From Candidatus Thiodiazotropha endoloripes (lineage in GTDB: Bacteria > Pseudomonadota > Gammaproteobacteria > Chromatiales > Chromatiaceae), in the NCBI RefSeq assembly GCF_001708965.1, contig NZ_LVJW01000003.1, positions 1,860,001 through 1,924,000 on the forward strand: a stretch of 64,000 nucleotides of DNA, given 5' to 3'. The notes under the pieces were generated by a model, which was not told where the DNA came from, ran no database searches, and saw only the letters and a program-made list of their open reading frames with translations. The position numbers were made by a program, and so were the translations under genes. This document shows, piece after piece, positions 1-64,000 of the stretch (its first letter is position 1; each line of letters begins with the position of its first letter).

Positions 1-505
1 CCTTGTAGTCCATTCCATAGCCGAAAACGTAGCGGTCCTCCACCTGCAATCCAATAAAATCCGCTTTGAATCCGATACCCCGGTCATGTCTCTTTTCCAC
101 CAGAACCGCACTCAATACTTCCTCTGCACCCGCCTCCTGACAAGCTTCAACAATCGCTGCCAAGGTAATGCCATGATCCAGGATGTCATCAATGATAAGG
201 ATCGTCTCTCCGCTCAGTGAGGCACTGGGATGCCCTTTCCACTCCAGTTCAGAGCCTGATGTCCCCCCCCGATAGCGGGTTGCATGGATATAGTCATGAC
301 GCAGTGGAAAATTCAGCCTGGTAAGAAGTTGTCCAGCCGGTATCAAAGCACCGTTCATTACACATAACACCAGCGGATCCCTGTTCGCGAGCCGGTCACT
401 GATCTCCAGCGCCATTTGATCCAGGGCTTGTGAAATCTGTTGATTGTCATAGATCAAATCTGCTGTGGCCAATACTTCAGCGGCCTGTTGTGCACTAATC
501 ATCAT
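1..505 (-). CDS. hpt: Hypoxanthine-guanine phosphoribosyltransferase (3' end outside window)
   Basis: Purine salvage enzyme that joins hypoxanthine or guanine to PRPP in the cytoplasm. Translating the minus strand from 505 gives 168 codons with no stop before the window edge, so the C-terminus is missing. The PRPP-binding loop is clear (IIDDILDHGITLAA, about residues 105-118), with an upstream VLCVMNGALIPAG block and a downstream VEDRYVFGYGMDYKG block typical of the family. The ATG at 505 (or the adjacent ATG at 502) lies inside the last codons of nagZ, so the two genes overlap by about 11 bases and are probably co-transcribed. Family assignment is firm; the exact substrate preference is inferred. 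Confidence 0.9.
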   Translation of the reverse strand, partial: MMISAQQAAEVLATADLIYDNQQISQALDQMALEISDRLANRDPLVLCVMNGALIPAGQLLTRLNFPLRHDYIHATRYRGGTSGSELEWKGHPSASLSGETILIIDDILDHGITLAAIVEACQEAGAEEVLSAVLVEKRHDRGIGFKADFIGLQVEDRYVFGYGMDYK

Positions 506-1553
506 GGTCGAGTCCCAGATTTAGTGGAGTTTCCTGAGGGATTACGGAGAGTTGATTGACGGCCTGTTTCCAGCGGCTGTCCAGGTGAATCTGCTGAAGA
601 GAGCGCTGCTTCCTGCCATGCATCCTTACCAGGCGGACATGGGCAGCCGGATCGTTATAGGATTTCAAGCTTTCCAACACCTGTATTGCGGCAGGTCGAT
701 TGTTACAGACCAGGATCATGTCACATCCCGCTTCAAGTGCAACCATGGCACGATCAGCATAGTTCCCGGCTTCACTGGCTGCGGCCATATCCAGGTCATC
801 ACTGAAAATCACTCCCTGAAAACCCAGCTGCTGCCTGAGTACCTGCTTTAACCAAAATCCTGAAAAACCAGCCAGATCCTTGTCAATATGCTGATAGATG
901 ACATGTGCTGGCATAATTGCTTCCATACCGGCTTCGATCATACTTTCAAAAGGCCGCAGATCCTCCATTTTCAGATCCTCGAAACGCCGCTGATCAATCG
1001 GTAGGGCCAGATGGGAATCAGCTGCCACCCCACCGTGACCGGGGAAGTGTTTACCCACCACCGCCATACCGGCTTCATGACAGCCCTGCATCCATGCGTG
1101 TGCCAGGCGGGTAACCTCATCCGGGTTAGCGGAAAAGGCACGATCACCGATCACTTCACTGATCCCCAGACCAAGATCCAACACCGGTGCAAAACTGAAA
1201 TCAACACCACAGGCACGGAGCTCTGACGCCATCAACCAGCCACCAAGTTCTGTCAGCTTCAATCCCTGCTCCGGGTGTTTACGATACTGCTCCCCATACC
1301 AGGCCGCAGGTGGCAGTTCTGAAAAACCCTGTCGGAAACGCTGAACCCGTCCCCCCTCATGATCCACAGCAATGAGCAGTTGAGGAGTTCTGACACCATG
1401 AATATCGGCACAAAGCTGGTTGAGTTGCTCCATCGATTGATAGTTCCGGGAGAACAGGATAACCCCACCCACCGCTGGGTGCTTGAGCAACTCCTGATCG
1501 TCAGGGGTCATCTCCAGCCCTTCCAGATCAATCATCACCGGCCCAAGACTCAT
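495..1553 (-). CDS. nagZ: Beta-N-acetylhexosaminidase NagZ
   Basis: Cytoplasmic glycoside hydrolase family 3 enzyme of peptidoglycan recycling; it removes GlcNAc from GlcNAc-anhydroMurNAc peptides. The 352-residue length fits the single-domain proteobacterial NagZ. Visible motifs are VDHEGGRVQRF (63-73), KHFPGHGGVAADSH (168-181, carrying the His/Asp dyad loop) and SDDLDM (251-256, containing the catalytic aspartate). There is no signal peptide, as expected. The start MSLGPVMIDLEG matches the usual N-terminus of the family. It is followed directly, with overlap, by hpt. An L,D-transpeptidase plus oligopeptide transporter set lies 0.6-4.4 kb away, which gives a murein-recycling flavour to the region, although a plus-strand gene separates them. 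Confidence 0.95.
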   Translation of the reverse strand: MSLGPVMIDLEGLEMTPDDQELLKHPAVGGVILFSRNYQSMEQLNQLCADIHGVRTPQLLIAVDHEGGRVQRFRQGFSELPPAAWYGEQYRKHPEQGLKLTELGGWLMASELRACGVDFSFAPVLDLGLGISEVIGDRAFSANPDEVTRLAHAWMQGCHEAGMAVVGKHFPGHGGVAADSHLALPIDQRRFEDLKMEDLRPFESMIEAGMEAIMPAHVIYQHIDKDLAGFSGFWLKQVLRQQLGFQGVIFSDDLDMAAASEAGNYADRAMVALEAGCDMILVCNNRPAAIQVLESLKSYNDPAAHVRLVRMHGRKQRSLQQIHLDSRWKQAVNQLSVIPQETPLNLGLDHDD

Positions 1554-1771
1554 GCCATTTCTCCCTGATTCAAATTGGCATTAAGGATGGCCTTAAAGGG
1601 GTGCAAAATTACCCTTATACAGTGTCGAATGCTGTTTCCTGGTAGTTTTATTATCATTGAGTTTAAATACTGTCCGCGAGGGGCTATCAATCAACTAAGC
1701 TTGCTTAATACTATAAATTTTTACCTCAGTATGCCGCAAACATAGATGAAGTGAAAATCAGGGTTTGAATC

Positions 1772-2170
1772 ATGCGAAATCTCTTTTTTATCTGTCTCCT
1801 AGTGCTCATTCCAAGCCAACTTGTCTGGGCTGAGGATGAAGAAGAAAAGGCTCCACCAACAATCAGCTACTATCAGATCAAGCCTTCACTGGTTGCCAAT
1901 CTGGCGAAGGGAGGGAAATACATCCGTTGCGACATTCAGCTGATGACCAAAGACGAGGCTTTTCTCGAATCCTTGACTCTGCATGGGCCGGCGATACGTC
2001 ACGCACTGTTGATGTTGTTATCCGAACAGGATGGAAAAACCCTTAAATCCTCAGACGGAAAAGAAGCACTTCGTAAAGCTGCGCTTACCGAAGTCAAAAA
2101 AATTCTTGATGAAGCAACCGGCAATGATGCCGTCGAGGCACTGCTTTTCACAACATTTTTTGTTCAGTAA
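1772..2170 (+). CDS. FliL-family small secreted protein
   Basis: A 132-residue protein with an N-terminal hydrophobic segment (residues 1-20) ending at a plausible signal peptidase site (VWA-ED), an acidic linker, then a FliL-like domain (about 30-132: the block around ISYYQIKPSLVANL and the C-terminal EALLFTTFFVQ are characteristic). FliL proteins normally sit beside the flagellar stator, but no other flagellar gene is in this window, so this is a stand-alone paralogue. It is convergent with the downstream ABC permease, and its TAA stop (2168-2170) falls in the edge of a 35-nt dispersed repeat. The true function is not known. Confidence 0.75.
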   Translation: MRNLFFICLLVLIPSQLVWAEDEEEKAPPTISYYQIKPSLVANLAKGGKYIRCDIQLMTKDEAFLESLTLHGPAIRHALLMLLSEQDGKTLKSSDGKEALRKAALTEVKKILDEATGNDAVEALLFTTFFVQ

Positions 2171-2201
2171 GGCGAATTGGATTAGTGTCAACAGGCCCTA
2201 G
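2167..2201 (-). repeat. 35-nt dispersed repeat, copy 1
   Basis: Read on the minus strand it starts CTAGGGCCT followed by GTTGACACTAATCCAAT, one base different from the 17-base core of copies at 11421 and 13169. The far arm has diverged, so it is no longer palindromic. It sits exactly between two convergent genes and includes both stop codons (TAA of the fliL-like gene, TAG of the permease). Confidence 0.7.
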
Positions 2202-2992
2202 GAAGAGCGGTGGTCCAAGCGGTCCCTCAACCGGTCACCGAGCATATTGAGGGACAGTACCACCAGCATAATCGCCACCCCTGGCGCCAGTACCATATGG
2301 GGTGCCATCAACATATAGCTGGCCCCATCTCTGATCAGACTCCCCCAAGAAGCATCTGGTGGCTGAATACCCAATCCCAGAAAGGACAGTCCAGCTTCGG
2401 CAATCACCATGCCTGCCATCCCGAAGGTCGCTTCTACGATCAGTGGAGCTGACAACAGGGGCAGCAGATGACGTAACAGGATCAAATGACGAGGTGTTCC
2501 AAGGGCAATCGCTGCGGTAACGTGATCCCGCTGTTTGAGTGACAGTACCTGCCCCCGGGTCAAACGGGCAAATCCCACCCAACCCACGGCAGAGAGTGCG
2601 ATGATCAGATTATCCACACCTGGCCCCATGATACCGGCCAGTGCAATTGCCAGGAGTATTCCGGGAAATGCCAGAAACACATCCATAACCCTGACCAGGA
2701 TCAGATCCAGCCAGCCGCCCTGATAGCCCGCAATCAATCCAACAGCTGTACCAATCAACAGGGAGAGTGAGACCACGCCAAATGAGACCAACAGGGATAC
2801 CTGGGCACCGACCCAGATGCGTTGCAGAATCGGACGCCCCAGGTCGTCATAACCCATCAATCCCAGATCACCCGGTCGCATGAGAATTCGCTGCAGGTCG
2901 ATCTGGTTGGCTGAATCCACAACCCAACCTCCGGTGATGGCCGCCACAGTCCAAATTGCAAGGATGCCAAGTGGAAACCAATACCTGATCAT
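2198..2992 (-). CDS. Peptide/oligopeptide ABC transporter permease (DppC/OppC type)
   Basis: Inner-membrane permease subunit of a binding-protein-dependent peptide importer. From the ATG at 2992 it is 264 residues, with an N-terminal membrane segment (LGILAIWTVAAITGGWVV), five further hydrophobic segments, and the EAA loop AAIALGTPRHLILLRHLLP that contacts the ATPase. This start overlaps the stop of the DppB-type gene by 4 bases (ATGA), which is the usual coupling in these operons; an in-frame upstream extension to 3157 would run far into the neighbour and is unlikely. No ATP-binding subunits follow, because the next gene is convergent, so the energising ATPases must be encoded elsewhere. Confidence 0.9.
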   Translation of the reverse strand: MIRYWFPLGILAIWTVAAITGGWVVDSANQIDLQRILMRPGDLGLMGYDDLGRPILQRIWVGAQVSLLVSFGVVSLSLLIGTAVGLIAGYQGGWLDLILVRVMDVFLAFPGILLAIALAGIMGPGVDNLIIALSAVGWVGFARLTRGQVLSLKQRDHVTAAIALGTPRHLILLRHLLPLLSAPLIVEATFGMAGMVIAEAGLSFLGLGIQPPDASWGSLIRDGASYMLMAPHMVLAPGVAIMLVVLSLNMLGDRLRDRLDHRSS

Positions 2993-3921
2993 TTTGAACC
3001 ATCCAGCCGAATACGCGGATCGACCAATCCATACACCAGATCGGTCAGTGTATTGACCAGCACATACATCAGGCTGATAAAGAGCACGCATCCTTGCACA
3101 ACGGGATAGTCCCGTTTTTGAATCGATTCGATCATCAGTGAACCAATACCGGGCCAATCGAACACGACCTCGGTAACAACTGCGCCGCCCAGCAGTGCAC
3201 CGAGCTGCAATCCGAGCAGGGTGACTACCGGAAGCCAGGCATTACGCATCGCGTGACGCCAGATCACCTGTAGTTCAGCAACCCCTTTTGCCCTCGCCGT
3301 GCGGACAAAATCTTCCCCCAGGACTTCCAGTAAGCTACTCCGGACCATACGGGCAAGAATGGCGGCGAATCCTGTGCCCAAGGTCACGGCCGGCAAGATC
3401 AGGCTGGTGAAGCCCCCTCGCCCACTGACCGGGGTCAATCCCAGCCAAAGCGAGAAACAGAGTATCAACATCGGACCTAACCAGAAATTCGGTATTGAGA
3501 CCCCGAGCATGGAAAAACCCATCGCTCCCCAGTCCCAGGCTTTACCCCGCTCCACAGCAGCCAGAATACCTAGCGGAACAGCTATCAGCAGGGCTACAAA
3601 AAGCGCCGCAAAGGCCAGTTCCAGGGTGGCCGGGATGCGCTCTGTCAGCAACTCACTGACAGGTCGTTTGCTATGCAGGGATTGCCCAAAGTCGAATTGA
3701 GCCAAGCCACTGAAATAGTTCACCAACTGAGTCTCAATCGGCTGATCCAGACCGAGACTGGCACGTAATGCCTGCCGATCTGCAGGTCGTGCAGATTCCC
3801 CCAGCATCACATCCACAGGATCTCCAGGCACCAGATGAATCAGCAGAAAGACCAGGCAGGCAACTCCGAACATTGAGACAAGCGCAGTCACCACCCTGGA
3901 GAACATAAAGCGTCCCATCAC
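2989..3921 (-). CDS. Peptide/oligopeptide ABC transporter permease (DppB/OppB type)
   Basis: Second membrane subunit of the same importer, 310 residues. It shows the typical DppB N-terminus with one membrane helix (VVTALVSMFGVACLVFLLIHLVPGDP, quoted region 10-35), the conserved LVPGDPVD and LGLDQPI blocks, and the EAA loop RTARAKGVAELQVIWRHAM (about 206-224). The start overlaps the 3' end of the L,D-transpeptidase gene by 4 bases and the stop overlaps the DppC-type gene by 4 bases, so translation of the three is probably coupled. Substrate is unknown; the embedded transpeptidase suggests muropeptides (inference). Confidence 0.92.
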   Translation of the reverse strand: MMGRFMFSRVVTALVSMFGVACLVFLLIHLVPGDPVDVMLGESARPADRQALRASLGLDQPIETQLVNYFSGLAQFDFGQSLHSKRPVSELLTERIPATLELAFAALFVALLIAVPLGILAAVERGKAWDWGAMGFSMLGVSIPNFWLGPMLILCFSLWLGLTPVSGRGGFTSLILPAVTLGTGFAAILARMVRSSLLEVLGEDFVRTARAKGVAELQVIWRHAMRNAWLPVVTLLGLQLGALLGGAVVTEVVFDWPGIGSLMIESIQKRDYPVVQGCVLFISLMYVLVNTLTDLVYGLVDPRIRLDGSK

Positions 3922-4412
3922 TCCCTGATCTCCACCAACATGCCTGTCTCAACCCAATCGAACAGCTCGATAAGGTCCCGATTGTGCATTCGGATACAGC
4001 CATGGGATCTCGCTACCCCCATGGGCTCAAGATCCGGGGTACCATGGATGTAGATGTATCGTCTCAGGGTATCCACCCGACCACCGCGGTTGAAACCGGA
4101 TTCAATGCCTGATAACCAGATGATGCGGGTCAATACCCAATCCCGATCCGGCTGCTTTTTCGCCAACAACTCGCTATAGCGTTCTCCGGTTGGACGCCTA
4201 CCGACAAACACGGTGTTTAGCGGACAACCAGCACCGATCTTGATACGAACCCGATGCTTGCCTCGGGGGGTACAACCACTGTCTGTTGATTCACCAGGGC
4301 CGTTCAATCCGGTGGAGACCGGGTAGCAGGCCACCTCTTGAGCGGATTCCAGACAGCTCAGCTGCTGCCTGGCAAGGTCAATTCTCAGTTGCCGATTGCA
4401 CATGGTCTCCAT
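3918..4412 (-). CDS. L,D-transpeptidase-family (YkuD) protein
   Basis: A compact 164-residue YkuD-domain protein. The catalytic signature is intact: HGT at 123-125 and SHGCIRM at 136-142 with the nucleophile Cys139. Known family members form 3-3 cross-links or attach lipoprotein to peptidoglycan in the periplasm, but this one has no evident signal peptide, like many short gammaproteobacterial YkuD proteins. The 5' end overlaps the substrate-binding protein gene and the 3' end overlaps the DppB-type permease, placing it inside the transporter operon. The start could also be the ATG at 4403 (MCNRQL). The insertion of a cell-wall peptide enzyme between transporter subunits hints that the imported peptides derive from murein. 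Confidence 0.88.
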   Translation of the reverse strand: METMCNRQLRIDLARQQLSCLESAQEVACYPVSTGLNGPGESTDSGCTPRGKHRVRIKIGAGCPLNTVFVGRRPTGERYSELLAKKQPDRDWVLTRIIWLSGIESGFNRGGRVDTLRRYIYIHGTPDLEPMGVARSHGCIRMHNRDLIELFDWVETGMLVEIRE

Positions 4413-5901
4413 CCAAAGCTCGCTTCAGTTTTACTTGCGCCAAACCATCATAGTTACCATCTGACATCAGTTGATAGCCTTTGATCCGGCTTCCCTGGGC
4501 AGACAATTGATCTTCATACCAGAGTGGAATATAGGGTAGATCCCGGTGCAGTTCAGCAGCCACCTGGTGATAGAGCTCTGCCTGCGCAGAGAGGTTGTCC
4601 GTCTGCTCCGCCAGGTTGAGCAAATGATCGACCCTGTTGCTCGCATAACGGCCACGATTCGCCCCGCTTGGCGGTAATGCATCGCTGGCAAAGATATCCC
4701 GATAGATGTCAGGTGTCCTGATACCCACCCAGCTCAGACTGTAGAGCTGAAAGTTACCCTGTTTGATATCACCGAAGAAAGTACCCCAATCGTAGCTGCG
4801 CAGATCGATATCGATCCCCACCGCTTTCAACTGACTCTGGATCACTGTGGCGAGGCGTATCCGAAATGGGTCACTGGAAGTTTTATAGGTCAGTCTCAAT
4901 GGATTCGACTCGTTATAACCCAATGCAGCAAGCCGTTTCCTGGCCTTTTCGGGATTGTATTCATAGGCGGCCAACTGCTCTGAGGCCCAATGTTCAGGTG
5001 GAAACAGAGACTCCGCCTGACGCGCCGCCCCCTGCATCACCGATTGGATAATCGCCTGCCGGTCAATGGCGTGAGCGATCGCCTGTCGAATCTCCAGATT
5101 CCCTGTCAGGGGGTCCTGTAGATTGAAACCGATATAGGTATAGTTACTGCCTGGCTGCTGCTCCACCCTCAACCCCGGTTGACGGCGCAGATAGCCGATC
5201 AGTTCAGGAGAGAGATCATTTTGCAGCAGATCTATCTCATTTCTCAGTAACTTTAATGCTCTTACCGTTGGATTATTGACTGTAATGAGTTGAAAACCCT
5301 GTCCATCAGAGCGCCTCTGCAGATGAAGCTCCCCGGCTTGTGGCCACTCGATCAAATCAAAAGCGCCGCTGCCAACAGGCTCACGGGCAAAATTGTGAGC
5401 CTTCTCAATCAGTTCTGCAGGAAGGATGTCCAGGGTCAGATAAGCGGGAAAAAGTGGATCGGGACGCTTCAGGTGAAAATCGACTCGTTGTTCATCAATC
5501 ACTTCCATCGATGCGACCAGTTGCAGACTTGCCTGCTTGGGAGACGCCAGGGCTGGATCGAGCACCTGACGATAGGTTGTAACCACATCCCGGGCATTGA
5601 GCTTTTCACCGTTGCTGAACTCCCCTGTATGCTCATTCAGGGTAAAGCGGTAGTGGACGGGTGTAATCGCTTTCCAGTCTGCGATGCCGGGCTTCGGCAT
5701 ACTGTTGGGATCAAACTCAACCAGGCGCTGATAAAGCAGTCGGTTGACCCTTTCGGATGTTGCATCGGTAGCAAAGCGGGGATCGAGATTCAGCGGTGCA
5801 TTCGCCAGCCCCATACGGATCAACTCCGTCTCCTGCTCCTGACATGCCGTGATCAGTAAACAGGATAGCAGGAGTGCTGTCAGGAGGCCTCCCCTCGGCA
5901 T
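4378..5901 (-). CDS. Peptide ABC transporter substrate-binding lipoprotein (SBP family 5)
   Basis: Periplasmic solute-binding component of the peptide importer, about 507 residues. The N-terminus MPRGG...LLITAC has a lipobox (LITAC-Q) so the mature protein should start at a lipidated Cys and be membrane-anchored. Typical SBP_bac_5 features follow: LNLDPRFATDATSERVN near the N-terminus and a long C-terminal lobe with DLPYIPLWYEDQ. I chose the ATG at 5901, 4 bases after the CYTH gene stop; a GTG at 5916 in the same frame would overlap it. Downstream overlap with the L,D-transpeptidase gene supports one operon. Confidence 0.9.
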   Translation of the reverse strand: MPRGGLLTALLLSCLLITACQEQETELIRMGLANAPLNLDPRFATDATSERVNRLLYQRLVEFDPNSMPKPGIADWKAITPVHYRFTLNEHTGEFSNGEKLNARDVVTTYRQVLDPALASPKQASLQLVASMEVIDEQRVDFHLKRPDPLFPAYLTLDILPAELIEKAHNFAREPVGSGAFDLIEWPQAGELHLQRRSDGQGFQLITVNNPTVRALKLLRNEIDLLQNDLSPELIGYLRRQPGLRVEQQPGSNYTYIGFNLQDPLTGNLEIRQAIAHAIDRQAIIQSVMQGAARQAESLFPPEHWASEQLAAYEYNPEKARKRLAALGYNESNPLRLTYKTSSDPFRIRLATVIQSQLKAVGIDIDLRSYDWGTFFGDIKQGNFQLYSLSWVGIRTPDIYRDIFASDALPPSGANRGRYASNRVDHLLNLAEQTDNLSAQAELYHQVAAELHRDLPYIPLWYEDQLSAQGSRIKGYQLMSDGNYDGLAQVKLKRALDGDHVQSATEN

Positions 5902-5905
5902 CCGT

Positions 5906-6373
5906 TCACCATTCACGAAATGGATGTTTCACCAGATTGGCATTGTAATAGCGGGTATCACCGGACACCTCTTCACCAGCCCATTCCGGCATGACGAACC
6001 TCTCATCCACCCGGCTCAACTCAACCTCAGCCATCACCAGCCCCTGATTGGCACCATGAAACAGATCTAGGTCCCAGATATGATCACCACAGCGGACCTT
6101 GTATCGGACCTTATCGATCGCCGCACCGCTGACCAGATGGTCGAGGAGCTCCTCGGCCTCTTCGAGTGGAATCGGGTATTCATACTCCCGTCGACTGATA
6201 CCGACAGTACGCCCCTTGATGTTGATATTGGCCTCATCGCCATCCACCCTGACACGTACGGTGGCGTGATCCGTGGTTGCCAGATAGCCCTGCTTTATTA
6301 CCGCTTCACTGACCACGGAATCTTTCCATTTATCGTTTATAACTAAAAACTTACGCTCTATTTCTAAAGCCAT
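5906..6373 (-). CDS. CYTH-domain protein (triphosphate tunnel metalloenzyme)
   Basis: Single-domain, 155-residue CYTH protein starting MALEIERKFLV, the ExExK signature (Glu4, Glu6, Lys8) that lines the triphosphate tunnel. Other charged blocks (TVRVRVDGDEANINIKG and EYEYPIPLEEAEELL) match short bacterial CYTH proteins, which hydrolyse inorganic tripolyphosphate or act on other triphosphates. It is 1 base from the rlmD stop side and just upstream of the SBP gene, so it may head the transporter operon or be co-transcribed with rlmD. Which triphosphate it uses cannot be told from sequence. Confidence 0.85.
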   Translation of the reverse strand: MALEIERKFLVINDKWKDSVVSEAVIKQGYLATTDHATVRVRVDGDEANINIKGRTVGISRREYEYPIPLEEAEELLDHLVSGAAIDKVRYKVRCGDHIWDLDLFHGANQGLVMAEVELSRVDERFVMPEWAGEEVSGDTRYYNANLVKHPFREW

Positions 6374-7711
6374 TTATTTAACCTTTTCAAAGAGTGCTAT
6401 GGATTCCACGTGGGCGGTATGTGGAAACATATCCATAACTCCGGCACTGATCAGTCGGTAGCCATGTTCAGCTACTAAAATACCCGCATCCCTGGCCAGG
6501 GTTCCAGGGTAGCACGAGACATAGACAATGCGCTCAACACCCAGTTTAGGCAGATGATGCAGTACCTCCTGTGCCCCGCTCCTGGGTGGATCCAGCAGAG
6601 CTTTATTGAATGAGGTCTGCAGCCAGGGCTCATTGTCCAGTGTTTCATAGAGGTTTGCGGTATAGAAACTGGTATTGTCGAGATGGTTTCTGCTGGCATT
6701 TTCCCTGGCCCGCGCCACCAGCCCGGCATCACCTTCAACACCGGTGACCCGTGCCGCATGGCGCGCCATGGGCAGGGTAAAATTGCCCAATCCACAAAAC
6801 AGATCCAATACCCTGTCATCCCCCTGCAGTTGCAAAAGATCCACAGCACGCTGGATCATTTGTCGATTGATATCACTGTTTACCTGGGTAAAGTCACTGG
6901 GCAGAAAATCCAGAGTCAGATCGAATGCGGGCAGTTGATAACTGAGTGTTACCCCTTCACCCTGCAGTGGACGAATGGTTTCTGGTCCACCTTCCTGGAG
7001 GTAGATGGTTATTTTATGAGCTGGGGCAAATGCCTGAAGCTTTGCCAAATCCTCATCACTGGCCGGTTCCAGCAGTCGAAAGATCAACACACAGACCTCA
7101 TCACCCATAGCCATTTCGATCTGAGGGATCTGGTCTCTGATCGACAGTTGGTCAATCAGACGACTCATCTCAGGCAGCAACTCACCCACCCGTGGATGCA
7201 GAATGTGACAGCAATCGATGTCGGTGATGAATGAGGAACCCCGCTCCCTGAAGCCGATCAGAGTACCCCCCTTTTTAGGTACAAAGCGAACACCCAAGCG
7301 GGCCTTGCGCCGATAACCCCAGGCCGTCTCACCAACCAGAGGTGGCAGTATCTGTGCCGGTTCCACGTTACCGATGTGCTGCAGGCTCTCCAGCATCGAC
7401 TGCTGTTTGGCCTGCACCTGTGCCTTGCTGTCCTGGTGTTGCAGACTGCAACCGCCGCACACCCCGAACTGACTGCATTTGGGTTCAACCCGTTCCGCTG
7501 AGGGTTTGAGGACCTCTACCACCCGGCCTTCGTCATATTTACGCCAACGACCGGTATAGAGAAAACGGACGCTTTCTCCCGGTAAGGATCCATGCACAAA
7601 AGTGGCCTTGCCATCGATGTGAGTCACCCCTTTGGCATCATGGGTCAGGGACTCGATTTGAGCTTCAACCGGCTCAGTCGGCAGCTGCTTACGCCTACGC
7701 TTTCTTGCCAT
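6374..7711 (-). CDS. rlmD: 23S rRNA (uracil(1939)-C5)-methyltransferase RlmD
   Basis: RNA m5U methyltransferase, 445 residues. It has a basic N-terminus, a TRAM domain (about 13-70), the [4Fe-4S] ligand cluster CSQFGVCGGCSLQHQ, the SAM motif DLFCGLGNFTLPMA, the DPPRSGA motif, and the catalytic/Cys region VSCYPGTLARD near the C-terminus. The intact FeS cysteines favour RlmD (RumA) over the related TrmA. It abuts the CYTH gene downstream, and the cysM stop is only 3 bases upstream of its start. Confidence 0.94.
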   Translation of the reverse strand: MARKRRRKQLPTEPVEAQIESLTHDAKGVTHIDGKATFVHGSLPGESVRFLYTGRWRKYDEGRVVEVLKPSAERVEPKCSQFGVCGGCSLQHQDSKAQVQAKQQSMLESLQHIGNVEPAQILPPLVGETAWGYRRKARLGVRFVPKKGGTLIGFRERGSSFITDIDCCHILHPRVGELLPEMSRLIDQLSIRDQIPQIEMAMGDEVCVLIFRLLEPASDEDLAKLQAFAPAHKITIYLQEGGPETIRPLQGEGVTLSYQLPAFDLTLDFLPSDFTQVNSDINRQMIQRAVDLLQLQGDDRVLDLFCGLGNFTLPMARHAARVTGVEGDAGLVARARENASRNHLDNTSFYTANLYETLDNEPWLQTSFNKALLDPPRSGAQEVLHHLPKLGVERIVYVSCYPGTLARDAGILVAEHGYRLISAGVMDMFPHTAHVESIALFEKVK

Positions 7712-7714
7712 TAC

Positions 7715-8614
7715 TCAGTTCGCAGGGAATACGTCAGTCGACAGGTATCGATCACCGCGATCACAAATAATCGCTACGATCACTGCATTTTCAACAGTTT
7801 GTGAGAGCTTCAGCGCAGCTGCCACCGCACCACCGGATGAGATACCGGCAAAGATACCCTCCTTTGCCGCTAATTCACGGGTGGTCTGCTCAGCATCCTG
7901 TTGGGAAATATCGATAATCCGGTCAACCCGGCTGGCATCATAGATCTTCGGCAGATACTCTTCCGGCCAACGACGGATACCCGGAATGCTGGCGCCTTCC
8001 ATGGGCTGGACCCCAACAATCTCGATCTGAGGGTTTTTCGATTTGAGGAAACTTGATGTTCCCATGATGGTCCCGGTTGTGCCCATGGCACTGACAAAAT
8101 GCGTTACTCTGCCATCCGTATCCCGCCATATCTCGGGCCCGGTACCCTCAATATGTGCCTGAGGATTGTCCTGATTGGAGAACTGATCCAGGATCACCCC
8201 TTTGCCGGCAGTTTCAAGCTCCCGCGCTTTATCGATTGCAGCTTCCATACTGCCCTCTTTCGGGGTCAAAATCAGCTCGGCACCATAGGCCTTCATGACA
8301 GCCCGGCGCTCAAGACTCATGTGTTCGGGCATCACCAGGATCATATGGTATCCCTTGATCGCTGCTGCCATGGCCAGTGCAATCCCTGTATTGCCGCTGG
8401 TGGCCTCAATCAGAGTGTTTCCGGGTTTGATGCTGCCTCTCGCCTCAGCCAGGCGAATCATACTCAGGGCCGGCCTGTCTTTAACCGAACCGGCAGGGTT
8501 ATTCCCTTCCAGTTTCACTAAGATGGTATTGCTGTTCTCTACAGTAATACGCTGTAGGCGAACCAGCGGGGTATTGCCAATGAAGTCTTCGATGGTTTTA
8601 TATTGCATGGTCAC
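7715..8614 (-). CDS. cysM: Cysteine synthase B
   Basis: PLP-dependent O-acetylserine sulfhydrylase of the CysM type (299 residues), able in known members to use thiosulfate as well as sulfide. The PLP lysine is in NPAGSVKDRPA (about 36-46), the phosphate-binding loop is EATSGNTGIALA, and the substrate loop is SSGGAVAAALK. CysM rather than CysK is indicated by the overall length and by TIEDFIGNTPLVRLQR at the start. It is followed by rlmD after 3 bases. For a sulfur-oxidising organism a thiosulfate-using synthase would make sense, but that is context only. Confidence 0.92.
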   Translation of the reverse strand: MTMQYKTIEDFIGNTPLVRLQRITVENSNTILVKLEGNNPAGSVKDRPALSMIRLAEARGSIKPGNTLIEATSGNTGIALAMAAAIKGYHMILVMPEHMSLERRAVMKAYGAELILTPKEGSMEAAIDKARELETAGKGVILDQFSNQDNPQAHIEGTGPEIWRDTDGRVTHFVSAMGTTGTIMGTSSFLKSKNPQIEIVGVQPMEGASIPGIRRWPEEYLPKIYDASRVDRIIDISQQDAEQTTRELAAKEGIFAGISSGGAVAAALKLSQTVENAVIVAIICDRGDRYLSTDVFPAN

Positions 8615-9010
8615 GATTCTACCCCGATTTAGGGCATTTGATCAGTACTATTTTACAGAACACCACGCTTAATAGCCCGGCTGAGTGATCACATCGTTCA
8701 CGACTTTGAATATAACCTGGCACAAAACGTGGCTTGTCAAAAAGGCTACCCCTTTATCAACTGCCACTACCCGCTGCAAACACATGCTATAGCCCCTCAG
8801 GTGACGAACGAGAGACGATCCAGATCTGCCGGTGTACAGTCTGCTTGCAGGGATTATCGTGAGGAAATCTGCCTTAGCCGAGCCGAACTCCTGATGTTGT
8901 TCTATTATTGAGAGAAATTCTTACAAATTAAACTCGGCAGTGGTGCCGATTACTATTCACCAACGACTGAAGATGTCGTGCAAATAACAATAATTCTGAA
9001 GGAGAGGTCA
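8615..9010. other. Intergenic region between divergent cysM and CBS-domain gene
   Basis: No gene, tRNA or terminator was recognised in these 396 bases. Both flanking genes are transcribed away from it, so it must carry their promoters, although no clean -35/-10 pair stands out. A small perfect hairpin (TCGGCA / TGCCGA, 8934-8949) lies 60 bases before the CBS gene, and a strong ribosome-binding site (AAGGAGAGG, 8999-9007) precedes its ATG. Confidence 0.5.
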
Positions 9011-9439
9011 ATGACTAGCGTGAATCAACTGTTACAGAACAAGGGATTCGATATTCTTAGCGTCGATGCCAATGAGACTGTCATTCGGGCACTTCAGATC
9101 ATGGCTGATCACGGTATCGGCTCACTGCTGGTGATGGATGGAGAGAGAGTTGCGGGACTCTTTTCAGAGCGTGATTATGCTCGAGGCATTATCATGAAAG
9201 GTCGCACTCCCAAAGAGACCAAGGTCAAAGAGATCATGACCAGCCAGGTCGTGGTGGTTACTCCGGAACAGAGCATTGAGGAGTGCATGGCCATCATGAC
9301 CGAAAAACGGGTTCGTCACCTGCCGGTCATGAAAGATGACAAGCTGGTTGGCATCATCTCAATCGGCGACCTGGTAAAAGCGATCATCGAGGAACAACAG
9401 TTCATGATTGAACAGTTGGTAAGCTATATCAATGGTTGA
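9011..9439 (+). CDS. Tandem CBS-domain protein
   Basis: A 142-residue protein made only of a CBS pair (Bateman module), about residues 10-65 and 75-135; VRHLPVMKDDKLVGIISIGDLVKAI is typical of the second motif. Such stand-alone modules bind adenosine nucleotides or NAD and regulate partners. The chosen ATG (MTSVNQLL) has a strong AAGGAGAGG ribosome-binding site 4 bases upstream; an in-frame start at 8978 would lack one. No partner is evident from the neighbourhood. Confidence 0.9.
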   Translation: MTSVNQLLQNKGFDILSVDANETVIRALQIMADHGIGSLLVMDGERVAGLFSERDYARGIIMKGRTPKETKVKEIMTSQVVVVTPEQSIEECMAIMTEKRVRHLPVMKDDKLVGIISIGDLVKAIIEEQQFMIEQLVSYING

Positions 9440-9555
9440 CAATCACCCCCGATTTGGCAGAAAACCGGATCACGAGATGTGACACTTGAAGCCCGGGGCA
9501 TGGACAATTAAGGTGTTGGCGTCCCGATACCTGATTGACAGACATAATCAGCCCC

Positions 9556-10341
9556 ATGCCCAGTAACACACCACCCTTTATCGATCTTGCCTGGTTTAAA
9601 ATGGCACAGCCTCAGGCTACCCGTATCAATTGCTCAGTTCAGCACAGGTGCGCGGTCTTCGAATACGACTCTCTTCGCTGGATCTGCACAGCCGACGGTG
9701 CCGTACAATCCATGCTTTTCACTGAGGACCACAGTTATCCGGTGCTGCACTATATCAAAGCGCTGTTGTGTTCCCTGGTGTTTGTTGATAATCCTGGAAA
9801 CATGTTGAATCTTGGCCTGGGTTCAGGTGCCATTGAACGCTATCTGGAGTCTCATCATCCAGACATTGCTTTGACTTCGATAGAACCGGAAGTCGAAATG
9901 ATCGCCCTATCCAAGGAGTGCTTCTATCTAGACAGCAGCTATCATGTCAGAAATCAATCAGCCGAATCTTTTCTGCATGACAATCGACAGCAGTTTGATC
10001 TCATTATTTGTGATATTCACTGCCCTCCAGGCCAGCCAAATCCGATCGAAACAGATGCTTTTTTGCAAAACTTAACCGATGCGTTATTGCCTCAAGGCGT
10101 GGTAGCAATTAATTTCCTGGCAGAGAGTGAAGCGCACATCGTGAACATGCTTGTACGGTTACGACAGATCTTCGAGCAGGTCACTCTACTCGACGTCCTA
10201 AGGCAGCAAAATATTGTTTTCTATTGCTCAAACAGCCAGTTTCCCGAACCATCCGAACTCACGATGAAAGCAGCCTTGCCTGTGTATGCAAATATCCAAG
10301 CAGAAACCATTATTTCACAACTGATCTGGCTGCCGGAGTGA
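9556..10341 (+). CDS. Spermidine-synthase-like class I SAM-dependent protein
   Basis: A 261-residue protein with a Rossmann fold related to spermidine synthases: LNLGLGSGAIERYLESHHP is the nucleotide-binding loop, SIEPEVEMIAL the acidic loop, and DLIICDIHCPPGQPNPIET replaces the usual DSTDP region of true aminopropyltransferases. The middle (MLFTEDHSYPVLHYIKALL) resembles the substrate-side gate of SpeE. The ATG at 9556 is chosen; a TTG at 9535 is in frame. Because the putrescine-binding residues are not conserved I call it spermidine-synthase-like only. It precedes a DUF389 protein by 45 bases. Confidence 0.7.
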   Translation: MPSNTPPFIDLAWFKMAQPQATRINCSVQHRCAVFEYDSLRWICTADGAVQSMLFTEDHSYPVLHYIKALLCSLVFVDNPGNMLNLGLGSGAIERYLESHHPDIALTSIEPEVEMIALSKECFYLDSSYHVRNQSAESFLHDNRQQFDLIICDIHCPPGQPNPIETDAFLQNLTDALLPQGVVAINFLAESEAHIVNMLVRLRQIFEQVTLLDVLRQQNIVFYCSNSQFPEPSELTMKAALPVYANIQAETIISQLIWLPE

Positions 10342-10386
10342 TAGCAACTTTTGCGTTAAAATAGGTTTTTTCCGCCAGGAACTGAA

Positions 10387-11376
10387 ATGAAGTTAATTGA
10401 AGTTATTGCCAAATCGAGCAGTGAAAACACCATTACTGCCATTGCTGAAAAATTCAAAGCACGGGATTATCGTACCGGCCGGGAGGGTGAAGATGGCCGA
10501 CAGGCGATACGTATTCTGTTAACGGATGAGAATGTTCAGCCGGCACTGGATGCACTGCAGACTGTACTGGGCGCACAATCTACAGCACGAATCATCGTGT
10601 TTCCGATTGACGCCACACTGCCTCAGCCATCGAGTGAAAAGGAAAAAGATCAGGATAAAGCCATTTCATCGAGAGAATCGATGTATGCCAATGTGGACAA
10701 GAATACCCACCTGGACAGTAATTTCATTATTCTTGTCATACTCTCCACCTTGGTAGCTGCCATCGGTTTGGTGAAAAACAACGTTGCGGTTGTGATCGGT
10801 GCCATGGTGATCGCTCCCCTGTTGGGCCCGAATCTGGCTTTTGGCTTAGGAACGGCACTCGGTGATATGCATTTGATGAAGAAATCCCTCAAGACACTGC
10901 TCGCGGGAATATTCATCGCCATATTTCTCGCCTACATCATCGGCTTACTCTGGCCGTTCGCGCTGAACAGTCCAGAATTGATGGCGCGCACTGAAGTGGG
11001 GCTCGACTCGTTGGCTCTGGCACTGGCTTCAGGCGCCGCGGCAGCACTTTCCCTGACCAGTGGCCTGCCCAGTGTATTGGTTGGCGTGATGGTTGCGGTG
11101 GCACTACTCCCACCAGCGGCAGCATTAGGTTTAACCTTGGGTCATGGCAGGATCGACCTGGCGATGGGTGCCGGTTTGTTACTCGTCGCCAATATCGTCT
11201 GTGTTAACTTGTCTGCCAAACTGCTGTTTCTGTTCAAAGGGATTCAACCTCGCAGCTGGGCTGAAAAAGCCAAGGCAAAGCGCGCTATGTCTATCTATTT
11301 GGTGGTATGGGCAATCACCCTTGCGTTGGTCGTACTGACAATCATTGCCCGTCCACACATTGAGGGCCCGTTATGA
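10387..11376 (+). CDS. DUF389 / TIGR00341-family membrane protein
   Basis: A 329-residue protein with a cytosolic N-terminal ACT-like domain (1-105), a charged linker, and about six membrane helices from residue 115 onward. The signature VVIGAMVIAPLLGPNLAFGLGTALGD and the later GVMVAVALLPPAAALGL are characteristic of DUF389. The family is widespread and its transport or signalling role is not settled. It ends 45 bases before a palindromic copy of the 35-nt repeat and is convergent with pdxJ. Confidence 0.88.
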   Translation: MKLIEVIAKSSSENTITAIAEKFKARDYRTGREGEDGRQAIRILLTDENVQPALDALQTVLGAQSTARIIVFPIDATLPQPSSEKEKDQDKAISSRESMYANVDKNTHLDSNFIILVILSTLVAAIGLVKNNVAVVIGAMVIAPLLGPNLAFGLGTALGDMHLMKKSLKTLLAGIFIAIFLAYIIGLLWPFALNSPELMARTEVGLDSLALALASGAAAALSLTSGLPSVLVGVMVAVALLPPAAALGLTLGHGRIDLAMGAGLLLVANIVCVNLSAKLLFLFKGIQPRSWAEKAKAKRAMSIYLVVWAITLALVVLTIIARPHIEGPL

Positions 11377-11420
11377 CGGCTAATCCGGACATACTGTCAC
11401 GAGACTCGACAGATCACTGG

Positions 11421-11455
11421 CTAGGGCCTGTTAACACTAATCCAATAGGCCCTAG
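11421..11455. repeat. 35-nt dispersed repeat, copy 2 (perfect palindromic arms)
   Basis: CTAGGGCCT, then GTTAACACTAATCCAAT, then AGGCCCTAG: two perfectly complementary 9-base arms around a 17-base core. It lies in the gap between the convergent DUF389 gene and pdxJ, where it could form a stem-loop in either transcript. No T-run follows on either strand, so it is not a canonical intrinsic terminator. Confidence 0.8.
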
Positions 11456-11468
11456 TTGGAATATAAGG

Positions 11469-12197
11469 CTATCGGCTCATCAACCCTTTCATTTCACGAA
11501 CTGCCTGATCAAATCCGGTGAACAGTGCCCGACAAACGATGGAGTGCCCGATATTCAGCTCTCTGATACCTTCAATCTCCACGATTGAAGCCACATTGTG
11601 GTAATCAAGTCCATGCCCTGCATTGACCTGGAGCCCAAGGCCTTTGCCATAGGCGACGGCATCGACAATTCGCTTCAATTCAGCTTGGCGCACTGTTTCA
11701 CTGGTAGCATCAGCATAGTGGCCGGTATGGATCTCCACCACCGGTGCACCTGATGCCTTGGCAGCATCCAGCTGTTTCAAATCAGCGTCGATGAAGAGTG
11801 ATACCCGGATACCCGCCTCGTTCAATTCGGAGCAGTAATCGGTCATATAATCGAGTTTGGAAGCCACATCAAGACCACCCTCGGTGGTCAACTCTTCACG
11901 TTTCTCCGGTACCAGGCAACAATCATGGGGTTGAAACCGGGTGGCGATGGCTGCCATTTCAGATGTTGCCGCCATTTCCAGGTTCATCCGCGTCTGCAAG
12001 AGATCGGAGAGTATCTCCACATCCCGATCCTGAATATGACGTCGGTCCTCACGCAGATGTAGTGTTATTGCATCGGCTCCCGCCTGCTCGGCAGTCAGTG
12101 CAGCCTGTACCGGCTCCGGATATCGGGTACCCCGAGCCTGACGCAAAGTCGCCACATGGTCGATATTAACCCCAAGTAACATTACATTCTTTGTCAT
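11469..12197 (-). CDS. pdxJ: Pyridoxine 5'-phosphate synthase
   Basis: Last step of DXP-dependent vitamin B6 synthesis; condenses 1-deoxyxylulose 5-phosphate with 3-amino-2-oxopropyl phosphate. The 242-residue protein has [22 protein letters not shown] at the N-terminus (region 8-29), the catalytic loop [14 protein letters not shown] and the C-terminal [13 protein letters not shown] phosphate-binding segment. Gammaproteobacterial pdxJ typically follows recO, as here, although a 220-base gap separates them and contains an AT-rich hairpin (GGTGTAAA/TTTACACC) of unknown use. Confidence 0.95.
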
Positions 12198-12417
12198 ACC
12201 CTTACCTTTGGATTCATAGGTAACAGAAACCCCTTGCTGATTCTCAATCCGCCAATAAATCGTTATGGTGTAAATATATCTTTTTTACACCTGTTTGCCT
12301 AACTTCACAGACATCTTCATTGAGAGTTGAACGCCAGTCCAATGAAGCGTGTTAATAGCAACTATTTTATAAGCTGGGGAGTTATAATTTAACATCCCTT
12401 GCCATAATCAGGTATCC

Positions 12418-13128
12418 TCATCCACCCGATGGTCCGGTAAAGAGCTCCCGGCTTTTCAAAGGCTTGTCTCCCAGGTAATGGGAGAGCACAAAACGCATCA
12501 ACTGTTTTGCCTCTTTAGCAGACTGTTTTGCCAATGAATCACCATTGTGCAAACCGATCAGGGTACTGCCATGAATTTTCATCCCTGAACTCCCAGGTGA
12601 CGATAGTACAGGCCCCTCTTCAATGTGATAATCGTAGAGTAACTCCTCTCTTATGAGTTCCCCACTATCCGCCGTGTGATCCAGTAACAACCCATAACCC
12701 AGCTCTGTTAGCAGCTGCAGTTCAAATTGTCTCAGTATCTGGCCGACAGGCTCGGCTGAGGCCAGCTGCGCAAGATTCTGACAATAGTGAACAAACAGAG
12801 ATGGGAATGGATCCCCCCTTTCGATCAACCTCACGATCAGCTCATTCAGGTAAAAGCCGCAATAGATACGATCGCCAGACAGTTTGAATGGTTGACCATC
12901 CTGTTCCACTTCGACCAGGCTTTTGATCTCTCCACGCCCACTGAGCGAGACTCGTAGAGGCAGAAAGGGCTGTAATAGAATTGCCTTGTTTGAACGCCCC
13001 GATTTAGCACCTTTGGCGATCGCCGGAAGACGTCCTTCATTTGGCGTGAACAGTTCCACCAGTAGACTGGAATTCTGGTAATCACGCCTGTGCAGAACAT
13101 AGGCTGGTATGAAGTTGATACGGGACAT
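12418..13128 (-). CDS. recO: DNA repair protein RecO
   Basis: Recombination mediator of the RecFOR pathway that loads RecA on SSB-coated gaps. At 236 residues it has the N-terminal OB-fold (YVLHRRDYQNSSLLVELFTPNEG region, quoted in part) and a C-terminal helical domain with FELQLLTELGYGLLLDH. The zinc-finger cysteines of many RecO proteins are absent, as is common in gammaproteobacteria. It lies downstream of era, separated by 86 bases that include copy 3 of the 35-nt repeat. Confidence 0.93.
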   Translation of the reverse strand: MSRINFIPAYVLHRRDYQNSSLLVELFTPNEGRLPAIAKGAKSGRSNKAILLQPFLPLRVSLSGRGEIKSLVEVEQDGQPFKLSGDRIYCGFYLNELIVRLIERGDPFPSLFVHYCQNLAQLASAEPVGQILRQFELQLLTELGYGLLLDHTADSGELIREELLYDYHIEEGPVLSSPGSSGMKIHGSTLIGLHNGDSLAKQSAKEAKQLMRFVLSHYLGDKPLKSRELFTGPSGG

Positions 13129-13168
13129 CTGTGATGTCTCAATTTAAATGGTAGTAGCAGTCTGGCTT

Positions 13169-13203
13169 CTAGCGCCTGTTAACACTAATCCAATACGCCC
13201 TAG
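13169..13203. repeat. 35-nt dispersed repeat, copy 3
   Basis: Same 17-base core (GTTAACACTAATCCAAT) as copy 2, with arms CTAGCGCCT and ACGCCCTAG that now pair imperfectly. Located between era and recO on the plus strand in the same orientation as copy 2, so the two copies bracket recO-pdxJ. Confidence 0.75.
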
Positions 13204-13214
13204 GTTGGATGGTT

Positions 13215-14114
13215 TCACTGCTCACCATATCCAAGTCTGACCAACGCCGCCTCGTCACTCGACCAACTCTTTTTTACTTTAACCCAGAGTTCAAGGTGAA
13301 CCTTACAGTCGAAAAAGGATTGCATCGCTTTTCTGGCCTGTACCGCAACCTCTTTCAATGCCTGACCATCTTTGCCAATGATGATGCCTTTTTGACCGGG
13401 CTTTTCCACCCAGATCACGGCATTGATCCGATACAGACCCTGCTGCTCCTCGAAACGTTCAATCTCCACGGAAACAGCATAAGGTAACTCCTTGGCGTAG
13501 CGTCTGGTGATCTGCTCCCTGATCATCTCCGCAGCAAAAAACTTTTCCGGGCGATCGGTCAGTTGGTCGTCAGGATAGACATTATCAGCCTCGGGAAGCG
13601 CATTTAATACCATCCCCTCCAGCGCGGCAAGGTTTTTACCCTTTTTCGCAGATAGGGGAACTATTTCCAGAAATTCATGATTCGAAGAGAGTTTGGACAG
13701 ATAGGGTAACAATGCCTCTTTCTGTTTAACCAGATCCACTTTGTTGACAACCGCTATCGCTGGTATTTCACTCTCTCTGATCAGACCGAGTACCTTTTCA
13801 TCCTCCTCAGTCCAGCGCAATGCCTCAACCACAAAGATCAGCAGATCAACACCCGTCAGTACTGATTGGGCCGTACGGTTGAGGTAGCGATTCATGGCAT
13901 TATCACTACGCTGGTGGATGCCCGGGGTATCGACATAGATTATCTGCCCCCCTTCCAGGCTGTTGACTCCTAAAACACTATGTCTCGTGGTTTGTGCTTT
14001 ATGTGAAGTGATTGCCAACCTGACACCGAGGATCTGGTTCAACAGGGTGGATTTGCCAACGTTTGGCCGCCCGACAATCGCAGCATAACCACAATGATTT
14101 ATCTGCTTACTCAT
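13215..14114 (-). CDS. era: GTPase Era
   Basis: Essential GTPase for 16S rRNA 3'-end maturation and 30S assembly. The 299 residues contain the G motifs GRPNVGKSTLLN (G1), the TTRH effector loop, DTPG (G3), NKVD (G4) and SAKKG (G5), then a C-terminal KH domain (VWVEKPGQKGIIIGKDGQ region). The 5' end overlaps the rnc stop by 8 bases, the standard rnc-era coupling. Confidence 0.96.
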   Translation of the reverse strand: MSKQINHCGYAAIVGRPNVGKSTLLNQILGVRLAITSHKAQTTRHSVLGVNSLEGGQIIYVDTPGIHQRSDNAMNRYLNRTAQSVLTGVDLLIFVVEALRWTEEDEKVLGLIRESEIPAIAVVNKVDLVKQKEALLPYLSKLSSNHEFLEIVPLSAKKGKNLAALEGMVLNALPEADNVYPDDQLTDRPEKFFAAEMIREQITRRYAKELPYAVSVEIERFEEQQGLYRINAVIWVEKPGQKGIIIGKDGQALKEVAVQARKAMQSFFDCKVHLELWVKVKKSWSSDEAALVRLGYGEQ

Positions 14115-14784
14115 TATTCAGATCCGACAACATTTTGGATGCAGCATCCTGCTCCGCCTTTCTTCGACTGTGACCTTCACCCTTACTCTTTTTCTGAAGG
14201 TCTTCAACTACGCACTCAACCTTGAAATGCTGGGCATGAGGATCTCCACTGACATCCAAAATGGTGTAGCTGGGAAGCGAGACCTTTATAGCCTGTAGAT
14301 GCTCTTGCAGTTGGGTTTTGGGATCTTTCTGCTGGTTTTCCGGACTCAGTGCAATCAACCTGGGTGAGAATATTTTCAGAATTACTGAGCGGGTTGCTTC
14401 ATAGCCACCATCAAGATAGACCGCTGCCAAAACTGCTTCAAAACTGTCAGCCAAAATGGAATCCCTGCTTTGACCACCACTGCGCAGCTCACCCTGCCCG
14501 AGTTTCAGATAATCCCCAAGATTGAACTCCCTTGCGACCTGAGCGAGTGTATCCCGTTTAACCAATGTGGAGCGAAGCCGACTTAACTGTCCTTCGGTGG
14601 CCTTGGAAAAATGGCTGAAGAGCGCGTCAGCAATCACAAATCCCAGAATGGAATCACCCAGGTACTCTAGACGTTCGTTGTTTTTTCCACCGGCACTGCG
14701 GTGAGTCAAAGCCTGTTCAATCAGCTCTTGTTGATTGAAAGTATAGCCTAGATCTCGGCATAGTTTTTCAGCGTCAGCCTTCAA
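14107..14784 (-). CDS. rnc: Ribonuclease III
   Basis: Double-strand-specific endoribonuclease, 225 residues. The RNase III signature ERLEYLGDSILGF (about 38-50) and the second acidic cluster DSILADSFEAVLAAVYLD supply the catalytic carboxylates; the C-terminal dsRNA-binding domain runs about 155-222. It overlaps era at the 3' end and the DUF4845 gene at the 5' end by 4 bases. Confidence 0.96.
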   Translation of the reverse strand: MKADAEKLCRDLGYTFNQQELIEQALTHRSAGGKNNERLEYLGDSILGFVIADALFSHFSKATEGQLSRLRSTLVKRDTLAQVAREFNLGDYLKLGQGELRSGGQSRDSILADSFEAVLAAVYLDGGYEATRSVILKIFSPRLIALSPENQQKDPKTQLQEHLQAIKVSLPSYTILDVSGDPHAQHFKVECVVEDLQKKSKGEGHSRRKAEQDAASKMLSDLNNE

Positions 14785-15155
14785 TTCGCAGTTATCTCTA
14801 CTGTCTCATCAAAAGTCATGACAAGGGCTGCATTATACGCAATATGCCGACGAACCTCGTAGTTAATATTGAGAGTCCTAGAGCCTGGTGCGCTCTTAAT
14901 ACTAATATGATCTTTAGTAACATGGCGAATACTATTGATATTAAGGCGCTTTAATATGATGTTGCGTAATTCAACTTTGGATTTCCTCTCTGCAAAAGGT
15001 TCATTCTTAATTGATTCAAGAGCAGATTTTACCGCAAAGTGGTCAATATATACCGGGGTTATCTTGATACCAACCATCACCAGAAATCCAGCAACAATTA
15101 AGATAACCAGCCAGCTGATGAATGTAAGTCCACGCTGTTTTTTGATGGATTGCAT
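14781..15155 (-). CDS. DUF4845 small membrane protein
   Basis: A 124-residue protein with one N-terminal membrane segment (LTFISWLVILIVAGFLVMVGI, residues 10-30, written here in part) that resembles a pilin-like N-terminus, followed by a short periplasmic domain. DUF4845 proteins regularly sit between lepB and rnc in Gammaproteobacteria, as here, but their function is unknown. The stop overlaps the rnc start by 4 bases. Confidence 0.85.
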   Translation of the reverse strand: MQSIKKQRGLTFISWLVILIVAGFLVMVGIKITPVYIDHFAVKSALESIKNEPFAERKSKVELRNIILKRLNINSIRHVTKDHISIKSAPGSRTLNINYEVRRHIAYNAALVMTFDETVEITAN

Positions 15156-15463
15156 ATCTACTTCCTCAAATAAGTCATACTGTCTGATTTACATCTTCAA
15201 TCTTAGAACATGATTGTAATAACTATTTTCATTAAATATTGAATTAATCTAGTTTGGTGAACTTTACAATCGGTAGATAGGGACTTATCACTGTGTAATC
15301 ATCCGCTTTCAAATTGCGATCTTATTCAGTTGATATTGGTTATCCATCCTGATTTTTATACTTTGCTATCTATGCTGAAAATTCAACCTATCCGATACAT
15401 CAGTGGTATCTGTACATGACCTTGAATTAACAATCTCACGTTAATTAATATCGACGAAAATCC
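15156..15463. other. AT-rich spacer between lepB and DUF4845 gene
   Basis: These 308 bases hold no credible reading frame on either strand and are visibly richer in A+T than the flanking genes. The gap is large for this normally compact cluster. It may hold a promoter for the DUF4845-rnc-era segment; no hairpin followed by a T-run was found after lepB. Confidence 0.45.
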
Positions 15464-16312
15464 CTAATCGATGCCTTTACCGATTCTCTCCCAGGCAATT
15501 GGTGGAAAACCGCTGATATTGGAATCCCAGTTCATCCAGATACCAAATGCTTTGCCAACAAGATTCTCATCGGGCACAAAGCCCCAGCAGCGACTGTCAT
15601 TACTATTGTCACGATTATCACCCATGACAAAATATTGCCCTTCAGGAACCGTTATCGGTCCTTGCCTCAGAACCTGACACCCCATTGGCAGATCGGGTGC
15701 CAGTGGGTTGATCAGAATATTGTGCTCAATCCCATCTAGATTCTCAGCCGCCATGACCGCGCCGGTCATACGGGAGCCACTCCCTACACCGGTGTACTGA
15801 CCCAACAGCATCTGTTTCATCGGTTCGCCATTGACGAAAAGGGTTTTATTACGATAGTAGAGCTTATCTCCAGGAACAGCCACTACCCGTTTAATATAGT
15901 CGATCCAGGGTTGTTTCGGATAGCGGAAGACAACCGGATCACCTCGCTGAGGATCACCCAGATCGATCACTTTTTTATTTAAAACGGGCAGTCGAATACC
16001 GTAACTGAATTTATTCACCAGAATGAAGTCACCAACCAGCAGGGTTGGCATCATCGAACCAGAGGGAATACGAAAAGGTTCTACCAGGAAAGAGCGTAAA
16101 ATGAGTACGGCGAATATTACCGGGAAGAAGGATTTAGAGTACTCAACCAGCAATGGCTCTTTTCTAACCGGTTGACTTGAATCATCGGCCTCTTCACCCA
16201 CATCCGGAGCCATTGCACTTCGTTTGTTGGCAAAGAATATGCTATCCAATAGCCAGATGCCACCAGTCACTGCGCTGGCAACAACAAGAAAAGTTGGAAA
16301 ATCGAAATTCAT
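15464..16312 (-). CDS. lepB: Signal peptidase I
   Basis: Membrane serine protease that removes signal peptides of exported proteins. At 282 residues it has two N-terminal membrane segments (about 5-22 and 62-78), the catalytic serine box PSGSMMPTLLVGDF, the catalytic lysine box YIKRVVAVPGD, and the C-terminal GDNRDNSNDSRCWGFVP box. Normally it follows lepA closely; here a 144-bp inverted-repeat element lies in the gap. Confidence 0.96.
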   Translation of the reverse strand: MNFDFPTFLVVASAVTGGIWLLDSIFFANKRSAMAPDVGEEADDSSQPVRKEPLLVEYSKSFFPVIFAVLILRSFLVEPFRIPSGSMMPTLLVGDFILVNKFSYGIRLPVLNKKVIDLGDPQRGDPVVFRYPKQPWIDYIKRVVAVPGDKLYYRNKTLFVNGEPMKQMLLGQYTGVGSGSRMTGAVMAAENLDGIEHNILINPLAPDLPMGCQVLRQGPITVPEGQYFVMGDNRDNSNDSRCWGFVPDENLVGKAFGIWMNWDSNISGFPPIAWERIGKGID

Positions 16313-16341
16313 GGTTTACCTGCGTCCTCACCCGTATAGTA

Positions 16342-16349
16342 ATCTAATT
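16342..16349. repeat. 8-bp direct repeat flanking inserted element (left copy)
   Basis: ATCTAATT, identical to 16494-16501 on the other side of the 144-bp element, as expected for a target-site duplication. Confidence 0.7.
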
Positions 16350-16493
16350 GTAACTATTCAGGAGGCTGCGCTTTTTTGCGGCCACCTGAATGGTTACTCC
16401 CCAGCTTTTGGGGTTTCCAAAGGGGAGAAGTTTCACTCTCCCCTTTGGTCAGCCCTAAAAATCGCACTTTTTAGGGCTGATCTGAATAGTTAC
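16350..16493. mobile_element. MITE-like 144-bp element with perfect 12-bp terminal inverted repeats
   Basis: The ends are GTAACTATTCAG (16350-16361) and its exact complement CTGAATAGTTAC (16482-16493). Inside are consecutive hairpins: the left 48 bases form an imperfect palindrome ending in CTGAATGGTTAC (16386-16397, one mismatch to the terminal repeat); CCCCA/TGGGG (16399-16413); a perfect 12-bp stem CCAAAGGGGAGA / TCTCCCCTTTGG (16417-16448); and a perfect 11-bp stem AGCCCTAAAAA / TTTTTAGGGCT (16451-16478). Eight-base direct repeats flank the whole. It has no coding capacity, so any movement would need a transposase in trans. A structured RNA or RNase III substrate within the lepA-lepB transcript is an alternative or additional role. 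Confidence 0.7.
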
Positions 16494-16501
16494 ATCTAAT
16501 T
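16494..16501. repeat. 8-bp direct repeat flanking inserted element (right copy)
   Basis: ATCTAATT, matching 16342-16349. It includes the lepA stop codon (16496-16498) and the preceding Asn codon, so the element landed at the very end of lepA without changing its product. Confidence 0.7.
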
Positions 16502-18301
16502 ATCCTTGCCGACCTGAAGCACAGCAAGAAAGGCGTCCTGTGGTATCTCTACCTTACCAACCTGCTTCATGCGTTTTTTACCAGCTTTCTGCTTCTCCAG
16601 CAGTTTACGCTTTCGTGTAATATCACCACCATAACATTTGGCGGTGACATTCTTTCTCAATGCCTTGACCGTGGTACGGGCAATTATCTTGCTGCCAATC
16701 GCGGCCTGGATGGCCACCTCGAACATCTGCCTCGGGATGATCTCTTTCATCTTCGAGGTCAGATCCCGTCCTCTGAACTGAGCCTGATCCTTATGCACGA
16801 TCAGTGAAAGTGCATCCACTCGATCACCATTGATCAGAATATCGAGCTTGACCAGCGGGGCGGCCTGAAAATGGGTAAACTCATATTCAAAAGAGGCATA
16901 GCCCCGACTCACCGACTTCAGACGATCAAAAAAGTCGAGCACCACTTCATTCATCGGCAACTCATAACTTAACTGCACCTGTCCGGCCAGATATTGCAGA
17001 TTTTTCTGTACCCCACGCTTCTCAATACAAAGCGTAATGACGTTACCCAGATAGTCTTGTGGTACCAGAATGGTTGCAACAATAATCGGTTCGCGCACCT
17101 CTTCCAACTTACCTGGATCAGGGAGTGCCGCTGGATTTTCGATATGAATGAGTTCACCGTCACTTTTCAACACTTCGTAAACCACGGAAGGTGCGGTCGT
17201 GATCAGATCCAGGTCATACTCACGTTCGAGCCGTTCCTGAACAATCTCCATATGCAGCATACCGAGGAAGCCACAACGGAAACCAAATCCCAGGGCCTGT
17301 GAGGTTTCCGGCTCATAGTGCAGTGCCGAGTCATTGAGGCGCAGTTTCTGCAGTGCATCCCGCAGACCCTCATAGTCATCGGAGCTAACTGGATAGAGTC
17401 CGGAGAAAACCCGTGGATGCATCTCCTCGAATCCCGGCAGAGGCTGGTCGGCCTGACGGTTTTCCAAGGTGATAGTGTCTCCGACGGGCGCACCGTCGAC
17501 CTCTTTGATACCGGCGATCAGGTAGCCAACCTCTCCCGCTTTCAATGAGGGTTGACTGAGCTGTTTGGGGGTGAATACACCAACCTGTTCAACCTGGAAA
17601 ACCCGTCCGGTCGACATGATCCGCATCTTGTCTTTCGGCTTGATCTCTCCGTTCATTACCCTGATCAGTGAAATGACCCCGACATAGGAGTCGAACCAGG
17701 AATCAATGATCAGCGCTTGCAGCGGTGCTTCATAGTCGCCGGCTGGAGGGGGGATCGTGGCAACCAGTTGCTCCAACAGCGACTCGATGCCCAAGCCGGT
17801 CTTGGCACTTACGTGGACTGCCTGATCGGCCTCGATACCGATGATCTCTTCAATTTCATTGATGACCCGTTCCGGTTCTGCGGATGGGAGATCGATTTTG
17901 TTGAGTACCGGCAGAACCTCCAGCCCCTGCTCGATTGCGGTATAGCAATTTGCCACACTCTGAGCCTCAACGCCCTGAGCCGCATCCACCACCAGCAGCG
18001 CCCCTTCACAGGCCGCCAGGGAGCGGGAAACCTCGTAGGAGAAATCCACATGACCAGGCGTATCAATGAAGTTGAGCTGGTAGGTGATTCCATCTTTGGC
18101 CTGATATTCCAGGGTGACGCTTTGGGCTTTGATGGTGATGCCCCGCTCCCGCTCCAATTCCATGGAGTCACACACCTGGTCAGCCATCTCCCGATCGCTC
18201 AGGCCACCACAGGTCTGAATGAACCGATCGGCGATGGTGGATTTACCATGATCGATATGGGCAATAATGGAAAAGTTGCGGATGTGTTGAAGATCAGCCA
18301 T
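16496..18301 (-). CDS. lepA: Elongation factor 4 (LepA)
   Basis: Translational GTPase (back-translocase/assembly factor), 601 residues from the ATG at 18301 ([19 protein letters not shown]). G1 is [10 protein letters not shown]3 DTPGHVDF, G4 NKID; the LepA-specific C-terminal domain ends in [21 protein letters not shown] longer frame to 18394 would have to include the upstream terminator hairpin and is rejected. Its stop lies in the flanking repeat of the 144-bp element. Confidence 0.96.
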
Positions 18302-18321
18302 AAAGCCTTGAATTGTCACTG

Positions 18322-18354
18322 AAAAAACAAGAAACGCCCCGTTTCGGGGCGCTT
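18322..18354 (-). terminator. Intrinsic terminator-like hairpin before lepA
   Basis: On the minus strand CGCCCCG-AAA-CGGGGCG (18335-18351) is followed by TTTCTTGTTTTTT. It is a strong GC stem plus a T-rich tail, so it should end or attenuate the rpoE-degP-glutaredoxin transcript before lepA, suggesting lepA-lepB has a separate or read-through supply. Confidence 0.75.
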
Positions 18355-18395
18355 CAACGTAAACGTGTTGCCACAAAAAGAGTGATGATACCAAA

Positions 18396-18638
18396 TCATA
18401 CGTCGCGCAAATAGCTCAGAAGTCTGGAATGATCGAGATAGTGTTCACTCAGTGAGATACCATTCGGCCCCTCCAGACAGGGAATTCTCAGCCCATACTC
18501 CGCTTTGAGATCGGAGTCACGATCGATATCGACCTTCAACAGGACAATTTTATCCAATCCATCCACGGTAGAAAGTTCGTCCCACATCTCATCACAAAGG
18601 TGGCATCCCTGCCGATGGAAGAATTTCAGCTCAATCAT
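18396..18638 (-). CDS. Glutaredoxin-like protein (DUF836)
   Basis: An 80-residue thioredoxin-fold protein starting [18 protein letters not shown], with a CxxC active site (GCHLC). The family is a common companion between degP/mucD and lepA in this conserved cluster. The ATG at 18638 overlaps the degP stop by 8 bases (ATGATTGA), which decides the start; longer in-frame starts would read through the end of degP. Redox partner unknown. Confidence 0.82.
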
Positions 18639-20070
18639 TTTCCGGTACATGCAGGGCAAGAAAAATCGGCCCTGTGTTGCGGTGCACAAGCAAAGCGACA
18701 GTTTTCTCCCCGGGCAGCTCTTTGACCAAACGGTTAAAGTGCTCCACACCCTCCACATCCATGTTATTGATCATCGTAATAATGTCGCCCTGCTGGATTC
18801 CAGCCTCACGGGCTGCCTTACCGGTCACCGACTCAACCATGACACCCCGTCGAGATGGCAGACGCAACGCTTGCTGAACCTGCTCACTGACGCTTGAAAC
18901 CATCAATCCCAGGCGGTTTTCTGATACCTTGGGAGGGGTATTTCCAGCTATTTCCAACTGATCATCGGAGGGTAATTCACCGATATTGACATTCACCATT
19001 TTGGTTTTTCCCTTCCTCAGAATCTTCAGTGATGCGGGCTTATCCACATTGCTGCGACCAACCAGGGGAGGTAACTCTGATGAGGTGTGTATGGGGGTTC
19101 CATTGAATGACAGAATCACATCACCCACCTGAAGTCCCGCTTTTTCCGATGGACTCTGGGGCAGAACCCTGGCAATCAATGCGCCCCGGGGATGATCCAT
19201 GCCAAAACTGTCGGCAAGATCCTTGGTGACATCCTGAATCAACACGCCCAACCAACCACGGGTAACCCGCCCGCGAGTCTTTAACTGGTCTGCAACATTC
19301 ATCGCCATCTCAATCGGGATAGCGAAAGATAGCCCCATGAATCCCCCTGAGCGGCTGTATATCTGGGAGTTGATTCCAACCACTTCACCTTCCATGTTAA
19401 ACAGTGGGCCACCGGAGTTGCCGGGATTGATGGCAACGTCGGTTTGAATGAAGGGCACATAGTTCTCACTCGGCAGGTTTCTTCCCTTTGCGCTGACGAT
19501 ACCGGCGGTCACTGAATGATCAAAGCCGAAAGGTGAACCGATTGCCAATACCCACTCACCGACTCTCAATCCATCAGAGTCACCGATTTCAACCATTGGC
19601 AGATCATCTGCATTAATTTTGATCAACGCAATATCGCTGCGTTCGTCTTTGCCGATCACATCAGCGACGAACTCGCGTCGGTCGTTCATTCGCACCAGAA
19701 TTTCGTCAGCCTCTTCCACAACATGATTGTTGGTCAGAATATAGCCATCCTCTGAAATGATGAATCCGGATCCGAGAGAGCGCTTTTCCACATCATTTTC
19801 CGGCATCTGATAACCATGATTGCCAAAAAACTTTTTCATCAGCTCGCCTAATGGGCTGCCTTCAGGTAAGCCCTCCAATTCAGGCATATTGAAGGGTGAC
19901 ATCTGTTTTCTGGATGAAGAGGTTCTGGTGCTGATATTGACCACAGAGGGGGCATTATGCTCTGCAAGATCTGCGAAGTTGGGCAGATCGCGCGCCATCA
20001 GAGGGAGTGATGTCATCAGTGCCACTGCCACAGCTGCCAGCATGATAAATTGAAATTTCTTGTCTCTCAT
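18631..20070 (-). CDS. degP: Periplasmic serine endoprotease DegP/MucD-like
   Basis: HtrA-family envelope-stress protease of 479 residues with an N-terminal signal (about 1-26, ending LMA). The catalytic triad is visible: His116 (NNHVVEEADE), Asp146 (RSDIALI), Ser219 (GNSGGPLF). Two PDZ domains follow (about 270-350 and 385-475). A ribosome-binding site GGAGG-like sequence lies before the ATG. Its position behind rseC is the algU-mucABCD arrangement of pseudomonads, so this is the MucD counterpart and is probably under sigma-E control. Confidence 0.93.
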   Translation of the reverse strand: MRDKKFQFIMLAAVAVALMTSLPLMARDLPNFADLAEHNAPSVVNISTRTSSSRKQMSPFNMPELEGLPEGSPLGELMKKFFGNHGYQMPENDVEKRSLGSGFIISEDGYILTNNHVVEEADEILVRMNDRREFVADVIGKDERSDIALIKINADDLPMVEIGDSDGLRVGEWVLAIGSPFGFDHSVTAGIVSAKGRNLPSENYVPFIQTDVAINPGNSGGPLFNMEGEVVGINSQIYSRSGGFMGLSFAIPIEMAMNVADQLKTRGRVTRGWLGVLIQDVTKDLADSFGMDHPRGALIARVLPQSPSEKAGLQVGDVILSFNGTPIHTSSELPPLVGRSNVDKPASLKILRKGKTKMVNVNIGELPSDDQLEIAGNTPPKVSENRLGLMVSSVSEQVQQALRLPSRRGVMVESVTGKAAREAGIQQGDIITMINNMDVEGVEHFNRLVKELPGEKTVALLVHRNTGPIFLALHVPEND

Positions 20071-20130
20071 TGAAACAACTCCTGGAGGAAAGAGGGATCG
20101 ATCGACAACAGGTATGAGGTGAATAGAGTC

Positions 20131-20601
20131 TCAGACAAAAGGCACAGAGATTCTATCTGCATGGCGCAGTATCACCGCCTGATAACCTGGGTCATGTCGA
20201 TTTTTATGTGCAAGTAGTCTCAACAGAAAAAACCCGCCAATCAGCCCCAATAGACCACCGATAACTTGCGGGAGTTCCCCTGACTGGATGTTAAACAAAC
20301 CAATCAGATATTGAGCTGCGATGGCAGCCAGAATCATGAAGATCAATGGAAGCAGATAGGCAAGCATGGAGAGTTTCAACAGAGCCTGTTCCTGCAAACC
20401 GATAACCACCTGCTCACCGGGTTTCGCCAATACGGTATTCAGTACCCTCAGGTGGTTATAGCGACGTTTGAACAAACCGGCAAGAACGGTGGTACTGCAG
20501 CTTCCCTGGCTCTCGCAGGATCCACAGGCGGCACGCTTCTCCGTCTCGACAAATGCGTACTCACCTTCAATACGCACGACCATTGCGGTCTCTTCAATCA
20601 T
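20131..20601 (-). CDS. rseC: RseC/MucC-family membrane protein
   Basis: A 156-residue inner-membrane protein with an N-terminal cysteine cluster (CGSCESQGSC), a short cytosolic domain, then two membrane helices (about 82-102 and 110-130). Family members modulate sigma-E or belong to SoxR-reducing systems. It overlaps the end of rseB by 8 bases within the sigma-E operon. Confidence 0.88.
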   Translation of the reverse strand: MIEETAMVVRIEGEYAFVETEKRAACGSCESQGSCSTTVLAGLFKRRYNHLRVLNTVLAKPGEQVVIGLQEQALLKLSMLAYLLPLIFMILAAIAAQYLIGLFNIQSGELPQVIGGLLGLIGGFFLLRLLAHKNRHDPGYQAVILRHADRISVPFV

Positions 20602-21583
20602 TCGAGCCCTTCAGCTTCATCCCTTGAACCACACCCAGTATGGTGACAGCGGGCACTTCGCCAACGGCGGTCACCTGATAGCCGGCGACCTGACCACCCC
20701 AGGCATTGATCGCACCCAATCGGGATACACCACTGAAAGCTTCGCTACGGGTTTCCGCTTCGATAAAAACAGATAATGAACCCAATCCATCACTGAACAC
20801 ATACTGCTCGATTGGCGCACTCAACATCGGATCGTGCAGCTGGTGCTGCATACTCAATCGGAATCCGGCAGGAAGCTTGAGAAAATCCCATCGACTGTCA
20901 GCCTCATTGGAGAGACTGGTGCCTTCATTATTTTTCAACCGGTAGGTGAACAACGACTCTCTCTGGTGTAGTTCACTGATCTCAGCAACACCGATCTCCA
21001 GATCGGTGAACATGGTCTGCTCCACCGCTTCACCATGCTCATTCATCAAATCCGATTTGAGCGGTAGACCGCTCTCTAGATCCAGGTAGAAACGATAGCC
21101 GTAGCGAAGCCGGTCATTGGGCATGATCACCACCACCTGAGCCTGGCGATTGGCGATTCGGTCATTACCGCTCATGCGAAAACTGTAGTGATCCTCAAGC
21201 TGGGCCAGGTCCTGAGGCAGAATATTGAGAAATTTCTTGCTTGGGGAGCGCTTGTCCACTGACACTTCATTACTGCCAGGCATGACACAGGTTACCGACT
21301 CTTCATCACGAATTACTTCACGGGGTGCACCATTCAGAGACATCAGGCTCTCTCTGACCTTGTCCCCGTTCACCGCGTGGGCGATTTTCATGATCTCCAG
21401 TTGATTGTCATGAAGATAGACAAAGGTTCCCTGGTAGTTCAGCTTTTGCACCGCATCCATCATTCGCTCAAGCCAATCCCTGGGGGTAAGCTGCTCAGCG
21501 GCGAAAATTGGCTGGCAGAACAGCAGCAGAAGAAAACCAATCCAGTATTGTCTCGAAGCAGCTCTGGAAGACGAAAAATTCAT
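20594..21583 (-). CDS. rseB: Sigma-E regulator RseB/MucB
   Basis: Periplasmic negative regulator that binds RseA/MucA and senses mislocalised lipoproteins or lipids. 329 residues with a signal peptide (YWIGFLLLLFCQPIFAAE), a lipoprotein-carrier-like N-terminal domain beginning LTPRDWLERMMDAVQKLNYQGTF (shown in part) and a smaller C-terminal domain (from about 220). The start is 15 bases after rseA. Confidence 0.92.
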   Translation of the reverse strand: MNFSSSRAASRQYWIGFLLLLFCQPIFAAEQLTPRDWLERMMDAVQKLNYQGTFVYLHDNQLEIMKIAHAVNGDKVRESLMSLNGAPREVIRDEESVTCVMPGSNEVSVDKRSPSKKFLNILPQDLAQLEDHYSFRMSGNDRIANRQAQVVVIMPNDRLRYGYRFYLDLESGLPLKSDLMNEHGEAVEQTMFTDLEIGVAEISELHQRESLFTYRLKNNEGTSLSNEADSRWDFLKLPAGFRLSMQHQLHDPMLSAPIEQYVFSDGLGSLSVFIEAETRSEAFSGVSRLGAINAWGGQVAGYQVTAVGEVPAVTILGVVQGMKLKGSND

Positions 21584-21598
21584 CCGATCAGCTCAATT

Positions 21599-22174
21599 TT
21601 ATTTTTGTTTGTTTTCATCGTAACTGACGAACGTTGCAAAGGGCATGATCCCTTTGATGTTGCTCGACGGTGACCTTTCCTGATGATTGACCAGATAGGC
21701 GTTAAGCCGCGATACCACTTCGGGTTTTTTCAGCAGCTCCCAGCGAGTGCCGTCTTCCGCGACATAGAGGGTCTCTGTGGCAGGCTCCTGAGTCGAGGCG
21801 ATATTCGCCGGCGGTGCTTCGGATCCCTCCGGATTGATCAACTGAGGGGCCATCACCACCGCGACTGCGGCTAAAGACGCAGCGACAGCCAAGCCTGTAT
21901 AGGAACGCTTCTTCAAACCTGGACGACGTTTGATTGCTGCCGGAGCCAGCACCACCGGTTCACTTTCCAGTTGCTTGCTGATCGCCTGTGCCAAATCCGG
22001 GTTATACAGTGAGCCTGTCTCACCACGCATGGCATCACCGATCAAATGGTACCTGGACCAGGTATCCCGGTTCACCTTATTATTCGACAACTTATTAATT
22101 TCCATAGAGATTTCTTCTTCTGAAATCTCATTATCAACCAGCGCGGATAATCTTTCGTACTCTTGCTCAGTCAT
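21599..22174 (-). CDS. rseA: Anti-sigma-E factor RseA/MucA
   Basis: Single-pass membrane anti-sigma factor, 191 residues. The cytoplasmic N-terminal RseA domain (LSALVDNEISEEE...; DTWSRYHLIGDAMRGE) binds RpoE; a membrane helix is at about 92-112 (YTGLAVAASLAAVAVVMAP), and the periplasmic tail contains the RseB/protease-sensing part. It is 17 bases downstream of rpoE, as expected. Confidence 0.93.
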   Translation of the reverse strand: MTEQEYERLSALVDNEISEEEISMEINKLSNNKVNRDTWSRYHLIGDAMRGETGSLYNPDLAQAISKQLESEPVVLAPAAIKRRPGLKKRSYTGLAVAASLAAVAVVMAPQLINPEGSEAPPANIASTQEPATETLYVAEDGTRWELLKKPEVVSRLNAYLVNHQERSPSSNIKGIMPFATFVSYDENKQK

Positions 22175-22191
22175 TTGTGCTATGCCTGATT

Positions 22192-22770
22192 TTAAGGTTT
22201 CAATAATGGGCTCAGTCTTTTATCAATCGCCTCACGCGCCCGGAATATACGGGAGCGAACCGTGCCTACAGGACAGGACATGGCATTGGCGATCTCTTCA
22301 TAACTCATGCCTTCCAGCTCTCTCAGTACAATGGCGGTTCTCAGATCTTCAGGCAGATCATCGATCGCCTGCTGAACCGTCATGGTAATCTCTTCGGTCA
22401 ATACATGGTTTTCCGGTGTACCTGTCTCCTTTAGACGCACACCAACATCCATTTGTTCAGCCACTTCTGCCTCCACATCATCTGAAGGGGGGCGTCGTCC
22501 CTGGGCTACGAGGTAGTTTTTCGCAGTATTGATGGCTATTCGGTAGAGCCACGTATAAAAAGCACTGTCACCCCGAAACTTGGGTATGGCCCGATAGGCC
22601 TTGATAAAGGCTTCCTGGGTCACATCCAGCACCTCATGAGGATCTCGGATATAGCGGGAGATCAGATTGGTGATTTTCTGCTGATACTTCAGCACCAGCA
22701 GGTCAAACGCCTTTTTGTCACCCTGTTGAACTCGAGCTACGAGTTCCTGATCAATTAACCGCTCGCCCAT
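22192..22770 (-). CDS. rpoE: RNA polymerase sigma factor RpoE/AlgU
   Basis: ECF sigma factor (group ECF02) for envelope stress, 192 residues from the ATG at 22770 (MGERLIDQELVARVQQG). Region 2 shows DVTQEAFIKAYRAIPKFRG and FYTWLYRIAINTAKNYL; region 4 shows LPEDLRTAIVLRELEGMSYEEIA (in part). The start is fixed by a strong ribosome-binding site (GAGGAGGT, 22781-22788) ten bases upstream; a longer frame to 22818 has none and would overlap the promoter. Confidence 0.95.
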   Translation of the reverse strand: MGERLIDQELVARVQQGDKKAFDLLVLKYQQKITNLISRYIRDPHEVLDVTQEAFIKAYRAIPKFRGDSAFYTWLYRIAINTAKNYLVAQGRRPPSDDVEAEVAEQMDVGVRLKETGTPENHVLTEEITMTVQQAIDDLPEDLRTAIVLRELEGMSYEEIANAMSCPVGTVRSRIFRAREAIDKRLSPLLKP

Positions 22771-22814
22771 CCGGGCTTTTACCTCCTCGTGACGAGCACT
22801 TCCTGTGCACAGTC

Positions 22815-22843
22815 CCATTGACAGTCATGGATTGGATAAGTTC
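22815..22843 (-). promoter_or_regulatory. Candidate sigma-E autoregulatory promoter of rpoE
   Basis: On the minus strand GAACTT (22838-22843) is followed after 16 bases by TCAAT (22817-22821), close to the known AlgU/RpoE pattern GAACTT-N16/17-TCnnA. It lies 45 bases upstream of the rpoE ATG, leaving room for the strong ribosome-binding site, and fits the known autoregulation of this operon. Confidence 0.6.
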
Positions 22844-22972
22844 TGGCAATCCCAGCTTTAATTGACCGATATCAGTCTGCCGATGCGATTGGTTCAACCA
22901 AACGCGGTTTTAAGCTAGGATGCATTGCAACTGGAAACGCATTATCACCATAACGACCCTACCCCGCAAATT

Positions 22973-24592
22973 ATGACGACAGATCACCAACATGACGTAC
23001 TGATCATCGGCAGTGGCGCTGCTGGATTGAGCCTTGCCCTGCACCTGGATCAGAAGCTGAATATCGCAGTCATCTCTAAAAAAGAGTTGAAAGAGACCAA
23101 CACCTATTATGCTCAGGGGGGTATCTCTGTGGTGCTTGATGAAGAGGACAGCATCGCCTCTCACGTCAAGGACACCCTGGATGCCGGCGCCGGTCTGTGT
23201 GATGAGGAGACCGTGCAGCTGGTCGTGGAAAATGGCCCATCCAACATCGACTGGCTGCTCAAAGGTGGCGTTAACTTCACCCGGGACGACAGTGCCGAAT
23301 CGAGCGGCGGCTACCACCTGACCCAGGAAGGTGGGCACTCCCACCGACGGGTCATTCACGCAGCAGACGCAACCGGCAGAGAGGTGGAAACCACCCTGCA
23401 GGGACAAGTCAGGGCCCGCTCGAATATCGAAATCTTCGAACACCATATCGCCATCGACCTGATCACCAGTGAAAAAGAGCAGACCAAGCACCAGAAACGC
23501 TGCTATGGTGCCTATATCCTTGATCACAAAAGCAATCATGTACAAACCTTCAGGGCCCGGTTCGTCGTTTTGGCTACCGGTGGCGCCAGTAAGGTCTATC
23601 TCTACACCAGCAACCCGGATGTCTCCACAGGGGATGGGATCGCAATGGCCTGGCGGGCGGGCTGCCGGGTTGCCAACATGGAGTTCATCCAGTTTCATCC
23701 AACCTGCCTCTACCACCCTGAGGCGAAGAGTTTCCTGATCTCCGAAGCGGTTAGAGGGGAAGGTGGTCAACTCAAGCTCCCCGATGGCAGCCGCTTCATG
23801 GATCGCTTCGATGAGCGAGGGGAACTGGCGCCCAGAGACATCGTCGCCAGGGCGATCGACCATGAGATGAAACGCATTGGCGCCGACTGTCTCTACCTGG
23901 ATATCAGCCACAAACCGGCCGAATTCATTCAGGAGCACTTCCCCACCATCTACCAGCGCTGTCTCGAATTCGGTATCGACATGTCGAAACAGCCGATTCC
24001 CGTGGTGCCGGCAGCCCACTATACCTGTGGGGGTGTAATGGCGGACCATAAGGCACGTACCGATGTCGCCGGACTCTATGTGGTCGGTGAGAGTGCCTAC
24101 ACAGGTCTTCACGGCGCCAATCGTATGGCCAGCAACTCACTGCTCGAATGTCTGGTGTTTGCCAAGCTTGCCGCAGAGGATATTCAGGAACTGGATTCCA
24201 CCACGGCTGAACCTCCGCAGATTGCCCCCTGGGATGAAAGCCGTGTTACTGAACCGGATGAAGAGGTGGTGGTATCTCATAACTGGGATGAGCTGCGTCA
24301 CTTCATGTGGGACTATGTGGGCATCGTCAGGAGCAATAAACGGCTGGTGCGCGCCCGCCGCAGGGTAGACCTGTTACAACGGGAAATTGTCGAGTACTAC
24401 AGCAATTTCAGGGTCAGCATGGATCTACTGGAGCTGAGAAACCTGGTCGATGTGGCCGACATGATCATTCGATCGGCCCAATCCCGACGTGAGAGTCGAG
24501 GGCTCCATTTTACCCTGGATTTCCCCTACCGGGACGACCGGGTGCAGAACAAACCGACCATATTGATCCCGGAGGGCTATTCACCCTATTGA
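22973..24592 (+). CDS. nadB: L-aspartate oxidase
   Basis: FAD enzyme that converts aspartate to iminoaspartate, the first step of de novo NAD synthesis. From the ATG at 22973 ([18 protein letters not shown]) it is 539 residues, the usual length. The dinucleotide motif is [14 protein letters not shown], the FAD/substrate region [10 protein letters not shown], and the active-site stretch [10 protein letters not shown]; the C-terminal helical domain starts at about 425. An in-frame ATG at 22925 exists but would add residues ahead of the FAD strand. It is divergent from rpoE, as in many gammaproteobacteria. Confidence 0.95.
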
Positions 24593-24672
24593 GTTGCGGC
24601 CCATCTCTGAGTGGTTGATAGGTGTTCGTTCTCAGTAACGGCTTGGTCAGGGGTTCTCTATCGCGAGTTGTA

Positions 24673-25125
24673 TCAGTCAGCTGACTCCTCCCTGACGAAT
24701 GAGCCGTGCTTCAGCAGTATCCTTAAGCTTCGCATTTCTGCTGCTGGTAATGCATCCTGAAACAATACCATCACCGGATGTCTCCAACGCCCCCGGAGAT
24801 CAAATCGTAATATGATCAGCCAGGGTGTTACCAGGCTGTCAGTACGCAACCTTGCTGTCTGTTTCTTTCCGTCCGTCAGAACAATCTTCGACCAACCATT
24901 ACATCTGATCTCAGCTTTTGCCACCTGACCAGGGATAAACACCCTGTAAACCGGCAGTTTTGTTAGCATCAGCGCTATCAACAGTACGATTTTGACTGAC
25001 ATTCCAATCGGGGCAGTAACGATTGCCAGAAGTGTTATGGCATAGAGACTACGATGCCAGATCACCCATTGTCTTGAGGCTGCTGGTCTTAAATGGATTG
25101 TCGGCAATCGATTGGTCATGGTCAC
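24673..25125 (-). CDS. YgfX-like (CptA family) membrane protein
   Basis: A 150-residue protein with two adjacent membrane helices (about 28-65) and a cytosolic tail rich in hydrophobic and basic residues, matching the shape of YgfX proteins, which in gammaproteobacteria are commonly found next to nadB. In Escherichia coli the family acts with SdhE; no sdhE gene is visible beside this one. It converges on nadB. Assignment rests on size, topology and place rather than a strong motif. Confidence 0.65.
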   Translation of the reverse strand: MTMTNRLPTIHLRPAASRQWVIWHRSLYAITLLAIVTAPIGMSVKIVLLIALMLTKLPVYRVFIPGQVAKAEIRCNGWSKIVLTDGKKQTARLRTDSLVTPWLIILRFDLRGRWRHPVMVLFQDALPAAEMRSLRILLKHGSFVREESAD

Positions 25126-25328
25126 AGCCTCCTTGCTGTTGATCGTGCTTCTATCAAAACGCTGCTGAAATGGCTCATTTCCAGCTGCGATGGTACCGTG
25201 AAATAGCTCTGATGTTGCCAGGCTGCAGGAGTAAAAGGATATTCATGCTGGGTGCAAAATCAGCTTCAGCCTCCACAGTGATATCAATTTGGGGGCTGTA
25301 TCTGAAAATGAATCAGATCCTCGTTGTC

Positions 25329-26669
25329 TCAGTACAGATGCTTCAGTACCACTTTAACCCGTAATCCACCATATTGAGGGGAACGGTCAAAATAGATCTC
25401 TCCCCGGTAAAGCTGCACCACTTCGTGAACAATGGCCAAACCCAAACCATGCCCCTCGGTGGACTCATCCAGACGACTGCCCCGTTGCATCAGACTCTGT
25501 AAATCCGAACCTTCCAGCCCTATCCCATCATCTTCAATCACTAAACTCAGATTCTCAGAGCAAAAAATCTGACAAATGACATTCCCCTCGGCCCATTTAC
25601 AGGCATTGTCCAAGAGATTTCCTAACAGTTCGAGTATATCTTCCCGGTCACCGAATGGAGGACACTCATCTTTGCTAACCGCCTCAATATTCAGATCACG
25701 CTCCTGATAGATTTTACGCAGCACATCCAATAGATCAGGTAAATCAACCTTTGCATTGAATTTCTGATTGATACTCCGCTCACCACTCAGGCGGGCTCTT
25801 TTCAGTTCACGATCGATCAGCAAGCGTATCCGATCCAACTGTTGGCCGGCCTGCTGATGCTGCTCACTGCCTTGATCACTTACCTGCCTGTCAAAGTAGC
25901 CGGTCAACAGATTGAGCGGCCCTTTCAGCGCATGGGCCAGGTTTCCGAGGGCACTCCGGGTTCTTTGATTGCGCTGGGAGAGCAGTTGCAGCAGGTGGTT
26001 TACCTCTTTGACCAAAGGCAACATCTCGTTGGGGACATCCTCATTCAATGGATTTTCGCAACCGGATGAAAGATTTCTCACATCCTCACGCAGAGGTTCG
26101 AGACGACGGAATGCCAGTCTTACCACCAGGCTCTGAATCATCAACAGGAGCACCAACCCTAAAATTGACAACAGGGCGAAACTCCATAGAAAGGTCTGCC
26201 GCTGATTGGTGATCGGTAGGAGATCCTCGGCAACCGCTATAGTCAGATTCTGATCTTTTTTCCGATAGCCGGTCAACCACACAAGTAACTGTTGACCATC
26301 AGGCCCCTGACGATAGAGACGTTCGCTTTCCCCTGGCTTGAGGATCGGTAGATGAACCTTGTAGTCCCATAATGAGCGGGAAGTGACCTCTGTCCCGTTA
26401 TCGCTGACTATAAGAAAGTAGTGGCCTGAAAACGGTCGATGGTAGATTTGATTGATATAGGCCTCTTCAACTGACAATCGGGGCTCAGTCACGATTGCAC
26501 CCAGTATCGACTCTGCATCATGCTCAAGCCGTGAGGCAATAAAGTCTTCGCTCAGTTTTTCTATTGACCCGGCACCAAATATCCATAACAAACACATCAG
26601 CAGGGCCAGACTGATCGTCAGGCCAATCTGTAATCGCCACTCGATGGATTTAGGGTTCAATACCGACAT
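25329..26669 (-). CDS. Sensor histidine kinase (PhoQ/QseC-like)
   Basis: Membrane sensor of about 446 residues starting MSVLNPKSIEWRLQIG. Two membrane helices (about 16-38 and 155-178) enclose a periplasmic domain; a HAMP-like linker follows. The dimerisation box ALGNLAHALKGPLN holds the phospho-accepting His, and the ATPase domain has N-box DNACKWA, DDGIGL and GHGLGLAIV. The ATG at 26669 has an AGGG ribosome-binding site and overlaps the response-regulator stop by about 20 bases. It is the last gene of the cytochrome/SHP operon, so it likely senses a signal connected to that electron-transfer system. Confidence 0.9.
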   Translation of the reverse strand: MSVLNPKSIEWRLQIGLTISLALLMCLLWIFGAGSIEKLSEDFIASRLEHDAESILGAIVTEPRLSVEEAYINQIYHRPFSGHYFLIVSDNGTEVTSRSLWDYKVHLPILKPGESERLYRQGPDGQQLLVWLTGYRKKDQNLTIAVAEDLLPITNQRQTFLWSFALLSILGLVLLLMIQSLVVRLAFRRLEPLREDVRNLSSGCENPLNEDVPNEMLPLVKEVNHLLQLLSQRNQRTRSALGNLAHALKGPLNLLTGYFDRQVSDQGSEQHQQAGQQLDRIRLLIDRELKRARLSGERSINQKFNAKVDLPDLLDVLRKIYQERDLNIEAVSKDECPPFGDREDILELLGNLLDNACKWAEGNVICQIFCSENLSLVIEDDGIGLEGSDLQSLMQRGSRLDESTEGHGLGLAIVHEVVQLYRGEIYFDRSPQYGGLRVKVVLKHLY

Positions 26670-27318
26670 AGATGTAACCCTGACCGCGGCGGGTTTCGAT
26701 TGCCTGCTTACCCAGTTTTTCACGCAATCGGCTGATATAAACCTCGATCAAATTACTGTCCCGGTCGAAATCCTGCTCATACACATGCTCTATGAGCCGG
26801 GTTTTCGATAAGATACTTCCACGATTGAGAATAAAAAACCTCAACAGTCTGAACTCTGTTCCGGTCAGATCCTGCCGTTGCTGATCAGGAAGAATGAGTT
26901 GCTGCTTCTCCTCATCCAGTTCTACTCCACCGGCCTTGAGACTGCTGCCAACCATTTCGTGGGATCTGCGTGCCAGTGCCTGCAGACGAACAACCAGTTC
27001 CTCAACATGGAATGGCTTTCCCAGATAGTCATCCGCTCCAGCCTTAAATCCAGCCACCCTTTCGTGCCAGGCGTCGCGGGCGGTAAGAATAAGGACTGGA
27101 ATATCATTTCCTTTTGAGCGCCAGTTTTTTAAGACATCGATGCCTGATCGTTGAGGTAGCCCAAGATCCAATACAACCAGATCGTATTCCATCTCATCGC
27201 CCATGTACTCCGCCTCGATGCCCTGCTTTGCCAGATCAACCGCGTATCCCTGTCGCTCAAGATCCTTTTTGAGCGATGCCGACAGCAGATCGTCATCTTC
27301 AACCAGCAGTAGTCGCAT
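26650..27318 (-). CDS. OmpR-family response regulator (PhoP/QseB-like)
   Basis: 222 residues: a receiver domain with acidic pocket EDDD (7-10), phosphorylation site Asp51 (VVLDLGLP) and conserved lysine in GKPFHVEELV, then a winged-helix DNA-binding domain (about 125-220: LTGTEFRLLRFFILN, SNLIEVYISRLREKLG). It is the partner of the overlapping histidine kinase and lies 3 bases after the PepSY gene, in line with the shp/dhc loci of other proteobacteria that carry QseBC-like pairs. Confidence 0.93.
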   Translation of the reverse strand: MRLLLVEDDDLLSASLKKDLERQGYAVDLAKQGIEAEYMGDEMEYDLVVLDLGLPQRSGIDVLKNWRSKGNDIPVLILTARDAWHERVAGFKAGADDYLGKPFHVEELVVRLQALARRSHEMVGSSLKAGGVELDEEKQQLILPDQQRQDLTGTEFRLLRFFILNRGSILSKTRLIEHVYEQDFDRDSNLIEVYISRLREKLGKQAIETRRGQGYIYVGIEP

Positions 27319-27321
27319 CGA

Positions 27322-27630
27322 TCAATCCTCCAACTCAAGCTCCAAAATCTCTCCATTTACCGCATCGAGCTTGTATTCCCATACCACACCCAGCTCATCG
27401 AGTATCTCGATCTCATAGATATAAGCCTTGCCTTTCCGTTCCAACTCAACTTCGATCACTCTGCCTGGTTTGCTTGCCTGAATACGCCTCAGCAACTCCG
27501 TTAACGGTAGGATCTTTCCACTTTGAGTAAGTCGCCGCACATCCTGATAATCCACATCCCCATCTGCAAATAGCGGTATGGCTATCATCAAGGCCACCAG
27601 TAACAATACCATGTAGACGCTTTTGAGCAT
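27322..27630 (-). CDS. Secreted PepSY-domain protein
   Basis: A 102-residue protein with a signal peptide (residues 1-22) and one PepSY domain with the characteristic block VIEVELERKGKAYIYEIEIL (in part) and an acidic C-terminus (LELELED). Single PepSY proteins are often paired with PhoPQ-like two-component systems and cytochromes, and may be periplasmic regulators. It is 3 bases from the response regulator gene and 3 bases after the diheme cytochrome. Confidence 0.85.
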   Translation of the reverse strand: MLKSVYMVLLLVALMIAIPLFADGDVDYQDVRRLTQSGKILPLTELLRRIQASKPGRVIEVELERKGKAYIYEIEILDELGVVWEYKLDAVNGEILELELED

Positions 27631-27633
27631 TAA

Positions 27634-28230
27634 TCAGTCATCCCAACGACCAAAACCTGGTATTTTGATCTCATGTTCATTAAATGCCCCCTGCATTGCC
27701 CGGGTGTGGCAACTGTCACAATTACTGAATTGAATCTTGTCACCATTGTTATACAGCATCCGCGGAGCGATCTGGTCATGCTCATGCCTGAAGAAATCCG
27801 TTTCCGTTATGCGTATTGGCGGCTGTTTTGAGCGGATTGACCAAACCACCTTCCGGGAGATTTCACGATTGCTGCTTTCAGCCGCATTCTGGATTAGATA
27901 ATTCAAGATGAAATCTCTCTCATAATCGGATAATTCAGCATTTTCTCCAAAATGTTCCTCCAGCCCAGACATCACCAATCGCCATGACGCTACCGGCAAA
28001 AAGCCCGGCTGAAAGGGAAAGTGACAGCTGCCGCACTCTTCCCGGTAACGTGAGCTGCCCTTGCCATCAACCTGCATAGAGTTTGAGTGAAACCAGCGAG
28101 AGAGATAACCATCTTCTGCTTGATATTCATATTCATGTTCATGCTCATCCCGATCGGCAAGCACCACCCCGATACTGAATATCAATGATGATGTAAAAAC
28201 CGAAGCTATCCATATCTTTTTCATGTTCAT
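27634..28230 (-). CDS. Diheme cytochrome c (DHC type)
   Basis: Periplasmic c-type cytochrome, 198 residues, with a signal peptide (about 1-25) and two heme-attachment motifs: CGSCH and CDSCH. The protein matches the diheme cytochrome (DHC) that partners SHP in the shp-dhc-cytochrome b operons of Rhodobacter and Shewanella. It should pass electrons between the membrane cytochrome b and SHP; terminal substrate unknown. Confidence 0.88.
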   Translation of the reverse strand: MNMKKIWIASVFTSSLIFSIGVVLADRDEHEHEYEYQAEDGYLSRWFHSNSMQVDGKGSSRYREECGSCHFPFQPGFLPVASWRLVMSGLEEHFGENAELSDYERDFILNYLIQNAAESSNREISRKVVWSIRSKQPPIRITETDFFRHEHDQIAPRMLYNNGDKIQFSNCDSCHTRAMQGAFNEHEIKIPGFGRWDD

Positions 28231-28243
28231 TGGGAATCTCTAT

Positions 28244-28642
28244 TCATATCTGCTGCAGATAACTTAGTATGTCGCCCTTTTCCCGGGCTGTGCATGCCCT
28301 GCCCCAGGTCCATTTGCAGTTGCGCTTGAACCATTTTTCCATCTTCTTGCCATCTTTCAGACGTTGTGGATTAACAGATGGAGCCATTGGCTGAATGGTT
28401 TTGCCTGTCTTTTGATGTTTTCCAGGCTTGCTTAAATCCCCCCCATGACAATCACCACATGAGCGGGTTTTACCGCTTTTTGGGTGTAAAACCCTATGCT
28501 GCCAGATGATTTGACCTTGCTGCGGATCGAATGAACCAGAACCTTTCTCCAGGTAGCTGTTAAGCCGTTCTTCCAGTGGACCGGCATCAACCACTGCAGC
28601 AAAGAAGGTCAGCAGCAGCAACAATTTAGTACTGAATTTCAT
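28244..28642 (-). CDS. shp: SHP-type cytochrome c (DUF1924)
   Basis: A 132-residue secreted monoheme cytochrome: signal peptide 1-20, heme motif CGDCH followed by GGDLSKPGKH. The sequence fits the sphaeroides-heme-protein (DUF1924) family, in which an unusual, displaceable heme ligand allows oxygen or NO binding. It lies between the b-type cytochrome and the diheme cytochrome, the known gene order (order inferred from knowledge of the family). Confidence 0.85.
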   Translation of the reverse strand: MKFSTKLLLLLTFFAAVVDAGPLEERLNSYLEKGSGSFDPQQGQIIWQHRVLHPKSGKTRSCGDCHGGDLSKPGKHQKTGKTIQPMAPSVNPQRLKDGKKMEKWFKRNCKWTWGRACTAREKGDILSYLQQI

Positions 28643-28646
28643 TACC

Positions 28647-29216
28647 TTATCCTCGCTTTGTGCCGGTAAACATCGAGCGTATGAGATTCTCCTGATGTAG
28701 CAGGGAACCGACCAATACCCCTACCAAGTGAACTGCAACCAACACCAGTGTCAGATTGGCAAACACCTCATGTATCTCCTCGTAAAACTCGCCACCATAG
28801 GGTCTGTTGGAAAACAGCGGTTCAGCCAGGGGTCCCAGTCCCTCTGCACCATAAGCCAGCATGCCTGTCAGTACAGTCAGCAGCAGTGAGAACATCAACA
28901 CCACAATCATTGCACCACCGGCCGGATTGTGTCCGATAAAACGTTTTGCTTTGAAACTGAGCAGATCCTTCAGGTATGCCAGTACCTTGCCGGGAGATTT
29001 AACGAAATCACTGAATCGGGCATAGCGCGTACCAATCACACCCCAGACCATTCGGATCAACACCAGAGCAGCCACGCTGTATCCGGCATAGACATGCAGG
29101 TCAATCCACTCATCCTCCGTTATCCAGCAGATGGCAAAAGCCCCCACCAGTGACCAATGGAAGAGTCGTACAAAGGGATCCCAGACCTTTATCGTTCGCT
29201 TTTTACCCATCCTCAC
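28647..29216 (-). CDS. Membrane cytochrome b (b561 type)
   Basis: A 189-residue, four-helix di-heme cytochrome b. It begins KVWDPFVRLFHWSLVGAFAICW, where the HW histidine pair matches Ni/Fe-hydrogenase-type and b561 cytochromes; further His residues lie in helices 2 and 4. It probably takes electrons from the quinone pool for DHC/SHP. A role as a hydrogenase cytochrome b is an alternative, because the hydrogenase large subunit gene lies 290 bases away, but it is spaced and separately transcribed from that operon. Confidence 0.85.
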   Translation of the reverse strand: MRMGKKRTIKVWDPFVRLFHWSLVGAFAICWITEDEWIDLHVYAGYSVAALVLIRMVWGVIGTRYARFSDFVKSPGKVLAYLKDLLSFKAKRFIGHNPAGGAMIVVLMFSLLLTVLTGMLAYGAEGLGPLAEPLFSNRPYGGEFYEEIHEVFANLTLVLVAVHLVGVLVGSLLHQENLIRSMFTGTKRG

Positions 29217-29508
29217 ACTCTCTCTACAAACTGAATGTGACTAAGCATGGCGGAACAAAATGAAATCAAGCTGAAAATGGTGAACTATTTATTCAGTCCG
29301 GACAAAGTCGACCCAAAAGGATCAGAAACAGCAGATAGGCATTTATTAACCTGGCACCTTAATAGCCAAGTTCAGCTGCTGGAATAATAAATTGAGAGAG
29401 GGGATGAATTTACCAATAAGGTAAGCTTGAATCCTGATTGAATGAGGATTTTTATAAATTGGGTAAATTGATGGGTGGGGCAATGCCCCACCACTTATTG
29501 AAATTGAA
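29217..29508. other. Intergenic region between cytochrome b and hynL
   Basis: No gene. The 19-base near-perfect palindrome GGTGGGGC-AAT-GCCCCACC (29474-29492) lies 17 bases after the hynL stop and probably shapes the 3' end of the hydrogenase transcript; the tail is not T-rich. Confidence 0.6.
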
Positions 29509-31230
29509 TCAGGTTACCTTCAGTTGCAGCATCTCCTCGCCCTCTTCATCAGAGAGGTGGACGGCACAGGCGATACAGGGGTCGAAGCTGTGGATGGTTC
29601 TGAGAATCTCTACCGGTTGCTTGGCATCAGCCAACTGGTGATTATCCTGCAGAGCAGCCTCATAGGCACCAGGTTGACCGCTGGGATCCCGGGGCCCCGC
29701 ATTCCAGGTACTGGGTACCACCGCCTGATAGTTGGCAATCTTACCATCCTCGATCACGATCCAGTGGCCCAAGGCTCCCCTTGGCGCCTCCATGAAACCC
29801 ACACCTCGACATTCACTTGGCCAGGTGGAAGGATCCCACAGCGCTTCATTAAAGGTCCTGGTATCGCCGGCCTTGATATTCGCCACCAACTGGTCATACC
29901 AGCCCTGCATGGCGTCGGCGAGGAGCTTGGTCTCCAGCGTTCTCGCCGCCGTCCGTCCAAGTGTGGAGAAGAGCGCCCTGGCGGGCAGATCCAGTTTGCT
30001 CAAGGTCATACCGACCAGCTCTTTGGTCTGCTCATGGCCCTTGGCGTAGAGCATCAGCACTCGGGCCAGCGGTCCAACTTCGACCGCCTTGCCCTTCCAT
30101 CTGGGTGCCTTCAACCAGGAGTAGGATTCTTCCACATTGAGGTGTTTGTAAGGCAACTCCGGACCTGTGTAGTTGAGGTTTGTCTCACCATCATAGGGGT
30201 GCAGACCCTGATCCTTGCCGCTAGAGTAGTCATACCAGGAGTGGGAAATGTGCTCCTGAATCTCATCGGCACTGTTCAGATCGAGGGGATGAACGGTGGA
30301 GAGATCCCGATCCAGGATTACTCCGCTGGGGAAGAAGAAGCTGTCCGGATCATCCATCGAGGTTCCGGGCAGATCCCCATAACAGAGGAAGTTACCCAAG
30401 CCTTCGCCACGCTCACCCCAATCCTTGTAGAAACTGGCCACCGCGAGGGTATCGGGCACATAAACCTGATCGGTGAATTCCCGCATCTTGGTGATCACAT
30501 CCTGTACCTGCGAGAGCTTCTTGGTATTGATCGCAGAATCTGAATTGAGATCGATCGCCGATGCAACCCCACCCACCAGAAAATTGGGATGTGGATTCTT
30601 GCCACCAAAGATGGCATGTAACTTCACCACATCCCTCTGCCAGCTCAGCGCCTCAAGGTAGTGAGCCACCGCCATAAGGTTTGCCTCGGGAGGAAGTTTA
30701 TAAACCGAATGCCCCCAATAGGCTTTGGCAAAAATACCCAACTGCCCGGCTTCAACAAAGCCTTTGAGTTTCTTCTTCACATCGGAGAAGTAACCGGGAG
30801 AGGCTTTTGGCCAGTTACTCAAAGATTGCGCAAGTTCAGCCGTCTTGCCCGGATCAGCGGAAAGGGCGGAAACCACATCCACCCAATCCAGGGCATGCAG
30901 ATGATAAAAATGCATCACATGGTCATGGATATACTGCGCTCCGATCATCAGATTGCGGATCAGCTGGGCATTCTGCGGAATCTGATAATTCAAGGCATCC
31001 TCGACCGATCGAACCGAGGCGAGACCATGCACCAGGGTGCAGACCCCGCAGATCCGTTGTGCAAAGGCCCAGGCATCACGGGGATCCCGTCCCTTGAGGA
31101 TAATCTCAATGCCGCGAACCATGGTGCCTGATGAATAAGCACTGCTGATCTGATCGCCTTCCATCTGCGCTTCGATACGCAGATGACCTTCGATTCTGGT
31201 GATGGGATCAACGACGATTCTGTCACTCAT
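29509..31230 (-). CDS. hynL: [NiFe] hydrogenase large subunit (Isp-type, group 1e-like)
   Basis: Catalytic subunit for hydrogen oxidation, 573 residues. Proximal ligands are RICGVC (Cys61, Cys64) and the C-terminal DPCIACAVH (Cys552, Cys555); 15 residues follow His558, the peptide that the maturation protease removes after nickel insertion. Together with the small subunit and Isp1/Isp2 this is the hynS-isp1-isp2-hynL arrangement of purple and other sulfur bacteria, with large and small subunits separated by the isp genes. An AGGAGA ribosome-binding site precedes the ATG. Confidence 0.95.
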   Translation of the reverse strand: MSDRIVVDPITRIEGHLRIEAQMEGDQISSAYSSGTMVRGIEIILKGRDPRDAWAFAQRICGVCTLVHGLASVRSVEDALNYQIPQNAQLIRNLMIGAQYIHDHVMHFYHLHALDWVDVVSALSADPGKTAELAQSLSNWPKASPGYFSDVKKKLKGFVEAGQLGIFAKAYWGHSVYKLPPEANLMAVAHYLEALSWQRDVVKLHAIFGGKNPHPNFLVGGVASAIDLNSDSAINTKKLSQVQDVITKMREFTDQVYVPDTLAVASFYKDWGERGEGLGNFLCYGDLPGTSMDDPDSFFFPSGVILDRDLSTVHPLDLNSADEIQEHISHSWYDYSSGKDQGLHPYDGETNLNYTGPELPYKHLNVEESYSWLKAPRWKGKAVEVGPLARVLMLYAKGHEQTKELVGMTLSKLDLPARALFSTLGRTAARTLETKLLADAMQGWYDQLVANIKAGDTRTFNEALWDPSTWPSECRGVGFMEAPRGALGHWIVIEDGKIANYQAVVPSTWNAGPRDPSGQPGAYEAALQDNHQLADAKQPVEILRTIHSFDPCIACAVHLSDEEGEEMLQLKVT

Positions 31231-31275
31231 TTTGTCTCGTCTCCTATCATTAGGAATGGCGCTAAGGTTTCAGAG

Positions 31276-32544
31276 TTACTTTTCATCTTCAACCAGATGC
31301 TCTGCAATCATTTCGGTCAAACCGACGACCGGCATCTCCATGCGATACTCTTCCAAGCCCTCTTCGATGATCAGGCGACAGTTGGCACAGGCGGTCACCA
31401 GCGTCTCCACATTGAGTTCATCGAGTTGAGTCTTTTTGCGTTTGAATGCTTTTATGCGCAACTCTTCGGCGCGCTCATTGGCACTGACACCACCGCCGCC
31501 GCCACAGCACCAGTTCATTTCACGGCTGTCGTTCATATCGACAAAGTTTGTTGCAACCATATTCAGCAGATTACGCGGCGGTTCCAGAACGCCACCTTTA
31601 CGCACGATCTGGCAGGGATCGTGGAAGGTCAGACGATCATCTTCTGTACCCTCTGTCTTCAAACGCCCTGCTGAACGCAATTCATCAAGCAGTTCCAGGA
31701 TATGCACAACCTTGAAATCATAGGGCCGACCGATCAGGTTGGGTCCTTCCCAACGGATGGCTGTGTAGGCGTGTCCGCATTCAGGACTGATGACATATTT
31801 GACCTTCAGCTTCTCTGCCGCTACAACCACTCGATTCACCAACTCCCGGGCAATATCGGAAGAGCCGATCTGAATACCCGAGTTGGTTGCCTCAAATGCC
31901 TCCGAGCTGATGGTCCAGGTTACCCCGGCCTGCTTGAAGATCTTCGCAAGGGCCTCCAGATATTCAGGAAAGTTCATGATCTCCATGGAGGACAACAGCG
32001 CCATGTAGTCAGCGCCTTCCACATCCACCGGGATGGTCAGACCGCTGTCCGCCTCGACATGTTTGATCTGTGCAGCCAGGGCAGGAAACTTGACCCCCAT
32101 CGGACTTCCGATGGTTATGGCCCGTCTGCTCGCCCCCTTGATACCTTCGGGAGCATAACCCGCGGCCACAAAACCTTCCCGGGCGCGGCGGATCATATAG
32201 CTGATGTCATTTCCCACCGGACAGACCATGGAGCAGCGGCCACAAAGAGTGCAACCGTCGTAGATCAGGGTCTCCCACTCCTCCAGTAGCTCGTCGGTAA
32301 CAGGCTTACTCAGGCCCAGCATGGATTTCAGTCGACCCCACAGGGTGTACTCCTGTTCCCACACCCGGCGTAACGGTTCCAGCTTATGAATCGGTGTATA
32401 TTTTGGATCACCGGTTTCAGTATAGAAGAGACAGGCTTCAGCACACATACCGCAGTTCACACAGCTGGAAAAGAAGGATGCCACTGGAGCATTCATCTGT
32501 TCGCGAAAGGCGTTCATGCCTCTTTCCAAAGTTGCCTCACTCAT
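31276..32544 (-). CDS. isp2: Isp2-like iron-sulfur protein (HdrD/DsrK-related)
   Basis: A 422-residue cytoplasmic-facing protein with two [4Fe-4S] ferredoxin motifs (CVNCGMCAEAC and CTLCGRCSMVCPVG) and a C-terminal CCG-type heterodisulfide-reductase-like domain (NWCCGGGGG). Homologues: Isp2 of Thiocapsa and DsrK/HdrD. With Isp1 it should link the hydrogenase to the quinone pool or to a disulfide partner. Translationally coupled to isp1 (ATGA, 4-base overlap). Confidence 0.92.
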   Translation of the reverse strand: MSEATLERGMNAFREQMNAPVASFFSSCVNCGMCAEACLFYTETGDPKYTPIHKLEPLRRVWEQEYTLWGRLKSMLGLSKPVTDELLEEWETLIYDGCTLCGRCSMVCPVGNDISYMIRRAREGFVAAGYAPEGIKGASRRAITIGSPMGVKFPALAAQIKHVEADSGLTIPVDVEGADYMALLSSMEIMNFPEYLEALAKIFKQAGVTWTISSEAFEATNSGIQIGSSDIARELVNRVVVAAEKLKVKYVISPECGHAYTAIRWEGPNLIGRPYDFKVVHILELLDELRSAGRLKTEGTEDDRLTFHDPCQIVRKGGVLEPPRNLLNMVATNFVDMNDSREMNWCCGGGGGVSANERAEELRIKAFKRKKTQLDELNVETLVTACANCRLIIEEGLEEYRMEMPVVGLTEMIAEHLVEDEK

Positions 32545-33203
32545 GACTGAACTCCTCTGCGACCTGCCATTGCCCCGTTGTACCAGCGGGCGATAATAAA
32601 GGTGAAGGCATGCATCAGTTTGGTAAAGGGAAACAGCACCATCAACAGCTCAACGCTGAGTATGTGCAACCCCAATACCAGTGGATAGGGATCGATCATA
32701 CGATGGTAGGCGAGATAACCGGTGAGCATGGGCAGAAAGGTGACCACCCAGGTCAGATAGTCTTCCGGGCCGCTGAGAAAACGCTTCACCGGATGGGTCA
32801 GACGACTGAACAGCATCGCCACCAGGGTCACAATGGTCACCGCAGCGATCGCATCAACCAGGTTACTGGCGATACCGGGCCAGCGGATACCAAGTACCGA
32901 ATCGATCAATTCGATGTGCGGTACGAACAGAAACAGACTGACCAGAAAACCGATGTGCCAGATATAACCCCCCACTACGGTAAAAGGTGAACGCTTGAAG
33001 CTGCCCCCTTCCGGCGCGGTGCGGGTTACCAGGGTCAACAGTCCGGCTCCCAGTTCAGCACCACGAGGTTCTGAATAATCGGGCTTGCGCCCCAGGATCA
33101 ATACCTCCAGCAGGCGTATCAGAACTCCAACAACAAAGATGAACAAAGCGATATCGAACCCTGGTCCTCTTACCCATAAAAGAAAATCAATAGATGTGCT
33201 CAT
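32541..33203 (-). CDS. isp1: Isp1-like cytochrome b (nitrate reductase gamma/DsrM-like)
   Basis: A 220-residue membrane protein with about five helices, matching the NarI/DsrM-type cytochrome b family. Histidines in GYIWHIGFL, HRMIDP and GLHIL positions are candidates for heme ligands. It overlaps hynS and isp2 by 4 bases each. It anchors the hydrogenase complex and transfers electrons across the membrane. Confidence 0.9.
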   Translation of the reverse strand: MSTSIDFLLWVRGPGFDIALFIFVVGVLIRLLEVLILGRKPDYSEPRGAELGAGLLTLVTRTAPEGGSFKRSPFTVVGGYIWHIGFLVSLFLFVPHIELIDSVLGIRWPGIASNLVDAIAAVTIVTLVAMLFSRLTHPVKRFLSGPEDYLTWVVTFLPMLTGYLAYHRMIDPYPLVLGLHILSVELLMVLFPFTKLMHAFTFIIARWYNGAMAGRRGVQS

Positions 33204-34306
33204 GATTTCTTATCCAAGTCGTCAATGGTAACAGTTTCATGTTTTGCAGCCGCTTTCGCCCGGGTACTGCGATTGAGTGCACCAGCAGCGGCGCCGAGCG
33301 CCACACCGGCACCCACAACATAGCCAGTCTTTCTGGTGAGATCGCTATCGGGAATGGAGAGTGCGTTGTAAAAACCGCCTGCATCCCAAAAGTCGGGCTC
33401 GGAACAACCCAGACAGCCATGACCCGATTCAACCGGCCAACTGGTGCCCTGATTCCATTTCGCTGTGGCACAGGCGTTGTAGGTCATTGGCCCTTTGCAG
33501 CCCAGTCTGAACAGACACCAACCCTTACGCGCCCCTTCATCGTCGAAAGTCTCGGCAAATAGGCCTTTGTCATAGAAAGGCCGCCGATAACATCGATCAT
33601 GAATGCTCTGCCCGAAGAACACCATCGGGCGTCCCAGAGCATCCAGTTCCGGTAGTGAACCAAAGGTCAGGAAGTGGGCCAGTACACCGGTAATCACCGT
33701 AGGGATTGGTGGACAGCCGGATACGTTGACCACCGGTTTATCCTTGACGATCTCACCCACGGAAACCGCCCCGGTTGGATTGGGATTGGCATGAGGCAGG
33801 CCACCGAATGCGGCACAACTGCCGACGGCAACCACTGCCGCTGCACCGGCCACCGTCTCTTCTAGCATCTGCAGATTACTGATGCCCGCAATTGAGGAAT
33901 AGCCCGGGTTGGCCAGTGGAATGGATCCATCGACAACCACGATGTACTTGCCTTCATTCTCATGCATGGCCGCTTCTCTGGCGGCTTCTGCGGCATCACC
34001 CGAAGCAACCTGCAAGGTATGGTGATAATCCAGTGAGATATGATCGAATATCAGGTTTTCCACGCTTGGGGAGTGACTGCGGGTCAGCGACTCGGTGCAA
34101 CCGGTACACTCCTGAAATGAAAGCCAGATAACCGATGGGCGTTTCGCTTTCTCAAGTGCCTGTGCGATTGCAGGCACCATGGTTGGTGGCAGTGCCATCA
34201 TCGATGCAGTGGCGGCGCAATACTTCAGAAATCCCCGCCTGGATACCCCTTGCTGACGCAGGCTTTCGCCCAGTGTCATAGAGAGTTTTTTTCGATCATC
34301 AGCCAT
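33200..34306 (-). CDS. hynS: [NiFe] hydrogenase small subunit
   Basis: Electron-transfer subunit with a Tat signal (SRRGFLKYCAAT), 368 residues from ATG 34306 (an upstream in-frame start at 34330 only adds a short extension). FeS cluster ligands are clear: CTGCTES for the proximal cluster, VSGCPPIP, and the distal block HDRCYRRPF...GWCLFRLGCKGP...CATAKW...HGCLGCSEP. A C-terminal membrane helix is at about 315-335 (TGYVVGAGVALGAAAGAL), followed by a basic tail. The protein is expected on the periplasmic face. Confidence 0.95.
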   Translation of the reverse strand: MADDRKKLSMTLGESLRQQGVSRRGFLKYCAATASMMALPPTMVPAIAQALEKAKRPSVIWLSFQECTGCTESLTRSHSPSVENLIFDHISLDYHHTLQVASGDAAEAAREAAMHENEGKYIVVVDGSIPLANPGYSSIAGISNLQMLEETVAGAAAVVAVGSCAAFGGLPHANPNPTGAVSVGEIVKDKPVVNVSGCPPIPTVITGVLAHFLTFGSLPELDALGRPMVFFGQSIHDRCYRRPFYDKGLFAETFDDEGARKGWCLFRLGCKGPMTYNACATAKWNQGTSWPVESGHGCLGCSEPDFWDAGGFYNALSIPDSDLTRKTGYVVGAGVALGAAAGALNRSTRAKAAAKHETVTIDDLDKKS

Positions 34307-34339
34307 CACAACTCCTACCGCTTCGATCAAAATGCGGAC

Positions 34340-34756
34340 TTAATGGTCATTTAACTGTGCTTCTAGCCGGTCAATGGCGTCAACGATATCTTCCTGCTGT
34401 GAGAATACGATTTGGGGGACAGGGCCGATCTCTATCTGCAGAGCGACAGGTTCGCCCTCGGCGTTCCGGTGATCGACAATCCAGACTCCAGAAAAAGCCG
34501 TCTCCCAGATGGTGCTTTCACCCAATGCGTCCATCGTCACATTGATCTCACCCCGACCCAGCAGGCGCAACAGTTCCTCTTCATCACCCGGGCCAAACGG
34601 CAGTGATCGTAAATCGATACAACTCTGTTCACCTTCGGTGGAGAAGCGCTGCAGGGCGTGGAGGATTTCGTGCAAGATGGGGAGTGCGTTCCCATGGCTG
34701 GCTTGAACGCCTTCGGGAGACTCAACTTTTATGGCGATGTCCTGTAGTCGCTGCAT
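34340..34756 (-). CDS. HupH/HyaF-like hydrogenase expression protein
   Basis: 138 residues resembling the C-terminal domain of HupH/HyaF proteins: an N-terminal helical half (ALPILHEILHALQRF), then PFGPGDEEELLRLLGRGEINV and a carboxyl half with SGVWIVDHRNAEGEP. These proteins assist small-subunit FeS assembly in known uptake hydrogenases. It lies 33 bases upstream of hynS on the same strand and 124 bases downstream of hupD. Confidence 0.75.
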   Translation of the reverse strand: MQRLQDIAIKVESPEGVQASHGNALPILHEILHALQRFSTEGEQSCIDLRSLPFGPGDEEELLRLLGRGEINVTMDALGESTIWETAFSGVWIVDHRNAEGEPVALQIEIGPVPQIVFSQQEDIVDAIDRLEAQLNDH

Positions 34757-34880
34757 CAGGAAAGCCCTAAATAATTACTTATAGAAAGAATATCACCTAT
34801 TTCTGATACAGGTGCTGATCTGGATCATCAATGAGACATTAAAAGACCTGAATATTATGTGAAGATTAAATAAAATCCTG

Positions 34881-35360
34881 TTATGAAAATATTCCCCACT
34901 CTTTAAGTATGGAAATTATCTCTTCGATGCCCTGGTCAACAGTTGGTGCAACCGCATCGCTCAGGGACTCACCCCAATCCAGCTCTTTTGGTTCAATGCC
35001 GACCAGGCAACGTTCTGCCGGTAGGGTTTCGGATAAACGAGCGATGTCCAATAAATCTCCAAGGCTGACTTCGTGAACACTCGAGCGATTACCACTCAGA
35101 TAACGATCCATCGCATCGTTACGAAACACCTTAAGTGCACCGGGAGGCTGTTTCATACGCGCCGCATCCACCACGATCAATCCATCCGCATCGGCAATGG
35201 GTTCCGCCAGTGTAAAGCTCAGGGTGCCGCCATCCATATAGGTAACCCCAGGAATATCCCCGGTTTTCTTTTGCATGGCAGTCACCAGATGGATGCCAAT
35301 ACCCTCATCACTGAGCAGGGTATTTCCAATGCCCAGGATTAAAACACGCTCTATCGTCAT
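34881..35360 (-). CDS. hupD: Hydrogenase maturation protease (HupD/HyaD family)
   Basis: Endopeptidase that removes the C-terminal peptide of the large subunit once nickel is in place. From the ATG at 35360 (MTIERVLILGIGNTLLSDEG) it is 159 residues; GIGNTLLSDEGIGIHL carries the first nickel-binding Glu, VVDAARMKQPPGAL the second acidic ligand, and HEVSLGDLL the histidine. Longer in-frame starts enter the intergenic region. It heads the hydrogenase operon opposite hypC. Confidence 0.92.
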   Translation of the reverse strand: MTIERVLILGIGNTLLSDEGIGIHLVTAMQKKTGDIPGVTYMDGGTLSFTLAEPIADADGLIVVDAARMKQPPGALKVFRNDAMDRYLSGNRSSVHEVSLGDLLDIARLSETLPAERCLVGIEPKELDWGESLSDAVAPTVDQGIEEIISILKEWGIFS

Positions 35361-35604
35361 ACGCTCAGTCCTGAAATTCACCGAGTTATTGTGCTTGATC
35401 AACATTCTACCTTGAAGCGACACCTGACTCCCTGCGAGAATAACTTTAAGGGAACTTGGAGTGATATGTCACGCCTGTATCACTGTCATCCTGGCAGCCA
35501 GCCGGATGATTAAGATGTCAGGCTCGGTAAACACAAAGCCATCAGCTCCCTTTGGACCTCTCACCAGGCCCAGACTTAAATCACCTCACCAGGCAGGTTA
35601 CACC
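35361..35604. promoter_or_regulatory. Divergent control region of hydrogenase and hyp operons
   Basis: 244 bases between hupD (minus) and hypC (plus). Both operons start here, so promoters for structural and maturation genes should be in it. I looked for a sigma-54 -24/-12 pair (TGGCAC-N5-TTGC): TGGCAG at about 35490 lacks the -12 half, so none can be claimed. Confidence 0.5.
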
Positions 35605-35847
35605 ATGTGTCTTGGCATACCCATGCAGATAAAAGAGATTGATGGCTTTACCGCACGCTGCGAAGCCAAAGGGGTTGAAAGGGAGGTCAGCCTGTTCATG
35701 TTACAGCATGAGGAGTTGGCTGCGGATGATTTCGTGGTGGTACATGTGGGCTATGCCATACAGAAGGTCTCCCCTCAGGAGGCCCAATCCGCCTGGGAAA
35801 TCTATGATGAGATGTTAACCAAAATGGATCCGCAGACTGATGCATGA
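35605..35847 (+). CDS. hypC: Hydrogenase maturation factor HypC
   Basis: Small chaperone (80 residues) that carries the Fe(CN)2CO unit with HypD. The start MCLGIPMQI with Cys2 is the family's hallmark, so the ATG at 35605 is correct even though the frame is open further upstream. It overlaps hypA by 8 bases. Confidence 0.95.
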   Translation: MCLGIPMQIKEIDGFTARCEAKGVEREVSLFMLQHEELAADDFVVVHVGYAIQKVSPQEAQSAWEIYDEMLTKMDPQTDA

Positions 35848-36187
35848 GCTGTCGGTTTGTCAATCCATGCTGAGACAAGTGGAAGAGATCGCCCAGCGCG
35901 AACAGGCAACATCTGTTGAGCGTATCGTGATTCAGATCGGACCACTCTCCGGGGTGGTTCCCGAACTGCTGCAGCAGGCCTTCACCATAGCAAGATGCGG
36001 AACCAGAGCCGAGGCGGCAGAACTGGTGACCCAGACCCAGCCGGTGCGGGTCCATTGTCTACAATGTGGTTATGATTCCGATGCCCAGGCCAATCGCCTG
36101 CTTTGTGCTAAGTGTGGAGACTATCGCACCCGCCTGATCAGTGGTGACGAACTGCTGTTGGCCAGTGTTGAACTGACAAAAAACTAA
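35840..36187 (+). CDS. hypA: Hydrogenase nickel incorporation protein HypA
   Basis: Nickel metallochaperone, 115 residues, starting MHELSVC (His2 is a nickel ligand in known HypA). The zinc site is CLQCGYDSDAQANRLLCAKC (two CxxC pairs). It acts with HypB in delivering nickel to the large subunit. The coding start is inside the 3' end of hypC. Confidence 0.95.
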   Translation: MHELSVCQSMLRQVEEIAQREQATSVERIVIQIGPLSGVVPELLQQAFTIARCGTRAEAAELVTQTQPVRVHCLQCGYDSDAQANRLLCAKCGDYRTRLISGDELLLASVELTKN

Positions 36188-36205
36188 CTTGGGAGTAGCT
36201 GTAAA

Positions 36206-36973
36206 ATGTGTGACACCTGTGGATGTAATGTTACCCATGGCAACCGTCATCTGATCGAGGAAGGTGGCAAGCATGCGCATACTTCCGATGACCATGTCGC
36301 TATCGAGGTATTGGAGAATCTGCTGAGCGAAAACGACCATCAGGCGGCACACAACCGAGAGCACTTCGAAAGACATGGTGTGCTGGCGATCAATCTGATG
36401 TCGTCCCCGGGCAGTGGCAAGACCCGTCTCCTGGAACGCACCATCGATCACCTCAAGGAGCGCTACAAAATCGGTGTCATCGAGGGAGACCTGGAGACTG
36501 AAAACGACGCCCAGCGCATCAGAGACAAAGGCGTACCGGCCGTTCAGATAACCACCGGCACTGCCTGTCACCTGGATGCCCACATGATCCACCAGGCCTT
36601 GCACCAGACCCCGCTGGATGAATTGGACCTGCTGTTTATTGAAAACGTGGGTAATCTGGTCTGTCCGGCAAGCTTCGACCTGGGACAGCACCTCAATGTT
36701 ACCCTGTTATCGGTAACCGAGGGGGATGACAAACCGGCCAAATATCCGGTGATCTTCCGTGCAGCGGATCACGTCCTGATCACCAAATCGGACCTGCTCC
36801 CCCTGCTGGATGATTTCGATCCGGACAATGCGGGTCAGGCACTGCAACAACTTGCTTACAAAAACCCGATCACGCTGGTTTCAGCAAAATCAGATCAGGG
36901 AATGGATGAGTGGCTCAACTGGCTGGAAGCGCAGCTAAGCCAGGCAACAGCAACAGAACCGGCAACAGTCTAA
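36206..36973 (+). CDS. hypB: Hydrogenase nickel incorporation GTPase HypB
   Basis: 255 residues: N-terminal metal-binding CDTCGC, a moderately His-rich segment (20-40, HTSDDH), P-loop GSGKTRLLE, and switch/Walker regions IEGDLETENDA and ENVGNLVCP. GTP hydrolysis drives nickel insertion. The His-rich region is short, so storage of nickel is not implied. It lies 18 bases after hypA. Confidence 0.95.
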   Translation: MCDTCGCNVTHGNRHLIEEGGKHAHTSDDHVAIEVLENLLSENDHQAAHNREHFERHGVLAINLMSSPGSGKTRLLERTIDHLKERYKIGVIEGDLETENDAQRIRDKGVPAVQITTGTACHLDAHMIHQALHQTPLDELDLLFIENVGNLVCPASFDLGQHLNVTLLSVTEGDDKPAKYPVIFRAADHVLITKSDLLPLLDDFDPDNAGQALQQLAYKNPITLVSAKSDQGMDEWLNWLEAQLSQATATEPATV

Positions 36974-36994
36974 AGGCACAGGTTCGATCCAAAC

Positions 36995-38086
36995 ATGTCT
37001 CTGAGTGCAAAAGAGTGGCTGACACAGCTTCGCCAGCTTCCGCTATCTGATCGTTTCAGAATCATGAATGTCTGTGGTGGACACGAACGTTCCATCACAC
37101 AGGCGGGGCTGCGCGGCGCCCTGCCCCCGCAGATCGAACTCATCCCCGGCCCGGGCTGCCCGGTTTGTGTCTGCCCGGAGGAGGATATCTATCAGGCAAT
37201 ACAGCTGGCCCTCAATGAAGAGATCACCCTGCTCGCCTTTGGTGATATGTTGCGGGTTCCTGTAAATGTCAGTAAACAGGAGCCCCGCTCTCTCGATCAA
37301 GCCCATGGGGCCGGCGCCGACATCCGCCCAATCGCTTCACCAATCGAGGCGCTGAAGCTGGCGAAATCGGAACCAAACCGGGCGTTTGTCTTCTTCGCGG
37401 CAGGATTTGAAACAACCACCGCACCGGTTGCCGCCCTGCTGGTGGAAGGTATCCCCGACAACCTCTCGATTCTGCTCTCGGGTCGCCTGACCTGGCCTGC
37501 CGTCTCCATGCTTTTAGAGTCCGATACCCCCGGCTTCGATGCGCTGGTCGCTCCAGGGCATGTCGCCACGGTAATGGGACCTGAAGAGTGGCAATTTGTC
37601 GTCGATAAGCATCAGCTACCGGCCGCCATCGCCGGATTCACCAGTGATAGCCTGCTGGCGGCAACCTACTCGGTCTGCCGTCAAGCCCTGGAGGATCGGC
37701 GTTTTCTCGACAACTGTTATCCGGAGCTTGTCAAACCCGAGGGAAATCTCAGCGCAAGAGCACATTTGAGCACCGCCCTGGAGGTTGTCGATTCCAATTG
37801 GCGTGGTATCGGCACCATTCCCAAATCCGGCTTTGCCCTGCACGCGGATTACGCAAAATGGGATGCGAGACTCCGCTATCCGGAATATGACGAACCGGAT
37901 CGTAAACGGGCTGGAAAGATGCCGGCTGGCTGTGACTGCGCCCAGGTCGTCCTGGGTAAGAAGTACCCCAATGAGTGTCGACTCTATGGCACTGCTTGCG
38001 TACCCAGAAATCCGATTGGACCCTGTATGGTCTCCGATGAAGGGGCGTGTCGAATCTGGTGGAGTGGAGGAGTCAGACCAGATTGA
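36995..38086 (+). CDS. hypD: Hydrogenase formation protein HypD
   Basis: FeS scaffold with HypC for the Fe(CN)2CO moiety, 363 residues. Conserved motifs: NVCGGHERSI, GPGCPVCVCPEEDI, AAGFETTTAP, and the C-terminal Cys-rich block (CDCAQVVLGKKYPNEC and GPCM...GACRIWW). It ends the hypCABD unit; hypE and hypF (cyanide synthesis) are not in the window and must be elsewhere. Confidence 0.95.
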   Translation: MSLSAKEWLTQLRQLPLSDRFRIMNVCGGHERSITQAGLRGALPPQIELIPGPGCPVCVCPEEDIYQAIQLALNEEITLLAFGDMLRVPVNVSKQEPRSLDQAHGAGADIRPIASPIEALKLAKSEPNRAFVFFAAGFETTTAPVAALLVEGIPDNLSILLSGRLTWPAVSMLLESDTPGFDALVAPGHVATVMGPEEWQFVVDKHQLPAAIAGFTSDSLLAATYSVCRQALEDRRFLDNCYPELVKPEGNLSARAHLSTALEVVDSNWRGIGTIPKSGFALHADYAKWDARLRYPEYDEPDRKRAGKMPAGCDCAQVVLGKKYPNECRLYGTACVPRNPIGPCMVSDEGACRIWWSGGVRPD

Positions 38087-38305
38087 ATGGTTGTAGTCAC
38101 AATCCAAGCAAATCTCTGACTAAATTGCTTATCGATATCCCCGCATTCTCCGGGATGACACTTAATTCAGATGTCTCCATTTTTATAGCTCCTCTCAATC
38201 GCCATGAAATGACTAAATGCAGGCCAATTTGCTTTACCTTACTTGAAGTTTCTCAATGTGAAATGGCATGAATCTCTCTATTATCTTTGGAAACGAGATA
38301 ATACA

Positions 38306-38806
38306 ATGCCAAAACGACTGGTTATTTTACTGACTGCACTGCTATCACTGACTCTCTACTCGAGTCTTTGTTCTGCAGACCGGCTGAAACCGGGTGACAG
38401 GCTCGCAAGGTTGGAGTTTCAGGATCAGTTTGATCATCCCCACAATCTGGAAGATCAGACAAACCTAGTGTTTTTTGCCAAAAGCAAACAGGCCGGATCA
38501 CTGATGACCAACATCTTAGCTGATGTCTCAGCTGATCGATTCAGCAAGCTCAATGCAGTTTTCATTTCAGATATCAGCGGCATACCTTCGCTGGTGACCC
38601 GCCTTTTTGTCTTACCAGAAATGAGGGATATAGAACCTCCGATATTGCTGGTCAGAGAGCCAGAAAAGGTTGCCTGGTTACCGAGGGAAGAGGAAAAAGT
38701 AACAGTCATCAAACTTGCTGGCGGAAAGGTTGATCACATCAGCTTCACAGACGATGAAGTCACATTGAAGACAATCCTTGGTCTTCTCCCGACAGATAGC
38801 TTGTAA
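38306..38806 (+). CDS. Secreted protein of unknown function, thioredoxin-like outline
   Basis: From ATG 38306 (MPKRLVILL) it is 166 residues with a signal peptide (1-25, ending LCSA). The rest reads like a thioredoxin-fold: LKPGDRLARLEFQDQFDHPHNL resembles the first strand and loop of peroxiredoxin/TlpA-type domains (shown in part), but no CxxC or peroxidatic Cys is present. It may be a non-redox, ligand-binding relative. It lies 220 bases after hypD, so linkage to hydrogenase maturation is unclear. Confidence 0.6.
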   Translation: MPKRLVILLTALLSLTLYSSLCSADRLKPGDRLARLEFQDQFDHPHNLEDQTNLVFFAKSKQAGSLMTNILADVSADRFSKLNAVFISDISGIPSLVTRLFVLPEMRDIEPPILLVREPEKVAWLPREEEKVTVIKLAGGKVDHISFTDDEVTLKTILGLLPTDSL

Positions 38807-38947
38807 GGATTTCCGGCTCACATCGCCATATGATTGTATTGAGGTCAAACACCTGGCAATTCCACTGTAATATTCCTGTCACTGTTGGCGTGTAACTTTT
38901 CATGATGCCACCACCCGCATATTCGCGAAAATGACAGGACTGGCTCC

Positions 38948-39520
38948 ATGGTCCCATACAAACTGCTGATACTGGCTCTGGTCTGCTCTGCACCAGCTAC
39001 CGCTGAGACCTCTTCTGAGAAGGGTTCCGATGAAATAAGGGCTGCTGCCCAGTTTCTTTCCCTCTATCGCACTGAGCTTGACTGTGAGAACGTGGGCTAT
39101 ATTCAGACCGGTGAGGCGGACGAACACTTCGCACCAATTTTTTTATCGAGTGATATCGACAGCTCAAGGTCTCTCTCCCGCAAAGAGCTGCAGAACAATC
39201 CCTACGCACCGAATCGTTCATTACTTGGCGTCTCATTTTCCAAAATGGACCGCAACGCCGATGGATCAGCCACACCGGATGAACTGCGTCAGTACCTGAA
39301 TAATTCAGTCAGCCTGATCGACAGCAATGCCGACGGTGACGTCTATCCGGTTGAATACGAACACGCACTGAAGACCGGCAGGGTACTCAAGGGCGCCGTT
39401 ACGCCCGCTCCCCCCAAGAAGAAGAAAGCCGATTTCATACCGCCATGGGTGAGGCACCTGAAGGCCATCAATCACCGCGTTGCAAAATCCCCAAAAGCAC
39501 CGACTGAGGAACAGCAATAG
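38948..39520 (+). CDS. Secreted EF-hand protein
   Basis: 190 residues with a signal peptide (1-19, ATAET). Three EF-hand loops are visible: DIDSSRSLSRKEL, DRNADGSATPDEL and DSNADGDVYPVEY; the last two are canonical DxDxDG-like calcium-binding loops. A proline/lysine-rich segment (APPKKKKADF) leads into a basic C-terminal tail. The protein likely binds calcium in the periplasm. Its partner is unknown. Confidence 0.8.
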   Translation: MVPYKLLILALVCSAPATAETSSEKGSDEIRAAAQFLSLYRTELDCENVGYIQTGEADEHFAPIFLSSDIDSSRSLSRKELQNNPYAPNRSLLGVSFSKMDRNADGSATPDELRQYLNNSVSLIDSNADGDVYPVEYEHALKTGRVLKGAVTPAPPKKKKADFIPPWVRHLKAINHRVAKSPKAPTEEQQ

Positions 39521-39972
39521 CCCCCCCTGCAGCACCCCTCTTTATCACCCTGTTTTGGTGATCCCATGCCTGCTTCCGTTGCCTACACTTGTTAAAAAAC
39601 TCACGGCTGTCCCGGTAATTTTAATCGAAAGGATGCTCACTGGCTGATTTCCATCAGTTTTTTACCAGCCGATTGAGATTTGTGATGTAAATAGAGATAT
39701 CCAGTCAGAGGATGAAGATCAGAACAAGCACCGCTCATCAGCGTGCTAAACAGATGGAGAGAGTAACTCTCCTGTTCCAACGAAGGAGAGGGGCTTTCCT
39801 GATATCGCCTTGGTTGATTTTAAGTTAACGGAACAGCAGTGAAGATATTTGAAAAAAACAAGGGCCCGAAGGCCCTTGTTATGACTGTTTCAGCTACACC
39901 AGCACACTACGCTGTGTTCGATCACTGATTCAGTTATTTTTAGCTCTTGTTCTTGATAGTCACTTAATCCTA
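39521..39972. other. Intergenic region between convergent EF-hand and DUF3604 genes
   Basis: 452 bases without a gene. It holds a small hairpin ATCACC/GGTGAT (39545-39562) after the EF-hand gene, a 6-bp hairpin GGAGAG/CTCTCC (39756-39772), and the DUF3604 terminator at 39851-39880. Confidence 0.55.
39851..39880 (-). terminator. Intrinsic terminator of the DUF3604 gene
   Basis: On the minus strand AACAAGGGCC-TTCG-GGCCCTTGTT is a perfect 10-bp stem with a UUCG tetraloop, followed by a run of T. It lies about 90 bases downstream of the DUF3604 stop codon. Confidence 0.85.
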
Positions 39973-42039
39973 CTATCTCGAAGCAAGCTTGTTCTCGTCG
40001 TCATCATCCTCATCATCATCGTCGTCATCCTTGGCGCCACCCTCGACCTCGATAAAGATCGGGTTGGTGGTGAAATTGAGGTTGGCCCAGGCTTCCAGGT
40101 CCTTGGTCAGCCTGCCCTCTACGTGAGGTGGGCAGTCAGGATCATCACAAGCGATGTTGTCGTTGAGGAAATCCGGCAGCGGGTTACCATCCATGTCACG
40201 TACATTCGGCGTACCTGCCGGGATATTGGTGCCACGGGCACGGATGTAGCTGTCTTCCTCTGCACGGAACTTGTAGGTCGCCTTGATCTTGCTCTTGTCA
40301 GCTTCGTAGGTGAAGTTCTTGGCGATGACAGTGGTTTCCGGTGCAAGGGGATTGAAGTACTCCTCATCGGCCGGTGTGAACTGCTTGCCTACAACACCTG
40401 TAATGAAGTCGACGTGACGCAGACTGGGCTTGTTGACCGGCTCATGGATGCCGACCTGCAGCAGTGACGGATTGTCAAACTTGTAGGGACTGTTGTTGGC
40501 ACCCTTTGGATCCGTGGCTACCAGTTTGACGGTGACCTTCTGACCCGCGCGGACATTCAGGGTTTCACCCATGGTGGCACAGTTATGTTTGCTGGTGCAG
40601 GCTTCGAATTTGAAACCTTTACCGCTGATCAACTGACCCTGCACGGAGAAGGAGTTACCACTACGCAGGCTGTTGATGATGTCGACCGCAGGATCGTCAC
40701 CATAGTCTTCGACGTAAGCGAAGATCTCCTGGAACTCACCGGGCCAGAAATCGTTGTCGGCTTCGAAGTCCAGTGGTCCGAAGGAACCACGTGAATGCCA
40801 GTCAGAGGAAGCGAAGTACCAGAAACGACGACCTTCGGAGAGCATCGCATCCCACATGGTGCGAACACCAGGGCGGCACAGGGTAACCTTGTTGATGTCA
40901 CCGCTGTACATGGCCAGCTCTTCAGCCGGGTAATAGGAATTGTAGAGTTCGTCGTAGTCAGCCTGGGTGATCGGTTCGCCATCAAAGTTCTCACCCGGCT
41001 TGGCTGCTTCAGCACCACCGTAACAGCCTACACCGTTGAAGGTGAAGAGACCTGCGGTCGGACGGCCGGCATGGTAGCTGCCGCGATTCGCCTGGGCCTG
41101 GTGACCCGGCTCGGATTCAAAGCCGAAAGCAACTTCAGGTGCGACGGTGTTCCAGTCACGGAAGTGTTCAACGTTGAAACCTTCATCGTCGTCTTCGATG
41201 AAAGCACCCTGACGCTCAACGTGGGCACCCACTGAGAAGCTCTCACCCGGGTAGTTTTCCGCCATCCACAAAACACCGGCGGTGGATTTTACATGCTCAC
41301 CACGATCGTCGATGTTGACACCGTCAACCAGGGTGCTGTTGTAGTCTGCAACGCCCTCTTCCGGACGACCGGCGAACAGTGCCTTGATCTTCTCGTTGGC
41401 TTCATCGGACAGCTCGCAGGTCCAGCCCTGGCCGCCACCCTGAGAGGTGTCGTCCGAGTTACGTGCGAAACAGTATTCGAACTGGGCGATAGCGTCGGAG
41501 TTCGGTACGTCCGCGTAGTTACCGGCAGAGATCGAGTTGGAGGAGTGCTCATGACCTGGAACAACCCACTCCAGACCCAGGAAGGCTTCCTTGTCTTCAT
41601 TGCCGGGCAGTTCGCGGGCAGTGACGATTGACGGAAGGTTGTACTCCTGCAGGGACTGCCAACGCCACATGCGTTCAACAGTGTCGTAACCACGGGTGGA
41701 ACTGTTGTAGTCACCCTTGATTGCAGCAGAGTCGGTACCCGGACCGTCACCAATGGTGTTGGCCCACAGACCTGGGTGGGTAGGTCCACTACGGTCGGCC
41801 TGGTAGAGGAAGTCGGATACACGACAGTCACGGGTTCCGGAACCGGAGTGACCGACGTGAATGAACCAATCCAGATAGCTCAAGGATTTTTCGGTTAACA
41901 CTTCGACGTTGGTGGAACCGTCGGAGCAGGTCGTATGGTTATGGAAGTCACCAGACAGGTACTGACCAGCGCTAGCCGAACCTGCTGTGGTGCCAGCCAA
42001 TGCCGCTGCAAGCGCTGCAGACATTACACTAGGTTTCAT
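39973..42039 (-). CDS. Secreted DUF3604 protein with metal-binding signature and acidic tail
   Basis: 688 residues. A signal peptide (about 1-24, GSASA) precedes GDFHNHTTCSDGS, a PHP-like His-x-His metal-binding start typical of DUF3604. Later conserved stretches include WVVPGHEHSS, FYFASSDWHSRGSFGP and GNSFSVQGQLISG. The C-terminus is a run of Asp/Glu (DDDDDDEDDDD) encoded by mixed GAT/GAC codons. Codon choice is strongly biased to a few preferred codons (AAC, GAA, GGT, TCC, ATC), unlike neighbours, suggesting high expression. It has its own strong terminator and a GGAG ribosome-binding site. Function is unknown; a metal-dependent hydrolase is inferred from the motif only. Confidence 0.85.
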   Translation of the reverse strand: MKPSVMSAALAAALAGTTAGSASAGQYLSGDFHNHTTCSDGSTNVEVLTEKSLSYLDWFIHVGHSGSGTRDCRVSDFLYQADRSGPTHPGLWANTIGDGPGTDSAAIKGDYNSSTRGYDTVERMWRWQSLQEYNLPSIVTARELPGNEDKEAFLGLEWVVPGHEHSSNSISAGNYADVPNSDAIAQFEYCFARNSDDTSQGGGQGWTCELSDEANEKIKALFAGRPEEGVADYNSTLVDGVNIDDRGEHVKSTAGVLWMAENYPGESFSVGAHVERQGAFIEDDDEGFNVEHFRDWNTVAPEVAFGFESEPGHQAQANRGSYHAGRPTAGLFTFNGVGCYGGAEAAKPGENFDGEPITQADYDELYNSYYPAEELAMYSGDINKVTLCRPGVRTMWDAMLSEGRRFWYFASSDWHSRGSFGPLDFEADNDFWPGEFQEIFAYVEDYGDDPAVDIINSLRSGNSFSVQGQLISGKGFKFEACTSKHNCATMGETLNVRAGQKVTVKLVATDPKGANNSPYKFDNPSLLQVGIHEPVNKPSLRHVDFITGVVGKQFTPADEEYFNPLAPETTVIAKNFTYEADKSKIKATYKFRAEEDSYIRARGTNIPAGTPNVRDMDGNPLPDFLNDNIACDDPDCPPHVEGRLTKDLEAWANLNFTTNPIFIEVEGGAKDDDDDDEDDDDENKLASR

Positions 42040-42377
42040 TATATTTCTCCAAATTAGAACAACTTGTTTGTTTAGCTAAACAACGAAAAAATCCTACCCA
42101 GGCCATTCCATTAGCGGAGTAGGTTGATAGTTAATATCTGGGAAATGAGGCTTCCTGAATTCCTAGGCGGAAGCTTGCGGATACTTAACCAGTTCTATGT
42201 AACACTGCTATTATTTCTACATGACAGATTTATCAATTTTGGATGACTTAACGAGTAAACTCTTATCTTCTTAAATAAATATGTAAGCAGGTTGACAGAG
42301 TCCGCGCTTGGAATTAATCAAAACGTAACATTGCATGTTTACATTATGCAGTCCGTCTCTCTCTCCGGTTTACATTT
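42040..42377. other. AT-rich divergent promoter region (DUF3604 / PpiC operon)
   Basis: 338 bases between two divergent transcription units, distinctly AT-rich. It must carry the DUF3604 promoter (minus strand) and that of the PpiC-HupE operon. One candidate for the latter is TTGACA at 42292-42297 with a weak TAATCA 17 bases further (42315-42320). Confidence 0.5.
42292..42320 (+). promoter_or_regulatory. Possible promoter of the ppiC-hupE operon
   Basis: Perfect -35 TTGACA (42292-42297), spacing of 17, then TAATCA as a poor -10. It is 58 bases upstream of the PpiC ATG. The weak -10 makes it tentative; an activator could be needed. Confidence 0.35.
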
Positions 42378-43307
42378 ATGCATACTTCCAACCGCTGGTT
42401 GACACTGCTGCGCGAACCCCTGCTCCAGTTCCTGATGATCGGTGCTGTGCTGTTCGCGGCGGATCACTTCCTGACCCTGCAGCGGGACGATCCACAACAG
42501 ATATTCGTCGATGCTGACCGGATAGCCTGGCTGGTGGAGGTCTTCCAACAGGGACAGGGCCGGCTTCCGGAATCCGAGGAGATCGACAATCTGATCATCA
42601 AGTGGAGCCAGAATGAGATCTTCTACCGCGAAGCCAAAGCCATGGGACTTGATCAGGGCGACGAGATGATGCGCAGCCGACTGATCCTCAAAATGCGCAA
42701 CATCCTCTTCAACCGAGTGGTGAAGGAGACACCTGGCGACGACGAGTTGCTCAAATGGTTTGAGCTCAATCGTGAAAAGTATGATGTCCCGCCCCGCTAC
42801 ACCTTCGAGCAGTTCCCTCTGACAGAGATTCAAAGTGAAGCGGAGGCCAGACGGTTCGCAGTAGATCTGGCCGACAAACCGGTACCGGAGCATTTTGCGT
42901 CGAACAAGCGCAGTTACCCACGACGCCCGGCGAGCAACATCCAGTCGCTGTTCGGTGACACGGGCCGTGACGTCCTGGTGGCTGCACCGATTGGACGCTG
43001 GTTGGCGGTTGAGTCAACCAAGGGCTGGCATCTTGCCCGGGTGACAGAACAGCACCCATCGATCCCGGCCGAATTCGATGCGGTCAAAATCCGGGTCAGC
43101 AAAGAGTTCCAGGAAGTGGCAGCGGATCTGCAACTGATGGAGATGTCCACCGAGATTGCCGAAAAATACCAGTTGCATCGTGATTTCGACGAGGCCGAGC
43201 TTGAAAAGATACTCGCCGATGCCCGGGATTTTGTACCCGCGCAGACCACCGCCGACAGCCGCACCCTGAAAGCACGCGCCGGCGCTTCGAAGGAACAGCT
43301 CAACTGA
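42378..43307 (+). CDS. Membrane-anchored PpiC-type peptidylprolyl isomerase
   Basis: 309 residues: short cytosolic N-terminus, a membrane helix (about 15-33), a SurA/PrsA-like helical chaperone region (38-130: ESEEIDNLIIKWSQNEIFYREAKAMGLDQGDE, in part), and a parvulin domain (about 135-230) ending in GWHLARVTE, the usual parvulin strand. A helical, charged tail follows. Family role: folding of exported proteins in the periplasm. It starts an operon with HupE-like proteins, so it may chaperone a dedicated exported partner, for example the divergent DUF3604 protein (inference). Confidence 0.85.
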   Translation: MHTSNRWLTLLREPLLQFLMIGAVLFAADHFLTLQRDDPQQIFVDADRIAWLVEVFQQGQGRLPESEEIDNLIIKWSQNEIFYREAKAMGLDQGDEMMRSRLILKMRNILFNRVVKETPGDDELLKWFELNREKYDVPPRYTFEQFPLTEIQSEAEARRFAVDLADKPVPEHFASNKRSYPRRPASNIQSLFGDTGRDVLVAAPIGRWLAVESTKGWHLARVTEQHPSIPAEFDAVKIRVSKEFQEVAADLQLMEMSTEIAEKYQLHRDFDEAELEKILADARDFVPAQTTADSRTLKARAGASKEQLN

Positions 43308-43314
43308 GCGTGTC

Positions 43315-44298
43315 ATGATCGGACTTCTGCGCAACTTCTCACCTGCCTGGCTGGCCATACTCTGCCTGACGCTGATCGGCACAGTGACCCTCCCCAGCGC
43401 CCTGGCCCATGAGACACCGGTGGCATCACTGGATATCCGTGAGGGTCGTAATGGTGTCCAGTGGCTTGAGTGGACCTACTACTCCGCCCGCTCCGACAAA
43501 CCTCCCACAGTGCAATGGCCCGACCACTGCACGGAAGACTATCCGCAACTGGAGTGTGGCGAAGCTGGGCTGGTGGGTCTGGTGACCATGCCACAGATCG
43601 GCGACCAGTACTCGGCTGCTGTGGTCAAGGTCAAACCGCGTGAGGGCAGGATGCACACCTACACCCTGACCGGTGCCAACCGCAGCCTGATGCTCACCGT
43701 CGATGGCAAGCTGCCCTGGCACTCCATCGCCGCCTCCTACATTCCGTTGGGTATCGAGCACATCATGCTGGGCATCGATCATCTGCTGTTCGTGCTCGGT
43801 CTGATCGTGCTGGTCAGCACCACCCCAATGCTGATCAAGACCATTACCTCGTTCACCGTCGCCCACAGCATCACCCTGGCTGCCGCCACCCTCGGTTGGG
43901 TCGGCGTTCCGGAAGGACCGGTCAATGCGGCCATCGCACTGAGTATCGTGGTACTCGCAGTGGAGGTGCTGCGCCATCGGGAAGGCAAGCCCAGCCTGAG
44001 TGCCAAGCTGCCCTGGCTGATCGCTTTCGGTTTCGGTCTGCTGCACGGCTTCGGTTTCGCGGGAGCGATGAACAACGTCGGTCTCGACCCGGAGAGTCTG
44101 CCGATCGCCCTGCTGTTCTTCAACATCGGTGTGGAGATCGGTCAGCTGGCGTTCGTGTTTCTGATCCTTGGGCTCAATCACGCACACCGCCGGCTGGAAG
44201 CGATACCACCAGTCTGGAGTGCAACCACAGCCATTTATGCCGTCGGCGGAATCGCGAGCTACTGGTTTCTGGTGCGCACTGCAGCGTTGGCAATATGA
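43315..44298 (+). CDS. HupE/UreJ-family protein, large form with periplasmic domain
   Basis: 327 residues. A signal-like N-terminal helix (LAILCLTLIGTVTLPSALAH) leads to an extracytoplasmic domain of about 100 residues, then six or so helices with HupE/UreJ_2 signatures: GIEHIMLGIDHLLFVLGL, FTVAHSITLAAATLG and LLHGFGFAGAM. The His residues in these motifs are candidate metal ligands; HupE is a nickel permease in rhizobia. Starts 8 bases after the isomerase gene. Confidence 0.85.
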   Translation: MIGLLRNFSPAWLAILCLTLIGTVTLPSALAHETPVASLDIREGRNGVQWLEWTYYSARSDKPPTVQWPDHCTEDYPQLECGEAGLVGLVTMPQIGDQYSAAVVKVKPREGRMHTYTLTGANRSLMLTVDGKLPWHSIAASYIPLGIEHIMLGIDHLLFVLGLIVLVSTTPMLIKTITSFTVAHSITLAAATLGWVGVPEGPVNAAIALSIVVLAVEVLRHREGKPSLSAKLPWLIAFGFGLLHGFGFAGAMNNVGLDPESLPIALLFFNIGVEIGQLAFVFLILGLNHAHRRLEAIPPVWSATTAIYAVGGIASYWFLVRTAALAI

Positions 44299-44315
44299 CT
44301 ATTTCGGAGAATTTC

Positions 44316-44927
44316 ATGCTCGAATCAACATCCCGCCCGATAGCCAGACTGATGATCCTGCTTGTGTTGTCCAGCTGGTCTGCTGTATCCATGGCACATG
44401 CCGAAGTGGGGGTTGCCGGGGGTCTGCTCAGTGGCCTGATGCACCCGATCTACGGACCCGACCACCTGCTGGCGATGGTTGCCGTCGGTCTCTGGGGCGC
44501 ACAACTGGGTACGCCGGCGATCTACCTGCTACCCATCACCTTTCCGGTTGTCATGGCGTTGGGCGGTCTGCTGGGTGTCGCCGGAATGCCGCTGCCTTTC
44601 ATCGAAGTGGGCATCGCGCTATCGGCCCTGGCACTGGGAGCCATGGTGGCAGCGAATCTGCGGCCACCGCTGTGGATCGCGGCCGCCCTGGTCGGCCTGT
44701 TCGCCATATTTCACGGCCACGCCCACGGCACTGAGATGCCTGACGCGGCCAACCCCCTGGCCTATGGCATCGGCTTTATCATTTCCACCGGCCTGCTCCA
44801 CCTGACCGGTATCCTGATCGGTCTTATGATCCGCTGGCCGATCGGTGCCCTGGCGATCCGCGTCTGCGGCGCCGTCATTTCCGGTTTCGGCCTCTTCTTC
44901 ATGGCCTCGAGCACCGGCCTGGCCTGA
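44316..44927 (+). CDS. HupE/UreJ-type metal permease
   Basis: 203 residues, HupE/UreJ family with a signal-like N-terminus ending SMAHAE, MHPIYGPDHLLAMVAVGLW (canonical HPxxGxDHxLAM-type motif) and AIFHGHAHGTEMP in helix 4-5. Known family members transport nickel or cobalt. The ATG at 44316 is preferred over 44295 because of a GGAGA ribosome-binding site. It overlaps the next gene by one base (TGATG). Confidence 0.85.
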   Translation: MLESTSRPIARLMILLVLSSWSAVSMAHAEVGVAGGLLSGLMHPIYGPDHLLAMVAVGLWGAQLGTPAIYLLPITFPVVMALGGLLGVAGMPLPFIEVGIALSALALGAMVAANLRPPLWIAAALVGLFAIFHGHAHGTEMPDAANPLAYGIGFIISTGLLHLTGILIGLMIRWPIGALAIRVCGAVISGFGLFFMASSTGLA

Positions 44928-45547
44928 TGAGCAGAATCAACACCCTGCTGAGATCGGGGCTCCCGCTGCTGGTGTTGCTCGTCCCGGAGTCAGCTCATGC
45001 CCACCTGGTGTCAACCCGTTTCGGGGAGTTCTACAGCGGGCTGCTGCATCCGCTGACCACACTGGTACACCTGGTGCCCTGGCTGGCCCTTGCCATGTTC
45101 GCCTCGATGCAGGGCAAGGCTTTTGCGCGCCGATCCCTGCCGCTCTTCCCCCTGGCTGTCGCTTTCGGGGTGCTGCTCGGTATCAGCTTCGGTGGTTTGC
45201 AGAGCTTGCTGATACCGAACATTCTCTCCTTCGTGGTACTGGGTGGACTGGTGGCACTCTCCTACCCGCTCCCCCGGGCTGTGGGACTCACCGCGGTGGT
45301 GCTGTTCGCCATCAGTCACGGCTATGCGAATGGCGATGTGGATCTGGCCGACGGCAGTCTCACACTCTATGTGGCGGGGGTAACCACCGCAGCCTATCTG
45401 GTTGTGGCGCTGGGTGCCGGAGCGGCCGTTGCCATCAGTGAGCGGGCCGCCTGGGGGCAGATCGCTCTGCGGGCGCTCGGCAGCTGGATTCTGGCCGCCG
45501 GTCTGATCTACGGGGGATTCGAACTGATGGGCGTCAGCGGTGCCTGA
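44927..45547 (+). CDS. HupE/UreJ-like membrane protein (third in tandem)
   Basis: 206 residues with a cleavable signal-like N-terminus (VLLVPESAHAH), about five to six helices and conserved His in HAHLVSTRFGEFYSGLLHPLTTLVH (region 23-48, in part) and AISHGYANGDVDLADG. It is a divergent member: the HPxxGxDH motif is reduced to LLHPLTTLVHLVPW. The stop overlaps the next start by 8 bases. It is probably part of the same transport unit as the preceding gene. Confidence 0.75.
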   Translation: MSRINTLLRSGLPLLVLLVPESAHAHLVSTRFGEFYSGLLHPLTTLVHLVPWLALAMFASMQGKAFARRSLPLFPLAVAFGVLLGISFGGLQSLLIPNILSFVVLGGLVALSYPLPRAVGLTAVVLFAISHGYANGDVDLADGSLTLYVAGVTTAAYLVVALGAGAAVAISERAAWGQIALRALGSWILAAGLIYGGFELMGVSGA

Positions 45548-48209
45548 TTCCTCGACAGACTCCGCCGCGGTACTGAAATCCGCCGGCATCGCAAGCGGGA
45601 CACTGGCATTCGGTTCAACTGCCATCCCCCTGCTCTATCTGCTGGTACTGCTCTCCGGCTTTGCCGGTCTGGGCTATCAGATCGCCTGGACCCGTATGCT
45701 GTCGGTCTCCCTTGGCCACGAATTCACCGCAGTACTGGCGGTGGTAACGGCCTTTTTCATCGGCCTCTCCCTGGGCGGGCTGATCTTCAACCGGGTGCTT
45801 CGGCAGACCCGCTACCCGCTGCGCTGGTATGTAGCACTGGAGATCACCATCGGCCTCTGGGCGCTGTGTCTGATGCTGTTACTGCCCCACTACAACCCGT
45901 GGAGCGCCCACCTGATTGGCAGCGAGCCCCATCCACTGTGGCACTGGAGCGTCGCTTTCGGCGCCAGTCTGCTGGTGCTGCTGCCGGCGACCCTGGCCAT
46001 GGGCGCGACCCTGCCCGCCGCCCATCGGGTTTCAGTATCCCTGTCGGTCGTGAACCGCGGTATTGCCGGGCTCTATGCTGCGAACACCGGTGGTGCCCTG
46101 TTCGGCACACTGATCGCCACCTACTGGCTGTTGCCGGCGCTTGGCCTCAACCATACACTCCTACTTTTTGCTTCGATCAACCTGGCAATCGCGGCCCTGC
46201 TCTGGCTGCGTATGCCAAAGAGGCAGGTCCAGCCGATCTCATGGCCTGATGCGGCAACCCCAGGCCGGCGGCTGCTGCTGGTGCTGTTCCTCACCGGACT
46301 GCTGGGACTGGGCTATGAGATCCTCGTGGTGCGGGTACTCGCCCAGGTCCTGGAAGGCACCGTCTACAGCTATGCCGCGGTGCTCGCAGTCTACCTGCTG
46401 GGTACCACCCTGGGCGCAGCCCTATACCACCGGTACAGCCGGAGATCAGGGGATGCAGGCGAGCGCTGGTCGGCTACCGGCCAACGGCTGCTCGTGGCCG
46501 TCTCGTTCCTCTGTCTGACGGGAACCTTGTTGCTGTGGGCCACCGAGTCGATCTACCAAGCTGTTTTCGGCCAACTCGGCCCCGGCAACCTGGCCGCCAT
46601 GCTTGCGGAACTGAGTGTCGCGACGGTGGTGTTCCTGCTACCGACCCTGGCCATGGGGGGGCTGTTCAGCCACCTGGCGCAGCAGGCCACCGGGCCTTAC
46701 GGCCTCGGCGCCGCTCTCGGTGTCAACACCCTGGGTGCCGCACTCGCGCCACTGCTGTTCGGTGTCATACTGCTGCCGTTACTGGGCGCCCTGGAGACCC
46801 TGGTTTTGTTGGCTGTCGGCTACATGATACTGCCCTGGCTGCTGGGTTCAGATCTGACCTATTGGCGCTACAAACTGCCACTGGTCGTCTGTGCTTGCGC
46901 CCTGCTGCTGATACCGGGACCGCTCAGATTCGTCTCCGCACCCTCGGGCAGTGAGATGCTGGCCTACGATGAGGGGGTTATCGCGGCGGTCGCAGTGATC
47001 GAGGAACCGGACCAAAGCCGTCATTTGAAGGTCAACAACCGCTTCACCATGGGTGGTACCGCCAGCCGCTTCTCCGATCACCGGCAGACCCACCTGCCCC
47101 TGTTGTGGCATGGCGGCGCAGCTCGCAGCGCCCTCTATCTCGGCCTGGGTACGGGTATCACCTTCCAGGCGGCCCAATACTACCCTGAGCTGCAGGCCAC
47201 CGGGGTCGAGTTGATCCCGGAGATGCTGACGTTGATGCCACGGTTCGGTGTCGATGTGACGGGGCCCCATTGGCGGAACCCGCCCCGGGTCATCGCGGCG
47301 GACGCGCGACGCTTTGTGGTTGCCGAAGAGACACAGTACGACGTGATCGTCGCCGAGGTCTTCCACCCTTCCCGCGACGGCGCCGGTTCCCTCTACACGG
47401 TTGAGCATTTCAGTGCGATCCGCCAACGACTGGCCACCGATGGCCTGTTCTGCCAGTGGCTACCCCTGTTCCAGCTCGATCTGGATACCCTGCGCCTGAT
47501 CACCCGCAGCTACCTTGAGGTGTTTCCCAATGCTCAGTTGCACCTGGCCCACTACAGTCTGCGTCAACCCCTGCTCTGCCTGCTCGGCGGTGAAGGCCTG
47601 AACGCCTTCAGTGATGACTGGCTGGAGCAGCGTATCCATGACCGGGGCCTGCAGCGGCAGCTGATCGCCAACCGGCTGAACTCCGACTTTACGCTGTTTG
47701 GCGGTTACCTGGCCGGCCCGGAGGCACTGCGGCGATTCACCGCTGATGTACCGTTGAATACCGATGACCACCCCAGGGTGACCTTTCAGGCCCCCGGTTT
47801 TGTCTATGGTGATCCCAAATCCGCTGCGCAGCGCCTGCTCGAGCTGGTGCAATTGACCGCCCCCCATCGCGGCACCCTGCTCGACAATCGATCCAACAAG
47901 GGGGATTTTGGCCGGCGTCTGCAGGATTACTGGCTTGCCAGGGATGCATTCCTGGCTGCCGGGGTCGGTGTGGCCCCATCAACAGACATTCGAAAAATAC
48001 TGGCGCAGACGCAGCACAAGCTACTGGATGTGGTGCGCCTCTCCAGCGACTTTCTGCCTGCCTATGATCCGCTGCTGAAGATGGCAACCGCAGTCCACCG
48101 GGTGGATCCGCAAAGCGCCCATAAGCTGCTGTTGGAGCTGGAGCAGGCCAACCCAAAACTACCGGAAGCCCGCCGTCTGCGCCGGCGGTTATTTGGAGGA
48201 GACCCATGA
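45540..48209 (+). CDS. 12-TM / spermidine-synthase fusion protein
   Basis: 889 residues from a GTG at 45540. Residues 25-460 form about twelve membrane helices of the fused-MFS type (GFAGLGYQIAWTRMLSVSLGHE is the family's first-helix signature, in part); 470-730 is a spermidine-synthase-like Rossmann domain with LYLGLGTGITFQAAQYYPEL (SAM loop) and AEVFHPSRDGAGS in place of the catalytic DSTDP; a tail of about 160 residues follows. Real aminopropyltransferase activity is therefore uncertain. The whole operon section is markedly G+C-rich: 47 of 60 bases in 45961-46020. It overlaps the oxygenase gene by 4 bases. Confidence 0.85.
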   Translation: MPDSSTDSAAVLKSAGIASGTLAFGSTAIPLLYLLVLLSGFAGLGYQIAWTRMLSVSLGHEFTAVLAVVTAFFIGLSLGGLIFNRVLRQTRYPLRWYVALEITIGLWALCLMLLLPHYNPWSAHLIGSEPHPLWHWSVAFGASLLVLLPATLAMGATLPAAHRVSVSLSVVNRGIAGLYAANTGGALFGTLIATYWLLPALGLNHTLLLFASINLAIAALLWLRMPKRQVQPISWPDAATPGRRLLLVLFLTGLLGLGYEILVVRVLAQVLEGTVYSYAAVLAVYLLGTTLGAALYHRYSRRSGDAGERWSATGQRLLVAVSFLCLTGTLLLWATESIYQAVFGQLGPGNLAAMLAELSVATVVFLLPTLAMGGLFSHLAQQATGPYGLGAALGVNTLGAALAPLLFGVILLPLLGALETLVLLAVGYMILPWLLGSDLTYWRYKLPLVVCACALLLIPGPLRFVSAPSGSEMLAYDEGVIAAVAVIEEPDQSRHLKVNNRFTMGGTASRFSDHRQTHLPLLWHGGAARSALYLGLGTGITFQAAQYYPELQATGVELIPEMLTLMPRFGVDVTGPHWRNPPRVIAADARRFVVAEETQYDVIVAEVFHPSRDGAGSLYTVEHFSAIRQRLATDGLFCQWLPLFQLDLDTLRLITRSYLEVFPNAQLHLAHYSLRQPLLCLLGGEGLNAFSDDWLEQRIHDRGLQRQLIANRLNSDFTLFGGYLAGPEALRRFTADVPLNTDDHPRVTFQAPGFVYGDPKSAAQRLLELVQLTAPHRGTLLDNRSNKGDFGRRLQDYWLARDAFLAAGVGVAPSTDIRKILAQTQHKLLDVVRLSSDFLPAYDPLLKMATAVHRVDPQSAHKLLLELEQANPKLPEARRLRRRLFGGDP

Positions 48210-48817
48210 GTTCTTTGGACTTGAGCGACAACATTCTGCCGGTGTTCGTCACACCGGTTGTCAACTATCTGTGGCCTAACAGCGACGACCTCAATGCCGA
48301 GTTACGGGACTACATCCTGGAATGTGAAAAATCGGAAAAGGGGCTGAACAAAAGCGTTGTGGGTGGCTGGCACTCGGAACTGGACATGCTTGCCCGGGAT
48401 GCTGCACCCATCGCCCAACTGCGTGAGCGGTTGTGGCTTTTCACCCAGGCGCTGCTCAAGCAGTTTTCCCAACCGGGTGAAAACTTCAACTTCCGTATCG
48501 AGGGCTGGGGTAATGTGCTGCGCCATGGTCAGTACCATTCGATGCACGCACACCCCAACGCAACCTGGTCTGGATGCTACTACGTCAATGGCAATGATGA
48601 TGTGGAGGATCAACCCTTCAGCGGCCGCTTCGAGTTGATCGATCCGCGCCCCGCTGCCAGTCTCAACTATGCTGAATCATCCAATCTCTATGGCCGCTTT
48701 CTGCTCAATCCCAATCCGGGGCAGATGATCGTCTTCCCCTCCTGGATGCAGCATCAGGTGCACCCCTACTTCGGAGAGGGTGAACGCATCACGGTGGCAT
48801 TCAACGTACTGTTGTGA
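48206..48817 (+). CDS. TIGR02466-type 2OG-Fe(II) oxygenase-like protein
   Basis: 203 residues of a double-stranded beta-helix protein. HSMHAHPNATWSGCYYVNG (about 112-130) and SWMQHQVHPYFGEGERITVAFN (180-201, in part) are the two iron/2OG-binding regions; the first has H-x-H where classic members have H-x-D/E. A GGAGGAGA ribosome-binding site and ATGA overlap couple it to the fusion gene. The stop and the convergent neighbour's stop share TGATCA (48815-48820). Substrate unknown. Confidence 0.8.
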   Translation: MSSLDLSDNILPVFVTPVVNYLWPNSDDLNAELRDYILECEKSEKGLNKSVVGGWHSELDMLARDAAPIAQLRERLWLFTQALLKQFSQPGENFNFRIEGWGNVLRHGQYHSMHAHPNATWSGCYYVNGNDDVEDQPFSGRFELIDPRPAASLNYAESSNLYGRFLLNPNPGQMIVFPSWMQHQVHPYFGEGERITVAFNVLL

Positions 48818-49594
48818 TCAGCGCAGACCTTCAACGCCTTCCTGACCCGGGCGAATCATGAACATGGTGACACTGGCCCGCACATGATCCCCCGCCGCAG
48901 GTTTGACCGTGGAGATCATGTGAGGATTCCCGGTTTTCATCACCGCGATCCGGTTGGGCTTAGGCATGACGTAATAGCCCATACCGGCCTCCATCAGGGC
49001 ATCATTGACCTCCTGGTTGTCCAGGTGTCCGGAGAGCTGCACCATACCCCGGCCCATCACCTCCTTGGGTTCAATCATCGAGGGACCACAACGGTCCGGA
49101 ATCGACAATGCTGAAGGGTGGGCGATAAACAGCTCACCACCCCATTGCACATTCCACTCCGGATGGGCGTAGTAAGTGCATGTGCCGGTCACCACCGATG
49201 GGGTGTCCCGATGCCAGTAGAGAGCGCTGTTCCGTTCATACAGACGGGGCGCCATGGCGATGGTACGCCAATCCTTGCCTTCACGGCCGAGCAATTTGTG
49301 GTGAATGTCCGAGGCACCACTGAAGCGTTCCACCAACAGATCCAGCGCGGTACCGGTGGGATGGGCAAAAGCCCCCTCGTTCGCTGACGCAACCTGCTTT
49401 GCCACTGAACCATAGTAGACATCCGGTCCGCGGAACACACGACCGTCATCAAGCCGCCAGGCCCCATGCAGACCCCGCATATCGTTTGGAAAGAACGGTG
49501 CAACCTGGAACCAGCGCCACATCTGTTCAAAATCTTTTGCCGGAAGAAAGTCGTCGACCACCAGAACCTGTTCGGTTTCAAACACCACTTTCAT
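48818..49594 (-). CDS. 2OG-Fe(II) oxygenase-like protein
   Basis: 258 residues. An HxD motif is in YWHRDTPSVVTGTCTYYAHPEW (about 127-148, in part), followed by WGGELFIAHP and a C-terminal half with HMISTVKPAAGDHVRASVTMFMI that contains a third His and a conserved Arg. This fits the prolyl-hydroxylase-like 2OG-Fe(II) superfamily, although it is not close in sequence to the two TIGR02466-type neighbours. Convergent with the preceding gene with no gap. Confidence 0.75.
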   Translation of the reverse strand: MKVVFETEQVLVVDDFLPAKDFEQMWRWFQVAPFFPNDMRGLHGAWRLDDGRVFRGPDVYYGSVAKQVASANEGAFAHPTGTALDLLVERFSGASDIHHKLLGREGKDWRTIAMAPRLYERNSALYWHRDTPSVVTGTCTYYAHPEWNVQWGGELFIAHPSALSIPDRCGPSMIEPKEVMGRGMVQLSGHLDNQEVNDALMEAGMGYYVMPKPNRIAVMKTGNPHMISTVKPAAGDHVRASVTMFMIRPGQEGVEGLR

Positions 49595-49625
49595 GCTATG
49601 TTCCGTTGTTGCGGTAGATTAAAAC

Positions 49626-50258
49626 TCAGTTAGCGAACTGCACTTCATAGTCCCAGCTTTTCAGACGTTCGGGAAGCGCGTTCATGGCGATACTGATGCG
49701 GGTCTGATCACCCTGATTGGGGGGTACTGCGTGCAGCAGGTGACTCGGAAAGAAAACCATGTCACCGCGATTCACTTCGTCCGGGATCCAGCGCTCCGCA
49801 TTGTAAGGCGTGGTAGTGCTGTTCTCATGACTGTTGGAGAACACAAAATTGGTGCCACCCATGGGCTTGTGAAAGATGATCCGTGCCGAGGGATGGACAT
49901 CAGTCAGGTAGATCACCGCGGTAATCAGGCTGTTGGCGTGGGTATGTATCAGCTGGGCTCCGCCGGTTACCGAGACGTTCATCCACAACTCCTTAATGGT
50001 CCAACGCAGGTTTTCACCAAACAGTAAAAAACCGAAGTCACGGAAATAGTCCTGCAGCCGTTCATTCAAATCACCGAGTTGGTCGATATCGTTGCTGCCC
50101 AGGGGTTCGGTATGAGTGAGCAGATCGGTCTTGGCATTGGCGATCTTTGGAGACGAGTCGATAACATCCTGAAGTGCATCCAGTTCGGAGTCATTAAATA
50201 CCTTTTCCACCCGCATCACAGGGATTGGAAACAGGCCTTCGATGTGCATGTTACTCAT
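49626..50258 (-). CDS. TIGR02466-type 2OG-Fe(II) oxygenase-like protein
   Basis: 210 residues from ATG 50258 (MSNMHIEGLFPIPVMRVE); ATG 50249 and a GTG at 50282 are alternatives. The metal region LIHTHANSLITAVIYLTD again shows H-x-H followed by N-S, as in the gene at 48206, and FFPSHLLHAVPPNQGDQTRISIAMN (in part) supplies the distal His and the 2OG-binding Arg. It precedes the 48818 gene by 31 bases on the same strand, so the two probably form a unit. Confidence 0.78.
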   Translation of the reverse strand: MSNMHIEGLFPIPVMRVEKVFNDSELDALQDVIDSSPKIANAKTDLLTHTEPLGSNDIDQLGDLNERLQDYFRDFGFLLFGENLRWTIKELWMNVSVTGGAQLIHTHANSLITAVIYLTDVHPSARIIFHKPMGGTNFVFSNSHENSTTTPYNAERWIPDEVNRGDMVFFPSHLLHAVPPNQGDQTRISIAMNALPERLKSWDYEVQFAN

Positions 50259-50485
50259 AGACTTGATATCCACTTTTACCACTAAAACAACTTGCTGGCG
50301 TTCGAAACCGGGAAACGTTTCCGTATCAAAAACGGTCAGGTATTAGCCGCAAGTCGCCTGAGTATATTCGATCCGGATCGTTGGGTTGTGAACCTTTTAT
50401 GACATGACGGCTTGGATAATGATCAGCCACCATGATTCGATGTTAAACCCTTCTCGATCAACAGCAGGATCTTGCAGCACCTGTC

Positions 50486-51238
50486 TCAGGCTGTCCCATA
50501 GGCTTTCGTCTTCAGTTTATAGAGACGGTCGAAGTTCTTAAGCGATATCAGGTGTGCATGTATCCGCGCCAGAGAACCGTTCTCCTGCAAGGCCTTGAGC
50601 TTATCGGCAGGCAGCTCATTGAGCTTTGCTTCACTGATACGCAGCATGCCTGGTTTGCCGGTATACTCCTTACCGTCAAGGGAGACCTTGTAATTGAACT
50701 GCTCCAGCAACTCCAGGTCCTGTAATATCTGCATGAAACTCTCGGTTTGCTGCAGTTCGCCATCAAGGTCGGCAACGAAGTTCTCCAAATCCTGCCAATA
50801 AGGGGTGGGATTGCCGTCGCTATCAAAAAAATGATTGCTTTCATCGGACAACGCAGTCTCATCCACGAACAGCGCCAACCGGCGCTGATCCTCTTCCTGT
50901 TCCGGATAGGGAAAGGTATAGAATGGGTAGCGGCGTATCGTCGCGGGTATGTAGCACTCCTCATGCCAGCTGCCGTCACTGTTGACGTAGAGGTTTTCAC
51001 CGTCGTTCACCCCGGTCAGGATCACCGGCATCAGATTCTCAGCCCGGCCTGCAGCGATGAATATCAGTGGATAGTCCCGGGATGCGTTGATCATCTCCAT
51101 CCAGGTCACCATGATCACATGTTGAGAGGCTGAAAAGCTGTAGTCATCCGGCCGCGCGATTCCCAACTGGCCATGGATATTCTTGTCCAGGGAAACCAGG
51201 GTTTTATAGCCCAGTGGCAGTTGCCGTTCGTCAAGCAT
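50486..51238 (-). CDS. SapC-family protein
   Basis: 250 residues matching SapC proteins (the family first named from an S-layer-associated locus): the N-terminal PLGYKTLVSLDKNIHGQLGI and a middle IRRYPFYTF block are typical. No signal peptide. SapC genes commonly occur near TonB-dependent receptors, 2OG/cupin-type oxygenases and tryptophan halogenases, as with the oxygenases and receptor here, but its biochemical function is unknown. Confidence 0.85.
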   Translation of the reverse strand: MLDERQLPLGYKTLVSLDKNIHGQLGIARPDDYSFSASQHVIMVTWMEMINASRDYPLIFIAAGRAENLMPVILTGVNDGENLYVNSDGSWHEECYIPATIRRYPFYTFPYPEQEEDQRRLALFVDETALSDESNHFFDSDGNPTPYWQDLENFVADLDGELQQTESFMQILQDLELLEQFNYKVSLDGKEYTGKPGMLRISEAKLNELPADKLKALQENGSLARIHAHLISLKNFDRLYKLKTKAYGTA

Positions 51239-51529
51239 AAGTGATCCTGCATGTTAAGTGTGCGTACGATAGATAGGTAGAATTTTAACGAGGATTCGAT
51301 GAAAATTTGATGACAGCTGGTCAGCCTGTGATGGTAATGCCGGATGACCTGACTCGAGATTGTAATCTCTGTGCAATTTAAACTTCATGCCGCCTGGCAG
51401 TAACTATGCGAAATCAATGTGTTTGAAAGTAGTTCAAACGGATTGCCAAGCCTCTATGATTGATTTTCAGTTAGCAAGCGACTGCAGTACTGGGAAGCTG
51501 TCGCTGAGATTATTGCCTCTGCACCACTC
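51239..51529. other. Intergenic region between SapC and M56 peptidase genes
   Basis: 291 bases with no gene, terminator or repeat recognised; moderately AT-rich. Confidence 0.4.
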
Positions 51530-52498
51530 TCATCGCGACAGCCACTCCAGCAATGGGTGACCATAATGTACGGCCATGACAATGAATACCAACCACACAC
51601 TGGCAACAGCGTAGCCGGGAAACAAGCTCTCTTTCTGCGTAGTCGTACCGTCGGTTTGCCGTTCCAGCTCATGCTCAAGCGCAATGATGCGCTTTATTAT
51701 GTGGTCCTGACGAGCTGAGTTGTTGTGTTTACTGCTACTGGCGCAACAACTGTCCAACAAACGGATCAGATCAACTAAATCGGTTTTGCCCTGATGGACA
51801 TAGGCTGCTGCCAGATCACTGATTTGTTCAGTGTAGTCAAAGAACTCCTGTCTGATCCGTTGTCTACGGGATTGGGGCCAGGCGATAGTCGCCCAGTGCA
51901 AACACCATTTGCTCAGATTGTCCCGGCGCAGGGCATGCGCCAGTTCATGAGTCAATATGATCTGCAACTGTCGGGCTGACAGGCTATTGACGAGTCCGCT
52001 CGACAGGAAAACCTGCGGCCGAAACAGGCCTGCACACCAGGCGATAGCCGCCGGATTATCCACCAGACGATAATACTTGGAAGTCGATTCTGACAAATCG
52101 CTCAAGGTTTGTAATCGACGCCTTCCCGATAGGGATTGCATGACCATCAGTGTACCCACAGACACCAGTGTTATGACGATTAAGGTAACGGTGACCATTC
52201 CGTTGAACGTCTCTGTGGTCATCTGCAAGGTGTGTGGTGTGCACAAAGCACCATGGCAATGGTCGGTGACCAAGGAAAACGCCAGCGTCGGCATATAGAG
52301 AATCATCAGGGTCAAGGTTGCCGCGACCGGCGCCATCAGACCGTAAGCAAGGGTCAACCAGGCCCCATGGGTTACTTTCATCCTGGCGAAAAAAGATGAG
52401 AAAAATGAGTAGGCTCCGGCCAGCATCCAGGACAGCACCAGGAACATGACTGTCCAGGCAAATAGGATATTGGCAATGGTTGTCACTGTATTAATCAT
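51530..52498 (-). CDS. M56-family (BlaR1-type) membrane metallopeptidase
   Basis: 322 residues from ATG 52498. Three N-terminal membrane helices (about 5-30, 38-62, 85-108), a zinc-protease HEXXH motif (HELAHALRRDN, about residues 183-193) in the cytosolic loop, and a C-terminal helix (about 294-315). It lacks the penicillin-binding sensor domain of BlaR1. The ATG overlaps the blaI-like stop by 8 bases (ATGATTAA). Such proteases cleave their BlaI-type repressor to induce the operon. Confidence 0.85.
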   Translation of the reverse strand: MINTVTTIANILFAWTVMFLVLSWMLAGAYSFFSSFFARMKVTHGAWLTLAYGLMAPVAATLTLMILYMPTLAFSLVTDHCHGALCTPHTLQMTTETFNGMVTVTLIVITLVSVGTLMVMQSLSGRRRLQTLSDLSESTSKYYRLVDNPAAIAWCAGLFRPQVFLSSGLVNSLSARQLQIILTHELAHALRRDNLSKWCLHWATIAWPQSRRQRIRQEFFDYTEQISDLAAAYVHQGKTDLVDLIRLLDSCCASSSKHNNSARQDHIIKRIIALEHELERQTDGTTTQKESLFPGYAVASVWLVFIVMAVHYGHPLLEWLSR

Positions 52499-52931
52499 CG
52501 GACTCCTTCGGCAACCGACCGATGATCTCACGCACCTCCTCGGTTAGAGACTCGGGCAATTCATAGTCGATGTAGTTCACGAATCCGGAGACCATAGGCG
52601 CCATTTCACCATCGCCGATGGTCTCGGCAATATCCATCATCAACTGACTGATGAAGACACTGCGGCTTACCGCGGCACGGTAGATATATCGGCGTCCCGA
52701 TTTTTGCCGATGCAGTAAAGATTTTCTGTGCAACCGCTCCAGAGTGCTTTGCATGGTACTCAGGCTCAATGTGCTGTCAGAAATACTCTGCAGCACGTGC
52801 TGTGCTGAGAGTGCGCCTTCCCGCCACACTATTTTCATGACCTCCAGTTCCCGTCCTCCCAGCACAGGACTGGGTTGTCTTTTACGACAACCGTCAAGAA
52901 AACGACTTAATTCTGTCGTCATTTTATTCAC
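52491..52931 (-). CDS. BlaI/MecI/CopY-family transcriptional repressor
   Basis: 146 residues (or 143 from the ATG at 52922). The winged helix is at about 22-92 (LGGRELEVMKIVWREGALSAQHVLQSIS, TMQSTLERLHRKSLLHRQKSG), and a C-terminal dimerisation region follows. It is divergent from the TonB-dependent receptor, whose start is 110 bases away, so that receptor is the likely target. Regulated in known systems by proteolysis through the paired M56 protease. Confidence 0.88.
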   Translation of the reverse strand: MNKMTTELSRFLDGCRKRQPSPVLGGRELEVMKIVWREGALSAQHVLQSISDSTLSLSTMQSTLERLHRKSLLHRQKSGRRYIYRAAVSRSVFISQLMMDIAETIGDGEMAPMVSGFVNYIDYELPESLTEEVREIIGRLPKESDD

Positions 52932-53040
52932 AAAAACCTATCTCTTATCGGTTTTCAATTTGTGGTGGATACTGCAGCCAACACTGCTGACTGACAAGTT
53001 GTCTTCAGCCTCAAAGGAAACGCAAACTGGAGCGCAGGAT
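52932..53040. promoter_or_regulatory. Divergent control region blaI-like / TonB receptor
   Basis: 109 bases between the repressor and the receptor genes. A perfect inverted repeat GACAA-G-TTGTC (52993-53003) is a candidate operator. It does not contain the TACA/TGTA half-sites of classical BlaI, so the assignment is tentative. Confidence 0.4.
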
Positions 53041-55110
53041 ATGACATTTCGATGGTTGAGTCTATTGGTACTTATCAGTACTCAGACGGTCGCTGAGGAT
53101 GCCTCAAACGAACCTGTCGTGATCGAATCCCTTGTCGTGGAGGGCCGTCAGACGAATCTGCTGGGTGAGGCTGTTTCTGCATCCGAGGGCATCGTGGGGC
53201 AGACGGAAATTGAACTTCGACCTCTGCTGCGTACCGGTGAAGTATTGGAACTGGTGCCGGGCATGGTGGTAACCCAACATAGCGGCACCGGTAAAGCCAA
53301 TCAGTATTTCCTTCGGGGCTTCAACCTCGATCACGGCACCGACTTCTCCACTCATGTCGACGGCATGCCAGTCAACATGCGCACACATGGTCATGGACAG
53401 GGTTACACCGATCTTAATTTTCTGATCCCGGAAACCGTTGGCCAGCTCACTTACAAGAAAGGCGCCTACTATGCGGATGTGGGCGACTTCAGTGGCGCCG
53501 GCAGTGCGCAATTCGAGACAGCAAAACGCTTGGAACAGGGTAGTGCCGAACTCAGCGTAGGTGAAGATGACTACTATCGAGTGTTGCTGATGAACAGTTT
53601 TGCTTTTGCGGGTGGTACATCGCTCTTTGCCTTTGAAGGTAATCGCTATGATGGCCCCTGGTCGGATATCGAGGAAGATCTCGACAAAACCAATCTACTC
53701 TTGAAACATACTCATTCACTGGATGATGGAGAACTCAGTATATCGATAATGACCTACAACAACAGTTGGAACAGTGCCGATCAGATCCCTTCACGTGCAG
53801 TGGATCAAGCTCTGATCGATGACCTGGGATCCCTCGATAACACAGTCGGTGGCGAATCGGAACGTTACAGCCTCAGTCTCGATTGGCGTTCCGCTGGCTT
53901 GCATGGCTCTGCCTATATCATCGATTACGACTTAAACCTGTGGTCAAACTTTACCTACTTTATGGATGATGAGATTGATGGCGATCAATTCGAACAGGTC
54001 GACCGTCGATTGATCTATGGTGGTCAACTCAGTTATCTCTCAAATGATAAGTTGGCTGGCCATCATATGCAGAACCGTGTCGGGATAGAGTTGCGCATCG
54101 ATGATATTGATGAAGTTGCCCTCTACCATACAAAAAAGCGGGATCGACTGGGCACTATCCGCAGCGATGAAGTCACCGAAACGAGTATTGGTGTTTTTTG
54201 GGAGAACCGTGTCACTTGGAATTATCGTCTGCACAGTGTGTTGGGACTGCGTTACGACTATTATGACTTTGATGTGAATGATAGATCGGGCATCAATGAA
54301 AATGGTGTGGATCTGAGTGTCAACAGCGGCACGGCCAATGACAGCCTGCCTTCCCTGAAAGGCAGCCTGATCTATACCCTAAACGATGCATGGGAAGGTT
54401 ATGTTTCTGCCGGACAGAGTTTCCATTCCAATGATGCCCGTGGCGTCACCAGCCGTGTCGATCCCGCAGACGGCAATTCGGTAGACGCTGTCGATCCACT
54501 GGTGAGGTCGTTTGGATATGAAACGGGTATACGGGGATTCATCAGCGATCGGATAAATACCTCACTGGCGTTATGGGCCCTGGAAGTGGACAGTGAGCTG
54601 TTGTTTGTTGGCGATGCCGGCAACACAGAAGAGAGTCGCGGCTCAAAACGGAAAGGCGTGGAATTGACCACCTATTACCGCCTCACGGATCAGTGGAGCC
54701 TTGATTTGGAATACGCCTACACCGATGCGGAATTTACCGATGATGCTCCGGAAGGTAATGAGATTCCGGGGGCCCTGGAACATGTCGTCCAGGCAGGAGT
54801 GGCAGCCAACTTAGACAGCGGCTGGTTCGGTAGTGTGCGTTTGCGCTATTTCGGTGAACGGCCCTTGAACGAAGACGGTTCAGTCGAATCCGATGCCAGT
54901 ACCATCTGGAATCTGCGTGTCGGTTACCGTAAAAAAGAGTGGACGTTTAAAGCCGATATTCTGAATCTGACCGATAGTGATGATCACGATATTGACTACT
55001 ATTACGCTTCACGTTTGGAGACAGAACCGACCGGTATTGCTACTGAGGATATTCACTATCATGTGATAGAACCCCGCACCTATCGCGTATCACTGACCTA
55101 TCAATTTTAG
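53041..55110 (+). CDS. TonB-dependent receptor
   Basis: Outer-membrane transporter of 689 residues from ATG 53041, with signal peptide (1-19, AED). The plug domain has VLELVPGMVVTQHSGTGKANQYFLRG (in part) and GTDFSTHVDGMPVNMRTHGHGQGYTDLNFLIPE; a 22-strand barrel follows, ending in a terminal Phe (SLTYQF) as expected for BamA recognition. The substrate is not readable from sequence, but metal chelates or the product of the neighbouring oxygenases are candidates. A longer frame begins in the repressor gene and is rejected. Confidence 0.92.
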   Translation: MTFRWLSLLVLISTQTVAEDASNEPVVIESLVVEGRQTNLLGEAVSASEGIVGQTEIELRPLLRTGEVLELVPGMVVTQHSGTGKANQYFLRGFNLDHGTDFSTHVDGMPVNMRTHGHGQGYTDLNFLIPETVGQLTYKKGAYYADVGDFSGAGSAQFETAKRLEQGSAELSVGEDDYYRVLLMNSFAFAGGTSLFAFEGNRYDGPWSDIEEDLDKTNLLLKHTHSLDDGELSISIMTYNNSWNSADQIPSRAVDQALIDDLGSLDNTVGGESERYSLSLDWRSAGLHGSAYIIDYDLNLWSNFTYFMDDEIDGDQFEQVDRRLIYGGQLSYLSNDKLAGHHMQNRVGIELRIDDIDEVALYHTKKRDRLGTIRSDEVTETSIGVFWENRVTWNYRLHSVLGLRYDYYDFDVNDRSGINENGVDLSVNSGTANDSLPSLKGSLIYTLNDAWEGYVSAGQSFHSNDARGVTSRVDPADGNSVDAVDPLVRSFGYETGIRGFISDRINTSLALWALEVDSELLFVGDAGNTEESRGSKRKGVELTTYYRLTDQWSLDLEYAYTDAEFTDDAPEGNEIPGALEHVVQAGVAANLDSGWFGSVRLRYFGERPLNEDGSVESDASTIWNLRVGYRKKEWTFKADILNLTDSDDHDIDYYYASRLETEPTGIATEDIHYHVIEPRTYRVSLTYQF

Positions 55111-55746
55111 AGCAATAGGTATTTAAGAGTTATCTTCATATGACTACCTCTATGTAATACAAGAACTTCTCTTAACCCTATTTCTATATTTTTCACTAGG
55201 TATGTGCTTTATTTTCAGCAATCCACTCGTAGCTGAGACTTTTCAATCTGTACTGGTGAGTGCGTTGCTGGAACCTGGTCAGAACAGTGCACGTATTGAT
55301 GGTTCATATTTTTCCATCTCCTGCTCTGCTGTGGGTGTGCCTTTCGGTATCGGAGTCTGTATCGATCATGTTTTTCACAGTTACCTGGTATAGGGCGTAG
55401 ATTTACAACAGCTGGTTCATGAGGCTATCTCAAGACACTTCATCGATTATGCTTCAAAGCGGATTTGGGGATTGAATCGGCTGGATACAAATATCGATCA
55501 ATGTACCAGCCAACCCCGATAAGAAATAGGTAAATAATTGTTACATCAGTTCCAATTATCTGATTTTATTATCGAATTTTTCTCACCTCCCGATCCTCAC
55601 TCCATATGTACTGTTGTTATGCTAAGCAGTTGATTGAACAGACATTTACCCACTGCTACTTCATTGATTTGACAGATCTTGAAACTCGCTCCCTGGAATA
55701 TGTGTCTATACTTTAACTAATACATACTGTTTTACTGGGTTTTAGT
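55111..55746. other. Long intergenic region after the TonB receptor
   Basis: 636 bases without a supported gene. A 63-codon plus-strand frame (55202-55393) has no clear ribosome-binding site and no recognised domain. AT-rich towards the right end, where an extended -10-like TGTGTCTATACT (55701-55712) lies 35 bases before the next gene. Confidence 0.5.
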
Positions 55747-56697
55747 ATGCGCAGAATCGGGCAGAGGATTATGCAATGGATAGCCGAGTGGCTGACCAAA
55801 GAGGGTCCGCCCTCCTCTTCCCCTTTGTGTGATTTCAACCGGCTCATTTATGAACTTCGGGCTGGCGATGTTTTGCTAGTCGAGGGGCGCAGTCGAGTCA
55901 GCAATGTCATCAAGACCATTACCCAGAGCACCTGGACCCACTCTGCCCTCTATATCGGCAGAATCTATGATATCCGGGATCCCGATCTGCAGCAGCGGGT
56001 AAGGATGGCCTACAAGGGTGATCTGAGTGAACAGCTGATGGTTGAAGCTCTGCTCGGTGAAGGCACCATCATTGCACCTGTCTCCAAATATCGCCGCGAC
56101 CATCTGCGGATCTGTCGTCCAACCGGTCTGGAGCCGGAAGATGCCCACAAGGTGGTGGCTCATGCCATAAAACACATCGGAACGGATTATGATGTCCGCC
56201 ACCTGCTGGACCTGGCGCGGTTTTTCTTTCCCTGGGGGTTCCTACCGAGACGCTGGCGATCGAGTCTGTTCGAACACAACGCGGGCATGCCGACCCGAAC
56301 AGTCTGCTCCTCCATGCTCGCATCGGCCTTCAATCGGGTCAATTTTCCGATTCTGCCCTTCATCGATCGTGACGATGACGGCAGCCTGCGCTTCTTCAAG
56401 CGCAATCCCAGACTCTTCACGCCGAAGGATTTCGACTACTCCCCCTATTTCGACATTATCAAATATCCGTTTCTGGGACTGGATGATCTGGGTGTCTATC
56501 GCCGGCTACCCTGGTGTGACGATGACATCCTCTATAACGACGACGAACGGGCCTTTGTGGCCGCAAACCGCGGTGAAACTGTGAGTCGTGTGGATGACCG
56601 CACCATATTCTCATTCACCAAGAAGGATAAAGAGAAAACAGAACCCATTGATGACAACACGCCCTCCGTTCCAAACACCACCGTTAAGGGAGGCTGA
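55747..56697 (+). CDS. YiiX/NlpC-P60-like cysteine hydrolase
   Basis: 316 residues of the permuted papain-like (YaeF/YiiX) hydrolase family. The putative catalytic His is in TWTHSALYIGR (about 58-68), the Cys in TVCSSMLASAFNRVNFPI (residues about 182-199). No signal peptide is obvious. In related proteins such enzymes act on lipids or peptide amides. The stop is 3 bases from the FadE start and a GGGAGG ribosome-binding site lies between, so it heads the beta-oxidation operon; lipid-related hydrolysis is a plausible link, not shown. Confidence 0.75.
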   Translation: MRRIGQRIMQWIAEWLTKEGPPSSSPLCDFNRLIYELRAGDVLLVEGRSRVSNVIKTITQSTWTHSALYIGRIYDIRDPDLQQRVRMAYKGDLSEQLMVEALLGEGTIIAPVSKYRRDHLRICRPTGLEPEDAHKVVAHAIKHIGTDYDVRHLLDLARFFFPWGFLPRRWRSSLFEHNAGMPTRTVCSSMLASAFNRVNFPILPFIDRDDDGSLRFFKRNPRLFTPKDFDYSPYFDIIKYPFLGLDDLGVYRRLPWCDDDILYNDDERAFVAANRGETVSRVDDRTIFSFTKKDKEKTEPIDDNTPSVPNTTVKGG

Positions 56698-56700
56698 GCG

Positions 56701-59184
56701 ATGACACTTCTAGGACTGATACTTCTGTTAATGACTTTCTGGGGACTGGCCTACGGTTCAGCGCGGGCCATTGTCTGGATCATCACCCCACCGGTACTGC
56801 TGATCGCCCTCAATTTGGCCGGACTGGTCACACCGGTCGGATCCCTGCTGGTTGCTCTGCCCTATGTGGTTGCTCTGTTTTTCTACCTGATGCCAGAGCA
56901 GCGCAGACAGTGGATCAGCAAACCACTGCTTGCTACTTTCCGCAGTGTCATGCCTGCCATGTCACAAACAGAAAAGGAGGCCCTGAATGCCGGTAATGTC
57001 TGGTGGGACGGTGCGCTCTTCTCCGGTCAACCCAACTGGCAGGATCTGCTGCATCAGCCTGCCTGCCAACTGAGTGAGCGGGAACAGGCATTTATCGATG
57101 GGCCGGTTGATGAGCTCTGCAGGATGCTTGATGACTGGCAGATCACCCATGAGGATAAGGATCTGTCGCCACGTATCTGGGAGTTCATCAAAACATCCGG
57201 GATGTTCGGCATGATCATTCCTGAGAGTTATGGCGGCTTGGGTTTTTCTGCGTATGCCCACTCTCAGGTCGTGATGAAGGTTGCCAGTCGCAGTATCACC
57301 GCGGCCGTCACCATCATGGTGCCCAATTCCCTGGGGCCGGCCAAACTGCTTTTGCAGTATGGCACCCAGGAGCAGAAGGATCGCTATCTGCAGAAACTCG
57401 CCATCGGTGAAGAGATACCCTGCTTCGCACTCACCAGCCCCAAAGCAGGCAGCGATGCGGGAGCCATCCCTGATAGCGGCGTGGTCACCTATGGTAACTT
57501 TCAGGGCAAAGAGGTTCTGGGTATTCGCCTCAATTTTGAAAAGCGCTACATCACACTGGCGCCCATTGCGACCCTGATCGGCCTGGCGTTCAAACTGGAA
57601 GATCCGGAACGCCTGCTGAGTGATGATCCACTACCTGGCATTACCGTTGCCCTGGTACCGAGAGAGACAGCCGGGATCAAGGTCGGTAAGCGGCATATGC
57701 CTTTGGATATCCCTTTCCAGAACGGTCCGATCTATGGCCGGGATGTTTTCATACCCATCGATTGGGTGATGGGTGGTGCCGAAGGGGCCGGACAGGGCTG
57801 GCGGATGTTGATGGATTCACTCTCTGAAGGCCGGGGCATCTCCCTGCCCGCACTCTCCACTGGTGCAGGAAAAACAGCCAGTCGCTATACCGGAGCCTAT
57901 GCTGCGGTTCGAAGTCAGTTCAACCAGCCTATCGGTCATTTCGAAGGAGTTGAGGAGGCACTGGCCAGAATCGGTGGTCTCACTTACCAAATGGATGCCG
58001 CACGCAAACTGACGCTGAGTGCACTGGATAGCGGAGAGACCCCATCCGTGATCTCGGCGATCGTAAAATACCATCTGACCGAGCGCTATCGTCAGGTGAT
58101 CAATGACGCCATGGATATCCAGGGTGGCAGTGGTATCTGTCTTGGACCCGATAATCTGTTTGGCCGGGCCTATCAGGCGATCCCCATCGGCATCACGGTG
58201 GAAGGCGCCAATATTCTCACCCGTAGCATGATCATCTTTGGGCAGGGTGCAATTCGCGCCCATCCATTTGTACTGAAGGAGTTTGAGGCGGCGGAGAATC
58301 CTGATCAGCAGGCCGGACTGATACAGTTCGACAGTGCACTGTTCGGTCACATCGGTTTTGTGGTCACCAATTTTGCCAGGACCCTCTGGCTCGGCCTCAC
58401 CCACGGACGTCTCTCCGAGAGCCCGAAGGGTGGCCCCATGCGCCGCTACTTCCAGCGACTCAACTGGATGTCCGCATCATTTGCGCTGACCACGGATCTG
58501 GCCCTGATGACCCTGGGTGGCTCATTGAAACGCAAAGAACGCTTATCCGCACGGCTGGGCGATATCCTGAGTAACCTCTACATTTCCAGTGCCTGCCTGA
58601 AGCGATTTGTTGAAGAGGGTGAAAAACCAGAGGATGTGCCGCTGATGCAGTGGGCTCTGGATGATTCGCTCTATCGTATGCAGCATGCCTTGAGAGGACT
58701 GTTGCGCAACATGCCTGTGAGACCTTTAGCCTGGGTAATGCGGGTGTTGATATTCCCAACCGGCCTACCATTCCATAAACCCACAGACCGTCTGGACCAC
58801 CAGGTCGCTCGTGCGCTGCTCTCTCCCGGTGAAGTGCGTGACCGCCTGACCCATGGGGTTTTCACCGATGACGATCCCCAGCAACGTATCGGTCAGCTTG
58901 AACAGGCATTGCATGTGGTTGCAAAAGTAATCCCCCTGGAAAAGACCCTGAAGCGGGCCAAACGGGCGGGACAGCTGCATGCACGTGAGTTGCCGGAATT
59001 GATCAAGGAAGCGATCAAACTGGGAATCCTGAGTGAATCTGACAAGAGTCTGCTGACAGAAGCTGAACGCTTGCGTAACCAGGTGATTGAAGTGAATGCC
59101 TTTGAACGCTTAATGCCGAGCGGCTCAGTCTCCGGGAAACAGCAGTCAAAGGTGTCAACAATCAATAAATTGGGCGCAGCCTGA
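56701..59184 (+). CDS. fadE: Acyl-CoA dehydrogenase FadE
   Basis: First oxidation of beta-oxidation, 827 residues, comparable to E. coli FadE. Two to three N-terminal membrane helices (1-70), an acyl-CoA dehydrogenase core from about 130 (FGMIIPESYGGLGFSAYAHS in part, FALTSPKAGSDAG) and the FadE-specific DUF1974 C-terminal domain (about 530-810). The FAD-binding MDIQGGSGICLGPDN and the active-site region are intact. A strong AGGGAGG ribosome-binding site precedes the ATG. Confidence 0.95.
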   Translation: MTLLGLILLLMTFWGLAYGSARAIVWIITPPVLLIALNLAGLVTPVGSLLVALPYVVALFFYLMPEQRRQWISKPLLATFRSVMPAMSQTEKEALNAGNVWWDGALFSGQPNWQDLLHQPACQLSEREQAFIDGPVDELCRMLDDWQITHEDKDLSPRIWEFIKTSGMFGMIIPESYGGLGFSAYAHSQVVMKVASRSITAAVTIMVPNSLGPAKLLLQYGTQEQKDRYLQKLAIGEEIPCFALTSPKAGSDAGAIPDSGVVTYGNFQGKEVLGIRLNFEKRYITLAPIATLIGLAFKLEDPERLLSDDPLPGITVALVPRETAGIKVGKRHMPLDIPFQNGPIYGRDVFIPIDWVMGGAEGAGQGWRMLMDSLSEGRGISLPALSTGAGKTASRYTGAYAAVRSQFNQPIGHFEGVEEALARIGGLTYQMDAARKLTLSALDSGETPSVISAIVKYHLTERYRQVINDAMDIQGGSGICLGPDNLFGRAYQAIPIGITVEGANILTRSMIIFGQGAIRAHPFVLKEFEAAENPDQQAGLIQFDSALFGHIGFVVTNFARTLWLGLTHGRLSESPKGGPMRRYFQRLNWMSASFALTTDLALMTLGGSLKRKERLSARLGDILSNLYISSACLKRFVEEGEKPEDVPLMQWALDDSLYRMQHALRGLLRNMPVRPLAWVMRVLIFPTGLPFHKPTDRLDHQVARALLSPGEVRDRLTHGVFTDDDPQQRIGQLEQALHVVAKVIPLEKTLKRAKRAGQLHARELPELIKEAIKLGILSESDKSLLTEAERLRNQVIEVNAFERLMPSGSVSGKQQSKVSTINKLGAA

Positions 59185-59238
59185 GCCGTTGTTCGGTATC
59201 GGCATGTACCCGGATAACAGCTGGAGTGAGGAACCACC

Positions 59239-60540
59239 ATGGTTATGGACAGTTACGTACCAAGAAACGTCTTCGTGGTAGATGGTAGTCGAACACCGTT
59301 TCTCAAAGCTCGAGGTAAACCGGGCCCCTTCCGCGCATCGGATTTAGCCGTTTCAGCGGCCCGTCCCCTGCTGACCAGACAATCCTTTGCAGCGACGGAG
59401 CTGGATGAAGTGATTGTCGGCTGCATTGCACCGGGTCCCGATGAGGCCAACATTGCGCGAATCATCGCACTCCGACTCGGTTGCGGGGACAAAGTGCCCG
59501 CCTGGACCGTCCAGCGTAACTGTGCATCCGGTCTACAGGCGATCGACAGTGCTGCGCTGGATATCGCCTCGGGCCGAGCCGACCTGGTGCTTGCCGGCGG
59601 AACCGAATCCATGAGTCATCATCCGATACTGCTCAATCAGGCCATGGTCGCCTGGTTGGCAGACTGGAACAGGGCGAAAAGCCTTGGCGCCAAAAGCCGA
59701 CAGCTCGCCGCTTTGCGCCCTCAGCATCTGCAACTGGTGATTGCCCTGCTGCGAGGCCTGACCGACCCACTGGCTGGACTGACCATGGGTCAGACCGCGG
59801 AAAAACTGGCCTGGCGATTTCAAATCGACCGTGCCGCTATGGACAGTTTCGCAGTGCGCAGCCATCAAAGAGTCGCAGAGGCGATCGATGCGGGGCTTCT
59901 CGCTGAGATCGAACCCATCTACACGAACAGCGGTGAGCTTTTTGAAACGGATGATGGCCTGCGGCGGGACAGCACGGTTGAAAAACTGGCCACCCTCAAG
60001 CCGGCCTTTGATCGACCAGTGGGCCAGGTAACCGCAGGCAACAGTGCCCAGATCACCGATGGGGCTGCGATGTTACTACTGGCATCGGAAGAGGCTGTGG
60101 AAAAGCACAATCTCCCGATCCTAGGACGGGTGGTCGACTCCCAATGGTCAGCTCTCGATCCGACCCAGATGGGTTTGGGCCCGGTACATGCCATGGGCAG
60201 CCTACTGCAACGACAGCAGATGGATGGGGAGGCGATCGATTACTGGGAGATCAATGAAGCCTTCGCCGCTCAGGTACTGGCCTGTCAGGCAGCCTGGCAG
60301 GATCACGACTACATGCAACAGGAAGTGGGATTGGAGCAGCCCCTGTCAGCAATTCCCGAGGAGCGGTTGAACGTGGATGGTGGTGCGATCAGTATCGGTC
60401 ATCCGGTTGGCGCGAGTGGCGCCCGTCTGGTACTCCATCTGCTCAAGACCCTTGAACAAAGAGGTGCAACCCGGGGTATGGCAAGTCTATGCATTGGTGG
60501 CGGCCAGGGTGGCGCCATGTTGCTGGAGGTGGCGAAATGA
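59239..60540 (+). CDS. fadI: Acetyl-CoA C-acyltransferase (thiolase, FadI type)
   Basis: 433-residue thiolase. The acyl-accepting Cys is in VQRNCASGLQAIDSA, the His in NVDGGAISIGHPVGASGAR and the second Cys in CIGGGQGGAML. FadI (anaerobic/trifunctional-partner) rather than FadA is indicated by length and by pairing with a FadJ-type alpha subunit. The start has a GAGGA ribosome-binding site; the stop overlaps fadJ by 4 bases. Confidence 0.94.
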   Translation: MVMDSYVPRNVFVVDGSRTPFLKARGKPGPFRASDLAVSAARPLLTRQSFAATELDEVIVGCIAPGPDEANIARIIALRLGCGDKVPAWTVQRNCASGLQAIDSAALDIASGRADLVLAGGTESMSHHPILLNQAMVAWLADWNRAKSLGAKSRQLAALRPQHLQLVIALLRGLTDPLAGLTMGQTAEKLAWRFQIDRAAMDSFAVRSHQRVAEAIDAGLLAEIEPIYTNSGELFETDDGLRRDSTVEKLATLKPAFDRPVGQVTAGNSAQITDGAAMLLLASEEAVEKHNLPILGRVVDSQWSALDPTQMGLGPVHAMGSLLQRQQMDGEAIDYWEINEAFAAQVLACQAAWQDHDYMQQEVGLEQPLSAIPEERLNVDGGAISIGHPVGASGARLVLHLLKTLEQRGATRGMASLCIGGGQGGAMLLEVAK

Positions 60541-62564
60541 GTAAGCACTGGCATCCGCAAACCGATGAACATGGCATCTGCTGGTTACACTTTGATCATG
60601 CCGGCAGCCCGGTCAACATTCTTTCTCAAGAGGCCTTCGCTGAGTTGGCGGAATGTTTGGACGAACTGGAAGCGCTGCAACCCAAAGGTCTGATCTTCAT
60701 CTCTGACAAATCCTCCGGATTCATTGCCGGTGCTGACGTCAACAGTTTCCGCAGTGGTATGCGACAACGTGAGGCGGAAGAGCACATCCATGGAGTGCAT
60801 GAGTTGTTTGCCCGAATCGAGAGTCTCGACTTTCCAACCCTGGCGATGATTCATGGCTTCTGCCTGGGTGGAGGATTGGAATTGGCACTCAGCTGCAACA
60901 CTCGTATTGCACAGGATGATCCATCAACCCGACTCGCCTTCCCGGAAGTCCGCTTGGGCATATTCCCCGGATATGGCGGTAGTGTACGATCGATCCGACG
61001 TGTTGGCGCTCTGCCGGCAATGCAGATGATGTTGAGTGGGCGCAGTGTCAGTGCCCGACAGGCGAAGAAGATGGGACTGGTTGATCAGATTGCCCCACAG
61101 AGGCAGATCAAAGCCCTGGCTTCACAGCTGATCCACAAACCACCAAAACCACGCCCGCAAAAAGTGCTCCACCGTCTGGCCAATACCCTCCCCGGTCGGA
61201 TGATTGCCGCACCTCTGCTAAGGCGTGAAACGGCCAAACATGCCAATAAGAACCACTACCCGGCGCCGTTTGCTCTGATCGATCATTGGCAAAAGCATGG
61301 CGGTGATCCTGGTGCCATGTATCGCAGTGAAGCGAGTGAGGTGAGCCGTCTTCTGGTCGGCACTACGGCACAAAACCTGATCCGGGTCTTCTTTCTGCAG
61401 GAGCGCTTGAAATCCCTGGGAGGCAAACAGGATTTTCATCCTCACCACGTGCATGTGGTTGGCGGTGGCATCATGGGTGGTGATATCGCTGCCTGGTGTG
61501 CCCTGAAAGGCATGCAGGTGACCCTGCAGGATCGGGAAGCCAAGTTTCTCACCCGCGCCATCTCTAGAGCCCATAGCCTGTTCAGTCGAAAATTGCGTAA
61601 CCCTCGTCTGGTAAACGCCGCTATGGACCGCTTGATGCCAGACCCGAAAGGCTACGGCATCGCCAAAGCAGATGTGGCAATCGAGGCGATCTTTGAGGAC
61701 ATCGAAGCCAAGCAGCATCTGTTCAAGCAACTTGAGTCACAGATGCGACCGGATGCCCTGTTGGCCACTAATACATCCAGTATCCCGCTGGAGACCATCA
61801 GTGAAGTTCTGGATAATCCCGGCCGCCTGATCGGTCTGCATTTCTTCAATCCGGTGGCCAAGATGCAGCTGGTTGAGGTTGTTCATGGTGAACAGACCGA
61901 CGCTGAGTTGATCCACAAAGGCGCCGCCTTTGTCCGCTGCATCGATCGACTGCCTCTACCGGTGAAGAGCAGCCCTGGTTTTCTGGTCAACCGCATCCTG
62001 ATGCCCTATCTGCTTGAAGCGATGAAACTGATCGATGAAGGAGTGCCGGCACCGGTAATCGATCAGGCCGCGGTGGAATTCGGTATGCCGATGGGACCGG
62101 TTGAACTGGCCGATGCAGTTGGCTTGGACATCTGTTTGGCGGTCGCTGAAAAACTCGCCCCGCTGTTCGATCTGGAGATTCCGCATCAACTCAAGCAGCA
62201 GGTTGAAACAGAGCATCTGGGCAAGAAAAGCGGCCAGGGTTTCTATGCCTACGAAAAGGGAAAGATCCGTAAGGATAAGGTCAATAACAGCTATATCCCA
62301 CCGAAAGATCTGACCGATCGGATGATATTCCGCCTGCTCAATGAGTCGGTAGCCTGCCTGCGTGAAGGGGTGATAGAAGATGAGGATCTTTTGGATGCCG
62401 GCGTGATATTCGGCACCGGTTTTGCTCCCTTCCGTGGCGGCCCCATGCATGCCATTCACAGTGGCGGACTCGATACTCAGCGCCATCAACTCGAGTTACT
62501 TGAAAAACGTCACGGTAATCAGTTCCATCCTGATGACGGATGGGCTAACTTAAGAGGTGTGTAA
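60537..62564 (+). CDS. fadJ: Fatty-acid oxidation complex subunit alpha (FadJ)
   Basis: Bifunctional protein of 675 residues: N-terminal enoyl-CoA hydratase/isomerase (about 1-200; AGADVNSFRS, FCLGGGLELALSCNTRIA with the catalytic Glu), then 3-hydroxyacyl-CoA dehydrogenase (about 310-675; NAD motif VVGGGIMGGDIAAW, IGLHFFNPVAKMQLVEVV). Works with FadI. ATG at 60537 overlaps the fadI stop; a longer in-frame start is rejected. Stop and the next ATG overlap in TAATG. Confidence 0.95.
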   Translation: MSKHWHPQTDEHGICWLHFDHAGSPVNILSQEAFAELAECLDELEALQPKGLIFISDKSSGFIAGADVNSFRSGMRQREAEEHIHGVHELFARIESLDFPTLAMIHGFCLGGGLELALSCNTRIAQDDPSTRLAFPEVRLGIFPGYGGSVRSIRRVGALPAMQMMLSGRSVSARQAKKMGLVDQIAPQRQIKALASQLIHKPPKPRPQKVLHRLANTLPGRMIAAPLLRRETAKHANKNHYPAPFALIDHWQKHGGDPGAMYRSEASEVSRLLVGTTAQNLIRVFFLQERLKSLGGKQDFHPHHVHVVGGGIMGGDIAAWCALKGMQVTLQDREAKFLTRAISRAHSLFSRKLRNPRLVNAAMDRLMPDPKGYGIAKADVAIEAIFEDIEAKQHLFKQLESQMRPDALLATNTSSIPLETISEVLDNPGRLIGLHFFNPVAKMQLVEVVHGEQTDAELIHKGAAFVRCIDRLPLPVKSSPGFLVNRILMPYLLEAMKLIDEGVPAPVIDQAAVEFGMPMGPVELADAVGLDICLAVAEKLAPLFDLEIPHQLKQQVETEHLGKKSGQGFYAYEKGKIRKDKVNNSYIPPKDLTDRMIFRLLNESVACLREGVIEDEDLLDAGVIFGTGFAPFRGGPMHAIHSGGLDTQRHQLELLEKRHGNQFHPDDGWANLRGV

Positions 62565-64000
62565 TGTTATTGTTTGAAAACTTACATCAACCGGAAGCAA
62601 AAAGACAACACTCCTATAACAACGATAATCCGAATATGAACAAACCGAATACAGATTACATCGGTCTCGAGGTGGCAGATACCCTGGCAGGCGTTTTTCA
62701 GGAAAGAGTCAGGCGGACTCCTGAGGATGTTGCTTTCATCCAGTACGATCCAGACAGTGAGCAGTGGCAAAAGAGCACCTGGCGTGAGATGGCACAGCAG
62801 GTAGCGCTCTGGCAGGCAGCCCTGAAAAAAGAGACCCTGAAACGGGGTGACCGGGTTGCCCTGATGTTGAGAAACTGCAAGGAGTGGGTGATCTTCGATC
62901 AGGCCGCTTCAGGCTTGGGTCTGGTCACCGTTCCCCTCTACACCAATGACAGGGCGGAAAATATCGGTTATATCCTGCAGGATGCCGGGGTGAGGCTGTT
63001 ACTGCTCGAAAATGATCAACAATGGCAGGAACTGCAACAGATCCGTAATCAGCTTGCCGGCCTGAATCGTATTCTCACCATGGAGAAGGTAGACCCACTG
63101 GGTCTTCAGCCACGTCTGATGCATATCGATGAGTGGCTACCCAAGGAAACCGCTGCAGAGCTAGAGTTAGTCGATCAAGACAGCGAAAGCCTGGCGACCA
63201 TCGTATACACCTCTGGTACCACTGGTCGATCCAAAGGGGTCATGCTAAGTCACAGAAACATTCTTTGGGATATCGAGAGTGGTGTTAAGATTATCGATAT
63301 CCTACCCACAGATACCTTTCTCTCTTTCCTGCCGCTCTCTCACACCCTCGAACGGACGGTTGGCTACTACCTGGCAATGGTCGCTGGCGCGACAACCGCC
63401 TATTCCCGGTCCATTGCGGAGTTGGGTGAAGATTTACAGATTATCAAGCCAACCATACTGGTCTCTGTACCCCGAATTTTCGAACGGGTCTACGCCAAGA
63501 TTCAGGACAAACTCGCCGCCGATTCTGCGATCAAGCAAAAACTCTTCAAATTGGCGGTCGAGACCGGTTGGCAGGTTTTTGAAAACAAGCAAGGGCGGCA
63601 AACCTGGAATGCCAACATGCTACTTTGGCCACTACTGAACAAGGTGGTTGCCGGAAAGATACAGCAGAAGCTCGGTGGCAGGTTACGCATCGCGGTCTCT
63701 GGCGGCGCACCACTCTCATCCGATATTGCAAAAGTATTCATCGGGCTTGGCGTACCCATTTTGCAAGGTTATGGGCTGACTGAAACCAGTCCGATCATTT
63801 CTGCCAATACCCATGAAAACAATATTCCATCGAGTGTAGGCATCCCCTTTCCAGGCATCGAGATCCGGATCAGTGACCAGGATGAACTTTTATGCCGTGC
63901 ACCAAACGTGATGCTGGGCTACTGGAACAATCGAACGGCCACAGACGAGTGTATCGATGACCAGGGGTGGTTCCACACCGGTGACAAAGCAAAGATTGAA
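62564..64000 (+). CDS. AMP-dependent long-chain acyl-CoA synthetase (3' end outside window)
   Basis: ANL-superfamily adenylate-forming enzyme, open to the window edge (about 479 codons seen). The P-loop-like motif YTSGTTGRSKGVMLSH, the A5-like LQGYGLTETSP and the A7-like WFHTGDKAKIE near the edge are all present, so the adenylation domain is intact up to the edge and the lid domain is cut off. The activity would be ATP-dependent activation of free fatty acids for the FadEIJ pathway. Start ATG 62564 follows fadJ in TAATG; ATG 62636 is an alternative. Confidence 0.9.
   Translation, partial: MLLFENLHQPEAKRQHSYNNDNPNMNKPNTDYIGLEVADTLAGVFQERVRRTPEDVAFIQYDPDSEQWQKSTWREMAQQVALWQAALKKETLKRGDRVALMLRNCKEWVIFDQAASGLGLVTVPLYTNDRAENIGYILQDAGVRLLLLENDQQWQELQQIRNQLAGLNRILTMEKVDPLGLQPRLMHIDEWLPKETAAELELVDQDSESLATIVYTSGTTGRSKGVMLSHRNILWDIESGVKIIDILPTDTFLSFLPLSHTLERTVGYYLAMVAGATTAYSRSIAELGEDLQIIKPTILVSVPRIFERVYAKIQDKLAADSAIKQKLFKLAVETGWQVFENKQGRQTWNANMLLWPLLNKVVAGKIQQKLGGRLRIAVSGGAPLSSDIAKVFIGLGVPILQGYGLTETSPIISANTHENNIPSSVGIPFPGIEIRISDQDELLCRAPNVMLGYWNNRTATDECIDDQGWFHTGDKAKIE

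Follow-up and report, generated by a model that had tools for sequence, protein, structure and literature searches.

A horizontally acquired genomic island of Candidatus Thiodiazotropha endoloripes with a probable role in nickel (or nickel/cobalt) acquisition

Our analysis of a 64,000-nucleotide stretch of the Candidatus Thiodiazotropha endoloripes genome (hereafter the window) identified a genomic island that is horizontally acquired DNA, as shown by the empty insertion site in congeners, and that probably serves the acquisition of nickel (or nickel/cobalt). Nickel is supported because the TonB-dependent receptor of the island belongs to a family often encoded near nikR. An original prediction, made from the DNA letters alone, had linked part of this gene set to metals, and this link is supported by the evidence presented here. 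The features of the island are collected in Table 1.

Table 1. Features of the island (positions in the window; ORF starts are mechanical calls and may be too early).
Feature	Coordinates	Strand	Evidence or remark
Genomic island	38083..55679	.	17,597 bp, between hypD and C92-peptidase gene
Secreted PHP-type metallohydrolase-like protein, 688 aa	39973..42039	-	NF038032 38 bits, below cut-off 80
PpiC-type membrane-anchored peptidyl-prolyl isomerase	42378..43307	+	PF13145 38 bits
HupE1, HupE_UreJ_2 permease with exported N-terminal domain	43315..44298	+	PF13795 160 bits
HupE2 permease	44316..44927	+	PF04955 195 bits; start picked from GGAG
HupE3 permease	44927..45547	+	PF04955 83 bits; 1-base overlap with HupE2
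Fusion, MFS-fold membrane domain and spermidine-synthase fold	45540..48209	+	NF037959 77.3 bits, cut-off 40
OxyA, TIGR02466 2OG-Fe(II) oxygenase family	48206..48817	+	85.9 bits, cut-off 62.5
OxyB, distant 2OG-Fe(II) oxygenase	48818..49594	-	PF13640 (2OG-FeII_Oxy_3) 23.7 bits, below cut-off 27; H-R-D at 128-130
OxyC, TIGR02466 oxygenase, conserved core member	49626..50282	-	64.7 bits, cut-off 62.5
SapC-family protein	50486..51238	-	PF07277 203 bits; island gene
M56 peptidase and BlaI-type repressor beside receptor, candidate regulator	51530..52931	-	PF05569, PF01435, PF03965
Palindrome AAAACCTAT-ctctt-ATCGGTTTT, candidate operator between repressor and receptor genes	52933..52955	.	
TonB-dependent receptor, family often encoded near nikR	53041..55110	+	PF00593/PF07715

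In 16 of 21 congeners, the genes flanking the insertion (hypD and the C92-peptidase gene) share a contig and are separated by less than 400 bp; in the six of these 16 that were compared again the flanks were contiguous (6/6). Together with a shift in GC3 (0.700-0.765 from PpiC to the fusion vs 0.535-0.634 in 14 genes elsewhere in the window), this empty site bears out the transfer that had been suspected from base composition. The G+C count cited at the time (47 of 60 bases in 45961-46020) is exact, and no other 60-mer on a non-overlapping grid is that high. On the other hand, the range first proposed (42378-50258) proved too narrow: the insertion spans 38,083-55,679, and the unit is larger because the divergent gene at 39973-42039 recurs with the core genes elsewhere, as does a TonB receptor of the family found at 53041-55110. 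A small gene at 38,307 also lies within the island. No Rfam match at the gathering threshold was obtained across 26,000-56,000, which gives no support to an RNA switch. Nickel supply for a hydrogenase 6 kb away had been considered as well. The hyp genes are indeed nearby, with hypD ending ~4.3 kb from PpiC and directly bordering the insertion. Since the island was inserted at this place and the hypB-hypD stretch is matched in all 21 congeners, the distance to the hydrogenase lends no support to nickel, which is retained through the receptor family.

The recurring core (PHP-type protein, PpiC, HupE1, fusion and an OxyC-type oxygenase) was found in two other, unrelated lineages, each with a different gene order. 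All five genes are present on the Comamonadaceae plasmid CP099604.1, in the order nikR, receptor, lipoprotein, PHP-type protein, fusion, PpiC, HupE, 2OG oxygenase and PCuAC. The core proteins of this plasmid are 34-45% identical to those of the island (34% for the PHP-type protein and for PpiC, 39% for HupE1, 44% for OxyC), as compared to 43% for its receptor (43.1% over 673 aa), which is encoded next to nikR. Four of the five (PpiC, PHP-type, OxyC-type, fusion) are encoded on a contig of a Nevskiaceae MAG that ends at PpiC; a HupE1 gene of this MAG is on another contig, where the neighbors gave no sign either way of a continuation of the cluster. Identity to the Nevskiaceae copy is 34% for PpiC, 44% for OxyC and, for the PHP-type protein, 33% by blastp or 44% in a MAFFT alignment. 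Among 72,556 plasmid records, CP099604.1 is the top one for the PHP-type protein and the fusion as well as for OxyC, and the only one matched by OxyC at E 1e-15. The neighborhood is therefore conserved beyond this strain, a point set in advance as a test of the prediction. That the island merely accumulated separately acquired genes without a joint function appears highly improbable. Such an accumulation would agree with the uneven G+C content of its genes (46% to 64%) and with SapC, BlaI/M56, OxyA, OxyB and HupE2/3 not being seen in the CP099604.1 stretch (the Nevskiaceae contig is too short to tell), but the core stands together in three lineages with three different gene orders, and the fusion tree joins the window to the Nevskiaceae fusion (533 residues, truncated where the contig ends) with support 99/93.

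The predicted gene calls and families of PpiC, HupE1-3, the fusion, OxyA and OxyC hold in profile searches, as does the tight spacing (7 bp between PpiC and HupE1, 17 bp between HupE1 and HupE2 given a start at 44316 behind GGAG, and overlaps from there on). The HupE protein of Rhizobium leguminosarum is reportedly a nickel transporter for hydrogenase. Nickel transport by members of the HupE/UreJ family has been demonstrated (PMC2667541). All three island HupE proteins score above the curated cut-offs of the HupE/UreJ profiles (PF04955, PF13795), differing from other such permeases in that they accompany the fusion, the PHP-type protein and the oxygenases. The three HupE genes as such can no longer be regarded as a novel feature, because a tandem triple also follows PpiC on a Rhizobium plasmid (DUF3604-PpiC-HupE-HupE-HupE), its second HupE being 54% identical to HupE2 (shuffled controls of this comparison preserve base content only). 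Moreover, of 21 PpiC places outside the host in the class, 20 were examined, and HupE1 adjoins PpiC in 17 of them (the PpiC position was taken from the search place in two loci, and a small ORF lies between in one). DUF3604 was recognized by Pfam in 11 of these 20, with chosen candidates scanned. One DUF3604-PpiC-HupE1 locus is followed ~3 kb on by a receptor 43.8% identical to that of the island and without a NikR site. A CorA Mg/Co gene is found at the edge of one of seven alphaproteobacterial plasmid loci with PpiC-HupE. Among open-licence papers none was found to pair "HupE" with "DUF3604".

The island thus shares with the DUF3604-PpiC-HupE cassette the placement of PpiC beside HupE1 (and, with the Rhizobium plasmid, the tandem triple), but its secreted protein has no match to PF12228 (DUF3604) up to E 1, and profile comparison by hhalign to seven DUF3604 proteins gave no significant result. 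Its candidate metal ligands (D31, H33, H35, H64, E157, H163, H165, H273, D413, H415), in what we take to be a PHP motif read by eye, are all kept in the Nevskiaceae copy. At E 1e-20 the only one of 369 class genomes to match this protein was that of the host itself, and one scan of viral contigs confirmed no relatives, which says little on origin. The structure prediction for this protein (mean pLDDT 30) was set aside. In HupE1, a His follows the likely signal-peptide cleavage site (by eye, between ALA and HETP); among 17 cassette relatives the residue at this position, also judged by eye, is His in 12, Asp in 4 and unclear in 1. An exported N-terminal domain beginning with His and followed by a PF13795 permease is the architecture of the Ang-1 "anglerase"-HupE/UreJ-2 proteins, for which metal capture was proposed (PMC12537917, 2025); the main text of that paper contains neither "DUF3604" nor "PpiC". 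A phmmer search of HupE1 against solved chains, including the Ang-1 Ig-like fold (PDB 9GCE), gave no match at the sequence level.

The fusion passes the cut-off of a fused MFS/spermidine-synthase family (NF037959), for which no tested function was found in the material examined. Its AlphaFold2 model (mean pLDDT 72; 13 long helices within residues 25-456) has two folds, MFS and spermidine synthase, with Foldseek and VIA matches. Close structural matches of the predicted MFS-fold half include VMAT, NorA and SotB; the fusion may export a small molecule. The catalytic motif of polyamine aminopropyltransferases, DSTDP with its Asp pair, is absent from the fusion, as originally noted; E-V-F-H-P stands in its place, E606 and H609 aligning with the Asp pair. 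Scores with five polyamine aminopropyltransferase equivalog models (17-71 bits) all fall below the cut-offs (249-537), and the loss of the active-site Asp pair argues against a standard aminopropyltransferase activity.

Outside the island and its two module copies, the nearest relatives of the fusion are mostly found in zinc loci, with ZrgA, a ZnuD-like receptor and ZnuA as neighbors. With a consensus of 13 fixed bases, a Zur-type box (0 to 3 mismatches) was located where the fusion starts in four of five sister-clade loci. All four Methylococcaceae-type loci (mutually close relatives, with operon-head positions chosen by hand) have one at the front of their gene block, as opposed to 0/22 other fused-SpdSyn loci. 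These observations, together with a PCuAC copper chaperone gene closing the CP099604.1 copy and the measured preference of the Ang-1 domain for Cu (which it binds best) over Ni (PMC12537917), would fit a zinc (or zinc/copper) module, with the fusion keeping an ancestral zinc-uptake role, the HupE proteins carrying Zn or Cu, and regulation other than by Zur. We consider this unlikely, as no Zur box was detected in the island, locus L105 or the Nevskiaceae locus, although the host has Zur-type boxes (0-1 mismatch) at zrgA-, COG0523- and znuA-zur-like genes (assigned by eye), and as receptors of this family are frequently encoded close to nikR. The best sites in four island regions have 4-6 mismatches of the 13 fixed bases (p 0.17-1), which speaks against Zur control; in the clade that includes the island, all seven rows lack a box immediately at the start of the fusion. 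At up to 2 mismatches, the pattern is no commoner in the host (24 and 27) than in the reversed control (29 and 51); among these matches, some of the sites with 0-1 mismatch were retained. Sister clades of the family stand under Zur-type boxes, whereas the island fusion is accompanied by HupE and oxygenases. A literature search pairing spermidine synthase with zinc terms (open-licence papers; titles, abstract starts and one passage) returned nothing evidently on the fused protein.

A link to nickel (or nickel/cobalt) acquisition is provided by the receptor, which is 39-43% identical over most of its length to receptors encoded near nikR. Of nine receptor loci (including CP099604.1) read among the matches listed, out of 49 matching records, five have nikR nearby, one more has a HoxN-type Ni/Co permease, one has cobalamin genes and two have none of these. 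NikR-type sites with one mismatch precede three of ten receptors, with no NikR site before the other seven (shuffled controls of the scan preserve base content only). The island departs from these loci in its regulation: the host genome gave no NikR match and the island genes are not preceded by a NikR-like site, which speaks against NikR control, while a BlaI/M56 pair adjoins the receptor instead and may replace the missing NikR. A single two-mismatch NikR-like site at 44293 is about what chance would give. The palindrome pattern between the repressor and receptor genes has one match in the window, and at least one match in 23 of 100 shuffles. Half-sites TTACAT/ATGTAA cluster near 42,197-42,375; the words they have in common with the BlaI-receptor gap are short and unconvincing. 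Counted against nickel are the host without NikR, the island without a NikR site, the zinc loci of most fusion relatives, the Ang-1 preference for Cu (PMC12537917), PCuAC at the end of the plasmid copy, the seven receptors without a NikR site, and the seven alphaproteobacterial PpiC-HupE plasmid loci, whose incomplete gene tables list no nickel gene.

Among the oxygenases, OxyB has no TIGR02466 match, and the CP099604.1 counterpart of OxyC scores 56.3 bits, below the cut-off of 62.5. The H-x-H reported for two of them is real; its interpretation as a special motif of the island oxygenases was abandoned, because two solved TIGR02466-like proteins also have it, as expected of a family trait. A core made of a hydrolase-like protein, a foldase, an oxygenase and an exporter-like fusion, and the occurrence of DUF3604-PpiC-HupE without other evident metal genes, could also be taken to indicate a module for envelope or small-molecule modification, the HupE proteins merely providing the PHP-type hydrolase, or further enzymes, with a cofactor metal. 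However, 2OG oxygenases use iron, which to our knowledge is not a HupE cargo, and the receptor and nikR links would be left unexplained, making this alternative quite unlikely.

In the favored scenario of nickel acquisition, the TonB receptor would carry a nickel complex across the outer membrane, the periplasmic PHP-type hydrolase and the PpiC foldase would free or mature components, and the exported His domain of HupE1 would pass the ion to the HupE permeases. In addition, the fusion would export a small, perhaps SAM-modified compound hydroxylated by OxyC (in this island also by OxyA and OxyB), and the nickel would serve the [NiFe] hydrogenase whose hyp genes flank the island. A bolder and, in our estimate, unlikely extension is that the core represents an undescribed nickel-scavenging pathway making its own chelator. 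The SpdSyn-like domain would then use SAM (or decarboxylated SAM) as donor in a group transfer to an unnamed acceptor, the TIGR02466 oxygenases would hydroxylate the product, and the fused MFS domain would export it; the receptor would recover the nickel complex, the PHP-type hydrolase degrade it and HupE1 import the ion.

Overall, this small, mobile and testable gene set links three poorly understood groups (fused MFS/spermidine-synthase proteins, TIGR02466 oxygenases and PpiC beside HupE) to transition-metal acquisition. Sister fusions carry Zur-type boxes and the plasmid copy has nikR next to it, which suggests one family serving different metals under different regulators. A chelator, if made, would amount to a metallophore route of a new kind, and the fused MFS/spermidine-synthase family would then share small-molecule metal scavenging with its Zur-boxed relatives.

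The original prediction located and classified its genes correctly. All of them are present, the tight single-strand spacing from PpiC to OxyA holds (gaps of 7 and 17 bp, overlaps thereafter), and OxyC and OxyB do oppose this block. At E 0.001, every host-genome match to PF04955, PF13795 (HupE/UreJ families) and PF13759 falls inside this gene cluster. Two further island genes and a palindrome were also observed (see table).

Features of the island (window coordinates)
Feature	Position	Strand	Remark
Island	38083-55679		17,597 bp
Two more genes	38243-39520		Exported-looking protein without Pfam match; protein with EF-hand matches
Repeat-like segment	39602-39843		
PHP-type gene	39973-42039	-	688 residues
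PpiC	42378-43307	+	
HupE1	43315-44298	+	
HupE2	44316-44927	+	
HupE3	44927-45547	+	
Fusion	45540-48209	+	MFS/spermidine-synthase
OxyA	48206-48817	+	
OxyB	49594-48818	-	
OxyC	49626-50282	-	
BlaI/M56	51530-52931	-	
Palindrome	52933-52955		Between BlaI-type repressor and TonB receptor genes
TonB receptor	53041-55110	+	
Repeat-like segment	55297-55500		

When 36,100-56,000 (19,901 bases) was compared against 22 same-genus genomes (the host's own included), the match to the closest congeners ended at 38,082-38,091 (hypD end) and restarted at 55,680, ahead of the C92-peptidase gene. The flanks lie <400 bp apart on a single contig in 16 of 21 congeners, and are contiguous in all six genomes fetched from these 16. 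In G016 and G012 they enclose ∼2.5 kb with a different TonB receptor gene, the G016 product (the one compared) being barely similar to the island receptor (27 bits); in G008 both flanks are at contig ends, and G006 and G017 gave no right-flank match in this comparison. The two congeners with a different TonB receptor gene there (L187, L188) make this site look like a hotspot for insertions. The G+C content is 54% in the island, 62% in 42,378-48,209 within it and 52% in the remainder of the window, and GC3 is 0.700-0.765 from PpiC through the fusion versus 0.535-0.634 for 14 non-island genes of the window. Both repeat-like segments have many partial copies elsewhere in the host genome and congeners, the first looking like a dispersed non-coding repeat.

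The 21 congeners contain only partial, weak matches to the fusion (best E 2e-15). Relatives at E ≤1e-40 occur in 40 of 369 class genomes, host counted, with a single non-host genome (G282) exceeding 40% identity; a scan of named genomes gave 15 loci. One of these 15, a 5.9-kb Nevskiaceae MAG contig (L106), encodes PpiC (34% identity to the window by blastp), a PHP-type protein (33%), an OxyC-type oxygenase (44%) and fusion residues 1-533 (43%). The plasmid CP099604.1 of Comamonadaceae bacterium OTU4NAUVB1 (L197) carries, on one strand except for one small gene, nikR, a TonB receptor (43.1% over 673 residues), a lipoprotein-like gene, PHP-type (34%), fusion (41%), PpiC (34%), HupE (39% to HupE1), a 2OG oxygenase (44.5% to OxyC) and PCuAC. 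These two loci are closer to each other (44-53%) than either is to the window, and core gene order differs in all three. In the fusion tree, where the L106 and L107 rows are partial and the later-found L197 is left out, the window pairs with L106 (support 99/93) within a seven-row clade (100/100). The window set is a real, mobile, recurring gene set.

OxyC is the oxygenase accompanying this core elsewhere; at E 1e-15 the L197 plasmid is its sole match in 72,556 plasmid records. OxyA and OxyC both belong to TIGR02466 and also match the phage-borne family phrog_81, the L197 oxygenase scoring 56 bits against TIGR02466, below its cut-off of 62.5. The H-x-H motif, originally noted in two of the oxygenases, is also carried by solved relatives.

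The three-HupE run is not unique either: a Rhizobium sp. N324 plasmid shares it as DUF3604-PpiC-HupE-HupE-HupE (second HupE 54% to HupE2, third 32% to HupE3). HupE1 adjoins PpiC in 17/20 fetched class loci, and Pfam, run on chosen candidates, identified DUF3604 in 11 of these 20; alphaproteobacterial plasmid loci have PpiC-HupE in 7/7 and DUF3604 listed in five. In the window, the 688-residue PHP-type protein takes DUF3604's place. It has no Pfam match to PF12228 (DUF3604), comparison of profiles gave no significant link to DUF3604, its candidate metal ligands were assigned by eye, and its sole profile support, NF038032, is below cut-off; a two-row profile found none besides the host in the 369 class genomes. 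At L139:6312-8084 a sulfatase gene (PF00884) occupies the usual DUF3604 position beside PpiC-HupE1.

A nickel function is favored because the plasmid relatives of the receptor are often near nikR, found at five of the nine loci read (L197; Afipia pHCG3, where it comes after a hyp cluster; Methylomagnum; Paraburkholderia, in which hoxN intervenes; Polymorphobacter); one other has a HoxN-type gene (Cupriavidus pHG1), one cobalamin genes, and two none of these. Of 10 receptors tested, three have a single-mismatch NikR-type site ahead of them (matched by 0/200 shuffles each) and the other seven have none. In the host's genus, G007 has a HupE pair near nikR and DUF4198 with a perfect NikR-type site, and G012 has such a site on one contig with a HupE and nikR. 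This function is weakened because a NikR search of the host found no match (17/21 congeners have one) and four island regions lack a NikR-like site.

Alternatively, the fusion and its island could be tied to zinc. Zur-type boxes stand at 4/5 sister-clade fusion starts (L038, L039, L041, L056) and 4/4 operon heads of Methylococcaceae-type loci (L102, L103, L104, L107), versus 0/22 other fused loci, and ZrgA, ZnuA or ZnuD-like genes lie beside them in the loci scanned. These palindromes suggest that the fusion is a zinc-starvation gene in several gammaproteobacteria, a role not evident among the open-licence papers listed for spermidine synthase with zinc. However, the island, L105 and L106 have no such box, although the host bears them at zinc-type genes. 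In L105 (a Phycisphaerales MAG; 9083-9724), a PEP-CTERM protein that scores weakly, below cut-off, for the zinc family all3515 (ZepA) directly precedes the fusion. Overall, we consider nickel acquisition the probable, though far from assured, role of the gene set, which includes an unexplained biosynthesis-like part.
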